64,000 bases of DNA from NCBI RefSeq assembly GCF_013170805.1, contig NZ_CP051293.1, positions 5,834,001-5,898,000 on the forward strand. Reading direction: 5' to 3'. Every line of letters starts with the position of its first letter. Position 1 is the first letter of the stretch. Positions 1 through 64,000 of the stretch are shown one piece after another. The notes below the pieces were generated by a model. That model did not search any database. It saw only the letters and a list, made by a program, of their open reading frames with translations, and was not told the origin of the DNA. Made by a program: the position numbers and the translations under genes. The stretch is from Mesorhizobium sp. NZP2077 (GTDB lineage Bacteria; Pseudomonadota; Alphaproteobacteria; Rhizobiales; Rhizobiaceae).

Positions 1-2
1 TG

Positions 3-257
3 CTGATCGATCAGCCGACGCGCGGCGTCGATATCGGCGCCCAGGAGGCCATCCATGACGAGATCATGCGCCAGCGCGCGGCCGGCCGTGCCATCCTCTT
101 GATTTCCGTGCAGCTTGATGAACTGGCAGCGCTCGCCGACCGCATCCTGGTGATGTTCAATGGACGGATCATGGGCGAAGTCGCCGGCGACGATGCCGAC
201 GAAGACAGGATCGGCATGATGATGGCGGGTGTTACGCCGCAGCTGGAGCCCGCATGA
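3..257 (+). CDS. Nucleoside/simple-sugar ABC transporter ATP-binding protein (C-terminal fragment)
   Basis: Only the last 84 residues are in the window; the gene begins upstream. The visible part matches the end of the second nucleotide-binding domain of BmpA-type importers. It opens with the tail of Walker B and the D-loop region (DQPTRGVDIGAQE), then an H-loop region in which the usual His position reads SVQLDELAALADR, then the typical VMFNGRIMGE strand. The stop overlaps the start of the next permease as ATGA, so the two are translationally coupled. The two permeases and nucleoside hydrolases that follow make purine or pyrimidine nucleosides the likely substrate. Family assignment is firm; substrate is inferred from neighbours. 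Confidence 0.85.
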   Translation: MIDQPTRGVDIGAQEAIHDEIMRQRAAGRAILLISVQLDELAALADRILVMFNGRIMGEVAGDDADEDRIGMMMAGVTPQLEPA

Positions 258-1297
258 TGAGCGACCGTTTGCGCGCCTTTTCCGGCCAGATCATCGCCGT
301 GGGCGTAGCCTTGCTGCTGGGGGCGATCATCATCCTCCTGGTCGGCGAAAGCCCTGTGCATGTCTTGATGACGTTGCTGCACGGCGCCTTTGGCGACCAG
401 GAAAAGATTGCCGGCACCCTGCTGCAGACGACGCCGATCCTGATCTGCGGCGTCGCGGCCTGCATCGGCCTGCGCGGCGGCATGTTCAATGTCGGCATCG
501 AGGGCCAGCTGTTCCTCGGCGGTTTTGCCGCCGCCTGGGTCGGCTTCAGCTTTTCCCTGCCCGCTGGCATTCATACGCTGGCGGCACTGGCGCTCGCGGT
601 CGTCGCGGGTGCGGCCTGGGTCGCCATTCCCGCCTATTTCCGCGCCCGCTACAACACCAACGAAGTCGTCTCGACGATCCTGTCTAACTACATCGCCGTG
701 CTGCTGACCTCCTATTTCACCATCTTCCTGTTCAAGCGGCCCGGCGGCTGGTCGGAGACGCCGCCGATCCTGGCGACAGCCTATCTGCCGGAGATTTTTT
801 CCTTCTCGCGGCTGAACTGGGGGCTGGTGATTGGCCTGCTGCTGGCGGTCGGCGTGGCGCTCGTGTTCCGCTACACCAGCTGGGGCTACGACGTGACCAT
901 GGTCGGGTCAGCGCCGAAATTCGCCGAATATGGCGGCGTCAACGTGAAACGGCAGGGCTTTGTCGTGCTGCTGCTTTCGGGCGCCGTCGGCGGCCTCGCC
1001 GGCGGCGTCGAGACGCTCGGCGTGCATCACCGGTTCATGGAGGGCTTTGCTCCAGGCTTCGGTTTCGACGGGCTGATCGCCGCCCTGCTCGCCAATGGCT
1101 CGCCGGTCGCCACCATCCTCACGGCGCTGTTCTTCGGCGCGCTGCGCAGTGGGTCGTTGCTGCTCGAGGTCGACACCAGCGCCTCGCGCGAAATCATCAC
1201 CGTGATCCAGGCGCTGATCATCCTCAGCGTCTCGGCGCAGGTTTTGATCAAACGCCGCGGCGACAGCCAGGCGGGGGAGCGGCGATGGAAATTCTAG
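254..1297 (+). CDS. Nucleoside ABC transporter permease 1 (BPD_transp_2 family)
   Basis: A 347-residue inner-membrane permease with about eight to ten hydrophobic segments, the first near residues 12-33. The segment RGGMFNVGIEGQ (about residues 75-87) is typical of the YufP/NupP class of importer permeases that work with a BmpA-type lipoprotein. It starts at ATG 254, overlapping the ATPase stop, and overlaps the next permease gene by 13 bases. This is the order expected for a heteromeric ATPase-permease-permease importer. The BmpA-type binding protein is not in the window and probably lies upstream. Confidence 0.9.
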   Translation: MMSDRLRAFSGQIIAVGVALLLGAIIILLVGESPVHVLMTLLHGAFGDQEKIAGTLLQTTPILICGVAACIGLRGGMFNVGIEGQLFLGGFAAAWVGFSFSLPAGIHTLAALALAVVAGAAWVAIPAYFRARYNTNEVVSTILSNYIAVLLTSYFTIFLFKRPGGWSETPPILATAYLPEIFSFSRLNWGLVIGLLLAVGVALVFRYTSWGYDVTMVGSAPKFAEYGGVNVKRQGFVVLLLSGAVGGLAGGVETLGVHHRFMEGFAPGFGFDGLIAALLANGSPVATILTALFFGALRSGSLLLEVDTSASREIITVIQALIILSVSAQVLIKRRGDSQAGERRWKF

Positions 1298-2271
1298 ACA
1301 AGCTGATCAACGTCGCGCTGATCGCCGCGACGCTGCGCACCACCGCGCCAATTCTCCTGGTGGCGCTTGGCGGGTCGTTCACCACCAAGGCCGGCATCTT
1401 CAACATCGGCCTCGAGGGGCAGATGCTGGCCGGCGCCTTCTTCGCCGTCATCGGCTCGATCTGGACGGGCTCGGCATTCGTAGGCGTCGCCTGCGGCGTC
1501 GCCGCGGCGCTTGCCTTCGCGCTCGCCTTTGCCGTGCTGGTGGTGACGTTCCGGGCCAATGAAGTGGTCGTCGGCCTGGCGCTCAACATCCTTGCTGGCG
1601 GCATGACGATCTCGCTTATGAAAGCGATTTTAGGCACGCGCGGATCGATCGTCGGCCACGGCATTGTCGGCCTGCCCAAGGTGCAGATACCCGGCGCCCA
1701 GGCGCTTCTCGGCTCATGGGCGCCATTGATCTCGGGCTTCACGCCGATCGTCTATGTCGCGTTCATCGCGGTGCCGCTGCTGGTGCTGTTCTACAACCGC
1801 ACCCGGCTCGGCCTCTATATCCGCGTCGTCGGCGAAAAGCCCGAGGCCGCCGAGGCGCTTGGCATCTCTATCACCCGCGTCCGCTACATCGCCTCGCTGC
1901 TGTGCGGATTGCTGGCGGGGCTGGCCGGTGCGCATCTGTCGCTCGGCTACATCACCATGTTCACCGAGAACATGTCATCGGGCCGCGGCTTCATGGCGGT
2001 GGCGATCCTGATCTTCTCCAATGGCGATCCGCTGAAAGTGCTGGCCGGCTGCCTGCTGTTCGGCTTCGCCGATGCCTTCTCGCTGCGCCTGCAGACCTTC
2101 GGCTTCCCGTCCTATCTGGTGCTGACAGTGCCCTATGTCGTCGCGCTGACAGCGCTGTTCGCGCTCTCCTACCGGGCGCGGCCAAGGATCATCAAGGAGA
2201 CGCTGGCATCGATGCAGAAACTTCTGTCGGTGGACAGGAACAGCGCCCCGGTCGACAAAAATCCGCAATGA
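1285..2271 (+). CDS. Nucleoside ABC transporter permease 2 (BPD_transp_2 family)
   Basis: A 328-residue polytopic membrane protein, paralogous to the preceding permease. It carries the related motif KAGIFNIGLEGQ near residues 33-44 and hydrophobic segments throughout. GGGGAGCGGCG directly before ATG 1285 serves as a ribosome binding site inside the upstream gene. The gene ends 10 bases before the first nucleoside hydrolase, so uptake and hydrolysis are probably co-transcribed. The YufQ/NupQ-like role is known for the family; the substrate is inferred. Confidence 0.9.
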   Translation: MEILDKLINVALIAATLRTTAPILLVALGGSFTTKAGIFNIGLEGQMLAGAFFAVIGSIWTGSAFVGVACGVAAALAFALAFAVLVVTFRANEVVVGLALNILAGGMTISLMKAILGTRGSIVGHGIVGLPKVQIPGAQALLGSWAPLISGFTPIVYVAFIAVPLLVLFYNRTRLGLYIRVVGEKPEAAEALGISITRVRYIASLLCGLLAGLAGAHLSLGYITMFTENMSSGRGFMAVAILIFSNGDPLKVLAGCLLFGFADAFSLRLQTFGFPSYLVLTVPYVVALTALFALSYRARPRIIKETLASMQKLLSVDRNSAPVDKNPQ

Positions 2272-2281
2272 AGGAACTCTC

Positions 2282-3295
2282 ATGGAACGCATAATCCTCG
2301 ACGTGGATTCTGCCGGCGACGATATTCTGGCCGTGCTGTTTGCCGCGGCGAACCCGAATGTCCGGCTCGAAGGCGTCACCACCGTCACCGGTGCCGCAGG
2401 CCCGATCGAGCAGGTCACCAATGTCGTGCTCAACACGCTGACGCTTGCCGGGCGCGACGACATACCGGTTCATGCCGGCGCGTGGCGGCCGATCGTCGGC
2501 AATTCCAAGGCCGACATGGAAGCGCCAGTCCATTTCGAAAAGCGGCTCGTCGCCCGCTTCGGCGACCGGTTGAAGAAGTTCAATCCACCGGCACCGACTC
2601 CCTCCCGCCCGGCGACGCCGGGACATGCCGTCGACTTCATCATCGAGACGGTGATGGCCAATCCCGGCGAGATCACGCTGGTGACGACGGGGCCGCTGAC
2701 CAATGCAGCGATGGCGCTGCTGCAGGAGCCGCGCCTGACCGGCGCGCTCAAGCGGCTGCTGGTGCTTGGCGGCAACTTCCAGACGCCCGGCAACATGACG
2801 CCGCTGTCGGAATACAACATCTGGGCCGATCCGGAGGCGTCGCGCATCGTGCTCAACGCCGACGTCGACAAGATCCTGGTGCCGCTCGACATCTGCGAGG
2901 ACAACCGCGTCGCCGCCTCGATGCTGACGCGCGACGACATCGCCGACATGCAGGCCGTTGCCCGGAAGAACCCCGTCTTCGAGATGATCGCCGACAGCTT
3001 CCCGATCTATATCGACATCTGGCGTGAGTTCTTCGACCTGGTCGGCTTCCCGATGGACGACGTGATCACCGTGGCACTGGCCTTCGATCCGGCGCTTGCC
3101 ACGATGACCGAACCGCTCTTCATCGATGTCGTGCTCGACGGCCGCCTCGCACGTGGACAGACGGTCGCCCATCGCGGCCGGCAGTTGCTGCCCGGCGGCG
3201 GACCGAAGACCACGCGCATCTGCACCGATCTCGACGGCCGTCGCTTCCTGAACATCTTCAAGCAAACCATCGCGCGCTACGAACAAGCGGCGTGA
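2282..3295 (+). CDS. Inosine-uridine preferring nucleoside hydrolase family protein, divergent
   Basis: A 337-residue member of the nucleoside hydrolase family, which cleaves the N-glycosidic bond of ribonucleosides using a bound calcium ion. The N-terminal metal motif, normally DxDPGxDD, reads DVDSAGDD at residues 7-14: the aspartates are kept but Pro-Gly is replaced. Family features such as VTTGPLTNAAMAL and GGNFQTPGN are present. AAGGAACTC precedes ATG 2282. The gene follows the transporter by 10 bases and overlaps the next hydrolase region. The altered loop may mean a different nucleoside or base preference. Confidence 0.85.
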   Translation: MERIILDVDSAGDDILAVLFAAANPNVRLEGVTTVTGAAGPIEQVTNVVLNTLTLAGRDDIPVHAGAWRPIVGNSKADMEAPVHFEKRLVARFGDRLKKFNPPAPTPSRPATPGHAVDFIIETVMANPGEITLVTTGPLTNAAMALLQEPRLTGALKRLLVLGGNFQTPGNMTPLSEYNIWADPEASRIVLNADVDKILVPLDICEDNRVAASMLTRDDIADMQAVARKNPVFEMIADSFPIYIDIWREFFDLVGFPMDDVITVALAFDPALATMTEPLFIDVVLDGRLARGQTVAHRGRQLLPGGGPKTTRICTDLDGRRFLNIFKQTIARYEQAA

Positions 3296-3306
3296 GGACC
3301 GATAAA

Positions 3307-4239
3307 ATGACCATTGCAACTCCCATCCTGTTCGACTGCGACCCGGGCCACGACGACGCCATCGCGCTGGTCATGGCGCATCGCTCACCAGCGATAAAAC
3401 TGCTCGGCGTCACCACGACCTGTGGCAATGCCGAGGTCGAAAAGACGACCGCCAATGCGCTGCGCATCCTCGAATATATCGGCGCCGGCGACGTGCCTGT
3501 CGCTCAAGGGTGTCACCGTCCGCTGGCGCGGCCGCTGGTGCTCGGCACGGCCGACGGCCCGAGCGGCCTCGAGGGCTCGCCGTATCTGCCGCAGGCGACG
3601 ATCAAGCCGGTCGACCAGCACGCCGTCGATTTCCTGGCCGACAAGTTGCGTGCCGCGCCCGAACCGATCCTGGTCGTCGCCACCGGCCCGCTGTCCAATA
3701 TCGGCCTGATGATCCTCAAGCATCGCGACGTGCTGCCCAAGATCAAGGAATTGATCTGGATGGGCGGCGTGTTCTACCGCAAGAGCGAGATCATCACGCC
3801 GACGGAATTCAATTCATTCTGCGATCCTGAGGCGCTGAAGATCGTGCTGGACAGCGGCGTGCCGATCCTGATGGTCGGCCTCGATGTCACCATGCAGGTG
3901 TTGATAGAGGCACCGCAATATGCCGAGCTCGCCACGATCGACACGCCGCTGGGCAAGCTCGTCAACGACTGGCTGCTGTTCTACGAAAAGCTGCACCGCA
4001 ACTCGATGGGTGTCGGCGGCGCCATGCACGATCCCCTGGCGCTGGCGCTTGCCATCGACCCGACATTGGTGCGCACGCGCCCGGCCCATATCGGTGTCGA
4101 TCTCACAGGCACCTATGCCTTTGGCGCGACGGTCGCCGATTTCTGGAGCGAGCGCGGCGAGAAGGACAATGCGCGTATCGCCCATGAGGTCGACGCGGAC
4201 CGTTTCTTCAAGCTGATGTTCGACCTGCTGCGGGATTAG
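3307..4239 (+). CDS. Inosine-uridine preferring nucleoside hydrolase
   Basis: A 310-residue nucleoside hydrolase with the canonical metal motif DCDPGHDD at residues 10-17, the ATGPLSNIGL segment, and a C-terminal HDPLALALAID segment carrying a further calcium ligand. I chose ATG 3307 because GAGG at 3294-3297 lies nine bases upstream. An in-frame GTG at 3292 overlaps the previous stop and is less likely. It is the last gene of the + strand uptake/salvage operon. The convergent formylglutathione hydrolase gene ends 26 bases further on. The two hydrolases are clearly different in sequence, so they may split substrates. Confidence 0.9.
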   Translation: MTIATPILFDCDPGHDDAIALVMAHRSPAIKLLGVTTTCGNAEVEKTTANALRILEYIGAGDVPVAQGCHRPLARPLVLGTADGPSGLEGSPYLPQATIKPVDQHAVDFLADKLRAAPEPILVVATGPLSNIGLMILKHRDVLPKIKELIWMGGVFYRKSEIITPTEFNSFCDPEALKIVLDSGVPILMVGLDVTMQVLIEAPQYAELATIDTPLGKLVNDWLLFYEKLHRNSMGVGGAMHDPLALALAIDPTLVRTRPAHIGVDLTGTYAFGATVADFWSERGEKDNARIAHEVDADRFFKLMFDLLRD

Positions 4240-4265
4240 GCCCGCTCGGGGACAATTCCCTTGCT

Positions 4266-5138
4266 TCAGCGTGACCCGGTGCCGTGGGCCGGGTCAGACA
4301 GTCTTTGGGCATGCCATCGCAGATGGTCATCCATGAATGTCGAAATGAAGAAATACGAGTGATCGTAGCCGTCCTGCATGCGCAGTGTCAGAGGGATGCC
4401 GGCCTTGGCGCAGGCCGCTTCCAGAAGCCAGGGTCTCAGCCCATCCTTGAGAAATCCGTCCGACGTCCCCTGATCGACGAAAAGCTCGGGGAAGCGGTGG
4501 CCATCCTCGATGAGCAAGGTGGCATCGTAGCCTCGCCATGATGTCTCGTCCGCGCCGAGATATTTTTCGAGGGCCGGCTTCGACCAACCGGCAGTGCTCG
4601 GCTGCACGATCGGCGCGAAGGCCGAGCAGCTTTTGAAGCGCTCGGGATTTTTCAGCGCTATCGTCAGTGCGCCATGCCCGCCCATCGAGTGGCCAAAGAT
4701 CGCCTGGCGCGTCATATCCGCCGGAAATTCCTGTGCGATCAACGCCGGCAATTCCTCGGTGACATAGGAATACATACGGTAGTTCTTTGCGTAGGGCGCT
4801 TGCGTCGCATCGACATAGAAGCCGGCGCCGCTGCCGAATTGCCAATTATCCTTCTCGTCGGGAATATCGGCGCCGCGCGGGCTGGTGTCGGGACAGACGA
4901 CGATCAGGCCAAGCTCGGCGGCGATGCGCCTGTACTCGCCCTTGTCCATGACATTGGCATGGGTGCAGGTCAGGCCGGAGAGATACCATACGACAGGGCA
5001 AGGCTTTTCACGGGCCTGCGGCGGCACGAAGACGGCGAAAATCATGTCGCAGGAGCAGGCTTCCGAAGCATGGGAATAAACGCCCTGCACGCTGCCATGC
5101 GATTTGGCAGAGGAGATGGTCTTCATCCGGTCCGACAT
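4266..5138 (-). CDS. fghA: S-formylglutathione hydrolase
   Basis: A 290-residue alpha/beta hydrolase that converts S-formylglutathione to formate and glutathione in formaldehyde detoxification. The nucleophile motif GHSMGG is at residues 149-154 (Ser151), with Asp227 in TSDGFL and His260 in DHSYFF completing the triad. The family landmarks YLSGLTCTH and DTSPRG are present. Start 5138 is supported by GGAGAAG just upstream; an earlier in-frame start adds seven residues without a good site. It lies downstream of the demethylase gene on the same strand, which fits disposal of formaldehyde released by demethylation. Confidence 0.95.
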   Translation of the reverse strand: MSDRMKTISSAKSHGSVQGVYSHASEACSCDMIFAVFVPPQAREKPCPVVWYLSGLTCTHANVMDKGEYRRIAAELGLIVVCPDTSPRGADIPDEKDNWQFGSGAGFYVDATQAPYAKNYRMYSYVTEELPALIAQEFPADMTRQAIFGHSMGGHGALTIALKNPERFKSCSAFAPIVQPSTAGWSKPALEKYLGADETSWRGYDATLLIEDGHRFPELFVDQGTSDGFLKDGLRPWLLEAACAKAGIPLTLRMQDGYDHSYFFISTFMDDHLRWHAQRLSDPAHGTGSR

Positions 5139-5213
5139 GTTCTTCTCCGCCTTCGGCAAACGTCCGTGAAGGCCGCCTGTCTAAGGACCATGGTTCCCAG
5201 GCGCAAGTCCCGC

Positions 5214-7283
5214 CTACTCCGCCGCCAGGGCCGTCACTTCCCGCCGGAACGGCAGCGCATCACCGATATCGTCTTCGTCCAGTTCGCGTGCGAAGCGGTG
5301 GCCGGCATAGGTCGCCCAGGCGATCGGACCTGGCGCCTCGGCATCGCCGATGACCTTGATCGAACAAATGCCATTGTCGGCCCATTCGTCGCGCCGCGCT
5401 TTCAAGTCGCGCCAGACCTCGTCGTCCTGTTGGCGCGACGTCACCAGCACCACGGCGTCAGCGGCGATGTCGCGTTTGGCACCGGTGTAGGCGCAGGCGG
5501 TGGCAACGCCTCCCGGCAAGATGCGCGTCACCGTCCGGTTCAGCACGATCTCGACGCCGAGCTCGGCCAGACGGCGGTGGATGGCGCCCTGCTCCAGCGT
5601 GTTGCGGGTCCAGTCCGAGACATAGGCGGACGGCGTCACCAGCGTCACACTGGCGCCATTGCGCGCCATCAGCTCGGCCAGGACGCCCCCCATATAATAG
5701 TGGTCGTCGTCGAACAGCACGATGTTGCCGGTCGGCACATTGCCGCCCATCAAGTCGTCCGGCGTGTAGACCGGCATGGCCGGGTCGACCGGCATCGGCA
5801 CGACATGGGCGCGCGCCACGCCGTCGCGGCGCCATGTCGAGCCGGTGGCAAGCGCAATGTTCTGAAAACCGAAGGCCAGGATATCCTGCGCCGACAATCG
5901 GCTTTCGAAATAGATATCGACGTTGGACATCTGGCTGAGCTGGTACTGGCGATAGTCGCGCACGCGGCCCCAGGCCGAGAGCCCAGGCAGGCGGCATTCG
6001 CGCGCGACGCGGCCGCCGAGTTCTGTGCCGGCTTCGGCGATGGCCACCTGATAACCGCGCAGACCGAGCGCGCGCGCGGCCTCCAGTCCGGCCGGACCGG
6101 CGCCGACGATCAACACGCTGTCGCTGTCGCCCTTGGCCTGCATGCGTTCGGGATGCCAACCCTTGCGCCATTCCTCCATGAAGGTCGGGTTCTGCGTGCA
6201 GCGCGAGATCGACATGGTCATGTCGCCGGTGATGCAGATGTTGCAGCCGATGCACTCGCGGATGTCCTCGATCCGCCCCTCCTCCACCTTCTTCGGCAGG
6301 AAGGGATCGGCGATCGATGGGCGGGCGCAACCGATGAAATCGAGCGTGCCGGACTTGATCATCCTGACCATCACGTCCGGCGAGGTGAAGCGGCCGACGC
6401 CGACGACCGGCTTCGACGTCAGCGACTTGATGCCGGAGACCAGGCTTTCCTGCGCGGCCTCCTCCTTGAAGCGCGACGGCCCCGAGCAATCCTCCCAGGC
6501 GCCATGCGCCAGATCCCAGAGATCGGGCAGTTCGGCATGCATCTCGATCATGTCGCGCACTTCGGAATTGGCGAAGCCAAGCTCGCCGATCATCTCGTCC
6601 AGCGACAGCCGCAGCGTCAGGCCGCAGGTATCGCCGATGGCGTCGCGGCCTTCCTCGATCAGCTCGCGCATCAGCCGCGAGCGGTTTTCCAGCGAACCGC
6701 CATATTCGTCGCTGCGCTGGTTGGTGGCGGTGGACAGGAAGTGCTGGATGATGCCGAAGCCATGCGCGCCATAGAGACAGACCAGGTCGAAGCCCGCCAG
6801 CTTGGCGCGTTTGAAGGCATTGCGGTGCCAGCGCCTGAGGTCGCGTATATCCTCTCTGTCCATGGCACGCGCCTGGACCGGATCGTTGGTGAAGGTACGG
6901 ATCGGCAAAGCCGACGGTCCGCGCGGTACCTCCTTGGTGTAGAGGTTCGGGCCGTTGATGCCGGAATAGGCGAGCTGGATGCCGGCCAGCGCGCCGTGCT
7001 GGTGCATGGCCTTGGCCATCTTCGCCAGCGCTGGGATGTCGGCGTCGTCCCACAGCCTGAGCTCGATGAAGGGCGTGATCTCGGAGGTGTGGTGCATCTC
7101 AGTCTGCTCGGTGAAGATGACACCCCAGCCGCCTTCCGACTTGATGCGCCGCATCTCGGCCGCTGCGGATGGATCGCGATAGCCGCCGCCATTGCAATGC
7201 GGCACCTGGTAGAAGCGGTTCTTGGCGGTCACCGGACCGATCTTCACCGGCTCGAACAGAATGTCGTAGCGTGGATCACGCAT
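5214..7283 (-). CDS. Trimethylamine-dehydrogenase-type NADH:flavin oxidoreductase (probable N-demethylase)
   Basis: A 689-residue two-part flavoenzyme. Residues 1 to about 360 form an Old Yellow Enzyme barrel (HGFGIIQHFLS, NQRSDEYGGS). It is followed by the Fe-S motif CxxCxxC-x11-C at Cys344, Cys347, Cys350 and Cys362. A dinucleotide-binding half starts at GAGPAG (394-399). This layout matches trimethylamine dehydrogenase, dimethylglycine demethylase DgcA and N-methylproline demethylases. These enzymes oxidatively remove N-methyl groups as formaldehyde. Start 7283 follows GGAAGGAAG; an earlier in-frame start adds nine residues. The neighbouring S-formylglutathione hydrolase supports demethylation. 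The exact substrate cannot be read from the sequence; proline-betaine-derived or other methylated amines are candidates. Confidence 0.85.
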   Translation of the reverse strand: MRDPRYDILFEPVKIGPVTAKNRFYQVPHCNGGGYRDPSAAAEMRRIKSEGGWGVIFTEQTEMHHTSEITPFIELRLWDDADIPALAKMAKAMHQHGALAGIQLAYSGINGPNLYTKEVPRGPSALPIRTFTNDPVQARAMDREDIRDLRRWHRNAFKRAKLAGFDLVCLYGAHGFGIIQHFLSTATNQRSDEYGGSLENRSRLMRELIEEGRDAIGDTCGLTLRLSLDEMIGELGFANSEVRDMIEMHAELPDLWDLAHGAWEDCSGPSRFKEEAAQESLVSGIKSLTSKPVVGVGRFTSPDVMVRMIKSGTLDFIGCARPSIADPFLPKKVEEGRIEDIRECIGCNICITGDMTMSISRCTQNPTFMEEWRKGWHPERMQAKGDSDSVLIVGAGPAGLEAARALGLRGYQVAIAEAGTELGGRVARECRLPGLSAWGRVRDYRQYQLSQMSNVDIYFESRLSAQDILAFGFQNIALATGSTWRRDGVARAHVVPMPVDPAMPVYTPDDLMGGNVPTGNIVLFDDDHYYMGGVLAELMARNGASVTLVTPSAYVSDWTRNTLEQGAIHRRLAELGVEIVLNRTVTRILPGGVATACAYTGAKRDIAADAVVLVTSRQQDDEVWRDLKARRDEWADNGICSIKVIGDAEAPGPIAWATYAGHRFARELDEDDIGDALPFRREVTALAAE

Positions 7284-7556
7284 GGTGCTTCCTTCCTGCC
7301 AGCGCCGCATCGCGGCATGCGCGGTGATGGTTTTGGCGCAAGCCGGTCTGCCCGGTGGGTAGATGCCGTCAACCTACTCATAAGTTGCGCCGCGTGCCGG
7401 AAAACTACAGATTTCTTCTGTGCCGATTAGGACGCGCCTAATCAGCCCCCACCGCCTGGATTAGCATCCGGTGAATCCGGGCTGAGCCAAATGCGACTTC
7501 AAGCGCGTGATCGCGCGATGCTAGATAGCGCGCACGGTCAACGAGACATCAGACGC
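7284..7556. promoter_or_regulatory. Divergent promoter region between demethylase and M20 deacylase genes
   Basis: This 273-base non-coding region separates the minus-strand demethylase gene from the plus-strand deacylase gene. It contains two perfect 15-bp dyads: ACAGA-N5-TCTGT at 7407-7421 and TTAGG-N5-CCTAA at 7427-7441, the latter extendable to GATTAGG...CCTAATC at 7425-7443. A half-site TTAG lies near 7460. The position between divergent genes is typical for a LysR-type regulator. No promoter hexamers stand out. Confidence 0.6.
7425..7443. promoter_or_regulatory. Operator-like dyad, copy 1 (TTAGG-N5-CCTAA)
   Basis: A perfect 19-base inverted repeat with arms GATTAGG and CCTAATC around ACGCG. 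It obeys the T-N11-A rule of LysR-type binding sites. It lies 142 bases from the demethylase start and 113 bases from the deacylase start. The same core occurs at 18400-18414 and, with one mismatch, at 13770-13784. The LysR gene at 8734-9669 is the obvious candidate regulator. Recurrence is seen directly; binding is inferred. Confidence 0.6.
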
Positions 7557-8723
7557 ATGGACAGCATCCAAATCCTTGAAAAGCTGATCGCCTTTCCGAC
7601 GGTGAGCCGCGTTTCGAACCTCGACCTCATCGGCTATGTGACGGAGCTGCTTTCGGCACAGGGTATTGCCTGCCAGATCATCCGCAGCGCCGATGGCCAC
7701 AAGGCCAACCTTTTCGCCACCATCGGGCCGGCCGACGCTCCCGGCGTCATGCTGTCCGGCCACACCGATGTCGTCCCCATCGACGGCCAGGACTGGACGC
7801 TGCCGCCTTTCGAAATGACCGCGCGCGACGGCAGGCTTTACGGCCGTGGTGCTGCCGACATGAAGGGCTTCGTCGCCTGTGCGCTTGCCGCGTGTCTCAA
7901 GGCCTCGAAAATGAGCCTACAAACGCCCTTGCATCTGGCGCTTTCCTACGACGAGGAGATCGGCTGCATCGGCGTGCGCAGCCTGATCGACATGCTGCAG
8001 GCTGCGCCGCATCGGCCATTGCTGTGCATCGTCGGCGAGCCGACCAATATGCAGGTGGCGACCGGCCACAAGGGCAAGCTTGCGGCGCGCGCCATCTGCA
8101 GGGGACGCGAAGGCCATTCGGCGCTGGCGCCGTTGGCGCTCAACGCCATTCATCTGGGCTGCGACTTCGTCGCCGCACTGCGCCAGGAACAGGACCGGCT
8201 GGCCAGCGATGGCGCGCGCGACGGCGACTACGACATTCCCTACACCACCGTCCACGTCGGCAAGATGAATGCCGGCGTGGCGCTCAACATCGTGCCGAAC
8301 CTCTGCCAGCTCGACTTCGAGATCCGCAATGTCGCGGCCGACAATGCCGACCAAATCCTCGATGGCTTGCGCGCGGCGGCGGCGCGCATTGCCGCTGCCG
8401 CTTCAGCGATCGCGCCGGAGGCGGCCATCGACATCGAGATCACCAACACCTATCCGGGGCTGGACACGCCGGCGAATTCGCAGGCTGTGGCCTTCGTGAA
8501 GTCGCTGACCGGCGCCAACGATACCATCAAGGTTGCCTTCGGCACCGAAGGCGGATTGTTCAGCCGCGATCTCGGCACGCCGACCATCGTGTGCGGACCG
8601 GGCTCGATGGCGCAAGGGCACAGGCCGGACGAATTCGTCAGCGTCGAACAGATGCGCCGCTGCGACGACATGCTGGACAATCTGCTGCGGCGGCTTGCCG
8701 ATCACAGGCTTCAGGCGGTGTGA
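7557..8723 (+). CDS. M20 family amidohydrolase, acetylornithine deacetylase (ArgE)-like
   Basis: A 388-residue zinc-dependent amidase. Metal and catalytic motifs are visible: SGHTDVVP (His69, Asp71), GRGAADMKG (Asp101), and SYDEEIGC (Glu133/Glu134). The closest recognisable group is acetylornithine deacetylase, but the gene sits in a catabolic island rather than among arginine genes, so it may hydrolyse another N-acyl amino acid. I chose ATG 7557 because the fold begins there (MDSIQILEKLIAFPTVS); an in-frame start at 7491 would add 22 unlike residues. It is transcribed away from the demethylase gene and converges on the LysR gene, with stops only 11 bases apart. Confidence 0.85.
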   Translation: MDSIQILEKLIAFPTVSRVSNLDLIGYVTELLSAQGIACQIIRSADGHKANLFATIGPADAPGVMLSGHTDVVPIDGQDWTLPPFEMTARDGRLYGRGAADMKGFVACALAACLKASKMSLQTPLHLALSYDEEIGCIGVRSLIDMLQAAPHRPLLCIVGEPTNMQVATGHKGKLAARAICRGREGHSALAPLALNAIHLGCDFVAALRQEQDRLASDGARDGDYDIPYTTVHVGKMNAGVALNIVPNLCQLDFEIRNVAADNADQILDGLRAAAARIAAAASAIAPEAAIDIEITNTYPGLDTPANSQAVAFVKSLTGANDTIKVAFGTEGGLFSRDLGTPTIVCGPGSMAQGHRPDEFVSVEQMRRCDDMLDNLLRRLADHRLQAV

Positions 8724-8733
8724 AGCAACGTTG

Positions 8734-9669
8734 CTATTCCACGACCCTGCCGCTGCCGAACACGCCCTGTTCGACGACGAAACGGCGGCAATGATCGATG
8801 AATGCCTGCACCGTCTGGGTGCGGTGCTCGGCGTTGGGCAAGGCAACCCCCATGGTCAAAGGCCGCAAATCCCCCGCCAGAGGCACGAAGACCAGCGGCT
8901 TGCCGTCTGGCGCCAGCGTGTTCAGCGGCCGCATGTTGGCGATGCCGTAGCCGAAGCCGTTGGCAACCATCGACCGCATCACCGCAATATCGCCGGTGCG
9001 CTCGGCAATGTTCGGCCTGATACCCCGCATCTGGAAGGCCGAGAGGAAATATTCGCGGCTGTATGGCAGGTCGAGCAGCACCATCGGCTCGTCGGCCAGT
9101 TCTTCCGTCGTGATCGAAGCCTTGCCGGCAAAGCGGTGCCCCTGCGGCAGCATGATATAGGCCGGCACCAGCATCAGCGGTTCGAACGTCGTGTCCTGCG
9201 ACAGCTCAAGATCGTAGGTCAGTGCTGCGTCGATTTCGCCTCGCTGCAACATTTCGAGCAACTGACCCTGGTTGCGCTCGAACTGCCGGAACCGCACCTC
9301 GGGATAGGCGCGCTCGAACTTCGCGCGCAGCGTCGGCATGACGATCTGCGCGAAGGTCAGCAGGCATCCCACCGCCAGCGGGCCGCGCACCTTCTCGGCG
9401 ATGTCGCCGGCGATATCGTGCAAAGCGTCGGCGTCGGCCAGCAGCCTGGCGGCCTCTTTCAGGAAAACGCGCCCGCCGGCGGTGAGCGACAGGCCATGCG
9501 AATGCTTGCGCACAAAAAGCTGGACGCCGAATTCGGCTTCGAGCTGCGCGATGGACGCCGAAATCGAAGGCGGCGAGACATTGACCTGCTCGGCCGCCTT
9601 GGTAATGGAGCCGGCTTCTCCGACGGCGACGAAATATTCCAGTTGTCTCAGGGTGAAGCGTAGCGGCAT
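8734..9669 (-). CDS. LysR-family transcriptional regulator
   Basis: A 311-residue LysR-type regulator. Its winged helix-turn-helix is at residues 1 to about 65 (LRQLEYFVAV, ITKAAEQVNVSPPSISASIAQLE) and is followed by a two-lobed effector domain with PMVLLDLPYSREYF. It lies downstream of the aldehyde dehydrogenase gene on the same strand, 50 bases after its stop. It is the only regulator in the catabolic island, so it is the likely reader of the TTAGG-N5-CCTAA dyads. That link is inference. Confidence 0.9.
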   Translation of the reverse strand: MPLRFTLRQLEYFVAVGEAGSITKAAEQVNVSPPSISASIAQLEAEFGVQLFVRKHSHGLSLTAGGRVFLKEAARLLADADALHDIAGDIAEKVRGPLAVGCLLTFAQIVMPTLRAKFERAYPEVRFRQFERNQGQLLEMLQRGEIDAALTYDLELSQDTTFEPLMLVPAYIMLPQGHRFAGKASITTEELADEPMVLLDLPYSREYFLSAFQMRGIRPNIAERTGDIAVMRSMVANGFGYGIANMRPLNTLAPDGKPLVFVPLAGDLRPLTMGVALPNAEHRTQTVQAFIDHCRRFVVEQGVFGSGRVVE

Positions 9670-9719
9670 GGACAGCTATGTTGCCGGTTTGAGCGCTGCG
9701 ATCAAGTGATCGCTTTGCC

Positions 9720-11210
9720 TCAGTATTTGATCCATGTCGTTTTCAGCGCGGTGTACTTGTCCAGCGCATGCAGCGACAGGTCGCGGCCGAAGCCGGATTG
9801 CTTGATACCGCCGAACGGCGTCATCGGGCTCAACGCATCGACCGTGTTGACGGAAACCGTGCCGGCGCGGAGCCGGCCGGCGACGCGGTGCGCGCGCGAA
9901 AGACTGTCGGTCCACAGTGATGCGGCCAGCCCGTACGGGCTGTCATTGGCGATGCGGACAGCCTTCTCTTCGTCGTCGAAGGCAATGACCGAAAGCACCG
10001 GCCCAAATATCTCGTCGCGGGCAATCGGGTCGTCATGGGCAACATTGTCGAATATGGTGGGCTGTATGAAACTGCCGCGACCGTTGACCGTGACCCGGTC
10101 GCCGCCGGTGACCAGGCGCGCGGTCTTCTTGGCGGCCTCGACGAAGCGCATGACGTTGGCGGCGTGGCGGGCATCGACCATGGCGCCCATTTTCGAGGCC
10201 GGGTCGAGCGGATCGCCAGGCTGGGTGGCCGCCGCGCGCTCAGCCAGTTTGTCCACGAAGGCATCCTTGATGGAGCGTTCAACGAGCAGGCGCGAATTGG
10301 CTGAACAGACCTCGCCCTGGTTGAAGAAGATGCCTGATGCCGCCATGTCGGCCGCCGCATCGAGATCGCCGCAATCGGCGAAGACGAGGTTCGGGCTCTT
10401 GCCGCCTGTTTCGAGCCAGACCTGCTTCATGTTCGACTGGCCCGAATACTGCAGGAACATCTTGCCGACCGAGGTCGATCCGGTGAAGGCAAGGCAATCC
10501 ACATCCATGTGGCGGCCAAGCGCCTGCCCGGCCGTCTCGCCAAGGCCGGGCACGACATTGAGCACACCTGCGGGGAGGCCCGCCTCCACGGCGAGTTCGG
10601 CCAGCCTGAGCGCCGAGAAAGGCGACTGCTCGGCGGGCTTCAGCACCACCGAATTGCCCGCCGCCAGCGCCGGCGCGCACTTCCAGGTCGCCATGTCGAG
10701 CGGGAAATTCCACGGCACCACGGCACCGACCACGCCGAGCGGCTCGCGCCGCACAAGCACCAGATCGCTGCCGCCGGTCGGCGCGATCTCGCCGTAGATC
10801 TTGTCGATGGCCTCGCCATACCACTGGAAGATCGCCGCCGAACCCGGGACATCGACAGTCGCCGCATCCGTGACGAGTTTGCCCATGTCGAGCGACTCCA
10901 GCAGCGCAAGCTCCTGCAGGTTTTCGCGCAGCAGCCGCGCCAGCCGCAGCAGTACCTCCTTGCGATGCGCCGGGCTCGTCCGGGACCAGACACCGGCCTC
11001 GAAACTGCGGCGCGCCGCGGCAACGGCCAGATCGATATCCTCCTCGCCGCAGGACGCCACCTCGGCCAGCGTTTCGCCGGTGGCCGGATTGATGCTGGCG
11101 AAGGTACGGCCCGAACGCGCGGCAACCCACTTGCCGTCGATGAACGCCTTGTCGCGAAAGCGGATCGCGGATGCCTTGCCGATCCAGTCCTTGTGACTGA
11201 GTTCGCTCAT
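9720..11210 (-). CDS. NAD(P)-dependent aldehyde dehydrogenase, PuuC/betaine-aldehyde type
   Basis: A 496-residue aldehyde dehydrogenase with the full catalytic set: VVPWNFP (165-171), the nucleotide loop FTGSTSVGK (242-250), general base Glu267 in LETGGKSPN, and nucleophile Cys302 in FFNQGEVCSANSRL. The pattern resembles gamma-glutamyl-aminobutyraldehyde or betaine-aldehyde dehydrogenases. It would oxidise an aldehyde intermediate made by the GMC or FMO-like oxidoreductases upstream in the same strand. The start at 11210 gives a full-length family member. The substrate is not determinable from sequence. Confidence 0.9.
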   Translation of the reverse strand: MSELSHKDWIGKASAIRFRDKAFIDGKWVAARSGRTFASINPATGETLAEVASCGEEDIDLAVAAARRSFEAGVWSRTSPAHRKEVLLRLARLLRENLQELALLESLDMGKLVTDAATVDVPGSAAIFQWYGEAIDKIYGEIAPTGGSDLVLVRREPLGVVGAVVPWNFPLDMATWKCAPALAAGNSVVLKPAEQSPFSALRLAELAVEAGLPAGVLNVVPGLGETAGQALGRHMDVDCLAFTGSTSVGKMFLQYSGQSNMKQVWLETGGKSPNLVFADCGDLDAAADMAASGIFFNQGEVCSANSRLLVERSIKDAFVDKLAERAAATQPGDPLDPASKMGAMVDARHAANVMRFVEAAKKTARLVTGGDRVTVNGRGSFIQPTIFDNVAHDDPIARDEIFGPVLSVIAFDDEEKAVRIANDSPYGLAASLWTDSLSRAHRVAGRLRAGTVSVNTVDALSPMTPFGGIKQSGFGRDLSLHALDKYTALKTTWIKY

Positions 11211-11249
11211 GCGGATGCCCCCCGTGTGTGCCGGCTACTCGTGTACTGG

Positions 11250-11924
11250 CTACTCGTCGCCCGGGACGCCGTAGCTCGGCGCGTCGGACGGATTGATCGC
11301 GCGGGTCACATAGGCATCGAGTTGCGGCTTGTAGCGGTCCCACAGGGCCGCCAGTTCCTCGATCGGGCAGGCCTCGGTCCAGTCGCAGCGCAGGTCGGCG
11401 ACGGGCCATCCGACCTCGCGCACCAGCTTCATTCCAGTGGAGTGGACCGGACCCGCCTCGCCACCCGCTTTCAGCGCGGCGCGCATGGTCGCGATCAGGC
11501 GGTCGCCGAGATGGCCTTCCGAGGCCAGAAACGCCTCGACCATGGCTTGCGGCACGCCATCATGGGCCAGCATGTTGCCGCCGCAGGCGACATTGTCCGC
11601 GCGCGCTTCCGCCCAGATGCCGAGCGCCCTGGGCCCGGAATGGGTCGCTGTGGTCCCGGCGGCATCGACCGCCAGTACCTGCCGGTAGTCGCTGTAGGCG
11701 CCGGTGCGCTTCAGGATGGCGACGGCCTCGGCGGCCGAGGCGCCGCGCGCCAGCAGTTCGAGCCCCCTCGTGCCGAGCGTCGGATCGGTGACGTTCTGGC
11801 TGGCGACCGCGCCGACGCCCGCCTGCGCATAGGCGCAGCGCGCCGCCACCGCCGGAGAGGAGGACGACACCGCGACGCCGAACATGCCGGTGCGGCCGCA
11901 CCGCGCGACGATGGAGAAGGTCAT
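11250..11924 (-). CDS. DUF1028 family protein (Ntn-hydrolase-like fold)
   Basis: A 224-residue DUF1028 protein, recognised by MTFSIVARCGRTGMFGVAVSS and the internal GVGAVASQNVTDP and GGNMLAHDGV segments. Members of this family commonly occur in amino-acid and amine catabolic operons beside RidA proteins, as here. Its enzymatic role is not established. The gene starts four bases after the RidA stop, indicating coupling. A 15-base duplication (GGCTACTCGT at 11233 and 11248) overlaps the end of the gene and puts a second TAG in frame just past the stop. Confidence 0.8.
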   Translation of the reverse strand: MTFSIVARCGRTGMFGVAVSSSSPAVAARCAYAQAGVGAVASQNVTDPTLGTRGLELLARGASAAEAVAILKRTGAYSDYRQVLAVDAAGTTATHSGPRALGIWAEARADNVACGGNMLAHDGVPQAMVEAFLASEGHLGDRLIATMRAALKAGGEAGPVHSTGMKLVREVGWPVADLRCDWTEACPIEELAALWDRYKPQLDAYVTRAINPSDAPSYGVPGDE

Positions 11925-11928
11925 TGCA

Positions 11929-12345
11929 TCAATCCGGGATTACGGCGGTGCCGTCGATCTCGACCAGCCAGTCCGGCCGCGCCAGGGCCTGCACGACAAG
12001 GCCGGTCGAAACGGGATACACGCCTTTGATGTACTCGCCCATGGTGCGGTAGACCGCCTCGCGATGACGCACGTCGGTGATGTAGACCACCACCTTGACG
12101 AGATGCTCCATAGTGCCGCCGCACTCCTCGATGAGCTGCCTGATGTTCTGCATCACCTTGTGCGTCTGCTCGGCCGGATCGTGGCTGTCGATATTCTTGG
12201 CGGTGTCGAGATCCTGCGGACATTGGCCACGTAGATAGATCGTCCGGCCGCCCCGCGTGACGACCGCCTGGCACAGGTCATTGTCGAGCTTCTGCTCGGG
12301 ATAGGTGTCCTTGGTGTTGAACTTGCGGATTCTCGTATGCGCCAT
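11929..12345 (-). CDS. RidA (YjgF/YER057c/UK114) family protein
   Basis: A 138-residue RidA-family protein. Classical members deaminate reactive enamine or imine intermediates made by flavin or PLP enzymes; diverged members work in specific catabolic pathways. Visible segments are VVTRGGRTIYLRGQC and VKVVVYITDVRHREAVY. I chose ATG 12345 because GGAG lies about six bases upstream; an ATG four codons earlier has no such site. It sits between the FMO-like and DUF1028 genes on the same strand, with an oxidative amine pathway around it. Confidence 0.85.
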   Translation of the reverse strand: MAHTRIRKFNTKDTYPEQKLDNDLCQAVVTRGGRTIYLRGQCPQDLDTAKNIDSHDPAEQTHKVMQNIRQLIEECGGTMEHLVKVVVYITDVRHREAVYRTMGEYIKGVYPVSTGLVVQALARPDWLVEIDGTAVIPD

Positions 12346-12389
12346 CCTGGTCTCCATAAGGTCGGTCTCGCAGCTGTTGTCAGCGTCGG

Positions 12390-13664
12390 TCAGGCGTCCA
12401 CTGTCTCGCGCCGTGCTGCAGCGTGATAGGCCAGATATTTGCGCTGCGTCGAAATACGGTCCGCGATATGCTTGGCATCATGCCAGACACCCCAGATGAA
12501 ACTCGACCCTCTTCGCGACTGCCAAGGCAGGCCGAGAAAATAGATCCCAGGCTCGTCCGAGACGCCGCGCTGATGCCTTGGCCGACCCTTCTCGTCAAAG
12601 GCACCGACCTTCAACCAGCTGTAATCGACGGCAAAGCCTGTCGCCCAGATGATCGCCGCTATCCCGGCTTCGGCCAGATCGAGCTCGCGAAGCGGGTTGG
12701 TCAGGCAGTCGGGATCCGGGTCGATCCGACGGGCCGCGGGCTCCTCCGGAAGGTCGAGACCGTTGCGCGCGACATAAGCATCGGCCTCGTCCAGCAGCGA
12801 CATCAGGTTGGCGTCACCGCGGGCAATGTTCTTCGCCAGATCGGGCGCGAAGGTCAGCACGCCATCCTGATATGTCTTGGTCATGCCGACCAGGGTAAGC
12901 CCCTGCGCGGCCAGCCGACGGAAATCAATCGTTTCGCCGCCGCGCGCACCGCTCACCGCAATCGTGACATGTTCCGTGCCGGGTCCTGGAGTCTCAAGGT
13001 CCCATTTGCCGAGAACGCCAAGCCACCAGCAGAAATCGCGCCCGCGATAGGCGCGCGGCGGGCGGTCGTGCGCGCCGACCGAGAGGTAGACGCGCCGCCC
13101 CGAGCGCTGAAGCTCATCGGCGATCTGCACACCTGACGATCCCGCCCCCACCACCAGCACCGCGCCCTTTGGCAACTGTCCGGGGTTGCGGTACGCGCTG
13201 GAATGAATCTGCGGAATGCCGGCATCGCCGGGGACAAGAGCGGGGATGACGGGGACCTGGAAAGGTCCGGTCGCCGCGACGATGCTGTTGGCCTCGATCA
13301 CCCCATCCGACGTCTCGACACGGAACCCGGGCCGCCCGACATTTCTCTGCGCGAGCTTGACCTCGACGCCGCAGCGGATCGGCGCATTGATCTGCCTTGC
13401 ATAGGCGGCGAAATAGTCCGCAACCTCCTCCTTGGAGGGAAAGCCATCGGGACCCGTCACGGGAAATTCCATGCCCGGGAAACGGTCATGCCAGGCCGGG
13501 CCATTGGCAACGAGCGAGTCCCATCGCTGCGAACGCCAGCGCTCGGCGACCCGGCCACGCTCGAGAACGAGATGCGGCACGCCGCATTTGCTCAGATGCT
13601 CAGACATAGCCACTCCCGCCTGGCCACCGCCGACGACAAGCGTGTCTATTTTTTCCACCGACAT
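12390..13664 (-). CDS. FAD-dependent monooxygenase-like oxidoreductase (FMO/trkA-type)
   Basis: A 424-residue flavoprotein with an N-terminal FAD-binding motif VVGGGQAG (10-17), a second dinucleotide motif VVGAGSSGVQIA mid-protein for NAD(P)H, and the late IWATGF segment typical of flavin-containing monooxygenases. Such enzymes hydroxylate nitrogen or sulfur atoms or act in indole-acetate-like routes. ATG 13664 is preceded by GGAAAGGA; an in-frame TTG seven codons earlier is less likely. A one-mismatch copy of the operator-like dyad lies 106 bases upstream. Substrate unknown. Confidence 0.85.
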   Translation of the reverse strand: MSVEKIDTLVVGGGQAGVAMSEHLSKCGVPHLVLERGRVAERWRSQRWDSLVANGPAWHDRFPGMEFPVTGPDGFPSKEEVADYFAAYARQINAPIRCGVEVKLAQRNVGRPGFRVETSDGVIEANSIVAATGPFQVPVIPALVPGDAGIPQIHSSAYRNPGQLPKGAVLVVGAGSSGVQIADELQRSGRRVYLSVGAHDRPPRAYRGRDFCWWLGVLGKWDLETPGPGTEHVTIAVSGARGGETIDFRRLAAQGLTLVGMTKTYQDGVLTFAPDLAKNIARGDANLMSLLDEADAYVARNGLDLPEEPAARRIDPDPDCLTNPLRELDLAEAGIAAIIWATGFAVDYSWLKVGAFDEKGRPRHQRGVSDEPGIYFLGLPWQSRRGSSFIWGVWHDAKHIADRISTQRKYLAYHAAARRETVDA

Positions 13665-13769
13665 TTCTGCGTCCTTTCCCCCCAAGAGTTTCTGCGGATG
13701 CGAGGAGGTCAGACCGATGGTGTAATGGAGGGACTGACTAGCGAAAATTACGATTTCACGTGGCAGTGG

Positions 13770-13784
13770 TTAGCTTGTCCCTAA
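13770..13784. promoter_or_regulatory. Operator-like dyad, degenerate copy (TTAGC-N5-CCTAA)
   Basis: In the 146-base gap between the GMC oxidoreductase stop and the FMO-like start lies TTAGC-TTGTC-CCTAA. It differs from the two perfect copies by one base in one arm and keeps the 15-base length and 5-base spacer. It is 106 bases upstream of the FMO-like start, a spacing similar to copy 1. It may be a weaker site for an internal promoter. Confidence 0.4.
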
Positions 13785-13810
13785 ATGCCGGAAGACGGGC
13801 CAGCGCGAAG

Positions 13811-15436
13811 CTACGACAGCATCGCCCTGGCTGCTTTTTCGCCGATCATCATGGACGGCGCATTGGTGTTGCCGCCAATCAGCGTCGGCATGGTCGAGGC
13901 GTCCGCCACACGCAAATTGTCGAAGCCGCGCACCTTGAGACCGGCAGTATCGACCACCGCCATGGCGTCGGTGCCCATCTTGGCCGTGCCGACCGGGTGA
14001 TAGACGGTGAGCGCCTCGGCTCGCAAATAGGCGAGGATCTCGTCGTCGGTGACAACATCGGGTCCAGGCAGGATTTCCGGTCCGCGAATATCGGCAAAGA
14101 CCGGCGAAGCCAGGATCGAGCGCGCCAGCTTGATGCCTTCGACAAGGGTCAGTGCATCCTGCTCGTTACTGAAGAAGCGGTGATCGATGAGCACGTTGCG
14201 GCGGGTGCCATCGCGCTCGAGCGTGATTTCGCCGACGCTTCCGGGTCTCAGCACGCAGGTGTGCACGGCATAGCCATGGCCATATTCGACAAGCCGGCCG
14301 CGATGGCTGCGGTAGCCCGGGACAAAGTGGAATTGGACATCGGGAATATCGCCCGCATATTTCGTCTTGGCGAAGCCGCCGGCCTCGACGTAGTTGGTCG
14401 TCAACATGCCCTTGCGCCGGACGAAATACTGAAAGGGGGCCGCCAGCATCGCCGGCAGATTGGCGAGCGACAGGCCGAGCGTCCTGGTGCTGTTCGATCG
14501 CATCGTGATCATGCCGTCGACATGGTCGCGCAAATTCTTGCCGACGCCCGGCACGTGCATCACTGGTTCCACCCCCGCCGTCTTCAGTTCGTCGGCCGGG
14601 CCGATGCCGGAAGCAAGCAGGATACGCGGCGATCCGATCGCGCCGGCACTCAGCACGATTTCGGCGCGGCATGTCAGCTTTTGGGCTGATCCGTCCTTGA
14701 TCACATTGACGCCGGTGACGCGCCCGCTTTCAACCGCCAGGTCGAGCACCTCGACGCCTGACAGAACATGGAGGTTCGGGCGGCCGAGAACCGGCCGGAC
14801 GAAGGCGGTGTAGGCCGAGAAGCGTTCCCCCTTGTTCTGGGTGACATTGTAGATGCCGAGGCCGAGTTGGCCATCGCCGTTGAAGTCGCGGTTTTCGGGC
14901 AGGCCCACGCTCCGGCCCGCCTCTACCCACAGGCTCGATACGGCGTTGGGATCACGTGGATTGTCGACCAGCAGTTCGCCCTCGAAGCCGTGATAGGCCG
15001 GGTTTTGCGACAGGAGATTCCGCTCCAGTTTCTTGAACACCGGCAGCACGTCGGCATAGGACCACCCCGCGCAGCCGAGTGCCGCCCACTCATCGTAGTC
15101 ATGTGCCGCGCCGCGGATATAGACCATGGAATTGATCGAACTCGACCCGCCAAGGAGCTTGCCGCGGTTGACCGGTATGCGGCGGTTGTTGAGCAGCGGC
15201 TGCGGCACGCCCTTGTAGCCGTAATCGAAGTTCGGATTGCCGTAGAGCGCGAGAATGCCGGCCGGCACACGCACCCTTGTGCGGTCGTCGCTGCCGCCGG
15301 CCTCGATCAGGCAGACACGGTTGGCGGGATTGGCGCTCAGCCTGTTGGCCAGCACACAACCGGCCGAACCCGCTCCAATGACGATATAGTCGAATTCCGT
15401 GGCCGCGATGCTCATGCCGGTCTTTGTTTCATGCAT
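13811..15436 (-). CDS. GMC oxidoreductase, choline dehydrogenase-like
   Basis: A 541-residue glucose-methanol-choline family flavoenzyme. It has the N-terminal FAD motif VIGAGSAGCVLANRL, the GMC signature GGSSSINSMVYIRG, the second signature SAGAIGSPRILL, and the active-site region YHPVGTAKMG near the C-terminus. Family members oxidise alcohols to aldehydes, which would feed the aldehyde dehydrogenase in this island. Two starts are possible: ATG 15436, used here, or ATG 15415 (MSIAATEFDY), which begins closer to the fold. It lies 41 bases after the ABC ATPase stop, with a perfect inverted repeat between them. Confidence 0.9.
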   Translation of the reverse strand: MHETKTGMSIAATEFDYIVIGAGSAGCVLANRLSANPANRVCLIEAGGSDDRTRVRVPAGILALYGNPNFDYGYKGVPQPLLNNRRIPVNRGKLLGGSSSINSMVYIRGAAHDYDEWAALGCAGWSYADVLPVFKKLERNLLSQNPAYHGFEGELLVDNPRDPNAVSSLWVEAGRSVGLPENRDFNGDGQLGLGIYNVTQNKGERFSAYTAFVRPVLGRPNLHVLSGVEVLDLAVESGRVTGVNVIKDGSAQKLTCRAEIVLSAGAIGSPRILLASGIGPADELKTAGVEPVMHVPGVGKNLRDHVDGMITMRSNSTRTLGLSLANLPAMLAAPFQYFVRRKGMLTTNYVEAGGFAKTKYAGDIPDVQFHFVPGYRSHRGRLVEYGHGYAVHTCVLRPGSVGEITLERDGTRRNVLIDHRFFSNEQDALTLVEGIKLARSILASPVFADIRGPEILPGPDVVTDDEILAYLRAEALTVYHPVGTAKMGTDAMAVVDTAGLKVRGFDNLRVADASTMPTLIGGNTNAPSMMIGEKAARAMLS

Positions 15437-15478
15437 GTCGTCGTCCCAAAACCGAGGTCACTTTCGGGCGACATGCAT
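15431..15478. promoter_or_regulatory. Inverted repeat between ABC ATPase stop and GMC start
   Basis: Perfect 10-base arms ATGCATGTCG (15431-15440) and CGACATGCAT (15469-15478) are separated by 28 bases. One arm overlaps the first codons of the GMC gene and the other touches the stop of the ATPase gene. On RNA it could fold over the GMC start region and moderate expression within the operon. On DNA it could be a protein-binding site. There is no U-tract, so it is not a standard terminator. Confidence 0.4.
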
Positions 15479-16281
15479 TAGTGCTCTTCGTCTTCGTCGT
15501 TCTTCAAGAGTTCGAGGATTTCCCGCTTCATGGCGATGAAGCTCGGCTCCATGACCAGTTCCATGCTGCGCGGACGCGGGAGGCCGACGCGGATTTCCTT
15601 CTTGATCTGGCCCGGCCGGCCGGACATGACGAGCACCCGGTCCGCCAGCAGGATCGCCTCGTCGATGTCATGGGTGACGAACAGGACCGTTTTCTTGGAA
15701 TGGTCCCAGATCCGCAGCAAAAGCTTCTGCATGGAGTGGCGGGTCTGGCTATCGAGCGCGCCGAAGGGTTCATCCATCAGCAGCACCTGCGGATCGTTGG
15801 CGAGAGCGCGTGCAATCGCCACGCGCTGCTTCATGCCGCCCGACAGCTGCGAGGGATAATGGTTGGCGAATTTCGCCAGGCCGACCTCATGGAGAAAATG
15901 CTCGACGATGGCCCTGCGCTCGGCCGCCGACATGCCCTTGCGCTTGGGGCCATATTCGACGTTCTGCGCCACCGTCAGCCAGGGGAACAGCGTATAGGCC
16001 TGAAACACCATGCCGCGATCCGGGCCCGGCTCGGTGACCGGCTTGCCGCCGACCGAGATCATGCCGGCGGTGCGCTCCTCGAGGCCAGCGATGAGATAGA
16101 GCAGGCTCGATTTGCCGCAACCGGACGGACCGACGATCACGCAGAACTCATTGGGCACGACATGGAACGAGATGCCGTCCAGCGCCAGCACCGCATTGTC
16201 GCCCTTGCCGTAGCGCAGGACCACATTGTCGATGGCGATGTCGGAACTCTTCGGTTTAGTCGCGAGTGTCAGGGCGTCCAT
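15478..16281 (-). CDS. Taurine/nitrate/sulfonate-type ABC transporter ATP-binding protein
   Basis: A 267-residue importer ATPase of the SsuB/TauB/NrtD class. Walker A is GPSGCGKSS, the signature is LSGGMKQRVAIARAL, Walker B is VLLMDEPFGALD, and the H-loop is VTHDIDEA. ATG 16281 is preceded by GAGGAA; an upstream in-frame start would overlap the permease gene heavily. It starts 13 bases after the permease stop. Together with the permease and the binding protein it forms a complete importer for the compound degraded by this island. Confidence 0.9.
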   Translation of the reverse strand: MDALTLATKPKSSDIAIDNVVLRYGKGDNAVLALDGISFHVVPNEFCVIVGPSGCGKSSLLYLIAGLEERTAGMISVGGKPVTEPGPDRGMVFQAYTLFPWLTVAQNVEYGPKRKGMSAAERRAIVEHFLHEVGLAKFANHYPSQLSGGMKQRVAIARALANDPQVLLMDEPFGALDSQTRHSMQKLLLRIWDHSKKTVLFVTHDIDEAILLADRVLVMSGRPGQIKKEIRVGLPRPRSMELVMEPSFIAMKREILELLKNDEDEEH

Positions 16282-16294
16282 GTCGGCGAATTCC

Positions 16295-17161
16295 TCAGTT
16301 GGCCCAGGGAGCGACGAGGCGGCGGATGCCCCGGAACAATTGGTCGGTGCAAAGACCAAGGATGCCGATCATGGCGATGGCCATGAAGATGACGTCGACC
16401 TGGAAACCGCGCATTGCCTTCAGCGAGATGTAGCCAAGCCCGCTGCGCGCGGCGACGAGTTCGGCAACGACGAGATAGGTCCAGGCCCAGCCCATGGTGA
16501 CGCGCAGCACGTCGAGCACGTTGGGAAGCGTGGCCGGAAAGACGATGTGGAAGACCGTGTCGCCGCGTTTCGTGCCGAGCGTATAGGCTGCGTTGACGAG
16601 GTCGCGCTGAACGCTGCGGGCGCTGTCGGCGATCATCACCAACTGCTGGAAGAAGATACCGAAGATGATGACGGCCACGCGCTGCTCGATGCCGATGCCG
16701 ATCCACAGGATGAACAGCGGCACGAAGGAGGTTACCGGCAGATAGCGGATGAAATTGACGAGCGGGTCGAGCGCGGCCTGGACGATGCGGTAGGTGCCCA
16801 TCGTCAATCCGAGCGGCACCGCCACGATGCTCGAAATGACGAAGCCGATCAGCACCACCTGGACGCTGGCCAGCACGTGCTCCCACAAGGACCCGTCAAG
16901 CGCCATATTGATGGTGGTGAACAAGACGGATTCCGGGCGCGGCAGGAACATTTCCTTGACCGCTCCGGAATAGGTCAGAGCAAACCAGCCGCCGATGACC
17001 GCGCCCCAGACCAGGACGCTGAGCGCGATGGAGAGAGGGCGCGACACCGCCCGAAAAGGCGTGGTGACAGCTTTCCAGGCGGATCGACCGGGCTGATTTT
17101 TATCCACGCTCGTGGTCACAATATGGCTGATGGAAGACGTTGCATTCGGTGCCAATGTCAC
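16295..17161 (-). CDS. Taurine/nitrate/sulfonate-type ABC transporter permease
   Basis: A 288-residue inner-membrane permease of the BPD_transp_1 family. A hydrophilic N-terminal tail of about 40 residues precedes roughly six membrane segments. The cytoplasmic coupling loop reads AAYTLGTKRGDTVFHIVFPATLPNVLDVLRV, in line with the EAA motif of SsuC/TauC permeases, and WIGIGIEQRVAVIIFGIFF precedes it. It lies between the binding-protein gene (80 bases upstream) and the ATPase gene. Confidence 0.9.
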   Translation of the reverse strand: MTLAPNATSSISHIVTTSVDKNQPGRSAWKAVTTPFRAVSRPLSIALSVLVWGAVIGGWFALTYSGAVKEMFLPRPESVLFTTINMALDGSLWEHVLASVQVVLIGFVISSIVAVPLGLTMGTYRIVQAALDPLVNFIRYLPVTSFVPLFILWIGIGIEQRVAVIIFGIFFQQLVMIADSARSVQRDLVNAAYTLGTKRGDTVFHIVFPATLPNVLDVLRVTMGWAWTYLVVAELVAARSGLGYISLKAMRGFQVDVIFMAIAMIGILGLCTDQLFRGIRRLVAPWAN

Positions 17162-17240
17162 AGGGAAACCCTTTGGGCTGGATGGACCGCAGACGCCAGG
17201 CTCGGCCCGCGGTCCAGCGAGCTCACTTTACAAGGATAGG

Positions 17241-18230
17241 TTACTTCGCAAGAAAGGACGTATCGACGAGGTCGTCGTATTTGATGTCCATCTTGAGCTT
17301 GCCGAAGCCGCCCCAGATATCGCCACCAAGCTTGATCAGCTTGCCGGCTTCACCGCCCTCGCCACCGGCGAAAAACTGGGCATTGCGGTCCTTGCCGTAG
17401 AAGTTCACACCCGCGGCGGAGGAGGCGAAGTCCTTCGGATCCTTCAGCCAGCCGCCGACACCCTTGGCCATCACTTCATAGGCCTTCGCAGGATCTTGCT
17501 TGATCAACTCGTTGGCCTTGTAGAGCCCCTTCACCAGCGCCTCGACATCTTTGGGGTTCTTGGTGATGTAGTCGCAATTCAGCGCCACCACATCGACGAT
17601 CAGGCCGGGCGTCTTCGAGGAATCGATCAGGACCTGTCCCTTGTTTTCCTTCTTGGCCAGCGTCAGGTGCGGCTCCCAAGTGACGGCAACAGGAATGCGG
17701 TCGGCCATGAAGGCGGCAGCGGCATCATCCGCCGTCATGTTGGTGATCTTCACGTCGGCCTGGGTGAGACCGGCCTGCTTGAGCAGGATGTTGAACCAGA
17801 ACTGGGACACCGAGCCTTCGTTCAGCCCGACTTCCATGCCTTTGAGATCGGCAACGCTCTTGACCTCGGTGGGCGCCAGGACGCCGTCGCCGCCATGGCT
17901 GTCGTCCAGGGCATAGACCGATTTGAAGCAGACGTCCTTGGAACGGTACTTCATGATTTCGTCTATGGTCGAGGCGCTGCCGTCGAGCTCGCCGGCGGCG
18001 ACGGCCGCCATGTACATCGATGCTTCCTCGATAATTTCGAGCGAAACATCGAGGCCACCTTCCTTGAAGTAGCCCATGTCACGCGCAAGGAAGAGCGGGC
18101 CGTATCCGACCCAGGTCGTCATGCCCAGCTTCAAGCTGCCGGCTTCGGCGTGGAGGCTCACCGAAAGCGTGCTAAGGGCGATGCCGGCCCCAAGCGCGGC
18201 GCGGCGAAACTTCGAGAGTATTGTCGTCAT
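17241..18230 (-). CDS. ABC transporter substrate-binding protein (NMT1/TauA-like)
   Basis: A 329-residue periplasmic binding protein. Residues 1 to about 30 form a signal peptide (basic RR pair, hydrophobic GAGIALSTLSVSL, HAEA cleavage region), followed by KLGMTTWVGYGPLFLARDMGYF, typical of the NMT1/THI5-like class binding sulfonates, nitrate or amines. ATG 18230 is preceded by AGGGGAA. The longer frame up to 18374 lacks family similarity. It is the first gene of the minus-strand run that continues through the importer and oxidoreductases to LysR. An AT-rich candidate promoter and a perfect operator-like dyad lie upstream. Confidence 0.9.
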   Translation of the reverse strand: MTTILSKFRRAALGAGIALSTLSVSLHAEAGSLKLGMTTWVGYGPLFLARDMGYFKEGGLDVSLEIIEEASMYMAAVAAGELDGSASTIDEIMKYRSKDVCFKSVYALDDSHGGDGVLAPTEVKSVADLKGMEVGLNEGSVSQFWFNILLKQAGLTQADVKITNMTADDAAAAFMADRIPVAVTWEPHLTLAKKENKGQVLIDSSKTPGLIVDVVALNCDYITKNPKDVEALVKGLYKANELIKQDPAKAYEVMAKGVGGWLKDPKDFASSAAGVNFYGKDRNAQFFAGGEGGEAGKLIKLGGDIWGGFGKLKMDIKYDDLVDTSFLAK

Positions 18231-18583
18231 CACGTTCCCCTGTCTTTTTCTGAGGTCAGGCGCTGTCCGCGCCAAAACAACCCGCTTCGGACGCATCGCC
18301 GAAGGCTGCCGCCTGACGTTTTTTTGTTCTCTTTCAACCGGCGGACGGAGCAAAGCACGCTGTGTGCGATGCACAAATAATGATTTTCGATAATTCTGCT
18401 TAGGCTGGGCCTAACCAGGCCGGCGCTGGCCGCGCCAGCGCCTCTGCCGCGAGTACACCACGAATAGGGACCCGTGGGACGGGGCCTGAGAGCGGCCGGC
18501 GGATAACGAGCGAAGGGCACGCAGCGGCGATTGCGTCATGCACCGGGAAACCGAAGCAAACCGACGTCACCATTCACCTGAAG
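18231..18583. promoter_or_regulatory. Upstream region of the catabolic operon and clpV 3' end
   Basis: These 353 bases separate the binding-protein gene from the end of clpV. A locally AT-rich stretch at about 18370-18398 could hold the minus-strand promoter. Just upstream of it is the operator-like dyad at 18400-18414, and next to that a strong perfect hairpin GGCGCTGGC-cgc-GCCAGCGCC at 18422-18442. The hairpin has no U-tract on either strand. Nothing coding is seen. Confidence 0.5.
18400..18414. promoter_or_regulatory. Operator-like dyad, copy 2 (TTAGG-N5-CCTAA)
   Basis: A perfect copy of the dyad at 7427-7441, with spacer CTGGG instead of ACGCG. It lies 170 bases upstream of the binding-protein start, immediately upstream of an AT-rich stretch that may carry the promoter. 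This is the usual place for an activating LysR-type regulator. Its recurrence at two distant promoters of the same island makes chance unlikely. Confidence 0.6.
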
Positions 18584-21388
18584 CTACTCGAAGGAATAGG
18601 TGAAACCTTCCTTGGAGGCGCCGACGGTGACCTTTGTCATCTTCTCGCCCCCGAGCGAGCGGTTGAGCACGCCGCGGCTCAGTTCCGGCAGCAGCGTGTT
18701 GGTCAGGATGGCATCGATCATCCGGCCGCCGGATTCGATCTCGGTGCAGCGGGCCTTGACCAGATCCATGACACCATCGCCGATCACCAGTTCCGCATCA
18801 TTGGTTGCCCGCAGCCGGCGCGCGATCTTGGCAAACTGGTGACGGGTGATGGCTTCGATCATCGAATCCGACAGCGGATAGTAGGGAATGGTTACCACCC
18901 GACCAAGAAAGGCGGCAGGGAAGACTTTCAGCAGCGGGCCGCGCAAGGCGGTATCGAGATCGTCGAGCCCGGCCCGCAGCGTTCCATTCTTGGTTCGGTC
19001 CATGATGACCTCCGAGCCGACATTCGAGGTGAGCAGGATCAGCGTGTTCTTGAAATCGATGCGGCGGCCTTCGCTGTCGTCCATCATGCCCTTGTCGAAG
19101 ACCTGGAAGAAGATTTCGTGCACGTCGGGATGCGCCTTCTCGACCTCGTCGAGCAGGATCACCGAATAGGGTTTTCTGCGCACCGCTTCGGTCAGGATGC
19201 CGCCCTTGCCGTAGCCGACATAACCGGGCGGCGCGCCTTTGAGCGTCGAGACGGTGTGCGCCTCCTGGAACTCGGACATGTTGATCGAGATCAGGTTCTG
19301 CTCGCCACCGTAAAGCGTTTCTGCCAAGGCCAATGCGGTTTCGGTCTTGCCGACGCCCGAGGGCCCGCAGAGCAGGAACACACCGACCGGTTTTTCCGGT
19401 GCGCCGAGCCCGGCGCGGCTGGTCTGCACGCGTTTGGCGATCATCTCCATGGCGTGGTCCTGGCCGACGACCCGCTCCGAAAGCGTGGTGGCGAGCTTGA
19501 GCGCCTTTTCGGTCTGGCTGGACAGCATCCGTCCGGTCGGGATGCCGGTCCAGTCCTGGACCACGGCCGCCACCGCATTGCGGTCGACTGACGGCAGGAT
19601 CAGCGGTGTCTCGCCCTGCGCCTCGGCCAGTTCGGCCATCAGCTCGCGCAGCCGGGCGAGATCGGCGGCGGGATCGGGTGGATCGGCAGCGGCCGGTGTC
19701 TCCAATTCGGTCTTGGCGGCCTTGGCTTTGGCCGCCTTGGTCTTCGTCGTTTCAGCCTTGGGCGGCTCAGTTTGGGGCACCTTGGTCTTTTCTGCGTCCG
19801 CGGCTGCCGTTTCGGTATCGGCCTCAGCCGTCTCCACCGCATCGAGCGGCACGCCCTCGCCGCGCAGCCTGGCGCGCAATTCGAGTATTTCGGCAACCAG
19901 CGCCTTTTCGCGCTCCCAGCGCCCCTCAGCGGCGGCCAGCGTGGTCTCTGTTTCGGCGAGCCCGGCGTCAACCCGCGCCTGCCGGTCGGTCACCTCGATG
20001 CCGATAGCAGCCTCGCGACCGATGATGCCGCGCTCGACCTCCAGCGCCTGGCGGCGGCGCATGATGTCCTCGACCTCGGCCGGCGTGGCGTGCTGCGATA
20101 TGGCGACACGGGCGCAGGCGGTGTCGAGAAGGCTCACCGCCTTGTCGGGCAGTTGCCGTGCCGGGATATAGCGATGCGACAGGCCGACCGCCGCCTCGAT
20201 CGCCTCATCGAGTATCTGCACCTTGTGGTGCTGCTCCAGAACGCCGGCCACACCGCGCAACATGAGAACGGCCACCGCCTCAGACGGCTCGTCGATCTTG
20301 ACCACCTGGAAACGGCGGGTCAGCGCCGGGTCCTTCTCGATGTGCTGCTTGTATTCGGCCCAGGTCGTTGCCGCGATGGTGCGAAGTTCGCCGCGCGCCA
20401 GCGCCGGTTTCAGGAGATTGGCGGCATCGCCCGTCCCGGCAGCGCCGCCGGCGCCGATCAAGGTGTGGGCTTCGTCGATGAACAGGATAACCGGCGTTTC
20501 GGACGATTGAACCTCGTCGATGACGGCCTTCAGCCGTTTTTCGAATTCGCCCTTCACACTGGCGCCGGCCTGCATCAAGCCGACGTCGAGCATGCGCACG
20601 CTGACATTCTGCAGGGTGGGCGGCACGTCGCCCTGGGCGATACGCAAGGCAAAGCCCTCGACGACCGCGGTCTTGCCGACCCCGGCCTCGCCGGTCAGGA
20701 TCGGGTTGTTCTGCCGGCGCCGCATCAGGATATCAACGATCTGCCGGATCTCCGGATCGCGGCCGACGACCGGATCGATCTTGCCGTCGCGGGCGCGCTG
20801 GGTCAGGTCGGTGGCGTATTTCGCCAGCGCCGAATCCCCGCCCGGAGCCCGCTTCGGCGCCTCCGGGGCGGAGACCGTGGTCGAAGCGCCGACTTCGAGT
20901 GAGCCCTCCACGACATCGGCGAACCGCGCGATGACCGCGTCGGCGTCGATCTTGTCGAACTCGCCGCTGATCTTCGACAGCAGGCCCTCAAGCACCGGCG
21001 TCTTCAGGCAGGCAAGCAGAATATGCCCGCTGCGGACTTCCTCGACGCCGAACTCAAGCGTCGCAAGGTTCCAGGCCTCCTGAATGGCATGGAAGATATG
21101 GTCGGAGAATTCCTCGATCGAGGTGGCGCCATAAGGCAGCTTGTCGACGGCGCGGGTCATATCGGCCGTGATCCGGCTCGCATCGACGCCCGCATCGGCG
21201 ATGATCATTTGCACATCCGAGCGGTCGGACAGCACCAGTTGCTCGATGAAATGGACGAGTTCGACGTAGGGATTGCCGCGCAGTTTGGCGGTGTCGGCAG
21301 CTGCCTTGAAGGCGCGGACACCGACAGGATTGAGCTTGCCGACCAGTTCCTTGCGCTTGAAAGTCTGCGATGATCGGCGCTGTTCCAT
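18584..21388 (-). CDS. clpV: Type VI secretion AAA+ ATPase ClpV (TssH)
   Basis: A 934-residue hexameric ATPase that disassembles contracted TssB-TssC sheaths so that subunits can be reused. The N-domain (about 1-160) recognises the sheath. Walker A of AAA1 is GEAGVGKT at 233-240 with FIDEAH at 303-308. The middle coiled-coil domain spans about 440-600, and Walker A of AAA2 is GPSGVGKT at 675-682. An Ala/Lys/Glu/Pro-rich stretch at about 520-575 interrupts the middle domain and is unusual. Start 21388 follows AGGAG. It is divergent from the main T6SS operon. Confidence 0.95.
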
Positions 21389-21712
21389 CGAACGTGCTCC
21401 TGCAGTCTGCCAGCCGATAAACTGCCACATAAGCCGTCACTTGACAAAGCGCTGTCGCGACGCTCGGTTTAGTCGGCTCGTTTCCATTTGTGGAAAGTCC
21501 CGCACCGCTGACTGTAAACAGCCACTGACTCGGGCGCCACACCGCAATGCGGTTCGCCTGCAGCTTCGGCAACCACACCAAGGATTCCAGCACTCTGCAG
21601 CGATTGCGTTTAGCCTCTGTTAATTTTTGAGGCGTCCTTGAATTGTGGTAAAGTACAACCGTGTGTTAACGTCGCGTCACTTACGGTTTGAGGTCGGTCG
21701 CTGGGGGTTTGA
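21389..21712. promoter_or_regulatory. Divergent clpV/tssA promoter region
   Basis: A 324-base region that must carry the promoters for clpV (minus) and the tssA operon (plus). The last 110 bases before tssA are AT-richer than the surroundings. A short hairpin GCCTC...GAGGC with an AT-rich loop is at 21613-21633. TTGACA occurs at 21441-21446 but no matching downstream hexamer is clear. No convincing sigma-54 site was found by eye. Confidence 0.5.
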
Positions 21713-22885
21713 GTGATTGATGCCGCGCTCTGGCTTAGCCCGCTCGACGGTGGAAACCCGTCAGGGGAGGATTTGCGCAACGACCCAGCTTTTCACGAGC
21801 TGGAGCGCCTGACCGAGCCCGAGGTCAAGGTCGTCCACGACGGCAACAACAAGCCCACTTCGCAAAGCACCATTCCGGTCGACTGGTCCGCGGTGCTGGC
21901 AAAGGCGGCGGACTTGCGCGCGCATGGCCGGGACCTGCGCCTGCTCGTTATCGTCACGCGCGCATTGGCCAATGAAGACGGACTGGCCGGGCTGGCGCAG
22001 GGTTTGACGCTCATTGCACAGACCTTCGATCAGCATTGGGAAACCATGCATCCGGCATTGCGGCCCAACGCTGCGCCACGCGATGCCGCCTTGCGCCGTA
22101 TCAACGCGCTACTCGACCTGCAGAATGGCCAGGACGGGTTGTTGGCGAACCTGCGGCAGATGATTTTCTTTACGCCACGCTCGATCGGACCGATCAGCGG
22201 ACGCGACCTGGAACAAGGCGCGCTCGACGACCGTGTCATGCTCCAGGAAGCCGCCTCGGGATTGAACACGGCGGAAAAGGCCGCACTGGTCAGCGCGCAT
22301 GGGCAACTCTTGAACCGGGTGAGAGCCGGATGTGCGGCACAGATCGATCAGGCCGGTGCGGAGATGGTCTCGCTGGTCGCCGACGCCCGGGCAGCGATCG
22401 CAGCCCTTGACGCGGTCGAAACGGCGCTGAACGCCCGCCTCGAAGGCGGCGGTGCTCCCGCTCCGGACTTAAAGCGGTTTCTGCAGCGTTTGCTGACGAC
22501 CCTCGAACGGAACGCGGCAGCCGGTGCGGTTGCGAATGGCGCGGCCAAACCGCCCAATCCGGCAGAACCGGCAACGCCTGCTCGAAACGGTCATGGAGCC
22601 GAGACTATGGCAAGTGCGGCAAGCTACACGGAGATCAGCACGGGGCTTCCCGACCGGATCTCCTCGCGCGACGACGTGGTCAAATGCCTCGACCTGGTCG
22701 TCGCCTTTTATGATCGCACCGAACCGTCGAGCCCGATACCGCATCTGGCGCGGCGCGTGCGCCGCATGGTGCACATGGATTTCGTTGAACTGATGGAAGA
22801 TCTCGCCCCGTCTGGGCTGAAGGAATTCCGGCTCCTTGCCGGCGTTCCCGATGTCAAGAAGACGGCTCAGAAGGATGAAAGGTAA
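21713..22885 (+). CDS. tssA: Type VI secretion protein TssA (ImpA_N domain)
   Basis: A 390-residue TssA protein, which caps or primes the baseplate and the growing sheath. The ImpA_N domain covers about residues 8-120 (WLSPLDGGNPSGEDLRNDPAF is its hallmark opening). A low-complexity Ala/Pro linker at about 265-300 precedes a C-terminal region with VRRMVHMDFVELMEDLAP. The start is GTG 21713, preceded by TGGGGGTTT. It is the first gene of the plus-strand T6SS operon and ends six bases before tssB. Confidence 0.95.
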   Translation: MIDAALWLSPLDGGNPSGEDLRNDPAFHELERLTEPEVKVVHDGNNKPTSQSTIPVDWSAVLAKAADLRAHGRDLRLLVIVTRALANEDGLAGLAQGLTLIAQTFDQHWETMHPALRPNAAPRDAALRRINALLDLQNGQDGLLANLRQMIFFTPRSIGPISGRDLEQGALDDRVMLQEAASGLNTAEKAALVSAHGQLLNRVRAGCAAQIDQAGAEMVSLVADARAAIAALDAVETALNARLEGGGAPAPDLKRFLQRLLTTLERNAAAGAVANGAAKPPNPAEPATPARNGHGAETMASAASYTEISTGLPDRISSRDDVVKCLDLVVAFYDRTEPSSPIPHLARRVRRMVHMDFVELMEDLAPSGLKEFRLLAGVPDVKKTAQKDER

Positions 22886-22891
22886 CAGCAC

Positions 22892-23431
22892 ATGCCAGCC
22901 GAAAGCAAAGCGAAGGTCATCGAACGAAATCGCGCGCCGCGGGTGCAAATCGCCTACGACGTGGAAACCTACGGTAGCCCGACGACGATCGAATTGCCGT
23001 TTGTGATGGCCGTGATGGCCGACCTTTCCGGCGCTTCGCAGACCAAGGAAGCCTCAAAATCGGTGCTGGACCGATCCTTCGTCGAGACCGACGCCAACCG
23101 CTTCCCCAAATTCATGGAGGCGCTCGGGCCGCGCGTCAAAGCCCGGGTGAAGAACACGCTGCCGCAGGCCGAAGGCCAGGAGCGTGACGAGGAACTGGCG
23201 CTCGATCTCACCTTCACCAAGATGGGTGATTTCGCTCCCGACAAGATTGCCGCGCAGGTGCCGCAGCTGGCCGAGATCCTCAAGATGCGCCGCCAGCTCG
23301 AGGAACTGCTTGGCTTCATGGACGGCCGCGTCGACGCCGAAAAACGCATCGCGCAGCTGCTGAACAACGAGCCGCTGCTTGGCAAGATCGCCAGCCAGGC
23401 GCTCGCCGACGACGACAAGGCAGGGGAGTAA
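22892..23431 (+). CDS. tssB: Type VI secretion sheath small subunit TssB
   Basis: A 179-residue small sheath subunit (VipA/ImpB). It pairs with TssC to form the contractile tubule. Family landmarks are APRVQIAYDVETYGS, LPFVMAVMADLSG, the FPKFMEALGPRVKARV segment and LTFTKMGDFAPDKIA. Its length is typical. The gene lies three bases before tssC, so the two subunits are probably made at matched levels. Confidence 0.97.
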   Translation: MPAESKAKVIERNRAPRVQIAYDVETYGSPTTIELPFVMAVMADLSGASQTKEASKSVLDRSFVETDANRFPKFMEALGPRVKARVKNTLPQAEGQERDEELALDLTFTKMGDFAPDKIAAQVPQLAEILKMRRQLEELLGFMDGRVDAEKRIAQLLNNEPLLGKIASQALADDDKAGE

Positions 23432-23434
23432 ACC

Positions 23435-24940
23435 ATGGCCGAACAGCAAAAGACCGCCGCCGTCGCAGCCGAGGCCGAAGCCATAAACCTCGACGAATTC
23501 AGCGGGCTCCTCGAGAAGGATTTCAAGGTCAAGAAGGACGACAGCGAGAAGTTGCAGCAACTCGTGCGCAATCTCGCGCTCGCGGCGCAATCGCGTTCCG
23601 ACACCACGACCATTTCGTCCAATGCGATCAAGTCGATCAAGTCGCTGATCGCGGGTATCGACAAGATGCTGACGACGCAGGTCAACGAGATCCTGCACGC
23701 ACCGGAAGTGCGCGAGATGGAAGGCACGTGGCGCGGCCTCTGGTATCTCGTCAACAACACCGAGACGGATCAGAAGCTGAAGATCCGTGTGATGAACATC
23801 TCCAAGGAGCAGCTGGGCGACACGCTCGAAGACTATGAAGGCCAGATGTGGGACCAGAGCCCGATCTTCAAGAAAGTCTATACGGACGAGTATTCGATGC
23901 TGGGTGGCGAGCCGATCGGCTGCGTGATCGGCGCCTATGAATTCTCCAATCACCCGCGCGACGTCGGCCTGCTGCGCAATATCTCCGGCATCTGCGCCTC
24001 GGCGCACACGCCGTTTATCGCAGCCGCCTCGCCGCGCCTGTTCCGCATGGACAGCTGGCAGGAATTGCCGAACCCGCAAGACCTGCAGCAGATCGTCTCC
24101 AACCCGGCCTATGCCTCGTGGCAGTCGCTGCGCGAGAGCGAGGATGCTCGCTATATCGGTCTGACCATGCCTCGTGTCCTGGCGCGGTTGCCCTATGGTA
24201 CCGACACGGTTCCGGTGAAGGGCTTTACCTTCGAGGAAGAGGTGCTGGGCGATCACAACAAATATGTCTGGATGAACGCCGCCTTCCCGATGGGCGTCAA
24301 CATCAACCGCAGCCACAAGCTGTTCGGATGGGGCACGCAAATCCGAGGCGTCGAGAATGGCGGCACCGTGCTCAATCTGCCGGTGCACAGCTTCCCGACC
24401 GACGATGGCTCGATCGCAATGAAATGCCCGACCGAAGTCGCCATCGACGACCGGCGCGAGGCCGAACTGGCCAAGCTCGGCCTGATGCCGATCCTGCACC
24501 GGAAAAACACCGACCTGGCGGCCTTCATCGGCGCCCACTCACTGCAGGATGACGAGACGCGCGCCGGCCGGCTGGTCGACCCCGACGCCCAGTCGAACGA
24601 GCGGCTGAGCGCCAACCTGCCCTATCTTTTCCCGGTCTCGCGCTTTGCGCACTACCTCAAGGCCATTGCGCGCGACAAGGTCGGCTCGTTCAAGGAGCGC
24701 TCCGACATGCAGATCTGGCTGACCGAGTGGATCAACCGCTACGTGCTGGCCAACCCGGCCTTTGCCGACGACAAGGCGCGCGCCAAGCGCCCGCTTGCGG
24801 CAGCCGAAGTCCAGGTGGACAGCGTGGAAGGGCGGCCGGGATACTACAACGCCCGCTTCTACCTGCGCCCGCACTACCAGCTGGAGGGCATCAATGCCTC
24901 GCTCCGACTGGTGTCGGAGCTGCCGTCCGTGAAGACTTGA
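23435..24940 (+). CDS. tssC: Type VI secretion sheath large subunit TssC
   Basis: A 501-residue large sheath subunit (VipB/ImpC). It carries the family segments REMEGTWRGLWYLVNNTETD, YTDEYSMLGGEPIG and SPRLFRMDSWQELPNP, and the C-terminal GYYNARFYLRPHYQLEG. It assembles with TssB around the Hcp tube. AGGGGAGTAAACC precedes ATG 23435. The length is normal and no interruption is seen. Confidence 0.97.
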   Translation: MAEQQKTAAVAAEAEAINLDEFSGLLEKDFKVKKDDSEKLQQLVRNLALAAQSRSDTTTISSNAIKSIKSLIAGIDKMLTTQVNEILHAPEVREMEGTWRGLWYLVNNTETDQKLKIRVMNISKEQLGDTLEDYEGQMWDQSPIFKKVYTDEYSMLGGEPIGCVIGAYEFSNHPRDVGLLRNISGICASAHTPFIAAASPRLFRMDSWQELPNPQDLQQIVSNPAYASWQSLRESEDARYIGLTMPRVLARLPYGTDTVPVKGFTFEEEVLGDHNKYVWMNAAFPMGVNINRSHKLFGWGTQIRGVENGGTVLNLPVHSFPTDDGSIAMKCPTEVAIDDRREAELAKLGLMPILHRKNTDLAAFIGAHSLQDDETRAGRLVDPDAQSNERLSANLPYLFPVSRFAHYLKAIARDKVGSFKERSDMQIWLTEWINRYVLANPAFADDKARAKRPLAAAEVQVDSVEGRPGYYNARFYLRPHYQLEGINASLRLVSELPSVKT

Positions 24941-24987
24941 TTTGCAGCAACAACATCTTGGTTTTTTAAAAGCGGTGGAGAGAGAAA

Positions 24988-25449
24988 ATGCCCACGACCA
25001 TGAAGATTGATGGCTTTCTGAAGGTTCCCGATATCAAGGGCCCCAGCACCCGTGACGGCCACTCGGACGAGATCGAAGTCCATGGCGTCGACTACAAGAT
25101 GGTTGCCCCCTATGATCCGAATTCGCTCTCACGCCGTGGCCGCGTGTCCATGGGTATGATCAAGTTCACCAAACACTACGACAAATCCTCGCCCTACCTG
25201 GCAAAGGCGTTGTTCGAGAACAAGGCCCTCAATGAGGTGGTGTTTTCGGCACGTCGGACCATCGATGGCGAAAGCAAGGATTACCTGGTCGTTACGCTGA
25301 CCGACGCCTCGATCATGGAATACGACATGTCGCAAGCTGAAGATGAGGCAGACCTGATCGAGGAAGCGGTCAGCTTTGCCTACAAGAAGATCAAGTTCGT
25401 CTATGACGGCAATGATGAAGCCGAAATGGATGTCTATGTCGGCAAGTGA
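24988..25449 (+). CDS. hcp: Type VI secretion tube protein Hcp (TssD)
   Basis: A 153-residue Hcp that stacks as hexamers to form the secreted inner tube and can carry small effectors. The family is shown by MKIDGFLKVPDIKGPS, DEIEVHGVDYKM and a C-terminal beta strand ending DVYVGK. GGTGGAGAGAG lies upstream of ATG 24988. The 47-base gap after tssC is the largest in this part of the operon. The end of hcp overlaps the most likely tssE start by 14 bases. Confidence 0.95.
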   Translation: MPTTMKIDGFLKVPDIKGPSTRDGHSDEIEVHGVDYKMVAPYDPNSLSRRGRVSMGMIKFTKHYDKSSPYLAKALFENKALNEVVFSARRTIDGESKDYLVVTLTDASIMEYDMSQAEDEADLIEEAVSFAYKKIKFVYDGNDEAEMDVYVGK

Positions 25450-26191
25450 GGTTCGGCGGCCCGGCGCGGGCAAGCAGCAGATCGCCGGCAGCCTGCGGGC
25501 AAAAAGCGAGGCCGTCCAGCCGTCGCTATGGGATCGCCTGGTCAACGACTTGCCGGGCCTGACCTCGGAGATAGACGGGCTGCGCCACGTCCTGCTGGAC
25601 GAGCTTGGCGCGGACCGTCTCGACACCCTCGTTGCCGGCAGTGCGCGGACCATCGACGCCGATGCGGAGCTGACGCCCGATCAGAAACGGCGTCTGCATC
25701 GCTTGGCCTTTCAGACCCAGCACCGCGTCGAGATCGAAAGCCGTGGTGTGGTGGTATCGGCCCGCGTGCTCAGGGAAGCGGTGCGGCGCGACATCGAGGC
25801 GCTGTTCAACACCGAGCGCTTCGAGGCCACGCCGCTGCTTTCCGATCTGGAAAATGAGCAGATGGCGGACAATCCACCGTCGCTCGCCGATTTTCCGGAG
25901 GTGCGTCGAAGCGTGGTCAACTACGGCGTGCCGTCCTTCTCGGGCCGGTCGTCCCGCGACTTCGACCGCGACGTGCTGGCGCGCGAAATCCGCTCGGTGC
26001 TCGCCACCTTCGAGCCCCGCCTCAAGGAAAGCGCGACGAAGGTTACCGTCACGCTGGGTGACAAGACCGTGGGCCTGAAGATCGAGATCGATGCCGTGCT
26101 GATCATGACGCCCACACCGGAACGCATGCGCCTGCGCACCACGATCAATCTCGACAACGGCTTGGCGCGGACCGAAATTAGGGACGCCTGA
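25436..26191 (+). CDS. tssE: Type VI secretion baseplate protein TssE (gp25-like)
   Basis: A 251-residue protein whose C-terminal half carries the gp25-like TssE domain (VRRSVVNYGVPSFSG, then LAREIRSVLATFEPRL and VTVTLGDKTVGLKIEIDA). TssE sits in the wedge of the baseplate and starts sheath growth. It is longer than the usual 150-180 residues because of about 100 extra N-terminal residues. ATG 25436 lies within the end of hcp; farther upstream starts would overlap hcp more deeply. It ends one base before tssF. Confidence 0.85.
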   Translation: MSASEVRRPGAGKQQIAGSLRAKSEAVQPSLWDRLVNDLPGLTSEIDGLRHVLLDELGADRLDTLVAGSARTIDADAELTPDQKRRLHRLAFQTQHRVEIESRGVVVSARVLREAVRRDIEALFNTERFEATPLLSDLENEQMADNPPSLADFPEVRRSVVNYGVPSFSGRSSRDFDRDVLAREIRSVLATFEPRLKESATKVTVTLGDKTVGLKIEIDAVLIMTPTPERMRLRTTINLDNGLARTEIRDA

Positions 26192-26192
26192 G

Positions 26193-28067
26193 ATGGATCG
26201 GGTTTTCGTCGAATATTACGAGGAGGAACTGACCCATATCCGCGGCCTTGCGGCGGAGTTCGCCGACATGCATCCGGCGGTGGCGCGCAACCTCTCGCTC
26301 GATACGGTGCCCTGCCCGGATCCCTATGTGGAGCGGCTGCTGGACGGCGTCGCCTTTCTCGCCGCGCGCACCCGGCTGAAAGTCGACGCGGAGCGCTCGC
26401 GATTTTCGCGCAGCGTGCTTGACGTCCTTTATCCCGATCTGGTCACGCCGGCGCCCGCGACGGCGATGGCCGTGCTGAAACCCGGCCAGCAGGTGCAGAC
26501 GATGCCCACCGGCCACGTCGTCAAGCGCAACACGCGGCTGGTCTCCAGCCTGCAACCCGGCCTGTCGACGCGCTGCACTTTCTCCACTGCGCAGGACATG
26601 ACGCTCTGGCCGATAGCGATCACGTCGGTCAGCTATTTTCAGGATCGCAGTGCGCTGGCGGCGGCCGGCATCGGACCGATAGGCGGTATCGGCGGCGAGG
26701 CGGCGCTGCGTCTGGCGCTGACGCCGACCGGAAAAGGCAAACTCGACGAATTGGCGCTCGACCGGCTTGACCTCTATTTTGCCGGACGCACCAAGGCGCC
26801 GCTGCTGTTCGACGCGATCTTCGGCGCCTGCGTGGCCATTGGCGCTCGACCGGAAGGCAAGACCAACCGGCTGTCGCCCTTGCCAGCACCTGAAATGGTC
26901 GGCATCAGTGACGACGAGGCCCTGATGCCGCGCACCCGCCCGACATTCGAAGGCTACCGGCTGCTGCGCGAATATTTCGTCATGCCCGAGCGCTTTCACT
27001 ATGTGCGGGTTCTGGGACTGCAGCCGGTGGTGCGCAAATGCGAGGCCGGACTGGAGATCATCTTCCTGTTCCGCCGTCCGGCGCCCGAACTCGCCGACCT
27101 GACGCCGGCGGATTTCGAACTTTTCGCGACGCCGATCATCAATCTGTTCGAGCGTGAGTGCAACGTCGTCGAACTCGATCCGCGCAAGACACGGCAGGTG
27201 CTGCATGCCGACCGCACGCGGGCGCGCGACTTCGAGATCTATCGTGTGCTCCGCGTCGAGGATGCCGACAGTGAAGGCAGCGACGCCGAGATACCGGAGC
27301 TGTTCAGCCTCGGCCAGAACCGCGGCAGTGGCTGGGTCTATTCGACGGAACGGCGGCCACGCCGGGCAACAGAGGATGAACGGCGCGAGGGCCTGACCCG
27401 CACCTCATACACCGGAGACGATGTGTTCCTGGCCGTATCCCGGCCGCTCGCAAGTCCCGCAAACCGGACGTTGAAGCGGCTCGACATCATGGCGCTTTGC
27501 ACCAACCGTGACCTGCCGATCCTCGATGACAATCCGACCTTGACGCTGGAGGCCGGCGACCCCGTCGAATCCGTGCGGCTGCTCGGTGCGTTGCGTCCGC
27601 CGCAGCCGGCCATCCCCGCGGCGCTGCCCACGGGGGCCGATGGCGAATCCCGGGCCGACGATCTCGCCTGGCGACTGGTGGCGCAGCTGGCGCTCAATTT
27701 CTTGAGCCTTGCCAAGGAGGGCCGCGGCGTCGATCCGCTGCATGCGCTGCTCGATCTTTATGCCGACCGCGGAGACCCTGGCCTTGCCCGCAATGTGCAT
27801 TCGATCGTGCGCATCGACTCACGGTCGGTGATCGAACGGCTGCAGATTGATGGGCCGATGTGCTTCGGGCGCGGCACGGAAGTGACGTTGCATGTCGATC
27901 AGTCGGTGCTGGCCGGGCAAAGCAGCTTGCTGCTTTCGGCCTTGCTGGCGCGGCTGTTTGCCCGTCATGCCGGAATAAACGGCTTCGTGCGAACCCGCAC
28001 GCGGCTGCTGCAGAAGCAGGAGGATGTGCCATGGCCGATGACGCCCGGCAATCGCTACCTGATCTAG
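26193..28067 (+). CDS. tssF: Type VI secretion baseplate subunit TssF
   Basis: A 624-residue TssF (VasA/ImpG), the large wedge component of the baseplate. The start MDRVFVEYYEEELTHIRGLAAEFA and the segment DPYVERLLDGVAFLAARTRLK are diagnostic. Later segments include LFERECNVVELDP and FGRGTEVTLHVDQ. The gene begins just after tssE and overlaps tssG by 37 bases. Its stop codon lies inside an 18-base tandem repeat that forms part of the tssG reading frame. Confidence 0.96.
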   Translation: MDRVFVEYYEEELTHIRGLAAEFADMHPAVARNLSLDTVPCPDPYVERLLDGVAFLAARTRLKVDAERSRFSRSVLDVLYPDLVTPAPATAMAVLKPGQQVQTMPTGHVVKRNTRLVSSLQPGLSTRCTFSTAQDMTLWPIAITSVSYFQDRSALAAAGIGPIGGIGGEAALRLALTPTGKGKLDELALDRLDLYFAGRTKAPLLFDAIFGACVAIGARPEGKTNRLSPLPAPEMVGISDDEALMPRTRPTFEGYRLLREYFVMPERFHYVRVLGLQPVVRKCEAGLEIIFLFRRPAPELADLTPADFELFATPIINLFERECNVVELDPRKTRQVLHADRTRARDFEIYRVLRVEDADSEGSDAEIPELFSLGQNRGSGWVYSTERRPRRATEDERREGLTRTSYTGDDVFLAVSRPLASPANRTLKRLDIMALCTNRDLPILDDNPTLTLEAGDPVESVRLLGALRPPQPAIPAALPTGADGESRADDLAWRLVAQLALNFLSLAKEGRGVDPLHALLDLYADRGDPGLARNVHSIVRIDSRSVIERLQIDGPMCFGRGTEVTLHVDQSVLAGQSSLLLSALLARLFARHAGINGFVRTRTRLLQKQEDVPWPMTPGNRYLI

Positions 28068-29134
28068 ACAAAACACCTGATCTGGACAAGACACCTGATC
28101 TAGGCAAGACGGGCCCGAACCGGGCCGAAGGTCTGTCCGAAGCGTTCGACTTTTTCGAGTTGCTGCGCCGTCTCGAACAGCGAAGCGGCCTGTTCGGCCA
28201 TTCCGGACGCCCCGACCGCGAGCCGGCACGGCTCGGCCAGCATGTGCGGCTCGCCTTTTCCGCTCGCGACCTGGTGCAGTTCCGCGAGGCCAGCGACAAG
28301 GCGCCGGCCCGGGTCACGGTTGCAAATCTCGGGCTGCTGGGGCCTGAAGGCCCGATGCCGCTGCATCTGACGCGCTGGGTGCTCGACCGCCTGTCGCAGC
28401 GTTGGTTCGGAGGCGCCGACGCACAGCAGACCAGCGACACGACATTCGTGGACTTCGTCAACATCCTTCAGCACCGCATGATCGCCCTCTACTACCGGGC
28501 CTGGGCGGACGCGCATCCGGCGGTCCAGGTCGAGCGCGCGGTCGGCGGCCGCGTCCGCGCCATGCTTGAAGCAATGGCGGGGATCGGGCTTCCCGGCACC
28601 AAAAATCCTGATCTCGATACCGTCAAGCTTCGCCAGGCCGCGTCGCTAGCCAGCCAGGTCGACGGCCCGGAGCGGCTGACGCTGTTCCTGGCGGAAGCGT
28701 TCAGAGTGCGGGTCCAGATCAAGGAGTTCATCGCCGCCTGGATAACCATACCGACCGGGCTGCAGACCCGCCTCGCCAAAGCCTACGCAGGGCTCGGCCG
28801 GGGGGCGACGATCGGCCCGCGCGTTTTCAACCGCCAAAGCAGGATCGAGCTGCGCGTCGGCCCTCTCGATCTTGAGCAGTTCAAGGCGTTCCTGCCGGAA
28901 GGCTCGCGCCTCAAACTGTTCAAGCAGGCCGTTCGCGACATGGTCGGGGAGACGCTCGACGTCGACCTGCGCATCGTGCTGGCGCGTGAAGCGGTGCCGC
29001 CACCGCGCATCGGAACGGTCCAGCTTGGCCGGACCGCCTGGCTTGCGCGGCCCGCCGAAAGGGGCGATGCTGACGATTTGCGGCTGCGGACAATTGTCGG
29101 ATGGCGGCCGGAAATGGCGGGGGTCACGGCATGA
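28031..29134 (+). CDS. tssG: Type VI secretion baseplate subunit TssG
   Basis: A 367-residue TssG (VasB/ImpH). FDFFELLRRLEQRSG at about residue 38, GPMPLHLTRWVLDRL and RVFNRQSRIELRVGPLD identify the family. ATG 28031 is preceded by AGGAGG inside tssF; a longer frame exists but lacks homology. Residues 11-28 are an imperfect triple repeat, DLDKTP, DLDKTP, DLGKT, encoded by an 18-base tandem repeat. The stop overlaps the next ATG as ATGA. Confidence 0.95.
   Translation: MADDARQSLPDLDKTPDLDKTPDLGKTGPNRAEGLSEAFDFFELLRRLEQRSGLFGHSGRPDREPARLGQHVRLAFSARDLVQFREASDKAPARVTVANLGLLGPEGPMPLHLTRWVLDRLSQRWFGGADAQQTSDTTFVDFVNILQHRMIALYYRAWADAHPAVQVERAVGGRVRAMLEAMAGIGLPGTKNPDLDTVKLRQAASLASQVDGPERLTLFLAEAFRVRVQIKEFIAAWITIPTGLQTRLAKAYAGLGRGATIGPRVFNRQSRIELRVGPLDLEQFKAFLPEGSRLKLFKQAVRDMVGETLDVDLRIVLAREAVPPPRIGTVQLGRTAWLARPAERGDADDLRLRTIVGWRPEMAGVTA
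28061..28114 (+). repeat. 18-base tandem repeat at the tssF/tssG junction
   Basis: Three adjacent 18-base units start at 28061, 28079 and 28097 with the pattern gatctRgRcaaRacacct; the third diverges at its end. In the tssG frame they encode DLDKTP repeats. In the tssF frame the first unit supplies the stop codon TAG (28065-28067). Copy-number change by slippage would alter the TssG N-terminus by six residues per unit without changing tssF. Confidence 0.8.
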
Positions 29135-30603
29135 GCCTGCTGCTGACGCTGGAGCAAGGGCCACGCACCCAGGCGGTACGGCAGACCCGGCTGGACGAAG
29201 GCGAGCTGGTGATCGGCCGCAGCGCCGACGCCGGATGGCAGATCAACGATCCCGACATGTTCGTTTCCCGCGCCCATTGCAAGATCACGGGCGGGCGAGA
29301 CGGCTATTTCGTCACCGACACGTCGAGCAGCGGGCTGTACATAAACGACTCCGACAGTCCGCTTGGTGCCGGCCAGTCGACGCGCCTTCAGAGCGGCATG
29401 CGGCTGAGACTTGGCGACTATGTCGTCTATGTCGACCTGCAGGCGCCAACCGCCCAGGCACCTGCCGCCAGCCAGCCGGTTGCGGAACGCTTGCCGCCGG
29501 CATCGCGGGTGCCGCTGAGCATCGGCCGTGACGACTTCTTTTCCGCCAAGGTCGAGGAAGAGCCGCGGCGGCCACGCCCGGCCGATTTGCCCAACCCGTT
29601 CGAGCAGCCGGTTGCGGCCGCGTTCGAGCGTGCCGCCTCAAGCCAGCGCAGCTCGCCTGCTTTCGATGACCCGTTCAGCCTCGATCCGGTTTCGACGCCT
29701 GGGTCGATGGGCGTTGGCCCTCGTCCCGAAACTGGCAAAACACCAAGCTTCGCGGATCCGTTCAGCCTCGACCCGGTGCCTTCTGTTAACCACCCAACCG
29801 AACCCGCCGCCGGAAAGCCGTCCGAATTCAAGGATGACTTTGGTTTTGGACCAGCGGCCGTTTCCAGTTCGGCAAACGGCGTCGACTCGAACGGGCGGCG
29901 CGAGCGCATCGCCCCACGACCGCAATCCGCCAATCCTTGGGATCTGCCTGTGCAGGCGGCGGATGCCCCGCCTCCAGCGCGCACTGGTGCTGCCGCCAAA
30001 CCCGCCCGCCTGCCGGCAGCGGCGCAGCTGGGCGACATGGCGCTTCGCTCTGCATTCCTGCGCGGCATGGGCGTCGAGGAAGCCGATTTCCCCGGGCGTG
30101 ACAGCATCGCCGAAATGGAGAAGTTCGGCCGCGAATACCGGCTGATGATGGAGGGCCTGATGCAGCTTCTGCGCAAGCGGGCCGAGGAAAAGGGCAACGC
30201 CCGCGTCGCCCAGACCATGGTCGGGGCTTCCGAAGTCAATCCGCTCAAGTTCCTGCCGACGGTCGACGACGCCATCGTCACGCTTATCGCCGAGCGCAGC
30301 CCCGGATTTCTGGCCGGCGAAGCGGCTATCGCCGACGCGATCCGCGATCTCGCGCAGCATCACGTGCGCGCCTGGCGCGGCGTGCAGGCCGCTTTGCGAC
30401 GCATGGTCGACCGTTTTGACCCGGCTGTGATCGAGGAAGAGCTGAAATCGAATTCGGCGATCGGCACCCTGTTTTCGGGCGGGCGCGGCGCCAAGCTGTG
30501 GGAGCTCTACCAGAAACGCCATCGTGAAATCGCCGAGAGTGCCGAGAAAAGCTTTCTCGGCGAAATCGGCGCCGATTTTCGGGACGCATACGAGGAGGAG
30601 TGA
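29131..30603 (+). CDS. tagH: FHA-domain type VI accessory protein (TagH/ImpI/Fha), copy 1
   Basis: A 490-residue protein with an N-terminal FHA phosphothreonine-binding domain (about 20-100; VIGRSADAGW, SRAHCKI, SSSGLYIND). A Pro-rich linker follows (about 110-300), with two copies of DPFSLDPV. The C-terminal VasC-type domain (about 310-490) contains NPLKFLPTVDDAIVTL. In Pseudomonas, Fha1 is phosphorylated by PpkA and triggers assembly; PpkA and PppA are encoded further along here. The start at 29131 overlaps the tssG stop. A second shorter FHA protein is encoded at 45888. Confidence 0.9.
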   Translation: MSLLLTLEQGPRTQAVRQTRLDEGELVIGRSADAGWQINDPDMFVSRAHCKITGGRDGYFVTDTSSSGLYINDSDSPLGAGQSTRLQSGMRLRLGDYVVYVDLQAPTAQAPAASQPVAERLPPASRVPLSIGRDDFFSAKVEEEPRRPRPADLPNPFEQPVAAAFERAASSQRSSPAFDDPFSLDPVSTPGSMGVGPRPETGKTPSFADPFSLDPVPSVNHPTEPAAGKPSEFKDDFGFGPAAVSSSANGVDSNGRRERIAPRPQSANPWDLPVQAADAPPPARTGAAAKPARLPAAAQLGDMALRSAFLRGMGVEEADFPGRDSIAEMEKFGREYRLMMEGLMQLLRKRAEEKGNARVAQTMVGASEVNPLKFLPTVDDAIVTLIAERSPGFLAGEAAIADAIRDLAQHHVRAWRGVQAALRRMVDRFDPAVIEEELKSNSAIGTLFSGGRGAKLWELYQKRHREIAESAEKSFLGEIGADFRDAYEEE

Positions 30604-30606
30604 GAC

Positions 30607-31059
30607 ATGATCGACCGACGCGAATTTATCGTTACCCTGGGCGCGACCGGACTGCTTACGGCTTGCCAGAGCGGTCCGCCGAAACCTTCGGTAATCACCG
30701 TCAACGTGACCGGCGGGGCAGGCATGAACCCGGGACCTGGCGGTGGCGACCGGCCGGTGACGGTTCTCGTCATGCGGCTGCGTAGCACCGGCAAATTCAA
30801 TTCCGCCGACTACTTTGCCCTGCAGGGCGATGCCGGCTCGGCGCTGGCAGGCGATCTCATCGGATCCGACCAGATCGCCGTCGGGCCGGGTAAATCCGCG
30901 TCCAAGACCATCACCGTCGAACCGGACGCGACGGCGCTGGGCTTCGTCGCGCTGATCCGCGATCCGACCGGCAGGAACTGGCGCACGACCAAGTCCGTGT
31001 CGTCGGGATCGAAATTCACGATCAATGTCTCGCTTGGCAGCGGCGGCATTTCCGCCTGA
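30607..31059 (+). CDS. tssJ: Type VI secretion outer-membrane lipoprotein TssJ
   Basis: A 150-residue lipoprotein that anchors TssM to the outer membrane. The signal region MIDRREFIVTLGATGLLTAC ends in a lipobox with Cys20. The N-terminus, DRREFIV, also resembles a twin-arginine motif, which is unusual for TssJ. The mature part has the expected beta-sandwich strands (VTVLVMRLRSTGKFNSADYF, FTINVSLGS). It begins three bases after the FHA gene. Confidence 0.92.
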   Translation: MIDRREFIVTLGATGLLTACQSGPPKPSVITVNVTGGAGMNPGPGGGDRPVTVLVMRLRSTGKFNSADYFALQGDAGSALAGDLIGSDQIAVGPGKSASKTITVEPDATALGFVALIRDPTGRNWRTTKSVSSGSKFTINVSLGSGGISA

Positions 31060-31098
31060 CGGCCAGGGCAAGGGGAGCTCGATGCAGAGAGTAGTGGC

Positions 31099-32433
31099 AT
31101 GAGCGATGCAAACAGGGTGCTGTGGTCCGAGGGCCTTTTCCTGCGGACCCAGCATTTCCAGCAGCAGGATCGCTTTTTCGAGGCGACGGTACGCGGCGCG
31201 TTGCAGGCCGGGCAGCTGCATACGTTCGGCTTCCAACAGCTGACGCTGGACCAGGCGTTGCTCGACGCCGGCCAGGTCGCCATCCTGTCGGCACGGGGCA
31301 TCTTCCCGGACGGGACACCTTTTGCCATTCCGGAGATGATGGATGCGCCACGACCGCTGCCGGTCACCTCCGATACAGCTGCCGGACCGGTGCTGGTCGC
31401 CTTGCCGCTTGAGCCGCCCGGTGGTGTCGGCTTCGATCCCGCACACGCCACCGCCTCGGGTGCTCGCTATCATGGGCGGATCGTTTCGGTGCGCGACGCC
31501 GTCCAGGGCGGTTCAGACCCTGAAGAAATCGAAATCGCCCGTCCGCAGGCGCTGCTGCTGGCACCCGGCAAGTCGGTCGGTGGCTACACGGCCTTGCCGA
31601 TCGCCGATCTCAAGGGGGTTCGAGCCGATGGCGGCGTCTCGCTGGACGAGACTTTCCTGCCGCCGACGCTGGTGACCGGCGCCGTGGCCTGGTATCGGCA
31701 ATTGCTGCTGGAAGTCGTCACCGGCCTCGACCAGATCGCGGAGGCGCATGGCAAGATGGTCATGGGCGGGCCGGGGCGCAGCGTCGAAGACCTGCTGATG
31801 CTCAACCTCGCCAATGCGGCGCGGCCGCGATTGGCGCACATGCTGGCGCAGGATGTCTTCCATCCGGCCGAGCTTTACCTGGAGCTTGCCGGGCTCGCCG
31901 GTTCGATGGCGACCTACGGATCGAGCGCGCGTCGGCTGGGCGAATTGCCGGCTTACGATCACATGGCACCGGGGCCCGCCTATATGGCGCTGGCGGATGC
32001 GCTGCGCTCGCTCATCCTCAGCCTGCGCTACATCGAGCCGAAATCGCGGGCGCTGCCGGTCATGCGGCACTCGACCAATGTCTGGAAAATCCGCATCGAC
32101 AACCCGAAGCTGCTGGTGGCCAGCCGGATCGTCATCCGGGTCGGTTCGGAGCTGTCGGAGGACGCGCTGCGCAAGATATTCGTCAATCAGGCGACAGTCG
32201 GCTCAGCAGACCAGTTCGAAGGGCTGTGGAAATCGCGTTTGCCCGGCATCCCGCTGAAACCGCTTCATTCCCAACCGCGCGAGATTCCCTACGATGGCGA
32301 TCGGCTGTGCCTCGAGTTGGACCAGAAAAGCGAGCACTGGGCGTCGCTGCTCGATGCTCCCGGCTTCGTCATCGGCGTTTCGGGGGTGTTGCCAAGCGAG
32401 CCGCAGGTGGACTGCTACTCGGTGAACAGGTGA
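31099..32433 (+). CDS. tssK: Type VI secretion baseplate protein TssK
   Basis: A 444-residue TssK (VasE/ImpJ), the trimeric connector between the baseplate and the TssJLM membrane complex. The opening NRVLWSEGLFLRTQHFQQQDRF is the family hallmark. LPVMRHSTNVWKIRIDNPKL and the C-terminal region complete a normal-length protein. The gene is preceded by a 39-base gap after tssJ and ends one base before tssL. With two TssL and two TssM proteins encoded in this cluster, which pair it docks to is open. Confidence 0.95.
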   Translation: MSDANRVLWSEGLFLRTQHFQQQDRFFEATVRGALQAGQLHTFGFQQLTLDQALLDAGQVAILSARGIFPDGTPFAIPEMMDAPRPLPVTSDTAAGPVLVALPLEPPGGVGFDPAHATASGARYHGRIVSVRDAVQGGSDPEEIEIARPQALLLAPGKSVGGYTALPIADLKGVRADGGVSLDETFLPPTLVTGAVAWYRQLLLEVVTGLDQIAEAHGKMVMGGPGRSVEDLLMLNLANAARPRLAHMLAQDVFHPAELYLELAGLAGSMATYGSSARRLGELPAYDHMAPGPAYMALADALRSLILSLRYIEPKSRALPVMRHSTNVWKIRIDNPKLLVASRIVIRVGSELSEDALRKIFVNQATVGSADQFEGLWKSRLPGIPLKPLHSQPREIPYDGDRLCLELDQKSEHWASLLDAPGFVIGVSGVLPSEPQVDCYSVNR

Positions 32434-32434
32434 G

Positions 32435-33760
32435 ATGATGAGCCGCGATGATCCTTTCGGACTGTCGGAGGATCGCGAACGCACCCGCATACGGTTGACC
32501 GGTGCGCCGATGCCGCGGCCGATGGCGCCGCTGTTGCCGGGCGCGGCGGTAAAGCGGTCTCGCACCCACCCGAACGCGCTCGTCAACGCATTCGCACCCC
32601 TACTCGAATTCGCGCCCGAGCTTGAAAGCGCGCTGGCGCCGGAGAACCCGGAAGCGTTGCGCACCCGATTGCTCGAAGAATTGGTTCGGGCACGCGACAC
32701 GGCAATGGCGACGGGCTCCTCTATGGAGCGGGCCGATCAGGCAGCCTGGGTCGTGGCGGCGTTGCTCGACGATCTCGCTCTGAACACGCCCTGGGGCGGG
32801 GCCAGTGCCTGGCCGCGGCAGCCGCTTGTGGTCATGCTGCGCGGCGATGTCGATGCCGGCACGCAGTTCTTCACGCGTCTCGACGAACTGGAGCGCCATC
32901 CCAACCGCGACCGCGAATTGCTGGAGCTGCAATATGATTGCATGGCGCTCGGCTTCCGCGGCAAATATCGCGTGCCCGGGCGGTCAGGCGACCGCTCGCT
33001 CAACGCCGTTCGCGTGGCGGCGGCACGCTTCCTGCGCGATGCCGACGCCGAGGGCGCGCCGCTGTCGCCAAACTGGAAGGGCGTAATCGCCTCCGACGAG
33101 CCACAGCGCTTCATCGTGCCGATCTGGGTGATGGCGCTCGGCGCGGCGGTTGTCGCCACCGCCATCCATATCGGGCTGTCGATGGGGCTGAGCAGCCAGG
33201 CGGTCGAACTATCAGCCCTTGTGCGGGCGCTGCCGCCGCCCGAACGCGGTGACATCAGCCGGACGTCGCCCAAGGTCGATGCCCCGCCACCGGAAAAAGT
33301 GGATTTTGCGCTGTTGCCGGAATTCCAGGCCGGGGCGCCGGCCGATCTCAAATCCGCCCTCAGCGGCACCGAGAGCGTTTCGCTGGCCAAGCTGATCATC
33401 CAGGCTTCCAACCCGGAACTGTTCCAGTCGTCGCGGCCGCAACTGAGCGACGGCTTCGAACCCCTGATCGGTTCGATCGCCAAGGTGATCCTCGCCAATC
33501 AGGAGTTGATCGGGAACATCACGGTGATCGGTCATACGGACGGCGTTCCCCTGCAGAAGACCAACCCGCTGTCGACCAACCAGCGCCTGTCGGAGGCGCG
33601 CGCCCAGACGATCGCCGACATGCTGGTCCGGAACGGCGTGCCGCAGGAGCGCGTTCATTCCGAGGGCCGCGCGGCCACCGATCCGGTGGCCAGCGACAGC
33701 ACGCGCGAGGGGCGAGCCTTGAACCGCCGCGTCGAGGTGCTCCTCGAAAAGAGGCTGTGA
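32435..33760 (+). CDS. tssL: Type VI secretion membrane protein TssL with OmpA domain, copy 1
   Basis: A 441-residue DotU/TssL protein. The cytoplasmic DotU domain (about 40-215) contains NALVNAFAPLLEFAPELES and DRELLELQYDCMALGFRGKYR. A membrane segment lies at about 228-248 (IVPIWVMALGAAVVATAI), followed by a periplasmic OmpA-type peptidoglycan-binding domain (about 315-441; GHTDGVPL, LNRRVEVLLEKRL). It forms the inner-membrane complex with TssM. A second, longer TssL lies at 47235. Confidence 0.95.
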   Translation: MMSRDDPFGLSEDRERTRIRLTGAPMPRPMAPLLPGAAVKRSRTHPNALVNAFAPLLEFAPELESALAPENPEALRTRLLEELVRARDTAMATGSSMERADQAAWVVAALLDDLALNTPWGGASAWPRQPLVVMLRGDVDAGTQFFTRLDELERHPNRDRELLELQYDCMALGFRGKYRVPGRSGDRSLNAVRVAAARFLRDADAEGAPLSPNWKGVIASDEPQRFIVPIWVMALGAAVVATAIHIGLSMGLSSQAVELSALVRALPPPERGDISRTSPKVDAPPPEKVDFALLPEFQAGAPADLKSALSGTESVSLAKLIIQASNPELFQSSRPQLSDGFEPLIGSIAKVILANQELIGNITVIGHTDGVPLQKTNPLSTNQRLSEARAQTIADMLVRNGVPQERVHSEGRAATDPVASDSTREGRALNRRVEVLLEKRL

Positions 33761-33761
33761 G

Positions 33762-36700
33762 ATGTTCATCCTGCGCTTCCTCTGGGCGGTCCTGACATCG
33801 CGCTGGCTGTGGACGCTGATCGGCATCACGCTGCTTTCCCTGGTCATCTGGGTGTTCGGTCCGATCGTCAGGGTCGGTCCCTATTCGCCTTTCGATTCCG
33901 ACAATGTGCGCATTGCCATGATCGCGGGGCTGATCATCTTCTGGCTGATCTGGCTGATCGTCGCCCAGCGCCGGGCGATCCGCGCCAACCGCATGTTCGT
34001 CGCCGAGATCGCGGCACCCGTGGCGGAGAAGCCGCTCAGCCCCGGCGAAGAGAACGTCGCCGCCGTGGGTGCCAAATTCGCCGAGGTGATGGCCGAACTG
34101 AAGCGGCGCAAGCTCGGCGGGCGCAAGTTCCTGCGCGAGATGCCGTGGTACGTGATCGTCGGGCCGCCGGCCACCGGCAAGACCACCGCCTTGCGACAAT
34201 CCGGACTGAATTTTCCGATCGACCTCACGGACGATTTGCAAGGCGTCGGCGGCACCCGCAACTGCGACTGGTTCTTTTCCGAGAGCGCGGTTCTGATAGA
34301 CACCGCCGGCCGTTATGTCCAGCAGGAGAGCCAGCCCGACGTCGACGCGGCGGAATGGCTGGGCTTCCTCGACCTTTTGAAGAAGCATCGCGGCCGCCGC
34401 GCGCTCAACGGCGTGATCGTCGCGCTTTCGATCGACGTGCTTTCGGAGGGCGATGAAGCCATCAAGGCACATGGCCGCAAGATCCGTCGCCGACTGGCCG
34501 AGCTCAACGACCGGCTCGAAATCCGCCTTCCGGTCTATCTGATGCTGACGAAGGCCGATCTAATCAAGGGTTTCGAGGCTTTCTTCGGCGGCCTGTCGAC
34601 CGCCGCGCGCGAGCAGGTCTGGGGAACGACCTTTGCGCTGGATGCGCGTGTCGATGCCAAGACCATCGAACGCGAAATTTCGACGCTGGCGACGGAACTC
34701 GAGCGGCGGCTGGTGCCGCGCCTGGAGGACGAGGACAAGCTCGCCGCCCGCGCCGAGATCTTCAGATTTCCTGCCCAGCTGTCCAGCCTGTCCGAACCGA
34801 TCCAGGTGCTGGTCGAGGCGATGTTCGGCGAAAGCCGCTATGAAGAGGCCGCCTGGCTGCGTGGCCTCTATCTGACTTCGGCGACGCAGGAAGGCGCGCC
34901 CATCGACCGCCTGACCGCGGCGCTGTCGTCATCGTTCGGCCTGCCACCACGGCGGACCCTGCCCGCGCCAAGGGTCGAGAAACGCAGCTTCTTCCTGAAG
35001 AACCTACTCACCGAAGTCATCTTCAGGGAAGCCGGCCTCGGTACGTTCGACCCGCTGGCGCAACGCCGCCGCGCCTGGATCTGGCGCGGTGCGGCGGCAG
35101 CGTGTGCTGCGGCCGCCTTGCTGGCCGGCGGGCTGTTCACCTGGTCCTATTTCGACAACCGCAACGCGATTACGGCGCAGGCGAGCCAATTCGAAGCGCT
35201 GCAAACGCCGCTGACCGCAACTGCCGCAAACCCGGCATCGGTGCAGCAGCCCGCCATAGACGGCGCGCTCGAGGCGATGGACGCGGTCGCAAGCGCCCGG
35301 ACTGCACCGCCGGGCGCGCCCCAGGATCTGCTGGGGCCATCGGCCTCGGCCGAACTGGTGCGGGCACAGACCGACACCTACGACCACGCCCTGCGCAACG
35401 TGCTCGAGCCGCGCATGGTGGCGCTGCTCGAGGCGACCATGTGGCGGCAGATCCGCGATCCTGATATCATGCTCGGGGCGCTGAAGACCTATCGCATGAT
35501 GACAGGCCTGTCGCAGATGGACCCCGATTTCGCCCAGAACTGGTGGGTGAACAGCCTGCCGGAATTCGCAGCCGCGGCACCCTTTCCGACCGCCGACGCT
35601 GAAGAGCATCAGCTTGCCGCCATCCGCCGCATGGCGGTCGACGAAAGCTATGTCGCGCCCGACCAGGCGCTGGTTGCCGAAGCGCTGAAAACAGTGTGCA
35701 CGATCTCGTTGCCGGCGCGGGCCTACAAGCAGTTGCTGGCCGATCCGGAGGTGGCCGGGCTCAAGGAGTGGATCCCGGCCAATTTCGCCGGTCCCAATGG
35801 TGGCAAGGTGTTTGCGCGGCGGTCCGACAAGACGCTTCGCGTCGGCATTGCCGGAGCCTTCACCTATGCCGGCTTCCACGACGCCATTCTCGACCGCATC
35901 GACGATGTCGCCGCCCAGGCGGCGCTCGATCGCGCGGTTTTCGCCGGCGGCTGCTCGGAGAATTCCGAAACCTCGGTCTCGGCTCTGTCCGAGGATATTC
36001 TGAAGCTCTACTATGACGACTACATCGCGCAATGGGACAGCTTCCTGCGCGACATGCGGCTCGCGCCATTGACCGATCTCAATGTCGCCAGCGAAAATCT
36101 GAAGGATCTCTCGAGCGCCGATTCAGCCCTGAAGCGGCTGCTGACGGCGATAGTTCAGGAGACCGAACTGACGCGTTCCGACGACGCGCCCGCCGACGAC
36201 AAGGCGGCGGCCAAGGGCGCCTCGAAACTGCTCGGCAAGTTGGGCAAGCTCGGCAAGCTGGCGACGAGCGGTGCGAAGCTGCTGCCCCGCGCCGGCTCAG
36301 CCAGCGAGGTCGACCTGACCGGCAATCTGGTGGCCCAACATTTCAAACCGCTGAAGAGCACCATTGCCGAGGTCGACGGCCAGCCGCCTGCGCTTGATGC
36401 CGCCGTTGTCGCGCTGACCGCGCTGTCGAACGTCCTGCAGACCGTCACCGCCAACCCCAATCCGCAGGATGCCATCAAGAAGCAAGGCGGCCTTGCTGAG
36501 CTGACCGGCGCGGTTGCGAGGCAAGCACAGATCCTGCCCGACCCTATCAACGCCTGGCTTAGCGGCATTGCCGGTGACACAAGCAATCTGACGCAGAAGG
36601 CGGTCACATCGGAGCTCAACGCCATCTGGCGGGCGGATATACTGCCTTTCTGCCAGGCGGCGCTCAACGACCGCTATCCGTTCAGCGCCGACAGCGCGGT

Positions 36701-37298
36701 GGACGTCAATGTGCGCGATTTCGCCCGTTTGTTCGGACCGGCCGGGCTGATCGACGGTTTCATCAACGACCACCTGATCAACTATGTCGACACCACCAGC
36801 CAGCCGTGGAAATGGCGCGCCGATTTCGGCCTCGATCCTTCGGCGCTGGCGGCGTTCGAGCAGGCCAGGCATATCCGCGACGATCTCTTTCCCGGTGGGA
36901 CCGGACCGGTGATGAGCTTTACGCTCGAACCGAAGGACCTGTCTGCCAACGTCACGCGCGTGACGCTCAATCTCGATGGCCAGACGCTGGTCTACTTCAA
37001 CAACGCGACGCGGCCGCAACCGATGACCTGGCCCGGCAAGGACGGCACCGGGGTTATCTCGCTCGCCTTCCAGCCCATCGACGGCTCGCCCGAGATCATG
37101 CTCAACGAGACCGGCAGTTGGGCGTGGCTGAGGATGCTGCGCAACGGCCGTTTCGCCGGCACCTCGCTGTCCGATGTCTACAGCCTGCGCCTGGGCACGA
37201 AGGGAATGTGGGCCGATTTCGAACTCAAGGCCGCCAGCGTCGAGAACCCCTACAATCTGGAGATGTTCAAGAAATTCTCATGTCCGCCGCAGATATAA
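33762..37298 (+). CDS. tssM: Type VI secretion membrane protein TssM (IcmF), copy 1
   Basis: An 1178-residue IcmF/TssM. Two membrane segments at about 10-32 and 50-68 precede a cytoplasmic GTPase-like domain with Walker A GPPATGKT at 134-141 and VLIDTAGRYVQQES. A third membrane segment lies at about 428-452 (AAAACAAAALLAGGLF). The rest is the large periplasmic part that contacts TssJ. A Lys/Gly/Leu-rich stretch (KLLGKLGKLGKLA) sits near residue 825. The gene overlaps tagF by 19 bases. Its Walker motif is intact, as in the second TssM. Confidence 0.96.
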   Translation: MFILRFLWAVLTSRWLWTLIGITLLSLVIWVFGPIVRVGPYSPFDSDNVRIAMIAGLIIFWLIWLIVAQRRAIRANRMFVAEIAAPVAEKPLSPGEENVAAVGAKFAEVMAELKRRKLGGRKFLREMPWYVIVGPPATGKTTALRQSGLNFPIDLTDDLQGVGGTRNCDWFFSESAVLIDTAGRYVQQESQPDVDAAEWLGFLDLLKKHRGRRALNGVIVALSIDVLSEGDEAIKAHGRKIRRRLAELNDRLEIRLPVYLMLTKADLIKGFEAFFGGLSTAAREQVWGTTFALDARVDAKTIEREISTLATELERRLVPRLEDEDKLAARAEIFRFPAQLSSLSEPIQVLVEAMFGESRYEEAAWLRGLYLTSATQEGAPIDRLTAALSSSFGLPPRRTLPAPRVEKRSFFLKNLLTEVIFREAGLGTFDPLAQRRRAWIWRGAAAACAAAALLAGGLFTWSYFDNRNAITAQASQFEALQTPLTATAANPASVQQPAIDGALEAMDAVASARTAPPGAPQDLLGPSASAELVRAQTDTYDHALRNVLEPRMVALLEATMWRQIRDPDIMLGALKTYRMMTGLSQMDPDFAQNWWVNSLPEFAAAAPFPTADAEEHQLAAIRRMAVDESYVAPDQALVAEALKTVCTISLPARAYKQLLADPEVAGLKEWIPANFAGPNGGKVFARRSDKTLRVGIAGAFTYAGFHDAILDRIDDVAAQAALDRAVFAGGCSENSETSVSALSEDILKLYYDDYIAQWDSFLRDMRLAPLTDLNVASENLKDLSSADSALKRLLTAIVQETELTRSDDAPADDKAAAKGASKLLGKLGKLGKLATSGAKLLPRAGSASEVDLTGNLVAQHFKPLKSTIAEVDGQPPALDAAVVALTALSNVLQTVTANPNPQDAIKKQGGLAELTGAVARQAQILPDPINAWLSGIAGDTSNLTQKAVTSELNAIWRADILPFCQAALNDRYPFSADSAVDVNVRDFARLFGPAGLIDGFINDHLINYVDTTSQPWKWRADFGLDPSALAAFEQARHIRDDLFPGGTGPVMSFTLEPKDLSANVTRVTLNLDGQTLVYFNNATRPQPMTWPGKDGTGVISLAFQPIDGSPEIMLNETGSWAWLRMLRNGRFAGTSLSDVYSLRLGTKGMWADFELKAASVENPYNLEMFKKFSCPPQI

Positions 37299-37822
37299 AC
37301 ATTGGATTCTTCGGCAAGATCCCGGCGACCGGAGATTTCGTCGCCGCCAACCTGCCGCGGACTTTCATCGACCGCTGGGACCGCTGGATGTCGATGGAGT
37401 TGCGCGCGCGGCCGGATGAGCACGAGGACCTCGATGACCGCGTCTGGCGCTTCGTCATCCAGGGCGCGATTTTTGGCGAACAACCCTGCGCCGGTGCCTG
37501 GCGCATGAGCCAGGACCGTGTCGGCCGCCGCTATCCTTTCGCTGTTGTGAGCATTGGCGCGATGCCAGAGGCGGCGGATCCCTGGTTCGAGGGCATGGCG
37601 GACATCGCCAATCTGACTGTGAAGGAGCTTTGGGACCAGCAATACATCGCGGCGCGCCTACGAGCGCTGGAACCGCCAAGACAGTTCTCCGCACTGAAGC
37701 GCATTGTTTTCTGGACGGATGACTGGGAGGTGCGTGAACTCGCCTTCGCTGACATTCATGACCTCGCCGACAACGCGCTGCCGGCAATGCGCGCGGCGCG
37801 TGCCGTGCCACAGGAGCCATGA
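37280..37822 (+). CDS. tagF: Type VI secretion-associated protein TagF
   Basis: A 180-residue TagF/ImpM (DUF2094) protein, recognised by INIGFFGKIPATGDFVAANLPRTFIDRWDRWM. TagF represses T6SS at the post-translational level in Pseudomonas. In Agrobacterium it is fused to a PppA-type phosphatase; here the phosphatase is a separate gene at 52465. ATG 37280 lies inside the end of tssM. Its stop overlaps the next start (ATGA), linking the effector cassette to the structural operon. Confidence 0.9.
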   Translation: MSAADINIGFFGKIPATGDFVAANLPRTFIDRWDRWMSMELRARPDEHEDLDDRVWRFVIQGAIFGEQPCAGAWRMSQDRVGRRYPFAVVSIGAMPEAADPWFEGMADIANLTVKELWDQQYIAARLRALEPPRQFSALKRIVFWTDDWEVRELAFADIHDLADNALPAMRAARAVPQEP

Positions 37823-38658
37823 TCATGGGGCTCAGCGTCTATGCCGAGAAGATGGGCTTTTTCCACAAGGGCAGCAACGGCCAGGGCATTGCGCCCGGCG
37901 ATGTCTGTCTGTCGCCGCCATCCCCACCCGCTGGTCCGGTTCCGGTTCCCTACGTCAATATGCTGTCGTCATCCGACCTGACCAAGGGCACCAAGAGCGT
38001 CAAGATCGACGGCGAGCCGACAGCTATCGAGAATGCGTCGGAAATCTCGACCAGCACCGGCAACGAGCCGGCAACGCAAGGCCTCGGCGCGGGAGTCATA
38101 ACCCATCAGATCAAGGGCAAGGGCGTCTTCAAACTATGGTCGTTCACGGTGAAGGCGGAAGGCAAGGGCGTCGATCGTCATGGCGACACGATGGACCAGA
38201 ACACCGCCAGTGACCCGCCGCCCAATTGCGTCAACCCGGCCGCGTTCAACAAGTTTCTGGCAACGTTGACCACGGATCAGAAGACGACGAAATGCGCGGT
38301 CAAATATGACCGGGTCGCGCACCGTCCAAAACGCACCGATGACCAGTCGGCCAAGGTCAACGGCAAGGCCTGTTGGCAATGCAAGAAGACCCGACGGGGT
38401 CGCTACTCAAAACTGGTTCCAACACCTCCCAACGACGAGATGAAGCAGGAGATGGTTCATGATCATCAACCGCCGCTCTGCGTTGCGTGGGAGATGGGTG
38501 GGTGTAACATGGAGAAATCGCCCGACGCCTTCCTGGCTCATTTCTCGACGCCGGAATCAGTCAAACCCCATTGTGGTCGATGCTCGACGTCGCAAGGCTC
38601 TCCGGCCGCGAAGTATGCCAAGAACTTTATCGACGATATGCCCGTGGCAATTGGGTGA
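37819..38658 (+). CDS. PAAR-like (DUF4150) protein with Cys/His-rich C-terminal domain; candidate T6SS effector
   Basis: A 279-residue protein. Residues about 15-135 form a DUF4150 PAAR-like domain (GIAPGDVCLSPPSPPAGPVPVPYVN, GDTMDQNTA), which sits on the VgrG tip. The C-terminal part (about 155-279) has CWQC (185-188), HDHQPP (214-219), Cys221, GGC (Cys229) and HCGRC (251-255). This pattern suggests a zinc-binding nuclease-like toxin of the HNH kind, but I cannot assign a named family. It is co-transcribed with tagF (AGGAGCC before ATG 37819) and followed by two small similar genes that may encode immunity. Confidence 0.8.
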   Translation: MIMGLSVYAEKMGFFHKGSNGQGIAPGDVCLSPPSPPAGPVPVPYVNMLSSSDLTKGTKSVKIDGEPTAIENASEISTSTGNEPATQGLGAGVITHQIKGKGVFKLWSFTVKAEGKGVDRHGDTMDQNTASDPPPNCVNPAAFNKFLATLTTDQKTTKCAVKYDRVAHRPKRTDDQSAKVNGKACWQCKKTRRGRYSKLVPTPPNDEMKQEMVHDHQPPLCVAWEMGGCNMEKSPDAFLAHFSTPESVKPHCGRCSTSQGSPAAKYAKNFIDDMPVAIG

Positions 38659-38664
38659 CGAGTG

Positions 38665-39057
38665 ATGCGCGGTATAGAAGAAATCAGAGACAGCTACATC
38701 AGCGAACTGATCGCCATCCAGCCCGAATTGGAGGATTGGTGGGATGACATGATCGCCGACGAAGGACAGGCCGTCTGGAAACGCTGGCCGACCGGGGTCG
38801 CGGGGCACCCACGGGTGCTGGCGATCTTCCGCAAGCATTACCTTGAGATTGTGGCCTGGAACAATGCGCAACGCCCCGAGGGCGATGAGCCCGAAGAGAA
38901 GTGGGGCATCGATAGCGGTGGCCGAAGTCGGGCTTTCGAGTGGCCGGTCGAAATCCTCATCATCAATGTCCGGCATTTTGCCCCGGAACTCCAACCCCTC
39001 ATCGATGGCCTGTGCTTTGTGCCGATGGCCATGAACCCCGAAGACGAGGTTGAATAG
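38665..39057 (+). CDS. Small acidic protein, candidate immunity protein A
   Basis: A 130-residue acidic, soluble protein with no signal peptide. I do not recognise a named family. It begins six bases after the PAAR-like effector gene, with GGTGACGAG upstream of ATG 38665, and its stop overlaps the next gene. It shares a pattern with the next protein: a WWxDxI motif, then VAGxPxVxxIxRxY, then a VEI-type strand and a C-terminal FVPM-like segment. Position, size and charge fit a cytoplasmic immunity protein. Function is inferred from context. Confidence 0.65.
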   Translation: MRGIEEIRDSYISELIAIQPELEDWWDDMIADEGQAVWKRWPTGVAGHPRVLAIFRKHYLEIVAWNNAQRPEGDEPEEKWGIDSGGRSRAFEWPVEILIINVRHFAPELQPLIDGLCFVPMAMNPEDEVE

Positions 39058-39545
39058 TGGCCCTGATCATACGCTACAGTTCAGATCTCGGTATCAGACG
39101 CTTGCTCGCGCAGCCCCGTGATGTCGCCCCGCCGCAAGATATCCGCGTCGCTCGCAAGCGCGACGAGGCCAGCCCGACGCACAGGACCTTGTTCGCCGAG
39201 TATGAGGCGGAGTTGACGGACGCCTACGACATCGCCGCCGAGTGGTGGGCAGACATCATTTCCACCGAAGAGGAGCTCCAGGGCAGCCGCGAGAAGGCCC
39301 TCGAGAAAGCCTTCGATGACCGCGTCGCGGGTGCGGCGGCCAGTCCGCAGGTGGTCTGGGTGATACGCCGCTACTGGCTGAAATGCGTCACGATCAACGT
39401 CAGCGCGGGTGAAGAAACTGGCGTCGCGGCCGAAATCTTCCTGCTTCAATGGCTGATCGATGCAGGCAAGACCGAGTTGGTCAAGCTCGTCGCCTGTATG
39501 CCCTACTGGCCGATCGGCCAGAACGAAAAAGGCAATTGGTGCTGA
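39057..39545 (+). CDS. Small protein, paralogue of the preceding gene; candidate immunity protein B
   Basis: A 162-residue soluble protein starting at GTG 39057, overlapping the previous stop by one base. It repeats the layout of the preceding protein: AEWWADIISTEEE, VAGAAASPQVVWVIRRYW, AAEIFLLQWL and CMPYWPIG. About 30 extra residues are at the N-terminus. The two genes probably arose by duplication. It may protect against a variant toxin, or one of the pair may have another role. No named family is recognised. Confidence 0.65.
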   Translation: MALIIRYSSDLGIRRLLAQPRDVAPPQDIRVARKRDEASPTHRTLFAEYEAELTDAYDIAAEWWADIISTEEELQGSREKALEKAFDDRVAGAAASPQVVWVIRRYWLKCVTINVSAGEETGVAAEIFLLQWLIDAGKTELVKLVACMPYWPIGQNEKGNWC

Positions 39546-39548
39546 TCC

Positions 39549-40637
39549 ATGATGTTCGCGGTCTGGATCGAGAATCGCACGCCGTTCGTCGCCGGCACCT
39601 TTGTCCAGGCAAATGCTGACGGTAACGAGGTTTTCCTGGCGGTTTTCTCGGCCAGCTTCGATATGCCAGGAGATGCCACGCGATTTCAGCCAGCGGTGCA
39701 ACAACTGCCGGTGAGCTTCGGCGACGTGCCATTCGGCGACCCTGCCTGCTCGTCAACCCGCTATGAAGGCGAGATCGCCTGGACCAAGCCGGGGATCGAC
39801 ATTATCTTGAACGGCCAGGCATATGCGCCGCGCGAGGGGCGCGTCCAAGAGATGCAGGTCGGGTTGAAGGTGGCCAGCATCCGTAAGGTACTCAACGTGA
39901 GCGGCGATCGCCTCTATGATGCGGGCGGCTACAGCCAGCCACATCCCTTCGCAAGGATGCCGATCATCTACGAGCGCGCTTACGGCGGTACCGATGACAC
40001 CGGCAGGACTGATCCGCGTAACCCGCTTGGCGTCGGCTTCCATCATGCGCGCTCCGCTGACAAGGCCGTGAAGACGCATGCACCCAACGTCACCTATGCG
40101 AGTGAGCCGTTCCGTAGCCCGTCTGATCGGCCAAGACCGGCCGGGTTCGGCGTGATCGGACGTGGCTGGCATCCAAGGCTGCCGCTAGCGGGCACTTACG
40201 ATCAAGCCTGGATCGACAATCAGTGGCCTCTTGCGCCAAGGGATTTCGATCCGCGCCACAATCTCTGCGCGCCCGCCGATCAGCAGTTGCAGTATCTGAA
40301 CGAAGGCGAGGAGGTCAGCGTCATCGGCATGACGCCAGAGGGCCGCTGGAACTTCCGGTTGCCGCGTGTCATGGCTCCGATCCGCCTTCTTTACGACGAC
40401 CGTGCGGAGGATTGGGCTTTCCACATCGACACGGTTGTCATCGAGCCGGATTTGCGCCGCGTCACGCTGAAGTCGCGCTTATCCATCGTCACCAGGCGCA
40501 ACACGCCCGCGCTCAGGGAGATCGTCTTCGGCCATGTGACGCCCGCCTTTCTCCTCGCGCGACGCAAGCGCAAGGCCTATCTCAGCCCGCGCGGCGACGA
40601 CGGACTGATCGCCGCGAGGGCGACATGGCTGGGCTGA
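39549..40637 (+). CDS. DUF2169 family protein, T6SS effector-loading adaptor
   Basis: A 362-residue DUF2169 protein, recognised by RMPIIYERAYGGTD, NPLGVGFH and GFGVIGRGWHPRLPLAGTYD. DUF2169 proteins are encoded beside DUF4150 PAAR-like effectors and are thought to help load them on VgrG. Start is ATG 39549 or 39552. It overlaps the next gene by 13 bases. It is placed after the putative immunity genes rather than before the effector. Confidence 0.85.
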   Translation: MMFAVWIENRTPFVAGTFVQANADGNEVFLAVFSASFDMPGDATRFQPAVQQLPVSFGDVPFGDPACSSTRYEGEIAWTKPGIDIILNGQAYAPREGRVQEMQVGLKVASIRKVLNVSGDRLYDAGGYSQPHPFARMPIIYERAYGGTDDTGRTDPRNPLGVGFHHARSADKAVKTHAPNVTYASEPFRSPSDRPRPAGFGVIGRGWHPRLPLAGTYDQAWIDNQWPLAPRDFDPRHNLCAPADQQLQYLNEGEEVSVIGMTPEGRWNFRLPRVMAPIRLLYDDRAEDWAFHIDTVVIEPDLRRVTLKSRLSIVTRRNTPALREIVFGHVTPAFLLARRKRKAYLSPRGDDGLIAARATWLG

Positions 40638-41677
40638 GGGCTCCGATCTACATAATGGGCGGTGGCGCCGTGACACCAGCCGGCCTCAATGCGCGCCAGA
40701 CACTTGCCGCAATCCGGGCCAGTCTTTCAGCGTTCGAGCGGCGTACCCTAACCGACCCGTTCGGCGAAGATCAGACCGTTTCCCGCATCCCCTCGCACTA
40801 TTCCCTTCGCCTCACCGAGAACGTGTGGCTCACTAGCATGGCTGCGCGCGCGGTCGGCGAGGCGCTCGAAAAAGGCGGTGTTTCTGCTGGAGCCAGCGCT
40901 CTGCTGTTGGTAACGCCGGAGGCGTTCCGGGACCATCTGGCTTTCTCGGAGATACCGGCCAGCAAGTTTCTTGCCGGCCTGCAAGACAACCTGGGCGAAA
41001 GGTTCCATCCCTCCTCGCGCGTCTTCGACGGGGGCGCCGCGGCCTGTATCGGGTTGCTGGATCGGGCGGCGGATCTCCTGGCAACGCCAGGAGTCGAGCA
41101 GGTTCTGCTGGGTGGCGTCGACAGCCTGGTGAACGACAAGGATATCGCCCGGCTCATGGCCGCCAACCGCCTGAAGGCCGAGGACAATGCGCAGGGTCTT
41201 GTGCCGGGCGAAGGTGCCGCCGTCGTCTGCCTGCGCCGCTCGCCCGGTCGCGGTTTGGCCGCCCAGTGCGCCATTCACGGGGTCGGCGCCGCGATGGAGG
41301 AAAACTCCGTGTTGTCGGAGAACAACAGCCAAGGCAGGGCGTTGGTGGCTGCCTGCCGTACCGCGATCGAAGACAAGGGGCCGACCGAGTCCGACATCAA
41401 GTTCATTGTTGGTAACGACAATGGCGAACGGTACAGCGCGTGGGAGACATTGATCGGGCGTGCACGCTTCTACCGAACGCGCCGCGAGACCTTTCCGATG
41501 GCCTATCCCGCAATGACGATCGGCGACATCGGCGCCGGTGCCGGTGCGCTGACCCTGCTCATTGCCGCCGACAGTTTCGCCAAGGCCTATGCTCCCGGCC
41601 GTGTCGCCATGTGCGAGGCCGCATCGGAAGCCGGCATGCGTGCCGCCGCGCTGGTGAGCCAGGTCGTCAGTGCGTGA
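40625..41677 (+). CDS. Ketosynthase/thiolase-like protein of T6SS effector cassette, catalytically degenerate
   Basis: A 350-residue protein with a beta-ketoacyl-synthase fold: AAACIGLLDRA around Cys141, VPGEGAAVVCL (GEGA at 195-198) and IGDIGAGAGAL near 299-309. The last motif normally reads GHxxGAAG; here Asp301 replaces the histidine. The HGTGT motif is replaced by VGNDNGERY. Condensing activity is therefore doubtful, and an adaptor or scaffold role is more likely. It overlaps the DUF2169 gene by 13 bases and ends the plus-strand operon, converging on the TIGR02270 gene. Confidence 0.75.
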   Translation: MAGLRAPIYIMGGGAVTPAGLNARQTLAAIRASLSAFERRTLTDPFGEDQTVSRIPSHYSLRLTENVWLTSMAARAVGEALEKGGVSAGASALLLVTPEAFRDHLAFSEIPASKFLAGLQDNLGERFHPSSRVFDGGAAACIGLLDRAADLLATPGVEQVLLGGVDSLVNDKDIARLMAANRLKAEDNAQGLVPGEGAAVVCLRRSPGRGLAAQCAIHGVGAAMEENSVLSENNSQGRALVAACRTAIEDKGPTESDIKFIVGNDNGERYSAWETLIGRARFYRTRRETFPMAYPAMTIGDIGAGAGALTLLIAADSFAKAYAPGRVAMCEAASEAGMRAAALVSQVVSA

Positions 41678-41706
41678 TTGAACCGCCTCGCGCCCTCGGG
41701 CGGTTC

Positions 41707-42870
41707 TCACATCCACGCCGGAATCGGGCGCGAACGCCGCCAGTTGACCATCGCAAGCTCCGCGTTAGCAAGCGCCTTCCTCATTGCATCCAGCTTCAGC
41801 CTCCGCATTGACTGAAATTTATCGAACCTCACCGGGCCTTTCCCATTGTCCCACCAGGCTTGGGCCCGCGAAGCGGAAGGCAGCGGCGTCACCTCTATAG
41901 TCTCGAACTCCGGCCCCAGCTTGGCTGGGTCCGTGACGAACACGTCGGTGTCGTTGAAGTCAATCTCGATCAAGTCGCGCAGGGCGAGCCCCGCTGCATA
42001 AGCGAGTTCAGGCGACTGCATCTTCTCGATCAGCCAGGGCATGATCGCCATGTCACCCAGCAGTCCGCTCGCCGCGACTGCCGCCTCCCGCGTTGCCGGG
42101 GTGGATACGAACTGTTGCCACCATGACCGCGCCGCGATCGACGGCGTGGTGAGCAGCCGAATGTCCATGACGGCTCCAGCAAACTCCGGATAGCCTTCCA
42201 ACATCTTGTCTAGCACGGGTTGCGCCAGCCGAGCCTCGCCCAGCAGGCATGCCGCTACCGCCGCCTGCAGCCGTTCCTCCGCACCACGCGCTTCCATACA
42301 TGCCGCAACCTCGACGATCACATCCCGACGCCGCCGCGCACCCGCGAGCTTCAGCGCCCTGCGCCGCACTTCGGCGTCGCGGTCAGTCAGCAGTTCCGCG
42401 AGCCTAGGCCCGGGATCGACTTCATGGTGGTACAGCGCGCCAACCCCCAATGCACGCTCCGTTGCGACCGTCGAATTCAGCCAACGCGCAACAAACGGCT
42501 TCAACCTGTCCGGCGAGCTGCGCGCAACCGCGCCGGACAGCGCCGACAACCCGGACTTCCCAAGCGGTCCCGCGCTCTCAAGGGCAAACCTGATGGCGGG
42601 CGCGGATTGCCATTCGAACGCCAAGGCCCCGAGTAAAAACAGTTCGGGCGGCTCCTGGTAGTCGGCAAAGCGTGCCGTCACGAGGTCCCACGCCGCCTGG
42701 CCGGCTGCGAACAGCCCGTCGAGATTGGCGTCGAGCCGCTGGTCGATGCGGCCTATATCGAAAGGCCCCATCAGGTGGCCATCGATCTCCCGCGCACGAC
42801 GGTGCCACAGGAACGCGGCGTCCTCGACATGCTGCTCAATAATCGACGGGATCGTTGCAATCCGCTGCAT
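41707..42870 (-). CDS. TIGR02270 family HEAT-repeat protein, T6SS-associated
   Basis: A 387-residue helical-repeat protein. The opening IPSIIEQHVEDAAFLWHRRAREIDG and the DIGRIDQRLDANLDGL segment match the TIGR02270 family. The middle has HEAT-like units such as RLAELLTDRDAEVRRRALKLAGA. It is the last gene of the vgrG operon, seven bases after the DUF6484 gene. The family is found near vgrG genes and probably acts as a chaperone or adaptor for spike assembly; that role is inferred. ATG 42870 was preferred over an earlier in-frame start at 42909. Confidence 0.75.
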   Translation of the reverse strand: MQRIATIPSIIEQHVEDAAFLWHRRAREIDGHLMGPFDIGRIDQRLDANLDGLFAAGQAAWDLVTARFADYQEPPELFLLGALAFEWQSAPAIRFALESAGPLGKSGLSALSGAVARSSPDRLKPFVARWLNSTVATERALGVGALYHHEVDPGPRLAELLTDRDAEVRRRALKLAGARRRRDVIVEVAACMEARGAEERLQAAVAACLLGEARLAQPVLDKMLEGYPEFAGAVMDIRLLTTPSIAARSWWQQFVSTPATREAAVAASGLLGDMAIMPWLIEKMQSPELAYAAGLALRDLIEIDFNDTDVFVTDPAKLGPEFETIEVTPLPSASRAQAWWDNGKGPVRFDKFQSMRRLKLDAMRKALANAELAMVNWRRSRPIPAWM

Positions 42871-42877
42871 GGAGTTC

Positions 42878-43330
42878 TCAATTAAGGTGAACAGCCGCAC
42901 CCCGCACACGGTTCACGCCGCTTGCCTGGCTGCTCAGCTGACTGCCGCGTATCGAGATGCGACCATTCTTCTCCAGAATAATGGAGGCCAGGCCGCAACG
43001 CAGTTCGATGCGCTCCTTGGCATTCAGCGTCACTGTTTCGCCGTCGCGAACCACCTGCACTTGGTCACTCGGGTGTGCAGGATCCACAATACGTCCGACG
43101 ACGAGCGGGCGGCTCGGGTCGCCACCTTCGAAGAGCAGCGCCACCTCCGCGCCGACCGCCGAGGAGTCGAGCCTCGCCAGGCTGCGGGCCCTGAGTGCCG
43201 TCTCGCCGGGATTGCCGACGAACACCACGAGCGGCGCGCCATCCTCGAAGCCGATCAGCAGCCCGATGACGACACCGTCGATGCGTTCGACCGATTCGTC
43301 GCGTCCAGTCATTTCAGTTGTTGAAGACAT
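42878..43330 (-). CDS. DUF6484-like protein encoded after vgrG
   Basis: A 150-residue beta-rich protein with DGVVIGLLIGFEDGAPLVVF, VGAEVALLFEGGDPSRPLVVGRI and a C-terminal LRCGLASIILEKNGRISIRG. The last part mimics the repeat style of VgrG and Gp5 spikes. It looks like the DUF6484 group encoded beside vgrG. ATG 43330 has AAGGG five bases upstream and overlaps the end of vgrG by 17 bases; ATG 43312 is an alternative. It may bind the spike or the effector. Confidence 0.7.
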   Translation of the reverse strand: MSSTTEMTGRDESVERIDGVVIGLLIGFEDGAPLVVFVGNPGETALRARSLARLDSSAVGAEVALLFEGGDPSRPLVVGRIVDPAHPSDQVQVVRDGETVTLNAKERIELRCGLASIILEKNGRISIRGSQLSSQASGVNRVRGAAVHLN

Positions 43331-45638
43331 TGCTACCCTTGATCTTGACGTCGCCGTCAGCTTTGACCTGGACATCGCCGCTGCCTTGGATGCGGATATC
43401 CTTGCCTTTAATGGAAATCGTGCCATCCTTTTTCATGGTGATGGAGGCGTCGCCGCATATCAGCGTGATCTCGTCGCCGGCATCGATCATCAACTTCTTG
43501 CCGACCTTGATCGAACTGTCTTCGGCAACTTGAATACCGCTGCCCTTGCCGACCTTGAGTGCGTGGCCCCCGCCGATTTCGGTGCTGTCGTCGGCGGCAA
43601 TGCTGGCGCTACGTGCCGCGCCGACGCTGAACGTTTGGGCGCTGCCAACGGTGATACTCTGGTCAGCTCCGACATTGATCGTTTGCGCCGCTCCCACGTT
43701 CCAGCTATCCGCGGTGCCGATGCTATGGCTCTGACTGAGCCCGACAGTGACCGACCGCGTCGCACCGATTGTATTCGTTTGCGGCCCGCCAACGCTTCGT
43801 GTCTCGGACGCCCCGACCGTATCAATGCGAGCCGCGCCAACAGTCACCGTCTGGACAATCCCCACCGTCTGCGAGTGGTTGGAGCCGATTGTCTCCGTCG
43901 AGTTCGAACCGATACCGATCGTCTCATTCGCCCCCACCGTCAGCGACCGGTTCTTGCCCACCGTCTCGGTGTCGTTCGAGCCGATATTGGTCGTCTGGTC
44001 GACGCCGACCTTGACCGTCTTGTTGTTGCCGACGTCCTCGTCGAGGTTGTGGCCGACGGAATGCTTGGCGTCGTGGTCAATGCGGTCGGACTGGTCGTGC
44101 TGGACGAGCTTCTTGCGATCATGCTTGATCAGAAGGTGGTGGTCTTTCTGCGCCTGGAAATTGACCAGTTCGGAGCCGGCCTTGTCCTCGAACATCAGCT
44201 CGTTGTAACCGCCGCCACCTTTCGAGGAGTTGGATTTCCACCCCGACTGCGTTGCGTTGCCCGGCAAGCCATAGGGCGGCATCTGCGAGGCGTTGTAGAC
44301 TCTGCCGGTGATGATCGGCAGGTCAGGGTCGCCTTCGAGGAAGTCGACTATCACCTCCTGGCCGATGCGCGGTATCTGGATGAAACCCCAGCCGCTGCCG
44401 GCCCAGGTCTGCGAGACACGCACGAAGCAGGAACTGTTTTCATTCTTCTTGCCCAGGCGGTCCCAGTGGAACTGCACCTTCACCCGCGCGTATTTGTCGG
44501 TGAATATCTCCTCGCCCGAAGGGCCGACCACTGTCGCCGTTTGCGGCCCGCGCATGATCGGCCGCGCCGTGATCCGCGGCGGGCGATAGGGCAAGGCAGT
44601 CGGCGCGACACCCAGCACGATCTTGTAATTCTCGCTGTGAGCCTCGTTCTGGGTTCTGTAGCCCGGATCGAACAGCCGATATTCGGCGCTGACCACCAGA
44701 TATTCCTGGTTCTGGTCGTCGCGCGGAAAGCTTTCCAGCTTGAAGGTGCAGCCGGAATGGAGGCCGCGCACGGTGCCGACGGCCGTGATGCGCTGGTGCA
44801 CGGCCTGGAGTTCCTCGCGCCGGATGCCGGCCAGGGTGTCGCCGCGCCCGACATCGAGATGCGCCCCAGGCTGGCGATAATTCTCGCCGGAGGCTTCCTT
44901 GTGGCTGAACGGTTGGGCCGACTTCGCCATCAGGTCGGCACCAGGCTTCTTGAAATCATAGTCGGTGTGGGCATAGGCGCCGGGCCGCACCGAACTGCCC
45001 GGAATCCATTCCGTGATGTATTCGACGTCGCGCCGCGAGCCCTGTCCCTCGAAATTATAGGGTATCTTCTCGTAGCCCGGCGCCGGCTTCAGCTTGCTCA
45101 TCGCGTCGCACAGCACCAGCGTGTGCTTGCCCTCGTCATGCTCGAAGAAATAGAAGATGCCTTCGTGCTCGAGCAGGCGCTGGACGAAATCGAGATCGCT
45201 CTCGTCGTACTGGACGCAGTATTCGCGCGAGGGGTACGACCCTTGCAGCCGCTTCTCGAATTTTGCCGTACCGTATTTCGAGAAAATCTTTTCGACGATC
45301 TCGACAGCGGTCATGTTCTGAAAGATCCGGCAATCTGTGGCATTGCCGAGGAACCAGAGCCACGGCCTGACGATCGCTTCGTAGTAGGCCAGCCGGTCTT
45401 CGATGCGGGTCAGGCGAAATTCGGACACCAGACCGCTGAACCACCGTTTCGGATCGGATTCACCTTCGACCGAAACCATGCCCCCCAGCATCTTCAGCGG
45501 ATCGATATCGTGGCTCGGGCTGACGAACCCGACCGTATAGGCAAAGCAGCGGCTGATCTCGTCGCGGCCGACAAGATGCGTGAAGGTCAGCTCGGCGCCG
45601 ACCGGTGTCTGCACAACAGTGGCACGTTCGTTCGGCAT
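43314..45638 (-). CDS. vgrG: Type VI secretion spike protein VgrG (TssI)
   Basis: A 774-residue VgrG trimer subunit with gp27-like and gp5-like domains. TFTHLVGRDEISRCFAYTVGF opens the fold, GIFYFFEHDEGKHTLVLCDA lies mid-domain, and GWGFIQIPRIGQEVIVDFLEGDPD marks the gp5-like OB region. Residues about 526-693 are a long series of TVGxxxxxxIG-type repeats forming the needle, followed by a short tail with SITMKKDGTISIKGKDI. No effector domain is fused. ATG 45638 follows AGGAGGGG. It heads a minus-strand operon with the DUF6484 and TIGR02270 genes. Confidence 0.95.
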   Translation of the reverse strand: MPNERATVVQTPVGAELTFTHLVGRDEISRCFAYTVGFVSPSHDIDPLKMLGGMVSVEGESDPKRWFSGLVSEFRLTRIEDRLAYYEAIVRPWLWFLGNATDCRIFQNMTAVEIVEKIFSKYGTAKFEKRLQGSYPSREYCVQYDESDLDFVQRLLEHEGIFYFFEHDEGKHTLVLCDAMSKLKPAPGYEKIPYNFEGQGSRRDVEYITEWIPGSSVRPGAYAHTDYDFKKPGADLMAKSAQPFSHKEASGENYRQPGAHLDVGRGDTLAGIRREELQAVHQRITAVGTVRGLHSGCTFKLESFPRDDQNQEYLVVSAEYRLFDPGYRTQNEAHSENYKIVLGVAPTALPYRPPRITARPIMRGPQTATVVGPSGEEIFTDKYARVKVQFHWDRLGKKNENSSCFVRVSQTWAGSGWGFIQIPRIGQEVIVDFLEGDPDLPIITGRVYNASQMPPYGLPGNATQSGWKSNSSKGGGGYNELMFEDKAGSELVNFQAQKDHHLLIKHDRKKLVQHDQSDRIDHDAKHSVGHNLDEDVGNNKTVKVGVDQTTNIGSNDTETVGKNRSLTVGANETIGIGSNSTETIGSNHSQTVGIVQTVTVGAARIDTVGASETRSVGGPQTNTIGATRSVTVGLSQSHSIGTADSWNVGAAQTINVGADQSITVGSAQTFSVGAARSASIAADDSTEIGGGHALKVGKGSGIQVAEDSSIKVGKKLMIDAGDEITLICGDASITMKKDGTISIKGKDIRIQGSGDVQVKADGDVKIKGSNVFNN

Positions 45639-45887
45639 GGGTCGTGCCCCTCCTGGACGCGGCCGCCGGCGCGGTGGATTTGAAGTTCCCGCCATCTCAT
45701 CAGGAACTTTTCAGGCCCGCCGCACCAGGCCATGTTGAGCCTACCACATGTTGTCGCGCCGACCAAAGAGGAGGCACGGCGGAAAAACCTTACCATGTCG
45801 ACGCATCGCCTCGAAACGCTGCTGTCCTGTTGGATGTGCAAACTGCTAGAATGTGGAGTATCGGTCAGTGTTCGACGGCGATCCTGG
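45639..45887. promoter_or_regulatory. Divergent region between vgrG and the second FHA gene
   Basis: A 249-base region between divergent genes that should hold the vgrG promoter and a promoter for the second FHA gene. In-frame extensions of both neighbours run into it but lack homology. No clear hexamers or inverted repeats were identified. Confidence 0.4.
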
Positions 45888-46934
45888 ATGTACATCAGTC
45901 TGCAAATCAACAATGTCGATGCCTTGCCTGCGGGCATCTCGACCGGCTACGCGGCGCGGGATCGCGGCTTCGAAATCGGACGCGATGCTTGCGACTGGAC
46001 CTTGTCGGACCCCGACAAATTCATCTCGGGCCGGCATTGCGAGGTCCGCTACGAGGCAGGCGCGTTCTGGCTGCACGATGTCTCGCGCAACGGCACCTAC
46101 ATCAACGGGTCAAGTCAGCGCATGACCGGCCCGCATCGGTTGGGCAATGGCGACCGGATGCTGATCGGCCGTTATGTCATTTTCGTCTCGATCGATGAGG
46201 AGCGCGCCACGACCGGTCATCCCAGCCACGGTTCGACGCAGCGCGAAATGCCGGCCGCGGCAGGCCGGTCGCTGGAATTCGGAGATGGGCCGTTCTTCGA
46301 TCCCGCGGAGCAACGGTCCGGGCAGCGGGTTGCGGCATTGACGTTCCCGTCGCCTTTGCCCTCGACCAGGGAAGATGTGCTTCGGGAAATCGCGATCGGA
46401 GCCGGCATCTCGCCGGAATTGCTGCAATCGCGCGACCCGCATGAAGTTGCCGCCGAAATCGGCGGGGTGCTGCGGACGGTGGTCGAGGAACTGACCTTGC
46501 TGCTGAAGGCGCGCGCGGCGGCAAAGATGCTGGCCAAGAGCACGCAACGAACGATGATCAGCGCCGCCGACAACAATCCCTTGAAGTTCGTTCCGGGAAC
46601 CGACGAGATCCTCGAAATCATGTTCGCACGGCGCCGAGCCGGTTATCTCGATGCCAGGCGCAGCATCGAGGATGCATTCCGCGATCTCAAGACGCACGAA
46701 TTCGCCACCTATGCCGCCATGCAGGCGGCGCTGTCGCGGCTGCTTGACGACCTGTCTCCGGAAGCGATCGGAAGAAAGCTTCCGCCGACATCATTCTCGT
46801 CGAAAAAGAGCCAGGCCTGGGACGCTTTTGTCGCGACCTGGCGAACCATGGAGGAATCCCACGAGAACGGCATGTTGGACATATTCCTGGCCTATTTCAG
46901 CGAAGCCTATGCCAAGGCCGACAAGCAGAAATAG
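45888..46934 (+). CDS. FHA-domain type VI accessory protein, copy 2
   Basis: A 348-residue protein with an N-terminal FHA domain (about 8-100: FEIGRDACDWTL, ISGRHCEVRY, SRNGTYING) and a C-terminal VasC-type domain (about 180-348: NPLKFVPGTDEILEIMF, FATYAAMQAALSRLLDDL). It is shorter than copy 1 because the long Pro-rich linker is missing. ATG 45888 begins the conserved part; an in-frame start at 45732 would add 52 unlike residues. It precedes the second tssL-tssM pair and the pppA-ppkA genes, so it may serve that module. Confidence 0.85.
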   Translation: MYISLQINNVDALPAGISTGYAARDRGFEIGRDACDWTLSDPDKFISGRHCEVRYEAGAFWLHDVSRNGTYINGSSQRMTGPHRLGNGDRMLIGRYVIFVSIDEERATTGHPSHGSTQREMPAAAGRSLEFGDGPFFDPAEQRSGQRVAALTFPSPLPSTREDVLREIAIGAGISPELLQSRDPHEVAAEIGGVLRTVVEELTLLLKARAAAKMLAKSTQRTMISAADNNPLKFVPGTDEILEIMFARRRAGYLDARRSIEDAFRDLKTHEFATYAAMQAALSRLLDDLSPEAIGRKLPPTSFSSKKSQAWDAFVATWRTMEESHENGMLDIFLAYFSEAYAKADKQK

Positions 46935-47234
46935 GCGCTCCAGCGGAGCCGTGGCGTTGCAGCCGATGAAGATACTTCTTCGGTGCGCTGCATCCGGTTC
47001 CAATCGAGAATTTGCGGGATTACGATCGCATACGACAATTCGCCAAGCGGGTAAGGCTGATCGACCTGGGGGTCTGCGGCAAATGTCATCTTACGGCGGG
47101 ATAGCAAGTTTTAGTCTGCCTTCCTCAAGACAGAGCCCTGACCTGCGGGGCCTGCCTTTGCTTTACCTGACCGCGAGAAGCTTTGCGCCTGTCCGCCAAG
47201 AGGGCGGACGTCAGGCGCGGACGGGCGATCGGCC
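46935..47234. promoter_or_regulatory. Gap between second FHA gene and second tssL, with a hairpin
   Basis: A 300-base gap with no supported gene. Its end holds a strong stem at 47185-47218: GCGCCTG and TCCGCC pair with GGCGGA and CAGGCGC around an AAGAG loop, with a three-base bulge. The stem ends 16 bases before the tssL start, where no clear Shine-Dalgarno site is visible. A promoter may also lie here, but none is obvious. Confidence 0.45.
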
Positions 47235-48728
47235 ATGAGCTCGAAAGACGATCCTTTCGGCCCGGCGGGCAAGACCGTCATTCGCGCCACGCCACGGCGT
47301 GAGCGAAAGCCGGCGCCCGTCTCTCAGGAGCCCGCTCGGGATGGCGGGCAACCGTCGCAGGTCAAGGACTCGACCGTGTTCGATCCCGGCGTCGGCCGAC
47401 ATACACCGCCGGGCTGGGCATCCGGGACGGTAATCTATCAGGGAACGCCTTCCGCGGCCGCTGCGGTGCCGGCGCCGGCCCTGCGGCAGGAGACCCTGCT
47501 CAATGTCACCGACGGTATCCGATATTCCGCGGCAAACCCGATCCTTGCCGCGGCCGCACCGTTGCTGATGCTGTTCGGCCAGCTCAGGCTTGTCCCCGTC
47601 GAGAGACAGGCGGAGCCGTTGGCCGAACATGTCGCTGAGGCGATTGATAAATTCGACAGGGCACTGGAGAAATCGGGCGTTGCCGAAGAGGATGCGCGGA
47701 TTGCGAAATTTGTTCTCTGCGAAACCGCCGACGATCTCATCGGCAACCTGCCTTGGCCGCGCAAAGACGTCTGGGCGCAGCACAGCATGCTGTCGCAGTT
47801 CTTCCACGTCGAGCCCAACGGCACGGGCTTTTTCGAAGCGCTGAACAAAATCCTGGCCATTCCGGAGGCACATTACGACCTGCTCGAACTGATGCATGCC
47901 TGCCTGTCGCTGGGGTTCGAGGGGCAGTATAGAGGCCTGACACACGAGGACACCAATCTTGAACGCGTCCGGCGCGACGTCTACGAAACGCTTCGCTATT
48001 TCAAGCCTCGTGCGGACGCGGACATCTCGCCCCGCTGGCAAGGCCTGGCGGCGACGATGACGCAATCGTCGACACGCCTTCCGCTCTGGGTCGTCGCGGC
48101 AGCAGCGTCGGCGCTGCTGACAGCGGCGTTTTTCGCACTTCGTGTCTTCATCACCAATGAAGGCGACGCTACTGCCGGTGAATTGCTGGCACTCACCCCA
48201 TCGACACCGATCGCCATCGAGCGGGCCAGCGTGGCGCCATTGGCGGAGCCGGTGAAAGTCGCTCCCCCTGCAGCCACAACCACGCAGATTGATCGCATCC
48301 GCTCGGCGCTGGCCAAGGAAGTCGAGGCCGGCGGGCTGACCGTGGGCACGAAGGGCGACTTCATCGTCGTGGAAATCAACAATCTCCTGCTGTTCCAGTC
48401 CGGCAGGGCCGATGCGAAACCGGAGTTCCAACCCATAGCCGCCGATATCGCTGCCGCCCTGGAACCCGAGCGCGGCCCGATCAGGATCGTCGGCCATACG
48501 GACAATGTGAAGCCGCGAAAATCGAGCCCGTTCAAGTCCAACTTCGATCTCTCCGTCGCCCGGGCGAAGGCCGTCGAAACGATGGTGGCGCCGAAGTTCA
48601 GCGATCCTTCGCGGCTGACCGTCGACGGCAAGGGCGAGGACGAGCCGATCGCCGACAATGCAACGCCGGAAGGCCGCGCCAAGAACCGCCGTGTCGATGT
48701 GATGATCGCCAAGGAGGAAACATTGTGA
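47235..48728 (+). CDS. tssL2: Type VI secretion membrane protein TssL with OmpA domain, copy 2
   Basis: A 497-residue DotU/TssL paralogue. A disordered N-terminus (about 1-85) precedes the DotU domain (about 90-270; NPILAAAAPLLMLFGQLR, FVLCETADDLIGNLPW, YDLLELMHACLSLGFEGQYRG). A membrane segment is at about 279-300 (LPLWVVAAAASALLTAAFF). The OmpA-type domain follows (VEINNLLLFQSG, GHTDNVKPRKSS, AKNRRVDVMIAKE). Both functional halves look intact, so this is not a pseudogene. It is followed by the second tssM after 22 bases. Confidence 0.93.
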   Translation: MSSKDDPFGPAGKTVIRATPRRERKPAPVSQEPARDGGQPSQVKDSTVFDPGVGRHTPPGWASGTVIYQGTPSAAAAVPAPALRQETLLNVTDGIRYSAANPILAAAAPLLMLFGQLRLVPVERQAEPLAEHVAEAIDKFDRALEKSGVAEEDARIAKFVLCETADDLIGNLPWPRKDVWAQHSMLSQFFHVEPNGTGFFEALNKILAIPEAHYDLLELMHACLSLGFEGQYRGLTHEDTNLERVRRDVYETLRYFKPRADADISPRWQGLAATMTQSSTRLPLWVVAAAASALLTAAFFALRVFITNEGDATAGELLALTPSTPIAIERASVAPLAEPVKVAPPAATTTQIDRIRSALAKEVEAGGLTVGTKGDFIVVEINNLLLFQSGRADAKPEFQPIAADIAAALEPERGPIRIVGHTDNVKPRKSSPFKSNFDLSVARAKAVETMVAPKFSDPSRLTVDGKGEDEPIADNATPEGRAKNRRVDVMIAKEETL

Positions 48729-48750
48729 GCACGGCCGGTTGGAAGCGCCG

Positions 48751-51700
48751 ATGACGCGTTGGCTGCTGCGGATCTTCAGCATGATCGCGCTGGCCAGTTT
48801 TTCGGCGGCAGTGTGGTTTGTCGGACCTTTGATCCGCTTCGCCGATAGCCGTCCTCTCGGACCTGTCTGGCTGCGCGCGGCAATCATCGCTGTGATCGTG
48901 GCGGCCTTGGCGCTCTTCTATGGATTGCGTTTCTGGCGGATGCGCAAGGCGCAAAAAGCGCTGGAGACGGCCGTTGCCCGCAATGACGACAGGGATGACG
49001 ACTCGCAGGTGCTCGAGACGCGGATGAACGAGGCGATCGCCGCGCTCAAACGGTCGAGCGGCAAGCGCAATTTCCTCTATGAGGTCCCCTGGTACATCAT
49101 CATCGGCCCGCCCGGCGCGGGCAAGACAACGGCACTGGTCAATTCGGGCCTGAATTTTCCGCTGGCGGGTTCCGGCGATGCCCAGCCAGTCGCCGGCGTT
49201 GGCGGAACCCGCGCTTGCGACTGGTGGTTCACCGATCAGGCCGTGCTGATCGACACCGCCGGACGCTACACGACGCAGGAGTCCAATGCCGGGAGCGACA
49301 GCAAGAGCTGGCTCGCCTTCCTGTCGCTGCTCAAGAAATACCGCACACGGCAACCGATAAACGGCGTCATCCTGGCGATCAGCCTTGCCGATCTCATCGG
49401 CCTCGACGATCAGCAGCTTGACGCTCACGTCGTCGAGATACGCAGTCGTCTGCGGGAAATCCACGAGACGCTGAAAATCCAGTTTCCGGTGTATCTGCTG
49501 TTCACCAAGGCCGATCTCGTCGTCGGGTTCATGGACTATTTCGGCGCTTTCGACGAGCCACGCCGCCGCAAGGTCTGGGGCGCGACATTCCAGACCAGCG
49601 ATCGCATCAAGAACATGGCTGCCGAAGCGCCGGCCGAATTCGATGCACTGGCAAGGCGCCTGGTCGAGGAGATGCCCGACCGCCTTCAGGAAGAGGTCGA
49701 TCCGGTCGCGCGCATGTCCGTCTTCGGCTTTCCGGCACAGTTCGGCGCGCTGAAGGGCCGAGTTGCCAGTTTTGTCGCCAGCCTGTTCGATCCGACCCGC
49801 AGCCAGGTCAATGCCAGCCTGCGTGGGCTCTATTTTTCGTCAGGCACGCAAGAGGGAACGCCGATCGATCAGGTGCTGGGTGCGATAGGCCGCAGCTTCG
49901 GCAGCAATTCCCGCGCCCATCTTTCCGGAAGCGGCAAAAGCTTCTTTTTGCATGATCTGCTGACCGGCGTCATTTTTGCCGAATCCGGATGGGTCTCCTA
50001 CGACAAATCGGCGACAAGGCGGGCAGTGATCGCCAGATTTGCCGGGCTTAGCGCCAGTGCCTTGATCGCAGCAGCGGCTCTCGGCACCCTGGCCCTGAGC
50101 TTCACGGCCAACAGGTCGCTGATTGCCTCCACCACGCAGGCCATGGGCCAGTATCGCACGACGGCGGACGCGCTGCTCAAAAGCACCGAGGTCACCGATG
50201 TCGACCTCGAAAACGTCATCGGTCCGCTTGACCAGTTGCGCGACCTGCCGGCCGGGTTCGAAACCGGCGACATGCCGACACCGATCGAGGAGACGTTCGG
50301 CCTCAGCCAGCGGGAGCGACTGCTTTCGGCGTCCAAGACGGCTTACCGGCAAGCACTGGAACGCATGTTCCGATCGCGCCTGCTGATCCAGGCCGAGCGG
50401 ACGATCCAGGCCAAAATGGCCGACCCCGCCGCGCTCTACGAGCCGTTGAAGATCTATCTGATGCTTGGCGGCAAGGCGCCGAAGGTCGACGACGCGTTGA
50501 TCGTTTCCTGGATGAAGCAGGATTGGGAGCAGAACCGCTATCCAGGCGAAAACAACCGCGCAGGACGCGAGCAGCTCGAAAAGCATTTGCGCGCCATGCT
50601 TGCCCTGGACGACGCCTATGATCCGGTTTTCGAACTCAACCAGCCGCTCGTCGAAGCCGCTCAGCGCTCGCTCGGGCGCATGAGCCTTGCCGACCGCGCC
50701 TCCGCCTTGATCAAGTCTGCGGTATATTCGGCAGCGCTGGAGGATTTTTCCGTTTCTGTCAAAGGCGGACCGGAGGCGCAGCTCCTGTTCGAGCGTGTCG
50801 ACGGCGGCGACCTGTCAGGCCTTCGTGTTCCCGGCCTCTATACCTATGCGGGCTTCAACACCTTCTATCTCGGTCAGCTCTCGCGCATTGCGCAGACGCT
50901 CGTCGACGACCAGTGGGTCCTTGGCGGTGGCGGCGAACAGGGCGGTATCGATCAGGAACTGCTCAAGCTCGGCCCCGAACTTCTCGATCGCTATGGCAAG
51001 GAATTTGCAGCGGCGTGGAACAGCGTTCTCGACGGGTTGAAGTTCAAGGCGATGTTGAAGGACAAGCCGCACTACATCGCGCTTTCCGCCGTCGCCTCGC
51101 CCACCTCGCCGATCGAACAGCTGTTTACGGCGATCGCCGACGAAACCGCCCTGACGCGGGAGGCCAAAGACTCAGGCACCGGGGTTGAGGCCGGCACGGT
51201 TCAAGGCCAGTCTCCGGACGCAGCAAAGATGGCCAAGGGTCTGGCTCGTATCGGCATACAAATCGCCACCGGAAAATCACAAAGCCGTGCCGGCACGGGA
51301 TCGGCAGCAGCGCAAAACCAGAGCCCCGGGGCCAATATCGAAGCGCAGTTCAGGTCGTTCCAGGCCCTGGTGAGCGGCCCTGCCGGACGCCGCCCGATCG
51401 ATGCCTTGACCCAGAATTTCCGTGACATCTACCAGAGCCTGAAACTGGCGACCGACGTGCCGTCGCAAACGGAACGCGTCAACGCCAATCTGCAGCTGCA
51501 GATAGCTACCCTTCGCGCCAATTCCTCGCGCCTGCCCAAGCCACTCGCCAGAATGGTCAATGCGACGGCGGACGAGTTTGAAGGCAACGTCACGGAGACT
51601 TCGGTGGCGAATTTGAACCAGATGCTCGACCAGGCGGTCACGGCACCTTGCGAAGCGGCGATCAACGGCCGTTATCCTTTCTCCGGCACCGGCGCCGACG

Positions 51701-52305
51701 ACATGGCGATGGCGGATTTCGCCAAACTGTTCGCACCGGGTGGGCTGCTGGACCGGTTCTTCGCGCAAAATCTCGCTTCGCTGATCGACATGAGCGGCCA
51801 GGACTGGAGCTGGAAACAGGATGCGCGCTTCGGCCGCGACCTGTCGAAGTCGACGCTGAAAAACTTCCAGCTGGCGGCCGAAATCCGCAGCGCGTTCTTT
51901 CCCCAGGGCGGTTCGGCGCCTTCGGTCAGCATCACCTTCACGCCGTTCTCACTGCATGGTGATGCCGATGCGGCGGTGCTCGATGTCGACGGCCAGACCG
52001 TCCAGAGCAACCAGGCGGGCAGCGCGCCGAGCACCTTGACATGGCCGAGCGGTGCAGCTTCGGGATCCGCCAGCCTGAGCCTCACGCCAGAGATGCCAGG
52101 CCGCGAATCCAGCATCAAGTTCGAAGGGCCGTGGGCGCTGAAGCGGCTCATGGACAAGGCGACCATCACCGGCACCGACAACAATGTCCAAGCGCGCTTC
52201 GTGATCGGCGGACGCGACGTCACCTATACGATCCAGACTGGCTCCGGCCCCAACCCGTTCCTGCTTCCGGCACTTTCCGGATTCAGCTGTCCGAAGGCGT
52301 TTTGA
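48751..52305 (+). CDS. tssM2: Type VI secretion membrane protein TssM (IcmF), copy 2
   Basis: An 1184-residue TssM paralogue. Membrane segments lie at about 6-28 and 42-60, with Walker A GPPGAGKT at 119-126, then VLIDTAGRYTTQES, a third membrane segment near 423-446, and a full periplasmic region ending ALSGFSCPKAF. It aligns throughout with copy 1 but is clearly divergent. ATG 48751 has GGAAG upstream; an in-frame TTG at 48739 is less likely. With the second TssL it makes a complete second inner-membrane module. Confidence 0.95.
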   Translation: MTRWLLRIFSMIALASFSAAVWFVGPLIRFADSRPLGPVWLRAAIIAVIVAALALFYGLRFWRMRKAQKALETAVARNDDRDDDSQVLETRMNEAIAALKRSSGKRNFLYEVPWYIIIGPPGAGKTTALVNSGLNFPLAGSGDAQPVAGVGGTRACDWWFTDQAVLIDTAGRYTTQESNAGSDSKSWLAFLSLLKKYRTRQPINGVILAISLADLIGLDDQQLDAHVVEIRSRLREIHETLKIQFPVYLLFTKADLVVGFMDYFGAFDEPRRRKVWGATFQTSDRIKNMAAEAPAEFDALARRLVEEMPDRLQEEVDPVARMSVFGFPAQFGALKGRVASFVASLFDPTRSQVNASLRGLYFSSGTQEGTPIDQVLGAIGRSFGSNSRAHLSGSGKSFFLHDLLTGVIFAESGWVSYDKSATRRAVIARFAGLSASALIAAAALGTLALSFTANRSLIASTTQAMGQYRTTADALLKSTEVTDVDLENVIGPLDQLRDLPAGFETGDMPTPIEETFGLSQRERLLSASKTAYRQALERMFRSRLLIQAERTIQAKMADPAALYEPLKIYLMLGGKAPKVDDALIVSWMKQDWEQNRYPGENNRAGREQLEKHLRAMLALDDAYDPVFELNQPLVEAAQRSLGRMSLADRASALIKSAVYSAALEDFSVSVKGGPEAQLLFERVDGGDLSGLRVPGLYTYAGFNTFYLGQLSRIAQTLVDDQWVLGGGGEQGGIDQELLKLGPELLDRYGKEFAAAWNSVLDGLKFKAMLKDKPHYIALSAVASPTSPIEQLFTAIADETALTREAKDSGTGVEAGTVQGQSPDAAKMAKGLARIGIQIATGKSQSRAGTGSAAAQNQSPGANIEAQFRSFQALVSGPAGRRPIDALTQNFRDIYQSLKLATDVPSQTERVNANLQLQIATLRANSSRLPKPLARMVNATADEFEGNVTETSVANLNQMLDQAVTAPCEAAINGRYPFSGTGADDMAMADFAKLFAPGGLLDRFFAQNLASLIDMSGQDWSWKQDARFGRDLSKSTLKNFQLAAEIRSAFFPQGGSAPSVSITFTPFSLHGDADAAVLDVDGQTVQSNQAGSAPSTLTWPSGAASGSASLSLTPEMPGRESSIKFEGPWALKRLMDKATITGTDNNVQARFVIGGRDVTYTIQTGSGPNPFLLPALSGFSCPKAF

Positions 52306-52464
52306 GATGGGCTTCGAACTTTTCAACGCGGTGACACCCTGCAAGAGCCGCAGGCGCCCAGACCTTAATTTCGATACTTTAATGGCCGAGCCTGTGGCAG
52401 ACTGGCGAGAGCGGGCGCCCGGGAGTGCGACGCAGAGGACGCGTGAGACGCGTTTGGTGGCAAG

Positions 52465-53238
52465 GTGAGCGATGTCGCCCTTCCCTTTGACAGTTTCGGC
52501 GTGAGCCACAAGGGCTGTGTCCGCGAGGTCAACGAAGACAACTATCTGCTCGAGCCACGAACCGGGCTTTGGGTGGTGGCCGACGGAATGGGCGGACATG
52601 ATGCCGGAGAGGTCGCCTCGGCCAGCATTGTCGACCACCTGGCCACGATCGGCATCGCAAGCTCAGCTCCGGATCTGCGGGCGCGTTTCGAGGACAGGCT
52701 GAGCCGGGCCAATGCCGAGATCCGTGGCATATCGGAGTTGCGCGGCATCACCATCGGCTCCACCGTCGCCGCCCTGTTGGCGATGGACGGACGGTTTGCC
52801 TGCCTTTGGGCGGGTGACAGCCGGGTCTATCTGATCCGCAACGCCACGATCTCGCAGATTTCGAAGGACCACACCGAAGTGCAGGAACTGCTGGATCGAG
52901 GCATGATCAGCGCGGCCGAGGCTCTGACCTGGCCACGCCGCAATGTCATCACGCATGCGGTCGGCGTGAGCGACGACTTCGTCATCGACTTCCAGCAGGG
53001 CGAACTGATACCGGGGGACATTTTCGTACTGGCCACCGACGGGCTGACGGCACATGTCACCGACGCGGAGATCGAGGCCGCAGTGGTGTCGGCGACGCCT
53101 CAGGCGGCCTGTGAAAACCTGCTGGAAACGGTTCTGGCGCGCGGCGGAACGGACAATGTCACCATTGTGCTGGTAAAGATCGGAAACGGGCGCAATGGAC
53201 AATCGCTCCACCCTGATCTGTCCAGAGCGGAGGGCTGA
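52465..53238 (+). CDS. pppA: Type VI secretion PP2C-family serine/threonine phosphatase PppA
   Basis: A 257-residue PP2C-type phosphatase. The metal-binding motifs are VNEDNYL, VVADGMGGHDAGEVAS, WAGDSRVYLIR, ATDGLTAHV and GGTDNVTIVLV. In Pseudomonas T6SS, PppA reverses PpkA phosphorylation of the FHA protein and turns the system off. The start is GTG 52465. It lies five bases before ppkA, and a 159-base gap separates it from tssM copy 2. Confidence 0.93.
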   Translation: MSDVALPFDSFGVSHKGCVREVNEDNYLLEPRTGLWVVADGMGGHDAGEVASASIVDHLATIGIASSAPDLRARFEDRLSRANAEIRGISELRGITIGSTVAALLAMDGRFACLWAGDSRVYLIRNATISQISKDHTEVQELLDRGMISAAEALTWPRRNVITHAVGVSDDFVIDFQQGELIPGDIFVLATDGLTAHVTDAEIEAAVVSATPQAACENLLETVLARGGTDNVTIVLVKIGNGRNGQSLHPDLSRAEG

Positions 53239-53243
53239 GGCTG

Positions 53244-55817
53244 ATGAGCGCCGACGACAAGACGCGAATATCGCCGCAGGTCGCCAACACCGCGGTCGGC
53301 ACGCAGCTCAGCGGCATCTACGAACTTGACGAACGGATCGCGTTCGGCGGCATGGGAGAGGTCTATCGCGGCCACAACATCCAGACCGGAGACCACGTCG
53401 CCATCAAGATCGTGCTGCCCGAGTTTGCCCGTGATCAGACGATCCTGTCCTTGTTCCGCAAGGAGGCCTCGATCCTCAACCATTTGTCGCATGACGCGGT
53501 CGTGCGATACCACGTCTTCACCATCGATCCCGGGATCGGCCGTCCCTACCTCGCCATGGAATTCGTCGACGGCGAGTCGCTGTTCGACATCATGCGACGT
53601 GGCCCGATGCCGACGGAAGAGGTGCGCAAGCTCTGTCATCGCCTCGCATCCGGCCTGGCCGCCGTGCATCAGGCGGGAGCAATCCATCGCGACCTCTCGC
53701 CCGATAACATCATCCTGCCGGGGGGGCGGGTCGACCGCGCAAAGATCATCGATTTCGGCATCGCTCGATCGGCGACCGTGGGCGGCGAGACGTTGATCGG
53801 CGGAAAGTTCGCGGGAAAGTACAACTACGTTTCACCCGAACAGCTCGGGCTGTACAGCGGCGACGTCAGCGAGCAGTCCGACATCTACAGCCTTGGGCTG
53901 GTGCTGGCCGCCGCCCTGCGCGGCAAGCCGATCGACATGAGCGGATCACAGTACGAGATCATCGAAAAGCGCCGGACCGTGCCTGATCTCTCCGACATCG
54001 ACGACGATTTTCGTGGCATTGTCGAAGCCATGCTGCAGCCGGATCCGCAAGACCGGCCGGTCAGCATGGCTGACATCGCCAGGATGACGCGCGGCGAAGA
54101 CGAAGCGACAACACCGCCGCCATCCAGGACACCCCGCGACCGGCCGGCTTTGCCAGCGGCCGGGCAAACGCTTGTTCCTGATCCCGGGTCGCGGCCCCAG
54201 CCCTCCAATGTCGCGGGCCACAGCGCGCCGACGGCAACGGGTCCGGGCGAGCAGGGCTTCGTTCCGCATGTCCGGCCCGCGCATTTGTCCAGACCGTTGC
54301 CTTCGCCGGTCGTCGGCCCTCCGCACGCGCTCGCCACGGATGTACGTGGAAAATCCACGAAGACGCGAACCATCGCGATTGCTGCCCTGGCGACGCTGGC
54401 TGTCGCATCAGGCGCGGGCCTGTATCTGAGCGGCTTCATGACGCCTGCGACCCCGACTGCCGGCAAGACATCGCTTTCGCCCGAACCATCGAAGCCTGTA
54501 GCAGCGGAGACGTCAAAGCCGACCCCCACGGACAAGGTCGCGAGCGCCCCCGAGCCGGCAACGACAGTTCCGCCCGCGCAGCCGGAAGCCGGCGTGCCGC
54601 CGGCTGAAAAACAGCCCGATGCCGTGGCGAGCCAACAGCCGCTGCCGGCCAAGCCCGCCGATATCCCCTCGCAGGCTGAGCCCCCCCCGAAGCCGCCGGC
54701 AACGGCAGCGCAATCGCAAACAGAGGCCAGCGCGCCGCAAGCTGGAAGCCAGACAGATGCCAAGGCCGTGAAGACGGCGGAGCCGGCAAAGCCCATTGCT
54801 CCCCCGCAAGCCACGGAACCACCAAAGCCATTGGCAACGGAAGTGCAGCAGCCGTCCGCAAAGACATCGCCGACACCCCAGCCGGATACGATGGCCAGCA
54901 ACAATCAAACGGCAACTCCGGCGCATGAGACGACAGCTCCGCCCGCGACAGCCGAGAAGGTGGCAACGCCGCCACCGGCCGAGCCGAAGGTTGTGGAGAC
55001 CCCAAAGCCCGAGCCTCGGATCAGCCAGCCGGAAGCGCCCAAGCCGGCAATGCCGGCACCCAAACCTACTTCAGGCCCGACGGATGTCGCGAAAACCGAG
55101 AACCAAGCGGCGCCGGCCAGCCAGCCGGACCAACCAGTCGTCGCTTTGAACGTGCCCAAACCGGCGGTCCCCCCGGTCGTCGATGACAGCGCGCAACGTG
55201 TCTCCTGGGTTCGCGACTTCGGCGGCGGCGACTGTTTCTATGCGACCATGACGTCGTCGACCGACAAGGCCGCCGCGATCGAAGGCTTTGGCACCGCGGT
55301 GCAGCCATTCGAACGGATGCTCGGCGATTTCCAGGCAAAATTCCATGTCGAGCCGGACATCAGCGTCCGCCTCATCGAGCCAAGCCAGTGCGAAGTCACC
55401 AACTTTCTGCGCTTTCTCGGGCAGACCGCAGCCGACAAGCCGCAGCTTGTTCTCGACCGGACATCGGTGCCTGATGGTACGCCGATCAGCGGCACGCTCG
55501 TGACGCGCGGCGGGCTTATTTCCAGCGTCCTGCTGATCGATCACAAAGGCATGGTATTCAATCTCGACGACCGCATCATCGCACATTCCGCCAAGGCTAC
55601 CTTCAACATCCCGATTGGCCTTGGCGCCGCCGACAAGGCCGCCGGGAAGGCCGTGCCGCAGATCATAATGGTGATCACCGGCCCGCAGGATATCCAGGCG
55701 GCAGCCTTCTCGACGCCGACGCCAGCCTCGGTGCTGCTGCCCAAAATTCTCGAAGAGATCGAAACCGACGGATCGCAATTTTCAGCCACCGCCAAGTATT
55801 TCCGGCTCGGCGGATAG
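53244..55817 (+). CDS. ppkA: Type VI secretion serine/threonine kinase PpkA
   Basis: An 857-residue membrane kinase. The cytoplasmic kinase domain (about 25-285) has FGGMGEVYRG, Lys55 in VAIK, HRDLSPDN (Asp150), DFG (170-172) and YVSPEQ. One membrane segment is at about 375-398. A very long Pro/Ala/Lys-rich stretch (about 400-655) follows, then a periplasmic globular domain (about 660-857). It should sense an envelope signal and phosphorylate an FHA protein to activate secretion. Which of the two FHA proteins is its target is open. Confidence 0.93.
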   Translation: MSADDKTRISPQVANTAVGTQLSGIYELDERIAFGGMGEVYRGHNIQTGDHVAIKIVLPEFARDQTILSLFRKEASILNHLSHDAVVRYHVFTIDPGIGRPYLAMEFVDGESLFDIMRRGPMPTEEVRKLCHRLASGLAAVHQAGAIHRDLSPDNIILPGGRVDRAKIIDFGIARSATVGGETLIGGKFAGKYNYVSPEQLGLYSGDVSEQSDIYSLGLVLAAALRGKPIDMSGSQYEIIEKRRTVPDLSDIDDDFRGIVEAMLQPDPQDRPVSMADIARMTRGEDEATTPPPSRTPRDRPALPAAGQTLVPDPGSRPQPSNVAGHSAPTATGPGEQGFVPHVRPAHLSRPLPSPVVGPPHALATDVRGKSTKTRTIAIAALATLAVASGAGLYLSGFMTPATPTAGKTSLSPEPSKPVAAETSKPTPTDKVASAPEPATTVPPAQPEAGVPPAEKQPDAVASQQPLPAKPADIPSQAEPPPKPPATAAQSQTEASAPQAGSQTDAKAVKTAEPAKPIAPPQATEPPKPLATEVQQPSAKTSPTPQPDTMASNNQTATPAHETTAPPATAEKVATPPPAEPKVVETPKPEPRISQPEAPKPAMPAPKPTSGPTDVAKTENQAAPASQPDQPVVALNVPKPAVPPVVDDSAQRVSWVRDFGGGDCFYATMTSSTDKAAAIEGFGTAVQPFERMLGDFQAKFHVEPDISVRLIEPSQCEVTNFLRFLGQTAADKPQLVLDRTSVPDGTPISGTLVTRGGLISSVLLIDHKGMVFNLDDRIIAHSAKATFNIPIGLGAADKAAGKAVPQIIMVITGPQDIQAAAFSTPTPASVLLPKILEEIETDGSQFSATAKYFRLGG

Positions 55818-55925
55818 CATGGGCGCCCGATGGAACGCTGCCGCGCGTGTTTGCCCAACTCGTCCGCTGACCTGCCCAGAGAGCAGCGTGATCCGGCTCG
55901 AGCGCTGCTTGCCCTGACGGACCGC

Positions 55926-56336
55926 ATGAAGCTTGCGGTCATGGCAGGGGCAGCACTGCTGGCCGTGCTGTTGTCCAGCGAAGCGCGCGCCGAATTCACG
56001 GTCTGCAACCAGACACTCGACGTCGTCAATCTGGCGGTCGGCCAGAAGGTCGACAATGCGGACCAGACCGACGGATGGTGGACCATCGGCGCAAATCAAT
56101 GCGTGAACGTCATCCGCGAAGAACTGACGAACCGCTACATCTACATCTATGCGACTGATGTGTTTGGCCATGCGATCCTGACCGGGTCGACCGAGATGTG
56201 CATCGAGCGGCGGCGTTTCTCGATCCGCGGCATCGACGAGTGCTGGCAGCGCGGCCATATCGCGGCGCAATTTCTCGAAGTCGATACGCTTGAACAGGTG
56301 CGGTGGACCTTCTTCCTGACCGGAAGCAATCCGTGA
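55926..56336 (+). CDS. DUF1036 family secreted protein
   Basis: A 136-residue protein with a signal peptide (MKLAVMAGAALLAVLLSSEARA) and a DUF1036-type mature domain with TVCNQTLDVVNLAVG, DGWWTIGANQCV and IYIYATDVFG. The function of the family is unknown. ATG 55926 was chosen because the signal peptide begins there; an in-frame ATG at 55830 has no signal. It lies between ppkA and the M23 gene, overlapping the latter (GTGA), so it is part of the ppkA transcription unit. Confidence 0.8.
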   Translation: MKLAVMAGAALLAVLLSSEARAEFTVCNQTLDVVNLAVGQKVDNADQTDGWWTIGANQCVNVIREELTNRYIYIYATDVFGHAILTGSTEMCIERRRFSIRGIDECWQRGHIAAQFLEVDTLEQVRWTFFLTGSNP

Positions 56337-58756
56337 CGCACAGTATCGACACCAGCTTCAGGGAGAAAAAACAGGCGCGCGCTGCGCTGCGCAGGCGTAC
56401 GCTCTGGCGTCGGCGCATTGCCGGGTTCGCCGTAATTGTCCTGCTTTCCATCGCCGCCGGTTTCTACTTCACTGCGGACTATTGGTCGTTCGGCGACGAA
56501 GACGAGGAGCTGCACGCAGTCGAAGGTGCGGACGATGTGCCGGCCGATGCATCCGTCTATGTGCCGGCCATCATCGACCTGGCGGGAGATCCGATGTGGA
56601 TTACGCTAGCGCCCGATGCCGACACGGCAAGCAAGGGTCATACGGTAGCGCGCCCGGTCGAGCTCGACAGTTCCGGCGCCTCGCCGCAGATCGAGATCCT
56701 CTCCGATGTGATGCTGAGTGCCAGCGAAAAATTCATGACGACGATCCCGTCGACGCAGGAGGACTTCGCATTCTTCCAGGCACAGCGGCGGACCGCTCCG
56801 ACACCTCCGGCCGCCGCACCCACTGAGCAGGCCGCTCCGCCTGCCCCGGCGGTGGCGCCTGACGACCAGCAGGGCGACCTGAATAACGAGCTGGCGGCAC
56901 CCGATGCGAGCGGAGCCCCGGTCGGTTCGGCGCCCAAGCCGGATGCCGACGACCCGGAGGCCGGCTGGGGAGAGACCATCGATCAGGGCGAGGCAGCGCT
57001 GCCCGCCTTCAAGAAGACCCAGATCGAGAACAATACGACCGTCGCAACCGTGACCAGCGAGTACCAGCGCTTCGAGGCGACCGAAGACACGTTCGTGAAG
57101 ATCCTCAACGACCGCAGCCTGGACAGCGTGGCACTCGATGCACATTTCTCCGCCGACGATGCCAAGCTGGCCGGCGAAGCCCTGAAGGCGCTCTTCAACC
57201 GGGACGGTCTGGAACCGGGTTATGTCGTTGCCATGCGCGGCTTCCGGCCGAACCGCGAGACGACGACGATGTCGCTGATGCAGGTGTCGATCTACGCCAA
57301 GAATGTCTTTGTCGGCACGCTGACGCGCAACGCCGCGGGCGCCTTCGTGTCGGGTGTGGACCCCTGGGTCCGCGAGGACCTGTTCAACTATTCCGGTGCC
57401 GATCAAGGCGGGCCCAAGCGGCAATACCGCCTGCTCGACGCGATCTATTCGACGGCTGCGCGCAACAAGGTTCCAACCGGCGTCATCGGCGAGGCGATCA
57501 TGTACCTGTCGCGAGGGCAGGACCTCGACGCCTTCGCCAGCGAGGACCAGCGCCTGGTGCTGATCTACTCGCAGACGCCGCGCGGCAAGGAAGAGACGTC
57601 CGGGCGGGTCCTTTATGTCGGCGTTCAGGGCGGTGAGAAGACCATCGACTGTTTCGTCTTCCAGCAGAGCGACGGCCAGTTCGCCTGTGTCACCGGCAAT
57701 GACGAGGTGCGCTCGCTGACTGTCGCCAACGGCATGGTGACGCCGGTGAACGGGGTCATGACCTCGACCTTCGGCCCGCGCAAGCACCCGATCCTCGGCG
57801 TCGTTCGCATCCACAAGGGTGTCGATTGGGCAGCCCCTGTCGGCACACCGATCATGGCGGCCTTCGACGGCGAAATCAGCTTCCAGGGCGATGGCGGCAG
57901 CTATGGCAATCTGGTGAAGATTTCGCATGCGAATGGGCGCGAGACGCGCTACGCGCATATGCAAAAATTCGCCATTGCGAGCGGCGTCGGCACCAAGGTG
58001 AAGGCCGGGGACGTCATCGGCTATATCGGCACCACCGGGCTGTCGACCGGCCCGCATTTGCATTTCGAGCTCTACCAGAACGGCGAGGCGATCGATCCGC
58101 TGGGGACGGTCACCACGGTCGCCACCTATGATACTGGCAATTCCGGCAATTCCGGCAATTCCGGCGATGTCGCCGTCGAGACGCTGACCGAGCGTATCGT
58201 TCATGTCGAAAGCGGCGGCAGCGCCCGCGCCAAGAATCCGAATTCCTCGGCGACTGGCGCCGGCCAGTTCATAACCAAGACGTGGATCCGGATGATGAAC
58301 ACCTATCGCCCGGACCTTGCACGCACGTTGTCGACCGCCGACCTCTTGGCCCTGCGCTACGACGCCACCATCTCGCGCGAGATGGTGCGCAATCTGGCGC
58401 GCGAAGGCGAGGCCTATCTACGGGCGCGTGGTCACCAGATCACAGCCGGCCGGCTCTATCTCTGTCATTTCCTGGGCATGGAAGGCGCACATCAGGTGCT
58501 GTCGGCGCCCGGTTCGGCGCAACTGAGCGCCGTGCTGGGGTCGGCCGTCATCCAGGCCAACCCGTTTCTCACCGGCAAGACAGCCAGCTATGTGGTGGAC
58601 TGGGCCGAAAGGAAGATGGGCCAGAAGCTGAGCCGCGTGGCCACCGACGCCACCCCGCCGGCTGCGACGACTGAGATCCGCCAGACATCGCCGGAGTTTG
58701 AAAAATACAAGCAGGCCGTCACCGCCCTCATCAGCTCGATTCAGACTGCGCTTTGA
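56333..58756 (+). CDS. Membrane-anchored M23 peptidase with C-terminal lysozyme/transglycosylase-like domain
   Basis: An 807-residue protein. A short basic cytoplasmic tail and one membrane segment (about 29-47) are followed by a Pro/Ala-rich region and a beta-rich stalk. The zinc endopeptidase domain (about 470-585) has HKGVDWAAPVGTP (His494) and HLHFE (His575, His577). After a GNS repeat linker, residues from about 620 resemble lytic transglycosylases (IVHVESGGSARA, GAGQFITKTW). Both could cut peptidoglycan. GTG 56333 is preceded by GGAAG and overlaps the DUF1036 stop. It may open the wall for T6SS assembly; that role is inferred. Confidence 0.85.
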   Translation: MTHSIDTSFREKKQARAALRRRTLWRRRIAGFAVIVLLSIAAGFYFTADYWSFGDEDEELHAVEGADDVPADASVYVPAIIDLAGDPMWITLAPDADTASKGHTVARPVELDSSGASPQIEILSDVMLSASEKFMTTIPSTQEDFAFFQAQRRTAPTPPAAAPTEQAAPPAPAVAPDDQQGDLNNELAAPDASGAPVGSAPKPDADDPEAGWGETIDQGEAALPAFKKTQIENNTTVATVTSEYQRFEATEDTFVKILNDRSLDSVALDAHFSADDAKLAGEALKALFNRDGLEPGYVVAMRGFRPNRETTTMSLMQVSIYAKNVFVGTLTRNAAGAFVSGVDPWVREDLFNYSGADQGGPKRQYRLLDAIYSTAARNKVPTGVIGEAIMYLSRGQDLDAFASEDQRLVLIYSQTPRGKEETSGRVLYVGVQGGEKTIDCFVFQQSDGQFACVTGNDEVRSLTVANGMVTPVNGVMTSTFGPRKHPILGVVRIHKGVDWAAPVGTPIMAAFDGEISFQGDGGSYGNLVKISHANGRETRYAHMQKFAIASGVGTKVKAGDVIGYIGTTGLSTGPHLHFELYQNGEAIDPLGTVTTVATYDTGNSGNSGNSGDVAVETLTERIVHVESGGSARAKNPNSSATGAGQFITKTWIRMMNTYRPDLARTLSTADLLALRYDATISREMVRNLAREGEAYLRARGHQITAGRLYLCHFLGMEGAHQVLSAPGSAQLSAVLGSAVIQANPFLTGKTASYVVDWAERKMGQKLSRVATDATPPAATTEIRQTSPEFEKYKQAVTALISSIQTAL
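58136..58165 (+). repeat. 9-base tandem repeat inside the M23 gene
   Basis: Three perfect copies of GGCAATTCC at 58136-58162 plus a partial fourth encode Gly-Asn-Ser repeats. They form a flexible linker between the peptidase and the transglycosylase-like domain. The perfect repeats can change copy number in frame. Confidence 0.85.
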
Positions 58757-58922
58757 GCCGGCATTCCACGGCATCAGTCGCTCAGACTATTTGAGTCACT
58801 ATTTTCCGACCTTAGTGAACCAAAACCGCGGTCAGGACCACACAAGTCCAGGAGCCATTTTTTGGCACAGGCGACCCAGTCGCCGACGAAATTTAGCACC
58901 CTGGTGGGTAGAGGGCTGGTCC

Positions 58923-60539
58923 ATGAAAACGATCACAGTCTTTCTGAGCGGAATTATCCTGGCTTTCCTTGCCGCCTTCGGCGCCGAGGCCGCCGCGCCT
59001 GACGCCAAACGCGTCGCGCTGGTGATCGGCAACAGCAACTATGTCCATGCTGTTACCTTGCCCAACCCCGCCAACGATGCCCGCCTCATCGCATCGACGC
59101 TGCGCAATGCCGGCTTCGAGGTGATCGAAGGGGTCGATCAGGACAATGCCGGCATGCACGGCCTCATCAGCCGGTTCACCGAGCAAGCCTACGACGCCGA
59201 CCTCGCGGTCATTTTCTATGCCGGTCACGGCATGCAGGTCGACGGCAAGAACTACCTGATACCGGTCGACGCCGATTTGACGTCGCCGGCCTATCTCAAG
59301 ACCCGCACCATTCAGATCGACGACTTCATGGCCGCGCTGCCGCCCGACCCGGCGATTGGCGTCATCATCCTCGATGCCTGCCGCGACAATCCGCTGGCAA
59401 GAACGCTGGCGGCCTCGCTGCCGAAAAGCCGTTCCACCTCGCTGGGCACCGGCCTGGCGCCGGTCGAAGCGAGGTCGGACGGCGTCGGCACCGGCGGCCT
59501 GCTGATTGCCTATGCGACGGATCCTGGCGCCATCGCCTTCGACGGCGACGGGGCCGACAGTCCTTACTCCACTGCGCTGGCCAAGCATCTGACCGAACCC
59601 GGCGTCGAAATCCAGAGCGCGCTGACGCGCGTGCGCGGCGAAGTGACCGAAACCACGCAAGGCCGCCAGCGGCCGTGGCATAACGCATCGTTGGGACGCG
59701 AGGTTTTCCTGGGAAAACCCGTCGCGGCGGGGGCGGTTGCAAATCCCGTGGCCGACGCATCGAACGCAGCCGCGACATCTGCTCCTGTCGCCAGTGACTC
59801 TCCTTCCTGGGAAGTCGAGCAACGTCTTTGGGATGAGGCTTCGAAGCACAATTCTGGTCCGTTCTACCAGGCCTATCTCGACCAGTTTCCGAACGGTCGC
59901 TTCGCCACCGTGGCGCGGCTGAACATCGACGAACTGAACGGCCCGACAGCTCAAAACCGGCAGGTCGCGGCACTCGATACGAACCAGGCGAACGCCGGTT
60001 CCGGCTCCGCCGAGCGGACCTCTGGCAGCGTTCCGGACGAAGTGAAGCAGACGCCGGGCACCGAATTGTCCGAAAGTGCGATCGGCCTCGACCGTCAGGG
60101 CCGCATCGACCTGCAATTGCGGCTCGAAGCGTTGGGCAACGAGATTGGGCGCATCGACGGAACCCTGAGCTCTCAGACCCGTGAGGCGATCGGCATCTGG
60201 CAAGCCGACAACGGACTGCCGCAGACCACCTTCCTGACGCGCGAGCAACTGGCGTTCCTCGTGATCCAGTCAGATCCGATGATGGCAGCCGTGCGTGCCA
60301 GATACGCCGCCGATCAAGCCCGTACGGCGCAACCGAACAAGCCCGTTGTGCAGAAGGCCCGCACGATGAGGCCGATGGCACAGAAACCCCACAAGCAGCA
60401 GCAGGCCATTTCGAAGTGGCGCAACCGCCAAACCATGGTGCGGCTGGATGATGCTCCGCGCCGGCGCAACAACGACTTCCTGACAAGGGCACTGATCTTC
60501 GGAGCCGGTGTCGCGATAGGGGGCGTGCTCAAACACTGA
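58923..60539 (+). CDS. Secreted caspase-family (C14) protein 1
   Basis: A 538-residue protein with an N-terminal signal peptide (about 1-24) and a caspase-like domain at about 28-260. The catalytic dyad is His102 in YAGHGM and Cys153 in LDACRDNP, both intact. The C-terminal half contains a short repeat-like segment (LWDEASKHNSGPFYQAYLDQFPNG), a region resembling a peptidoglycan-binding fold (GRIDLQLRLEALG), and a basic stretch ending in a hydrophobic tail. ATG 58923 begins the signal peptide. A 166-base gap separates it from the M23 gene. Its target is unknown. Confidence 0.85.
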   Translation: MKTITVFLSGIILAFLAAFGAEAAAPDAKRVALVIGNSNYVHAVTLPNPANDARLIASTLRNAGFEVIEGVDQDNAGMHGLISRFTEQAYDADLAVIFYAGHGMQVDGKNYLIPVDADLTSPAYLKTRTIQIDDFMAALPPDPAIGVIILDACRDNPLARTLAASLPKSRSTSLGTGLAPVEARSDGVGTGGLLIAYATDPGAIAFDGDGADSPYSTALAKHLTEPGVEIQSALTRVRGEVTETTQGRQRPWHNASLGREVFLGKPVAAGAVANPVADASNAAATSAPVASDSPSWEVEQRLWDEASKHNSGPFYQAYLDQFPNGRFATVARLNIDELNGPTAQNRQVAALDTNQANAGSGSAERTSGSVPDEVKQTPGTELSESAIGLDRQGRIDLQLRLEALGNEIGRIDGTLSSQTREAIGIWQADNGLPQTTFLTREQLAFLVIQSDPMMAAVRARYAADQARTAQPNKPVVQKARTMRPMAQKPHKQQQAISKWRNRQTMVRLDDAPRRRNNDFLTRALIFGAGVAIGGVLKH

Positions 60540-60544
60540 CACCC

Positions 60545-60618
60545 AGAGCAATTCCCAAGGGAAAAGCGCCACGCGCTTTCCCGGGAAAAACCGCTTCCAC
60601 TTTTCCTGGAATTGCTCT
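60545..60618. repeat. Intergenic palindromic element, copy 1 (AGAGCAATTCC...GGAATTGCTCT)
   Basis: Perfect 11-base terminal inverted repeats at 60545-60555 and 60608-60618 enclose a nested imperfect palindrome (AGCGCCACGCGCT). It fills the gap between two convergent genes. A shorter related copy is at 61983-62030. Dispersed elements of this look are known in rhizobial genomes. In RNA it would form a long stem and may terminate or protect both transcripts. Confidence 0.8.
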
Positions 60619-60624
60619 GGCGCG

Positions 60625-61161
60625 CTACTGCGTCTTGATCCGCATTTCCACGCGGCGGTTGAGCGGATCGTAGGGGTTGGGGCTACGCGGATTCTTTTCG
60701 CCCATGCCGATCGCGTTGATGCGGGTGGGATCCACACCGCTGGCCGTCAGGAAGGCTGCCACCGATTTCGCACGTCGTTGCGACAGGCCTTCGTTGTAGT
60801 GCACCGTGCCGGTGGCGTCGGTGTAGCCTTCGACGACGAAGCTGAACGTGCTCAGCCGGCTGTCCTTCAGCGCCTTGGCGAACTCGTCGAGTTCAGCGCG
60901 CGCGGTGGTGTCGAGTGTGGCCGAATCCAAGCCGAAATTGATCAGCATATCGAGGCTGGATTTTCCTTGCGGCGCGTCCTTTGCCTTGGTCTTGCTCTTG
61001 CACTCCTCCTCGGTGCCGACGCAGATTCCCCGCGACTTGCCGAGATCGGCCGCGCCGGTAAAAAACTTCACGATGTCTTCTGATTTCTGAACGGGATCGG
61101 CGGAAGCGTGGGTCGAGAAAAACACGACCGCCAACACAAAGGCTGACTTGCCCCACTGCAT
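60625..61161 (-). CDS. OmpA-family periplasmic protein
   Basis: A 178-residue protein with a signal peptide (about 1-22, ending in HASA) and a C-terminal OmpA-like peptidoglycan-binding domain (about 70-178; VVEGYTDATGT, LSQRRAKSVAAFL, PLNRRVEMRIKTQ). ATG 61161 is preceded by CAGGAGT. An in-frame start at 61212 adds residues ahead of the signal peptide. It is convergent with the first caspase-like gene. Without the beta-barrel it is probably a soluble periplasmic peptidoglycan binder. Confidence 0.88.
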   Translation of the reverse strand: MQWGKSAFVLAVVFFSTHASADPVQKSEDIVKFFTGAADLGKSRGICVGTEEECKSKTKAKDAPQGKSSLDMLINFGLDSATLDTTARAELDEFAKALKDSRLSTFSFVVEGYTDATGTVHYNEGLSQRRAKSVAAFLTASGVDPTRINAIGMGEKNPRSPNPYDPLNRRVEMRIKTQ

Positions 61162-61353
61162 AGCGGTTACTCCTGTTTGAGCATCCGATTTGGACGATGG
61201 TGATGATACCAAAGTTCATGGCAATTGTCTGTCGATAAGCGCTGAGTGCATTATAGTGCCGATGGGGTGTTGCAGCAGCACAAGGTTCAGACTTGACCCG
61301 CGCCGCGCCTGAGGCTTGAGTGGCCAAGGCTTCTCGATGAAAGCGTGGCGGTC

Positions 61354-61929
61354 ATGGCCAATGGGCTCCGATTCAAGACGGCACGAGATCTTTTCACGGC
61401 TTGTCCGGCCATTGCCCGGGACATGAGAACCCTTCCAACCGACCAAAACTCGATCGCGTTTTGCCGCGAGCTGCTCGCCGGGCGCGTTCCTGAGGAAGCG
61501 ATCACATTCTGTGCCTACCTGCTTGCCGAGCGGGCCGCGGTCTGGTGGGCGCATGAATGCCTGAGCCATCTGACCGAGCTGTTCGATGGGACTGATCAGG
61601 AATTGCTGGCGCGTGTTGGCGACTGGGTGGGTGAACCGGACAATCCCCGCCATCAGGCAGCCGTCAGCACAGCGGCAGTGACACCCCCTGCGACGCCGGT
61701 CGGCTGGATTGCGCTGGCTGCCGGATGGCGTGACAATGGTTCGGCCATGTCCGCGACGATAACACCGGCATTGCAGCCATTACCCGCCGCCCACGCCGTC
61801 AATGCCGGGATACTGGCCGGACTGGCCCGTGTCGCTCTCGCCGACCGGTTTGCCGTTCTTTCGGCATTTGTCGAAATGGGCATCCAGATGGCCGAGATCG
61901 AGGCGCGCCAATCGGCGGATGCCTATTAG
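61354..61929 (+). CDS. DUF6931-like protein of unknown function
   Basis: A 191-residue soluble protein, Ala-rich and largely helical, with FKTARDLFTACPAIARDM, SIAFCRELLAGRVPEEAITFCAYLL and AVWWAHECL. The pattern looks like the DUF6931 group seen near T6SS and envelope genes; I cannot give a function. The start may be ATG 61354 or GTG 61345; neither has a strong ribosome binding site. It is transcribed opposite to both neighbours and ends in a hairpin-bearing gap. Confidence 0.65.
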   Translation: MANGLRFKTARDLFTACPAIARDMRTLPTDQNSIAFCRELLAGRVPEEAITFCAYLLAERAAVWWAHECLSHLTELFDGTDQELLARVGDWVGEPDNPRHQAAVSTAAVTPPATPVGWIALAAGWRDNGSAMSATITPALQPLPAAHAVNAGILAGLARVALADRFAVLSAFVEMGIQMAEIEARQSADAY

Positions 61930-61964
61930 AGCAGTTCACCATTTCACGGAAACGGTGAACTGCT
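61930..61964. terminator. Hairpin after the DUF6931-like gene
   Basis: Perfect 11-base arms AGCAGTTCACC (61930-61940) and GGTGAACTGCT (61954-61964) begin one base after the stop codon and are followed by TTAATTCTTTG. The position and the T-rich sequence after the stem fit an intrinsic terminator for the plus-strand gene. Confidence 0.6.
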
Positions 61965-61982
61965 TTAATTCTTTGTGTTGAC

Positions 61983-62030
61983 GCAATTCCCAAGGGAAAG
62001 CGCTACACACTTTTCCTGGAATTGCTCTTG
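61983..62030. repeat. Intergenic palindromic element, copy 2 (shorter)
   Basis: GCAATTCC at 61983-61990 pairs with GGAATTGC at 62018-62025, with shared inner sequence CAAGGGAAA...CACTTTTCCT as in copy 1. The central palindrome of copy 1 is reduced here. It lies at the convergent end of the second caspase-like gene. Confidence 0.75.
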
Positions 62031-62036
62031 AGCCGC

Positions 62037-63281
62037 CTACTTGCAGCCGCCTTGCGCCCATTTGGCCAGCGCCACCTTGAAGCGTGTCCCCAGCGGATGT
62101 TGCAGGCGCAAGACAGAGACGTCATTTGCGGCGAAATTCTTCGCCTGATCGCACAGCCGGGCCTCGTTCCATTCATGGCAGCCGTCGCAGTGCTTGCCTT
62201 CCCAGACCGACTTGTCCAACCCCTCCACCGGGCTGAACAGGGGCTTGCTTTTGATCAGTTCGGCGATGCTCTTGCCGTCGATTGCCGCATCGCCGAAGTC
62301 GACCGGATGGTTGAAAAGGATCGGAGCATCCGACGCCAGCTTGGGGATTTTCTGGCGCAGCACGTCGAGCGCAAGCTGATCGTTGCTTTGGCCTGATACA
62401 GCGGCTGCACCGGTGTTGCGCGCTTCGGAGCCGCCTTCGGCCTGAGGTGTGCTCGCCTCGCCGACGATCAATGGCGCATTGAGATCGACCTTATGCAGAA
62501 CGACCTCCGTCGTCAGCGAAACGTTGAGCCAGGGGCGCTGCTTGCCGGCGGTTGCCTTGAAGACGTCACCGGTCACTCGGTTCATCGCCTCGGTGATGGA
62601 GACGTTGGATGCGCCGATGTGCTGAAGCAGTGCCGCGGTGAACGGCGAATGTTCGCCCGACCCGTCATAGGCGAGTTGATTGGGACTGGCGGCGAAAGCG
62701 ACGAGTGTGCCGGCGCCGCCATTCTCGATCTGGATCTCGGCCAGGCCGCTCATCGCGCCCTTGACGCCAGCGTTCTTGGCCAGCACTTCAGCGAGGGGAT
62801 TGTCGCGGCAAGCGTCGAGAAACACCAGCCTGATGCTGGTCTCCCGCGACATCTGGCGCAAAACGAAATCAACCGACACGGCCTCGAAGTCGAGGGAGGT
62901 TTCGTCCTCCAGCGCGGCGTCTACCGGAAGCAGGTAGTTCTTGCCCGAAACCTGCAGGCCGTGGCCGGCATAGAAGAACAGCGCGATATCGGCACCGCGC
63001 ACCTGTTTTGCGAACTGGGCGATCGTTGCCTGAGTCTGCGATTTGGTCTGGTCGAAGCCGGAAACCACCTCGAAGTCGAGATTCTTCAGGCGTTCAGCCA
63101 TCGCCTCAGCGTCGCGCACCGGATTGGCGAGGGGTGCCGCGTGCTGATACTGGGCGTTGCCGAGGACCAGGGCGACGCGGCGCTCCGCACTGGCGGCAGT
63201 CACAGTCAGCATCAAGCCGAGCACCGCGAGACCGGCAGCGCGAAAGAGGCTTCCGCAACGGGCGATCAGATCGGACCTCAC
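62037..63281 (-). CDS. Secreted caspase-family (C14) protein 2 with CxxCH motif
   Basis: A 414-residue secreted protein. The start is GTG 63281 (GAGGGTG upstream), giving a signal peptide of about 32 residues ending in ASA. The caspase-like domain (about 33-260) has His107 in YAGHGL and Cys158 in LDACRDNP. Near the C-terminus, WEGKHCDGCHEW contains CxxCH (Cys365, Cys368, His369), the pattern for covalent heme c attachment. It lies seven bases after the YceI-OmpA gene. The combination of protease-like and heme-like parts is unusual. Confidence 0.85.
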   Translation of the reverse strand: MRSDLIARCGSLFRAAGLAVLGLMLTVTAASAERRVALVLGNAQYQHAAPLANPVRDAEAMAERLKNLDFEVVSGFDQTKSQTQATIAQFAKQVRGADIALFFYAGHGLQVSGKNYLLPVDAALEDETSLDFEAVSVDFVLRQMSRETSIRLVFLDACRDNPLAEVLAKNAGVKGAMSGLAEIQIENGGAGTLVAFAASPNQLAYDGSGEHSPFTAALLQHIGASNVSITEAMNRVTGDVFKATAGKQRPWLNVSLTTEVVLHKVDLNAPLIVGEASTPQAEGGSEARNTGAAAVSGQSNDQLALDVLRQKIPKLASDAPILFNHPVDFGDAAIDGKSIAELIKSKPLFSPVEGLDKSVWEGKHCDGCHEWNEARLCDQAKNFAANDVSVLRLQHPLGTRFKVALAKWAQGGCK

Positions 63282-63288
63282 CGCACCC

Positions 63289-64000
63289 TCAGAGCTTGGT
63301 CGCGGAAAACTCGATCCGCCGATTGAGCGCCTTGTTCTTGGGCGTGTCGTTGGCGGCAACCGGCCGCTCCTCGCCATACCCGGTCGCCGTTATCTGCGTG
63401 CGCGGAATCCCTGCGGCAACAATGGCATCGGCGACCGCCTGGGCTCGCCGTTCAGACAATTGCTTGTTCGCCTCCGGCGAACCGTCGGAATCGGTATAAC
63501 CGGCGACCTCGACCTTCAGGCTCGGGCATTTGCCGACGACACCTTCGACCTCTTCCAGCAGCGGCCGGCTCTTGGCGTCGAGCCGCGCGCTGGCGGGCCG
63601 GAAGTAGATGGCGCCGGTGCGCGAGAGCACGGCAAACCTGTTCAGGCACTCCTCGTCGCTGAAGTTCGCCTTGGCGGCATCGGTGGCAACTGGGCCAACC
63701 TCGGTCGAACTCGCCGCGGCGGTCGGGGCGGCGGCCGGCTTGCTGCCGTCGGCGGTGAAGACGAAATCGAACGATACCGACGCGGTAGGCACGATGTTGG
63801 TGACGTTGGCGGCCTGCTGCAGCTTGTCGATGTTCGGCAACAGGCCGAAATCCTCGACATGGACAGCGACCGGAGCCTCGGAGGCGACCGACACCATGCT
63901 GTCGCTGATCATGGTGACGACGACGCTGGCCTCGAGGTCCTTGTCGACGCCGTGCAGATTGAGGCGGAATGGCAGCGTTGTCTTCACCCGGCGCTTTGTC
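63289..64000 (-). CDS. YceI-like/OmpA fusion protein (5' end beyond window)
   Basis: At least 236 residues are visible; the frame is open to the window edge. The first part (TLPFRLNLHGVDKDLEASVVVTM) looks like the C-terminal half of a YceI-type lipid-binding barrel. After an Ala-rich linker comes an OmpA-like peptidoglycan-binding domain with IYFRPASARLD, VAGYTDSDGSPE, LSERRAQAVADAI and LNRRIEFSATKL. A GTG at 63987 is in frame but the fold clearly begins earlier. It precedes the second caspase-like gene in an operon. Confidence 0.8.
   Translation of the reverse strand, partial: TKRRVKTTLPFRLNLHGVDKDLEASVVVTMISDSMVSVASEAPVAVHVEDFGLLPNIDKLQQAANVTNIVPTASVSFDFVFTADGSKPAAAPTAAASSTEVGPVATDAAKANFSDEECLNRFAVLSRTGAIYFRPASARLDAKSRPLLEEVEGVVGKCPSLKVEVAGYTDSDGSPEANKQLSERRAQAVADAIVAAGIPRTQITATGYGEERPVAANDTPKNKALNRRIEFSATKL

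Follow-up and report, generated by a model that had tools for sequence, protein, structure and literature searches.

T6SS membrane complexes are generally described with one TssJ-TssL-TssM set per machine. The question raised by the locus studied here, a window of 64,000 nucleotides of Mesorhizobium sp. NZP2077 (NZ_CP051293.1, positions 5,834,001 to 5,898,000), is what a second membrane anchor does in a cluster with a single tail. All components of a proteobacterial T6SS (TssA, B, C, Hcp, E, F, G, VgrG, ClpV/TssH, TssJ, K, L and M) are present in the window (Pfam, NCBIfam), those of the tail and baseplate as well as TssJ and TssK once and the FHA-TssL-TssM sets twice. The tail and the first anchor set of this system, referred to as type A, are arranged as follows:

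18584-21430, minus strand: Clp-type double AAA protein in the TssH position (M. ciceri counterpart annotated tssH)
21713..29134, plus strand: single type A tail and baseplate set (Pfam; NCBIfam for TssA and TssC), comprising the entries from TssA to TssG
21713-22885 (ORF bounds), plus strand: TssA (Pfam; NCBIfam)
22892-23431 (ORF bounds), plus strand: TssB (Pfam)
23435-24940 (ORF bounds), plus strand: TssC (Pfam; NCBIfam)
24988-25449 (ORF bounds), plus strand: Hcp (Pfam)
25376-26191 (ORF bounds), plus strand: TssE (Pfam)
26193-28067 (ORF bounds), plus strand: TssF (Pfam)
27860-29134 (ORF bounds), plus strand: TssG (Pfam)
29101..30603, plus strand: FHA1 (TagH; PF00498, PF20232)
30607..31059, plus strand: TssJ outer-membrane lipoprotein, the genome's only match (PF12790; genome search)
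31099..32433, plus strand: TssK, the genome's only match (PF05936)
32435..33760, plus strand: TssL1 (DotU and OmpA; Pfam) with the N-terminal DDPFGLSEDRERTRIR threonine motif (motif patterns)
33762..37298, plus strand: TssM1, first anchor, Walker A GPPATGKT (Pfam; NCBIfam TssM equivalog; TssM tree)
37295..37822, plus strand: TagF (PF09867)
43314..45695, minus strand: VgrG (TssI; TIGR03361, 648 bits)

The second set adjoins a kinase and a phosphatase (Pkinase and PP2C matches), as the original prediction for this locus had stated. The relatives named in its entries belong to type B, a different alphaproteobacterial T6SS type:

45732..46934, plus strand: FHA2 (TagH) of the second module (PF00498, FHA; PF20232, T6SS_FHA_C; nearest to type-B FHA)
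47235..48728, plus strand: TssL2 (DotU and OmpA; Pfam) with the N-terminal DDPFGPAGKTVIR motif (nearest to type-B TssL)
48739..52305, plus strand: TssM2, second anchor, Walker A GPPGAGKT (four IcmF domains, Pfam; nested in type-B TssM)
52465..53238, plus strand: PppA, PP2C phosphatase (PF00481; nearest to type-B PppA)
53244..55817, plus strand: PpkA, Ser/Thr kinase (Pkinase, PF00069; nearest to type-B PpkA)
55830..56336, plus strand: DUF1036 protein (PF06282; occurs in some type-B clusters too)
56303..58756, plus strand: M23 peptidoglycan peptidase (PF01551; occurs in some type-B clusters too)

Position 45888, at which the second set had been taken to start, corresponds to an ATG inside the FHA2 frame and is a possible alternative start; for TssM2, an alternative ATG is possible at 48751. 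PpkA exhibits a single predicted TM near residue 377. The DUF1036 protein probably belongs to the captured module (see below), and the M23 peptidase is a possible envelope-remodelling partner.

TssM2 possesses the N-terminal TM pair, the Walker A NTPase and the periplasmic IcmF-related and C-terminal domains of the TssM (IcmF) family, and TssL2 the DotU domain, one TM and the OmpA domain of the long form of TssL (TIGR03350, 157.8 bits at a cut-off of 139.8). Against the NCBIfam TssM equivalog, the two window TssMs score 1252 and 1209 bits, the latter being the value of TssM2 (TIGR03348, cut-off 388). In alignments, identity amounts to 31.7% between TssM1 and TssM2 (1207 columns), to 30.3% between TssL1 and TssL2, and to around 31% between FHA1 and FHA2. 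A profile search of the entire genome (2 contigs, 7.69 Mb) gave two matches to IcmF_C and one each to TssK and TssJ. Thus, the Pfam and NCBIfam matches agree with the predicted two complete TssL-TssM pairs and two FHA proteins on one tail, and the genome search with the predicted single TssJ and TssK; that TssM2 belongs to another T6SS encoded outside the window is ruled out by the one TssK and two IcmF_C matches.

Comparison of the window with six Mesorhizobium genomes and one M. ciceri plasmid gave dN/dS values of 0.04-0.09 for TssM1 and 0.125-0.163 for TssM2. Decay of one of the anchor copies is ruled out by these values and, with Walker A in both TssMs and matched DotU and OmpA domains, the earlier assertion that neither copy is decaying holds. 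Judged by the slopes relative to TssM1, TssM2 evolves around 2.4 times and TssL2 around 2.8 times faster; the correlation of distances shows co-inheritance only.

Concerning the origin of the second module, TssL2, TssM2, FHA2, PppA and PpkA all group with type B, which has its own TssK and in which no TssJ was recognisable in 12 of 12 genomes. Along the lines of the phylogeny proposed with the original prediction, a TssM tree was built: TssM1 and TssM2 fall into separate clades, TssM2 nested in type B, which rules out local duplication of tssL-tssM; the two-anchor trait itself reaches beyond Rhizobiales. This tree was built without SHORT (see below) and four fragments (L074, L076, L083, L051), L075 was left out of one comparison, and the motif counts and the nearest-relative comparison of the module cover rows above the bit or length limits. 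By its relatives, the second module in Mesorhizobium (FHA2-TssL2-TssM2-PppA-PpkA with the DUF1036 protein and the M23 peptidase) is a putative capture from type B; since it derives from another T6SS type, a merger of two clusters is part of its history.

Type A T6SS are found in Mesorhizobium, Aminobacter, Chelativorans, Rhizobium, Sinorhizobium and Rhodobacterales, and also on chromosomes, e.g., in Mesorhizobium sp. L-8-3. Among the 79 named type-A genomes searched (145 further type-A TssK relatives lie outside this count), 77 possess two IcmF anchors, and in the remaining two one anchor is cut by contig ends, such that the second anchor seems to be obligatory in type A; none of the genomes searched was without any second anchor. 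This distribution, read from sequence, suggests that the second anchor is functional rather than a surplus copy. The second anchor occurs in two forms, LONG (TssL2-TssM2, 35 genomes) and SHORT (44 genomes). In a survey of the genus, IcmF_C matches were obtained in 102 of 119 genomes, with at least two matches in 99 of the 102; where the other three (G248, G286, G313) have their single match, the T6SS is of another type, and the assembly of G286 is fragmented. Close linkage of the anchors across the genus was checked among the matches listed and the loci fetched. In a survey of the order (249 genomes), two IcmF_C per one TssK were found in six genomes, all of the window's genus, and a seventh (G184) showed one IcmF_C and no TssK match. 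A class-wide sample of 385 genomes contained nothing close to type A besides the window's genome, the next best TssK match reaching 242 bits; the distribution of type A is therefore patchy. The restriction to Rhizobiales and to one locus that had been implied is too narrow: in Rhodobacterales, type-A T6SS also carry a second anchor, there as an NTPase-less TssL::TssM fusion, which rules out occurrence in Rhizobiales only.

This fusion, SHORT, has a length of around 800-860 residues, in which the TssL cytoplasmic domain and the TssM periplasmic half are joined through one TM, with only part of DotU and no NTPase. It falls outside the TssM (IcmF) family, since the N-terminal NTPase domain PF14331 is missing, and its N-terminus fits the TssL cytoplasmic fold in a model; it is a TssL::TssM chimera, which may work like the TssM periplasmic half. 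Its neighbours are an M15 peptidase, a PP2C and an OmpA protein encoded by a gene of its own. In Paracoccus lutimaris (G955), SHORT and TssM1 share a contig but lie around 430 kb apart, and in a few assemblies the two are on different contigs, so linkage of the anchors is not strict. Concerning the order of events, we infer that LONG probably replaced SHORT, perhaps twice, and that capture of type-B modules was probably repeated. The AU test was run on a quick tree, the tested split having been noticed beforehand. SHORT sits on a long branch in the tree, and in the SHORT tree the three Rhizobiaceae rows group, weakly supported (77, then 5), within the Rhodobacterales rows, unlike the TssM1 tree, where Rhizobiaceae rows lie outside them. 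A transfer of SHORT is therefore possible, and a greater age of SHORT than of LONG is only weakly indicated.

The earlier suggestion that one anchor in particular is under phosphorylation control finds no support: both TssLs carry the threonine motif of the PpkA/FHA type, and it is more invariant in TssL1. DPFG...[RK]TR[IV]R is found in 113 of 113 TssL1 rows (97 by a stricter pattern; twice-fetched loci of one genome are counted apart), and the corresponding pattern in 25 of 34 TssL2/type-B rows; the motif threonine of TssL2 is residue 14 and aligns with the one in TssL1. Nor is the kinase locked to the second anchor, PpkA being present in 16 and PppA in 19 of 19 LONG modules within the fetched stretches. 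No FHA2 was detected in four of the LONG stretches (G423, G461, G520, G531). The FHA pattern G-R..S..H occurs in 91 of 108 FHA1 and 23 of 25 FHA2 rows.

Several known systems share parts of this organization. The canonical TssJLM complex of EAEC is fivefold, each repeat containing two TssM (PMC6730261), and the entries 6ixh and 6hs7 contain ten TssM chains each; the TssJ-TssL-TssM parts are common to both, whereas EAEC has one tssL and one tssM gene and the window two divergent anchors for one tail. The CTS1 T6SS of Citrobacter rodentium requires two TssM length forms (PMC4256274), which arise from one gene by transcriptional slippage, whereas in type A two genes of different origin are involved; the short TssM lacks the C-terminal end there, whereas in SHORT this end is retained and the N-terminal NTPase half is absent. 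In Agrobacterium tumefaciens, control runs via PpkA-TssL(Thr14)-Fha, with PpkA-dependent TssL phosphorylation and FHA binding (PMC3953482). Kinase, phosphatase, FHA protein and TssL N-terminal threonine are shared with the window; A. tumefaciens has one TssL, whereas the window has two TssLs with the motif threonine and two FHA proteins. An i3-classified plasmid cluster of Rhodobacteraceae, Phyllobacteriaceae and Rhizobiaceae, proposed from TssB only as a candidate new subtype and so far described as exclusive to plasmids (PMC9113992), is probably type A, given the same three families; this suggests a place for type A in subtype i3 of the published TssB-based i1-i5 scheme. No second anchor is mentioned in the passages on that cluster, whereas type A has one and is also chromosomal. 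The original prediction had allowed that a fixed heteromeric complex might already be established for this subtype; the pair is genomically fixed, but no published account of such a complex, and no recognised description of the SHORT fusion or of two tssL-tssM pairs in one T6SS, was found in full-text searches, which cover few subscription journals and no bioRxiv preprints.

TssM1 and the second anchor most likely share one heteromeric membrane complex; the comparative evidence favours the hybrid complex of the original prediction, in which we infer co-assembly. That type A is a fixed T6SS variant needing two kinds of membrane anchor, the second captured from type B in Mesorhizobium, is in our view somewhat probable. 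More tentatively, type A might represent a class of obligatory heteromeric complexes, with an essential second anchor that is replaceable (type-B TssL2-TssM2 or SHORT) and two genes sharing the TssM places of the fivefold complex. TssJ-TssL1-TssM1 is the anchor that all type A share. The normal fivefold T6SS membrane complex being built on TssM pairs, the two places per pair, or two rings of one complex, would in type A be taken by two different proteins: TssM1 would contribute the NTPase and the link to TssJ, and the second anchor an extra TssL-type docking face for TssK, a periplasmic pillar and, via OmpA, a connection to peptidoglycan. PpkA and PppA would target the N-terminal threonine in both TssLs, and FHA1 and FHA2 would read it, licensing assembly. 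The faster evolution of TssM2 and TssL2 is not something an obligate structural partner need show and counts against this explanation.

A scaffold for envelope remodelling and licensing outside the firing channel, placing the M23 or M15 peptidase, PppA and PpkA beside TssJLM, is an unlikely alternative. PP2C genes in LONG and SHORT modules alike, and peptidoglycan peptidases in those modules examined, each of different lineages, would fit it, as would the lack of the NTPase in SHORT and the faster evolution of TssM2; however, what SHORT retains is the periplasmic part of TssM and the TssL domain that faces TssK, for which an enzyme scaffold has no obvious use. Co-inheritance fits this scaffold and the heteromeric complex equally. 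Two alternative complete docking sites, with TssL1-TssM1-TssJ or TssL2-TssM2 serving the same TssK baseplate in two firing modes, appear rather improbable. In its favour, NTPase, DotU and OmpA parts are present in both window anchors, an FHA gene of its own lies next to each TssL, and TssM2 has its relatives in type B, where they anchor T6SS with their own TssK; with Walker A kept in LONG TssM2 (32 of 35 LONG/type-B TssM rows, one doubtful), TssM2 could be a full independent anchor. Yet SHORT, the form in 44 of the 79 type-A genomes, has only a partial DotU and no NTPase half and would hardly make a complex on its own, FHA2 was not detected in some LONG clusters, and no type-A genome searched was without a second anchor, as need not be the case for an optional one. 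Ordinary redundancy, i.e., an anchor that was duplicated or left over and persists by chance, e.g., as remnant of a second T6SS that has lost its other genes, would agree with the derivation from another T6SS type, but is very improbable in view of the purifying selection on both copies, the lack of a further TssK in the genome, and second anchors from at least two lineages, absent from no type-A genome searched and probably captured repeatedly.

For annotation, it follows that an "extra tssM" in type A should not be taken for a second T6SS. If a second, distantly related anchor, present in every checked genome in one of two non-sister forms, acts as proposed here, the T6SS anchor would be divisible into two subunit types. 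This opens the testable question of the role of the two TssM copies per repeat and of whether the NTPase half is needed in both, for which SHORT provides a natural NTPase-less version.

According to profile matches, the window (positions 5834001-5898000 of contig 1 of a 7.69 Mb genome) contains a single T6SS cluster, which extends from about 18.6 to 58.8 kb and is arranged as follows:

First part: TssH (minus strand), TssA, TssB, TssC, Hcp, TssE, TssF, TssG, FHA1, TssJ, TssK, TssL1, TssM1
Middle part, after TssM1: TagF, a PAAR-like gene, DUF2169, VgrG (minus strand)
Last part, after VgrG: FHA2, TssL2, TssM2, PppA, PpkA, DUF1036, M23 peptidase

Two anchors served by only one TssJ and one TssK, as originally predicted, are confirmed genome-wide (two TssM, one TssK, one TssJ). 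In a TblastN search of plasmids, the closest relatives of TssM1 (94%) and TssM2 (83%) were both found in Mesorhizobium, and a plasmid of M. ciceri carries T6SS genes in the same order, annotated as two tagH, icmH and tssL (both TssL-type), and two tssM. The NCBIfam model for type IVB IcmH/DotU is matched above its cut-off by both TssL1 (32435-33760) and TssL2; in M. ciceri, TssL1 (listed with locus L087, 18677-19999) bears this type IVB label despite its T6SS location.

At 39549-41677, near the PAAR-like gene, lie one DUF2169 and one ketoacyl-synthase-like gene, as in many mapped clusters of this T6SS type (type A), and they look like a spike-loading set. Two caspase-like (Peptidase_C14) genes lie at the cluster end (58698-60539, plus strand; 62037-63377, minus strand); type-A clusters of Sinorhizobium and Paracoccus likewise contain or adjoin such genes, which in some clusters with a full TssL2-TssM2 module lie between VgrG and TssL2. 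An open frame of 908 codons (42957-45683, plus strand), antisense to VgrG (43314-45695, minus strand), gave no Pfam match and is most likely a GC-rich shadow frame.

Within the genus, an IcmF_C match was obtained in 102 of the 119 genomes searched, and 99 of these have at least two; the three with a single match possess another T6SS type at the matched place. Of 218 genomes searched in the family, 50 gave a match; two TssM on one contig, 14-20 kb apart, occur in 12 that do not bear the genus label, and one further genome (G444) carries them on two contigs. Among 249 genomes of the order, two IcmF_C per one TssK were found in six, all of the window's genus.

A scan of species genomes with type-A TssK (query headed by a Paracoccus TssK) yielded 225 relatives, of which the best 80 were retained. 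In 77 of the 79 genomes searched from these best 80 of 225, at least two IcmF-related matches exist, two of which belong to the expected kinds. The second anchor takes two forms there: a full TssL2-TssM2 module (long form, 35) or a TssL::TssM fusion without the NTPase half (short form, 44). The short form is cut by a contig end in G984, accompanied by a 3' part of TssM1 in G1000, and present at locus L093; in G1010 a contig end cuts the second TssM. Eight genomes (G953, G955, G969, G971, G1001, G1015, G1017, G1027) contain elsewhere a third IcmF-related match, which is of full length. In Paracoccus lutimaris (G955, contig 1), the short form lies around 430 kb from TssM1 and is yet kept, such that its retention is independent of linkage. 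All parts of the system belong to T6SS families; a full-text literature search revealed no description of either the double anchor or the short form, and a constant second anchor, with its two forms, is, as far as seen, undescribed.

TssM1 and TssM2 share 32% identity. The view that neither anchor is decaying holds, since purifying selection acts on both, less strictly on TssM2 (dN/dS within Mesorhizobium 0.125-0.163, against 0.04-0.09 in TssM1). In pairwise comparisons over 19 genomes with the long form, TssM1 has a median identity of 0.76 and TssM2 one of 0.54, and the distances of the two correlate at 0.95.

Concerning its origin, the second module is resembled much better than the first by loci of a different alphaproteobacterial T6SS (type B) in other genomes of the order, where TssK is followed by TssL, TssM, PppA and PpkA (12 of 13 loci; TagF intervenes in L088, and PppA-PpkA lie apart in L064). 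The TssM tree unites all 24 type-A TssM1 in a single clade and places the 19 TssM2, without exception, inside a clade of 32 shared with the 13 type-B sequences (SH-aLRT 100), a grouping also recovered under a mixture model with fewer sequences. The nearest sequences from outside long-form modules are likewise type B for TssL2 (19/19), PppA (19/19), PpkA (16/16) and FHA2 (15/15). TssJ was found in all eight type-A genomes searched and in none of the 12 type-B genomes searched; a type-B source without detectable TssJ would explain the single TssJ of the double system. A single clade of all long-form TssM2 was rejected (p-AU 0.014), and the pair G461 and G531 seems to stem from a second capture event. 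More than one change of the long-form label is likewise required by the trees of TssL, PppA and PpkA; one suffices in the FHA tree, where this pair, without FHA2, is missing.

In the fetched stretches of long-form modules, PppA is represented in 19/19, PpkA in 16/19 and FHA2 in 15/19. PpkA was not found in those of L005, L015, L021 and L176 (Aminobacter niigataensis), where DUF1036 and M23 are next in line to PppA. FHA2 was not found in those of L011, L013, L019 and L023 (G423, G461, G520, G531), so one FHA protein may serve two TssLs there. In A. tumefaciens, Thr14 of TssL is described as phosphorylated by PpkA and then bound by Fha (PMC3953482). The N-terminal motif is MSSKDDPFGPAGKT(14)VIR in TssL2 and DDPFGLSEDRERTRIR in TssL1, with a threonine aligned in all eight TssL of one alignment. 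Phosphorylation control of one anchor, as originally proposed, is not supported by the motif distribution: the TssL1 motif is present in 113/113 sequences (97 by a stricter pattern), whereas the TssL2/type-B pattern is met in 25/34, so that Agrobacterium-like control, if operating, should affect TssL1 at least as much.

A precedent for two TssM forms in one T6SS is described for C. rodentium, which requires both (PMC4256274). The EAEC membrane complex is reported as fivefold with a TssJ:TssL:TssM repeat of 3:2:2 (PMC6730261), i.e., two TssM per repeat. In the simplest model, the TssM pair of each repeat, or two rings of one complex, would be split between two proteins in type A. As the short form lacks the NTPase half, the second anchor member would not have to hydrolyse nucleotide; keeping the cytoplasmic fold of TssL and the periplasmic half of TssM, it probably contacts baseplate and periplasmic channel.
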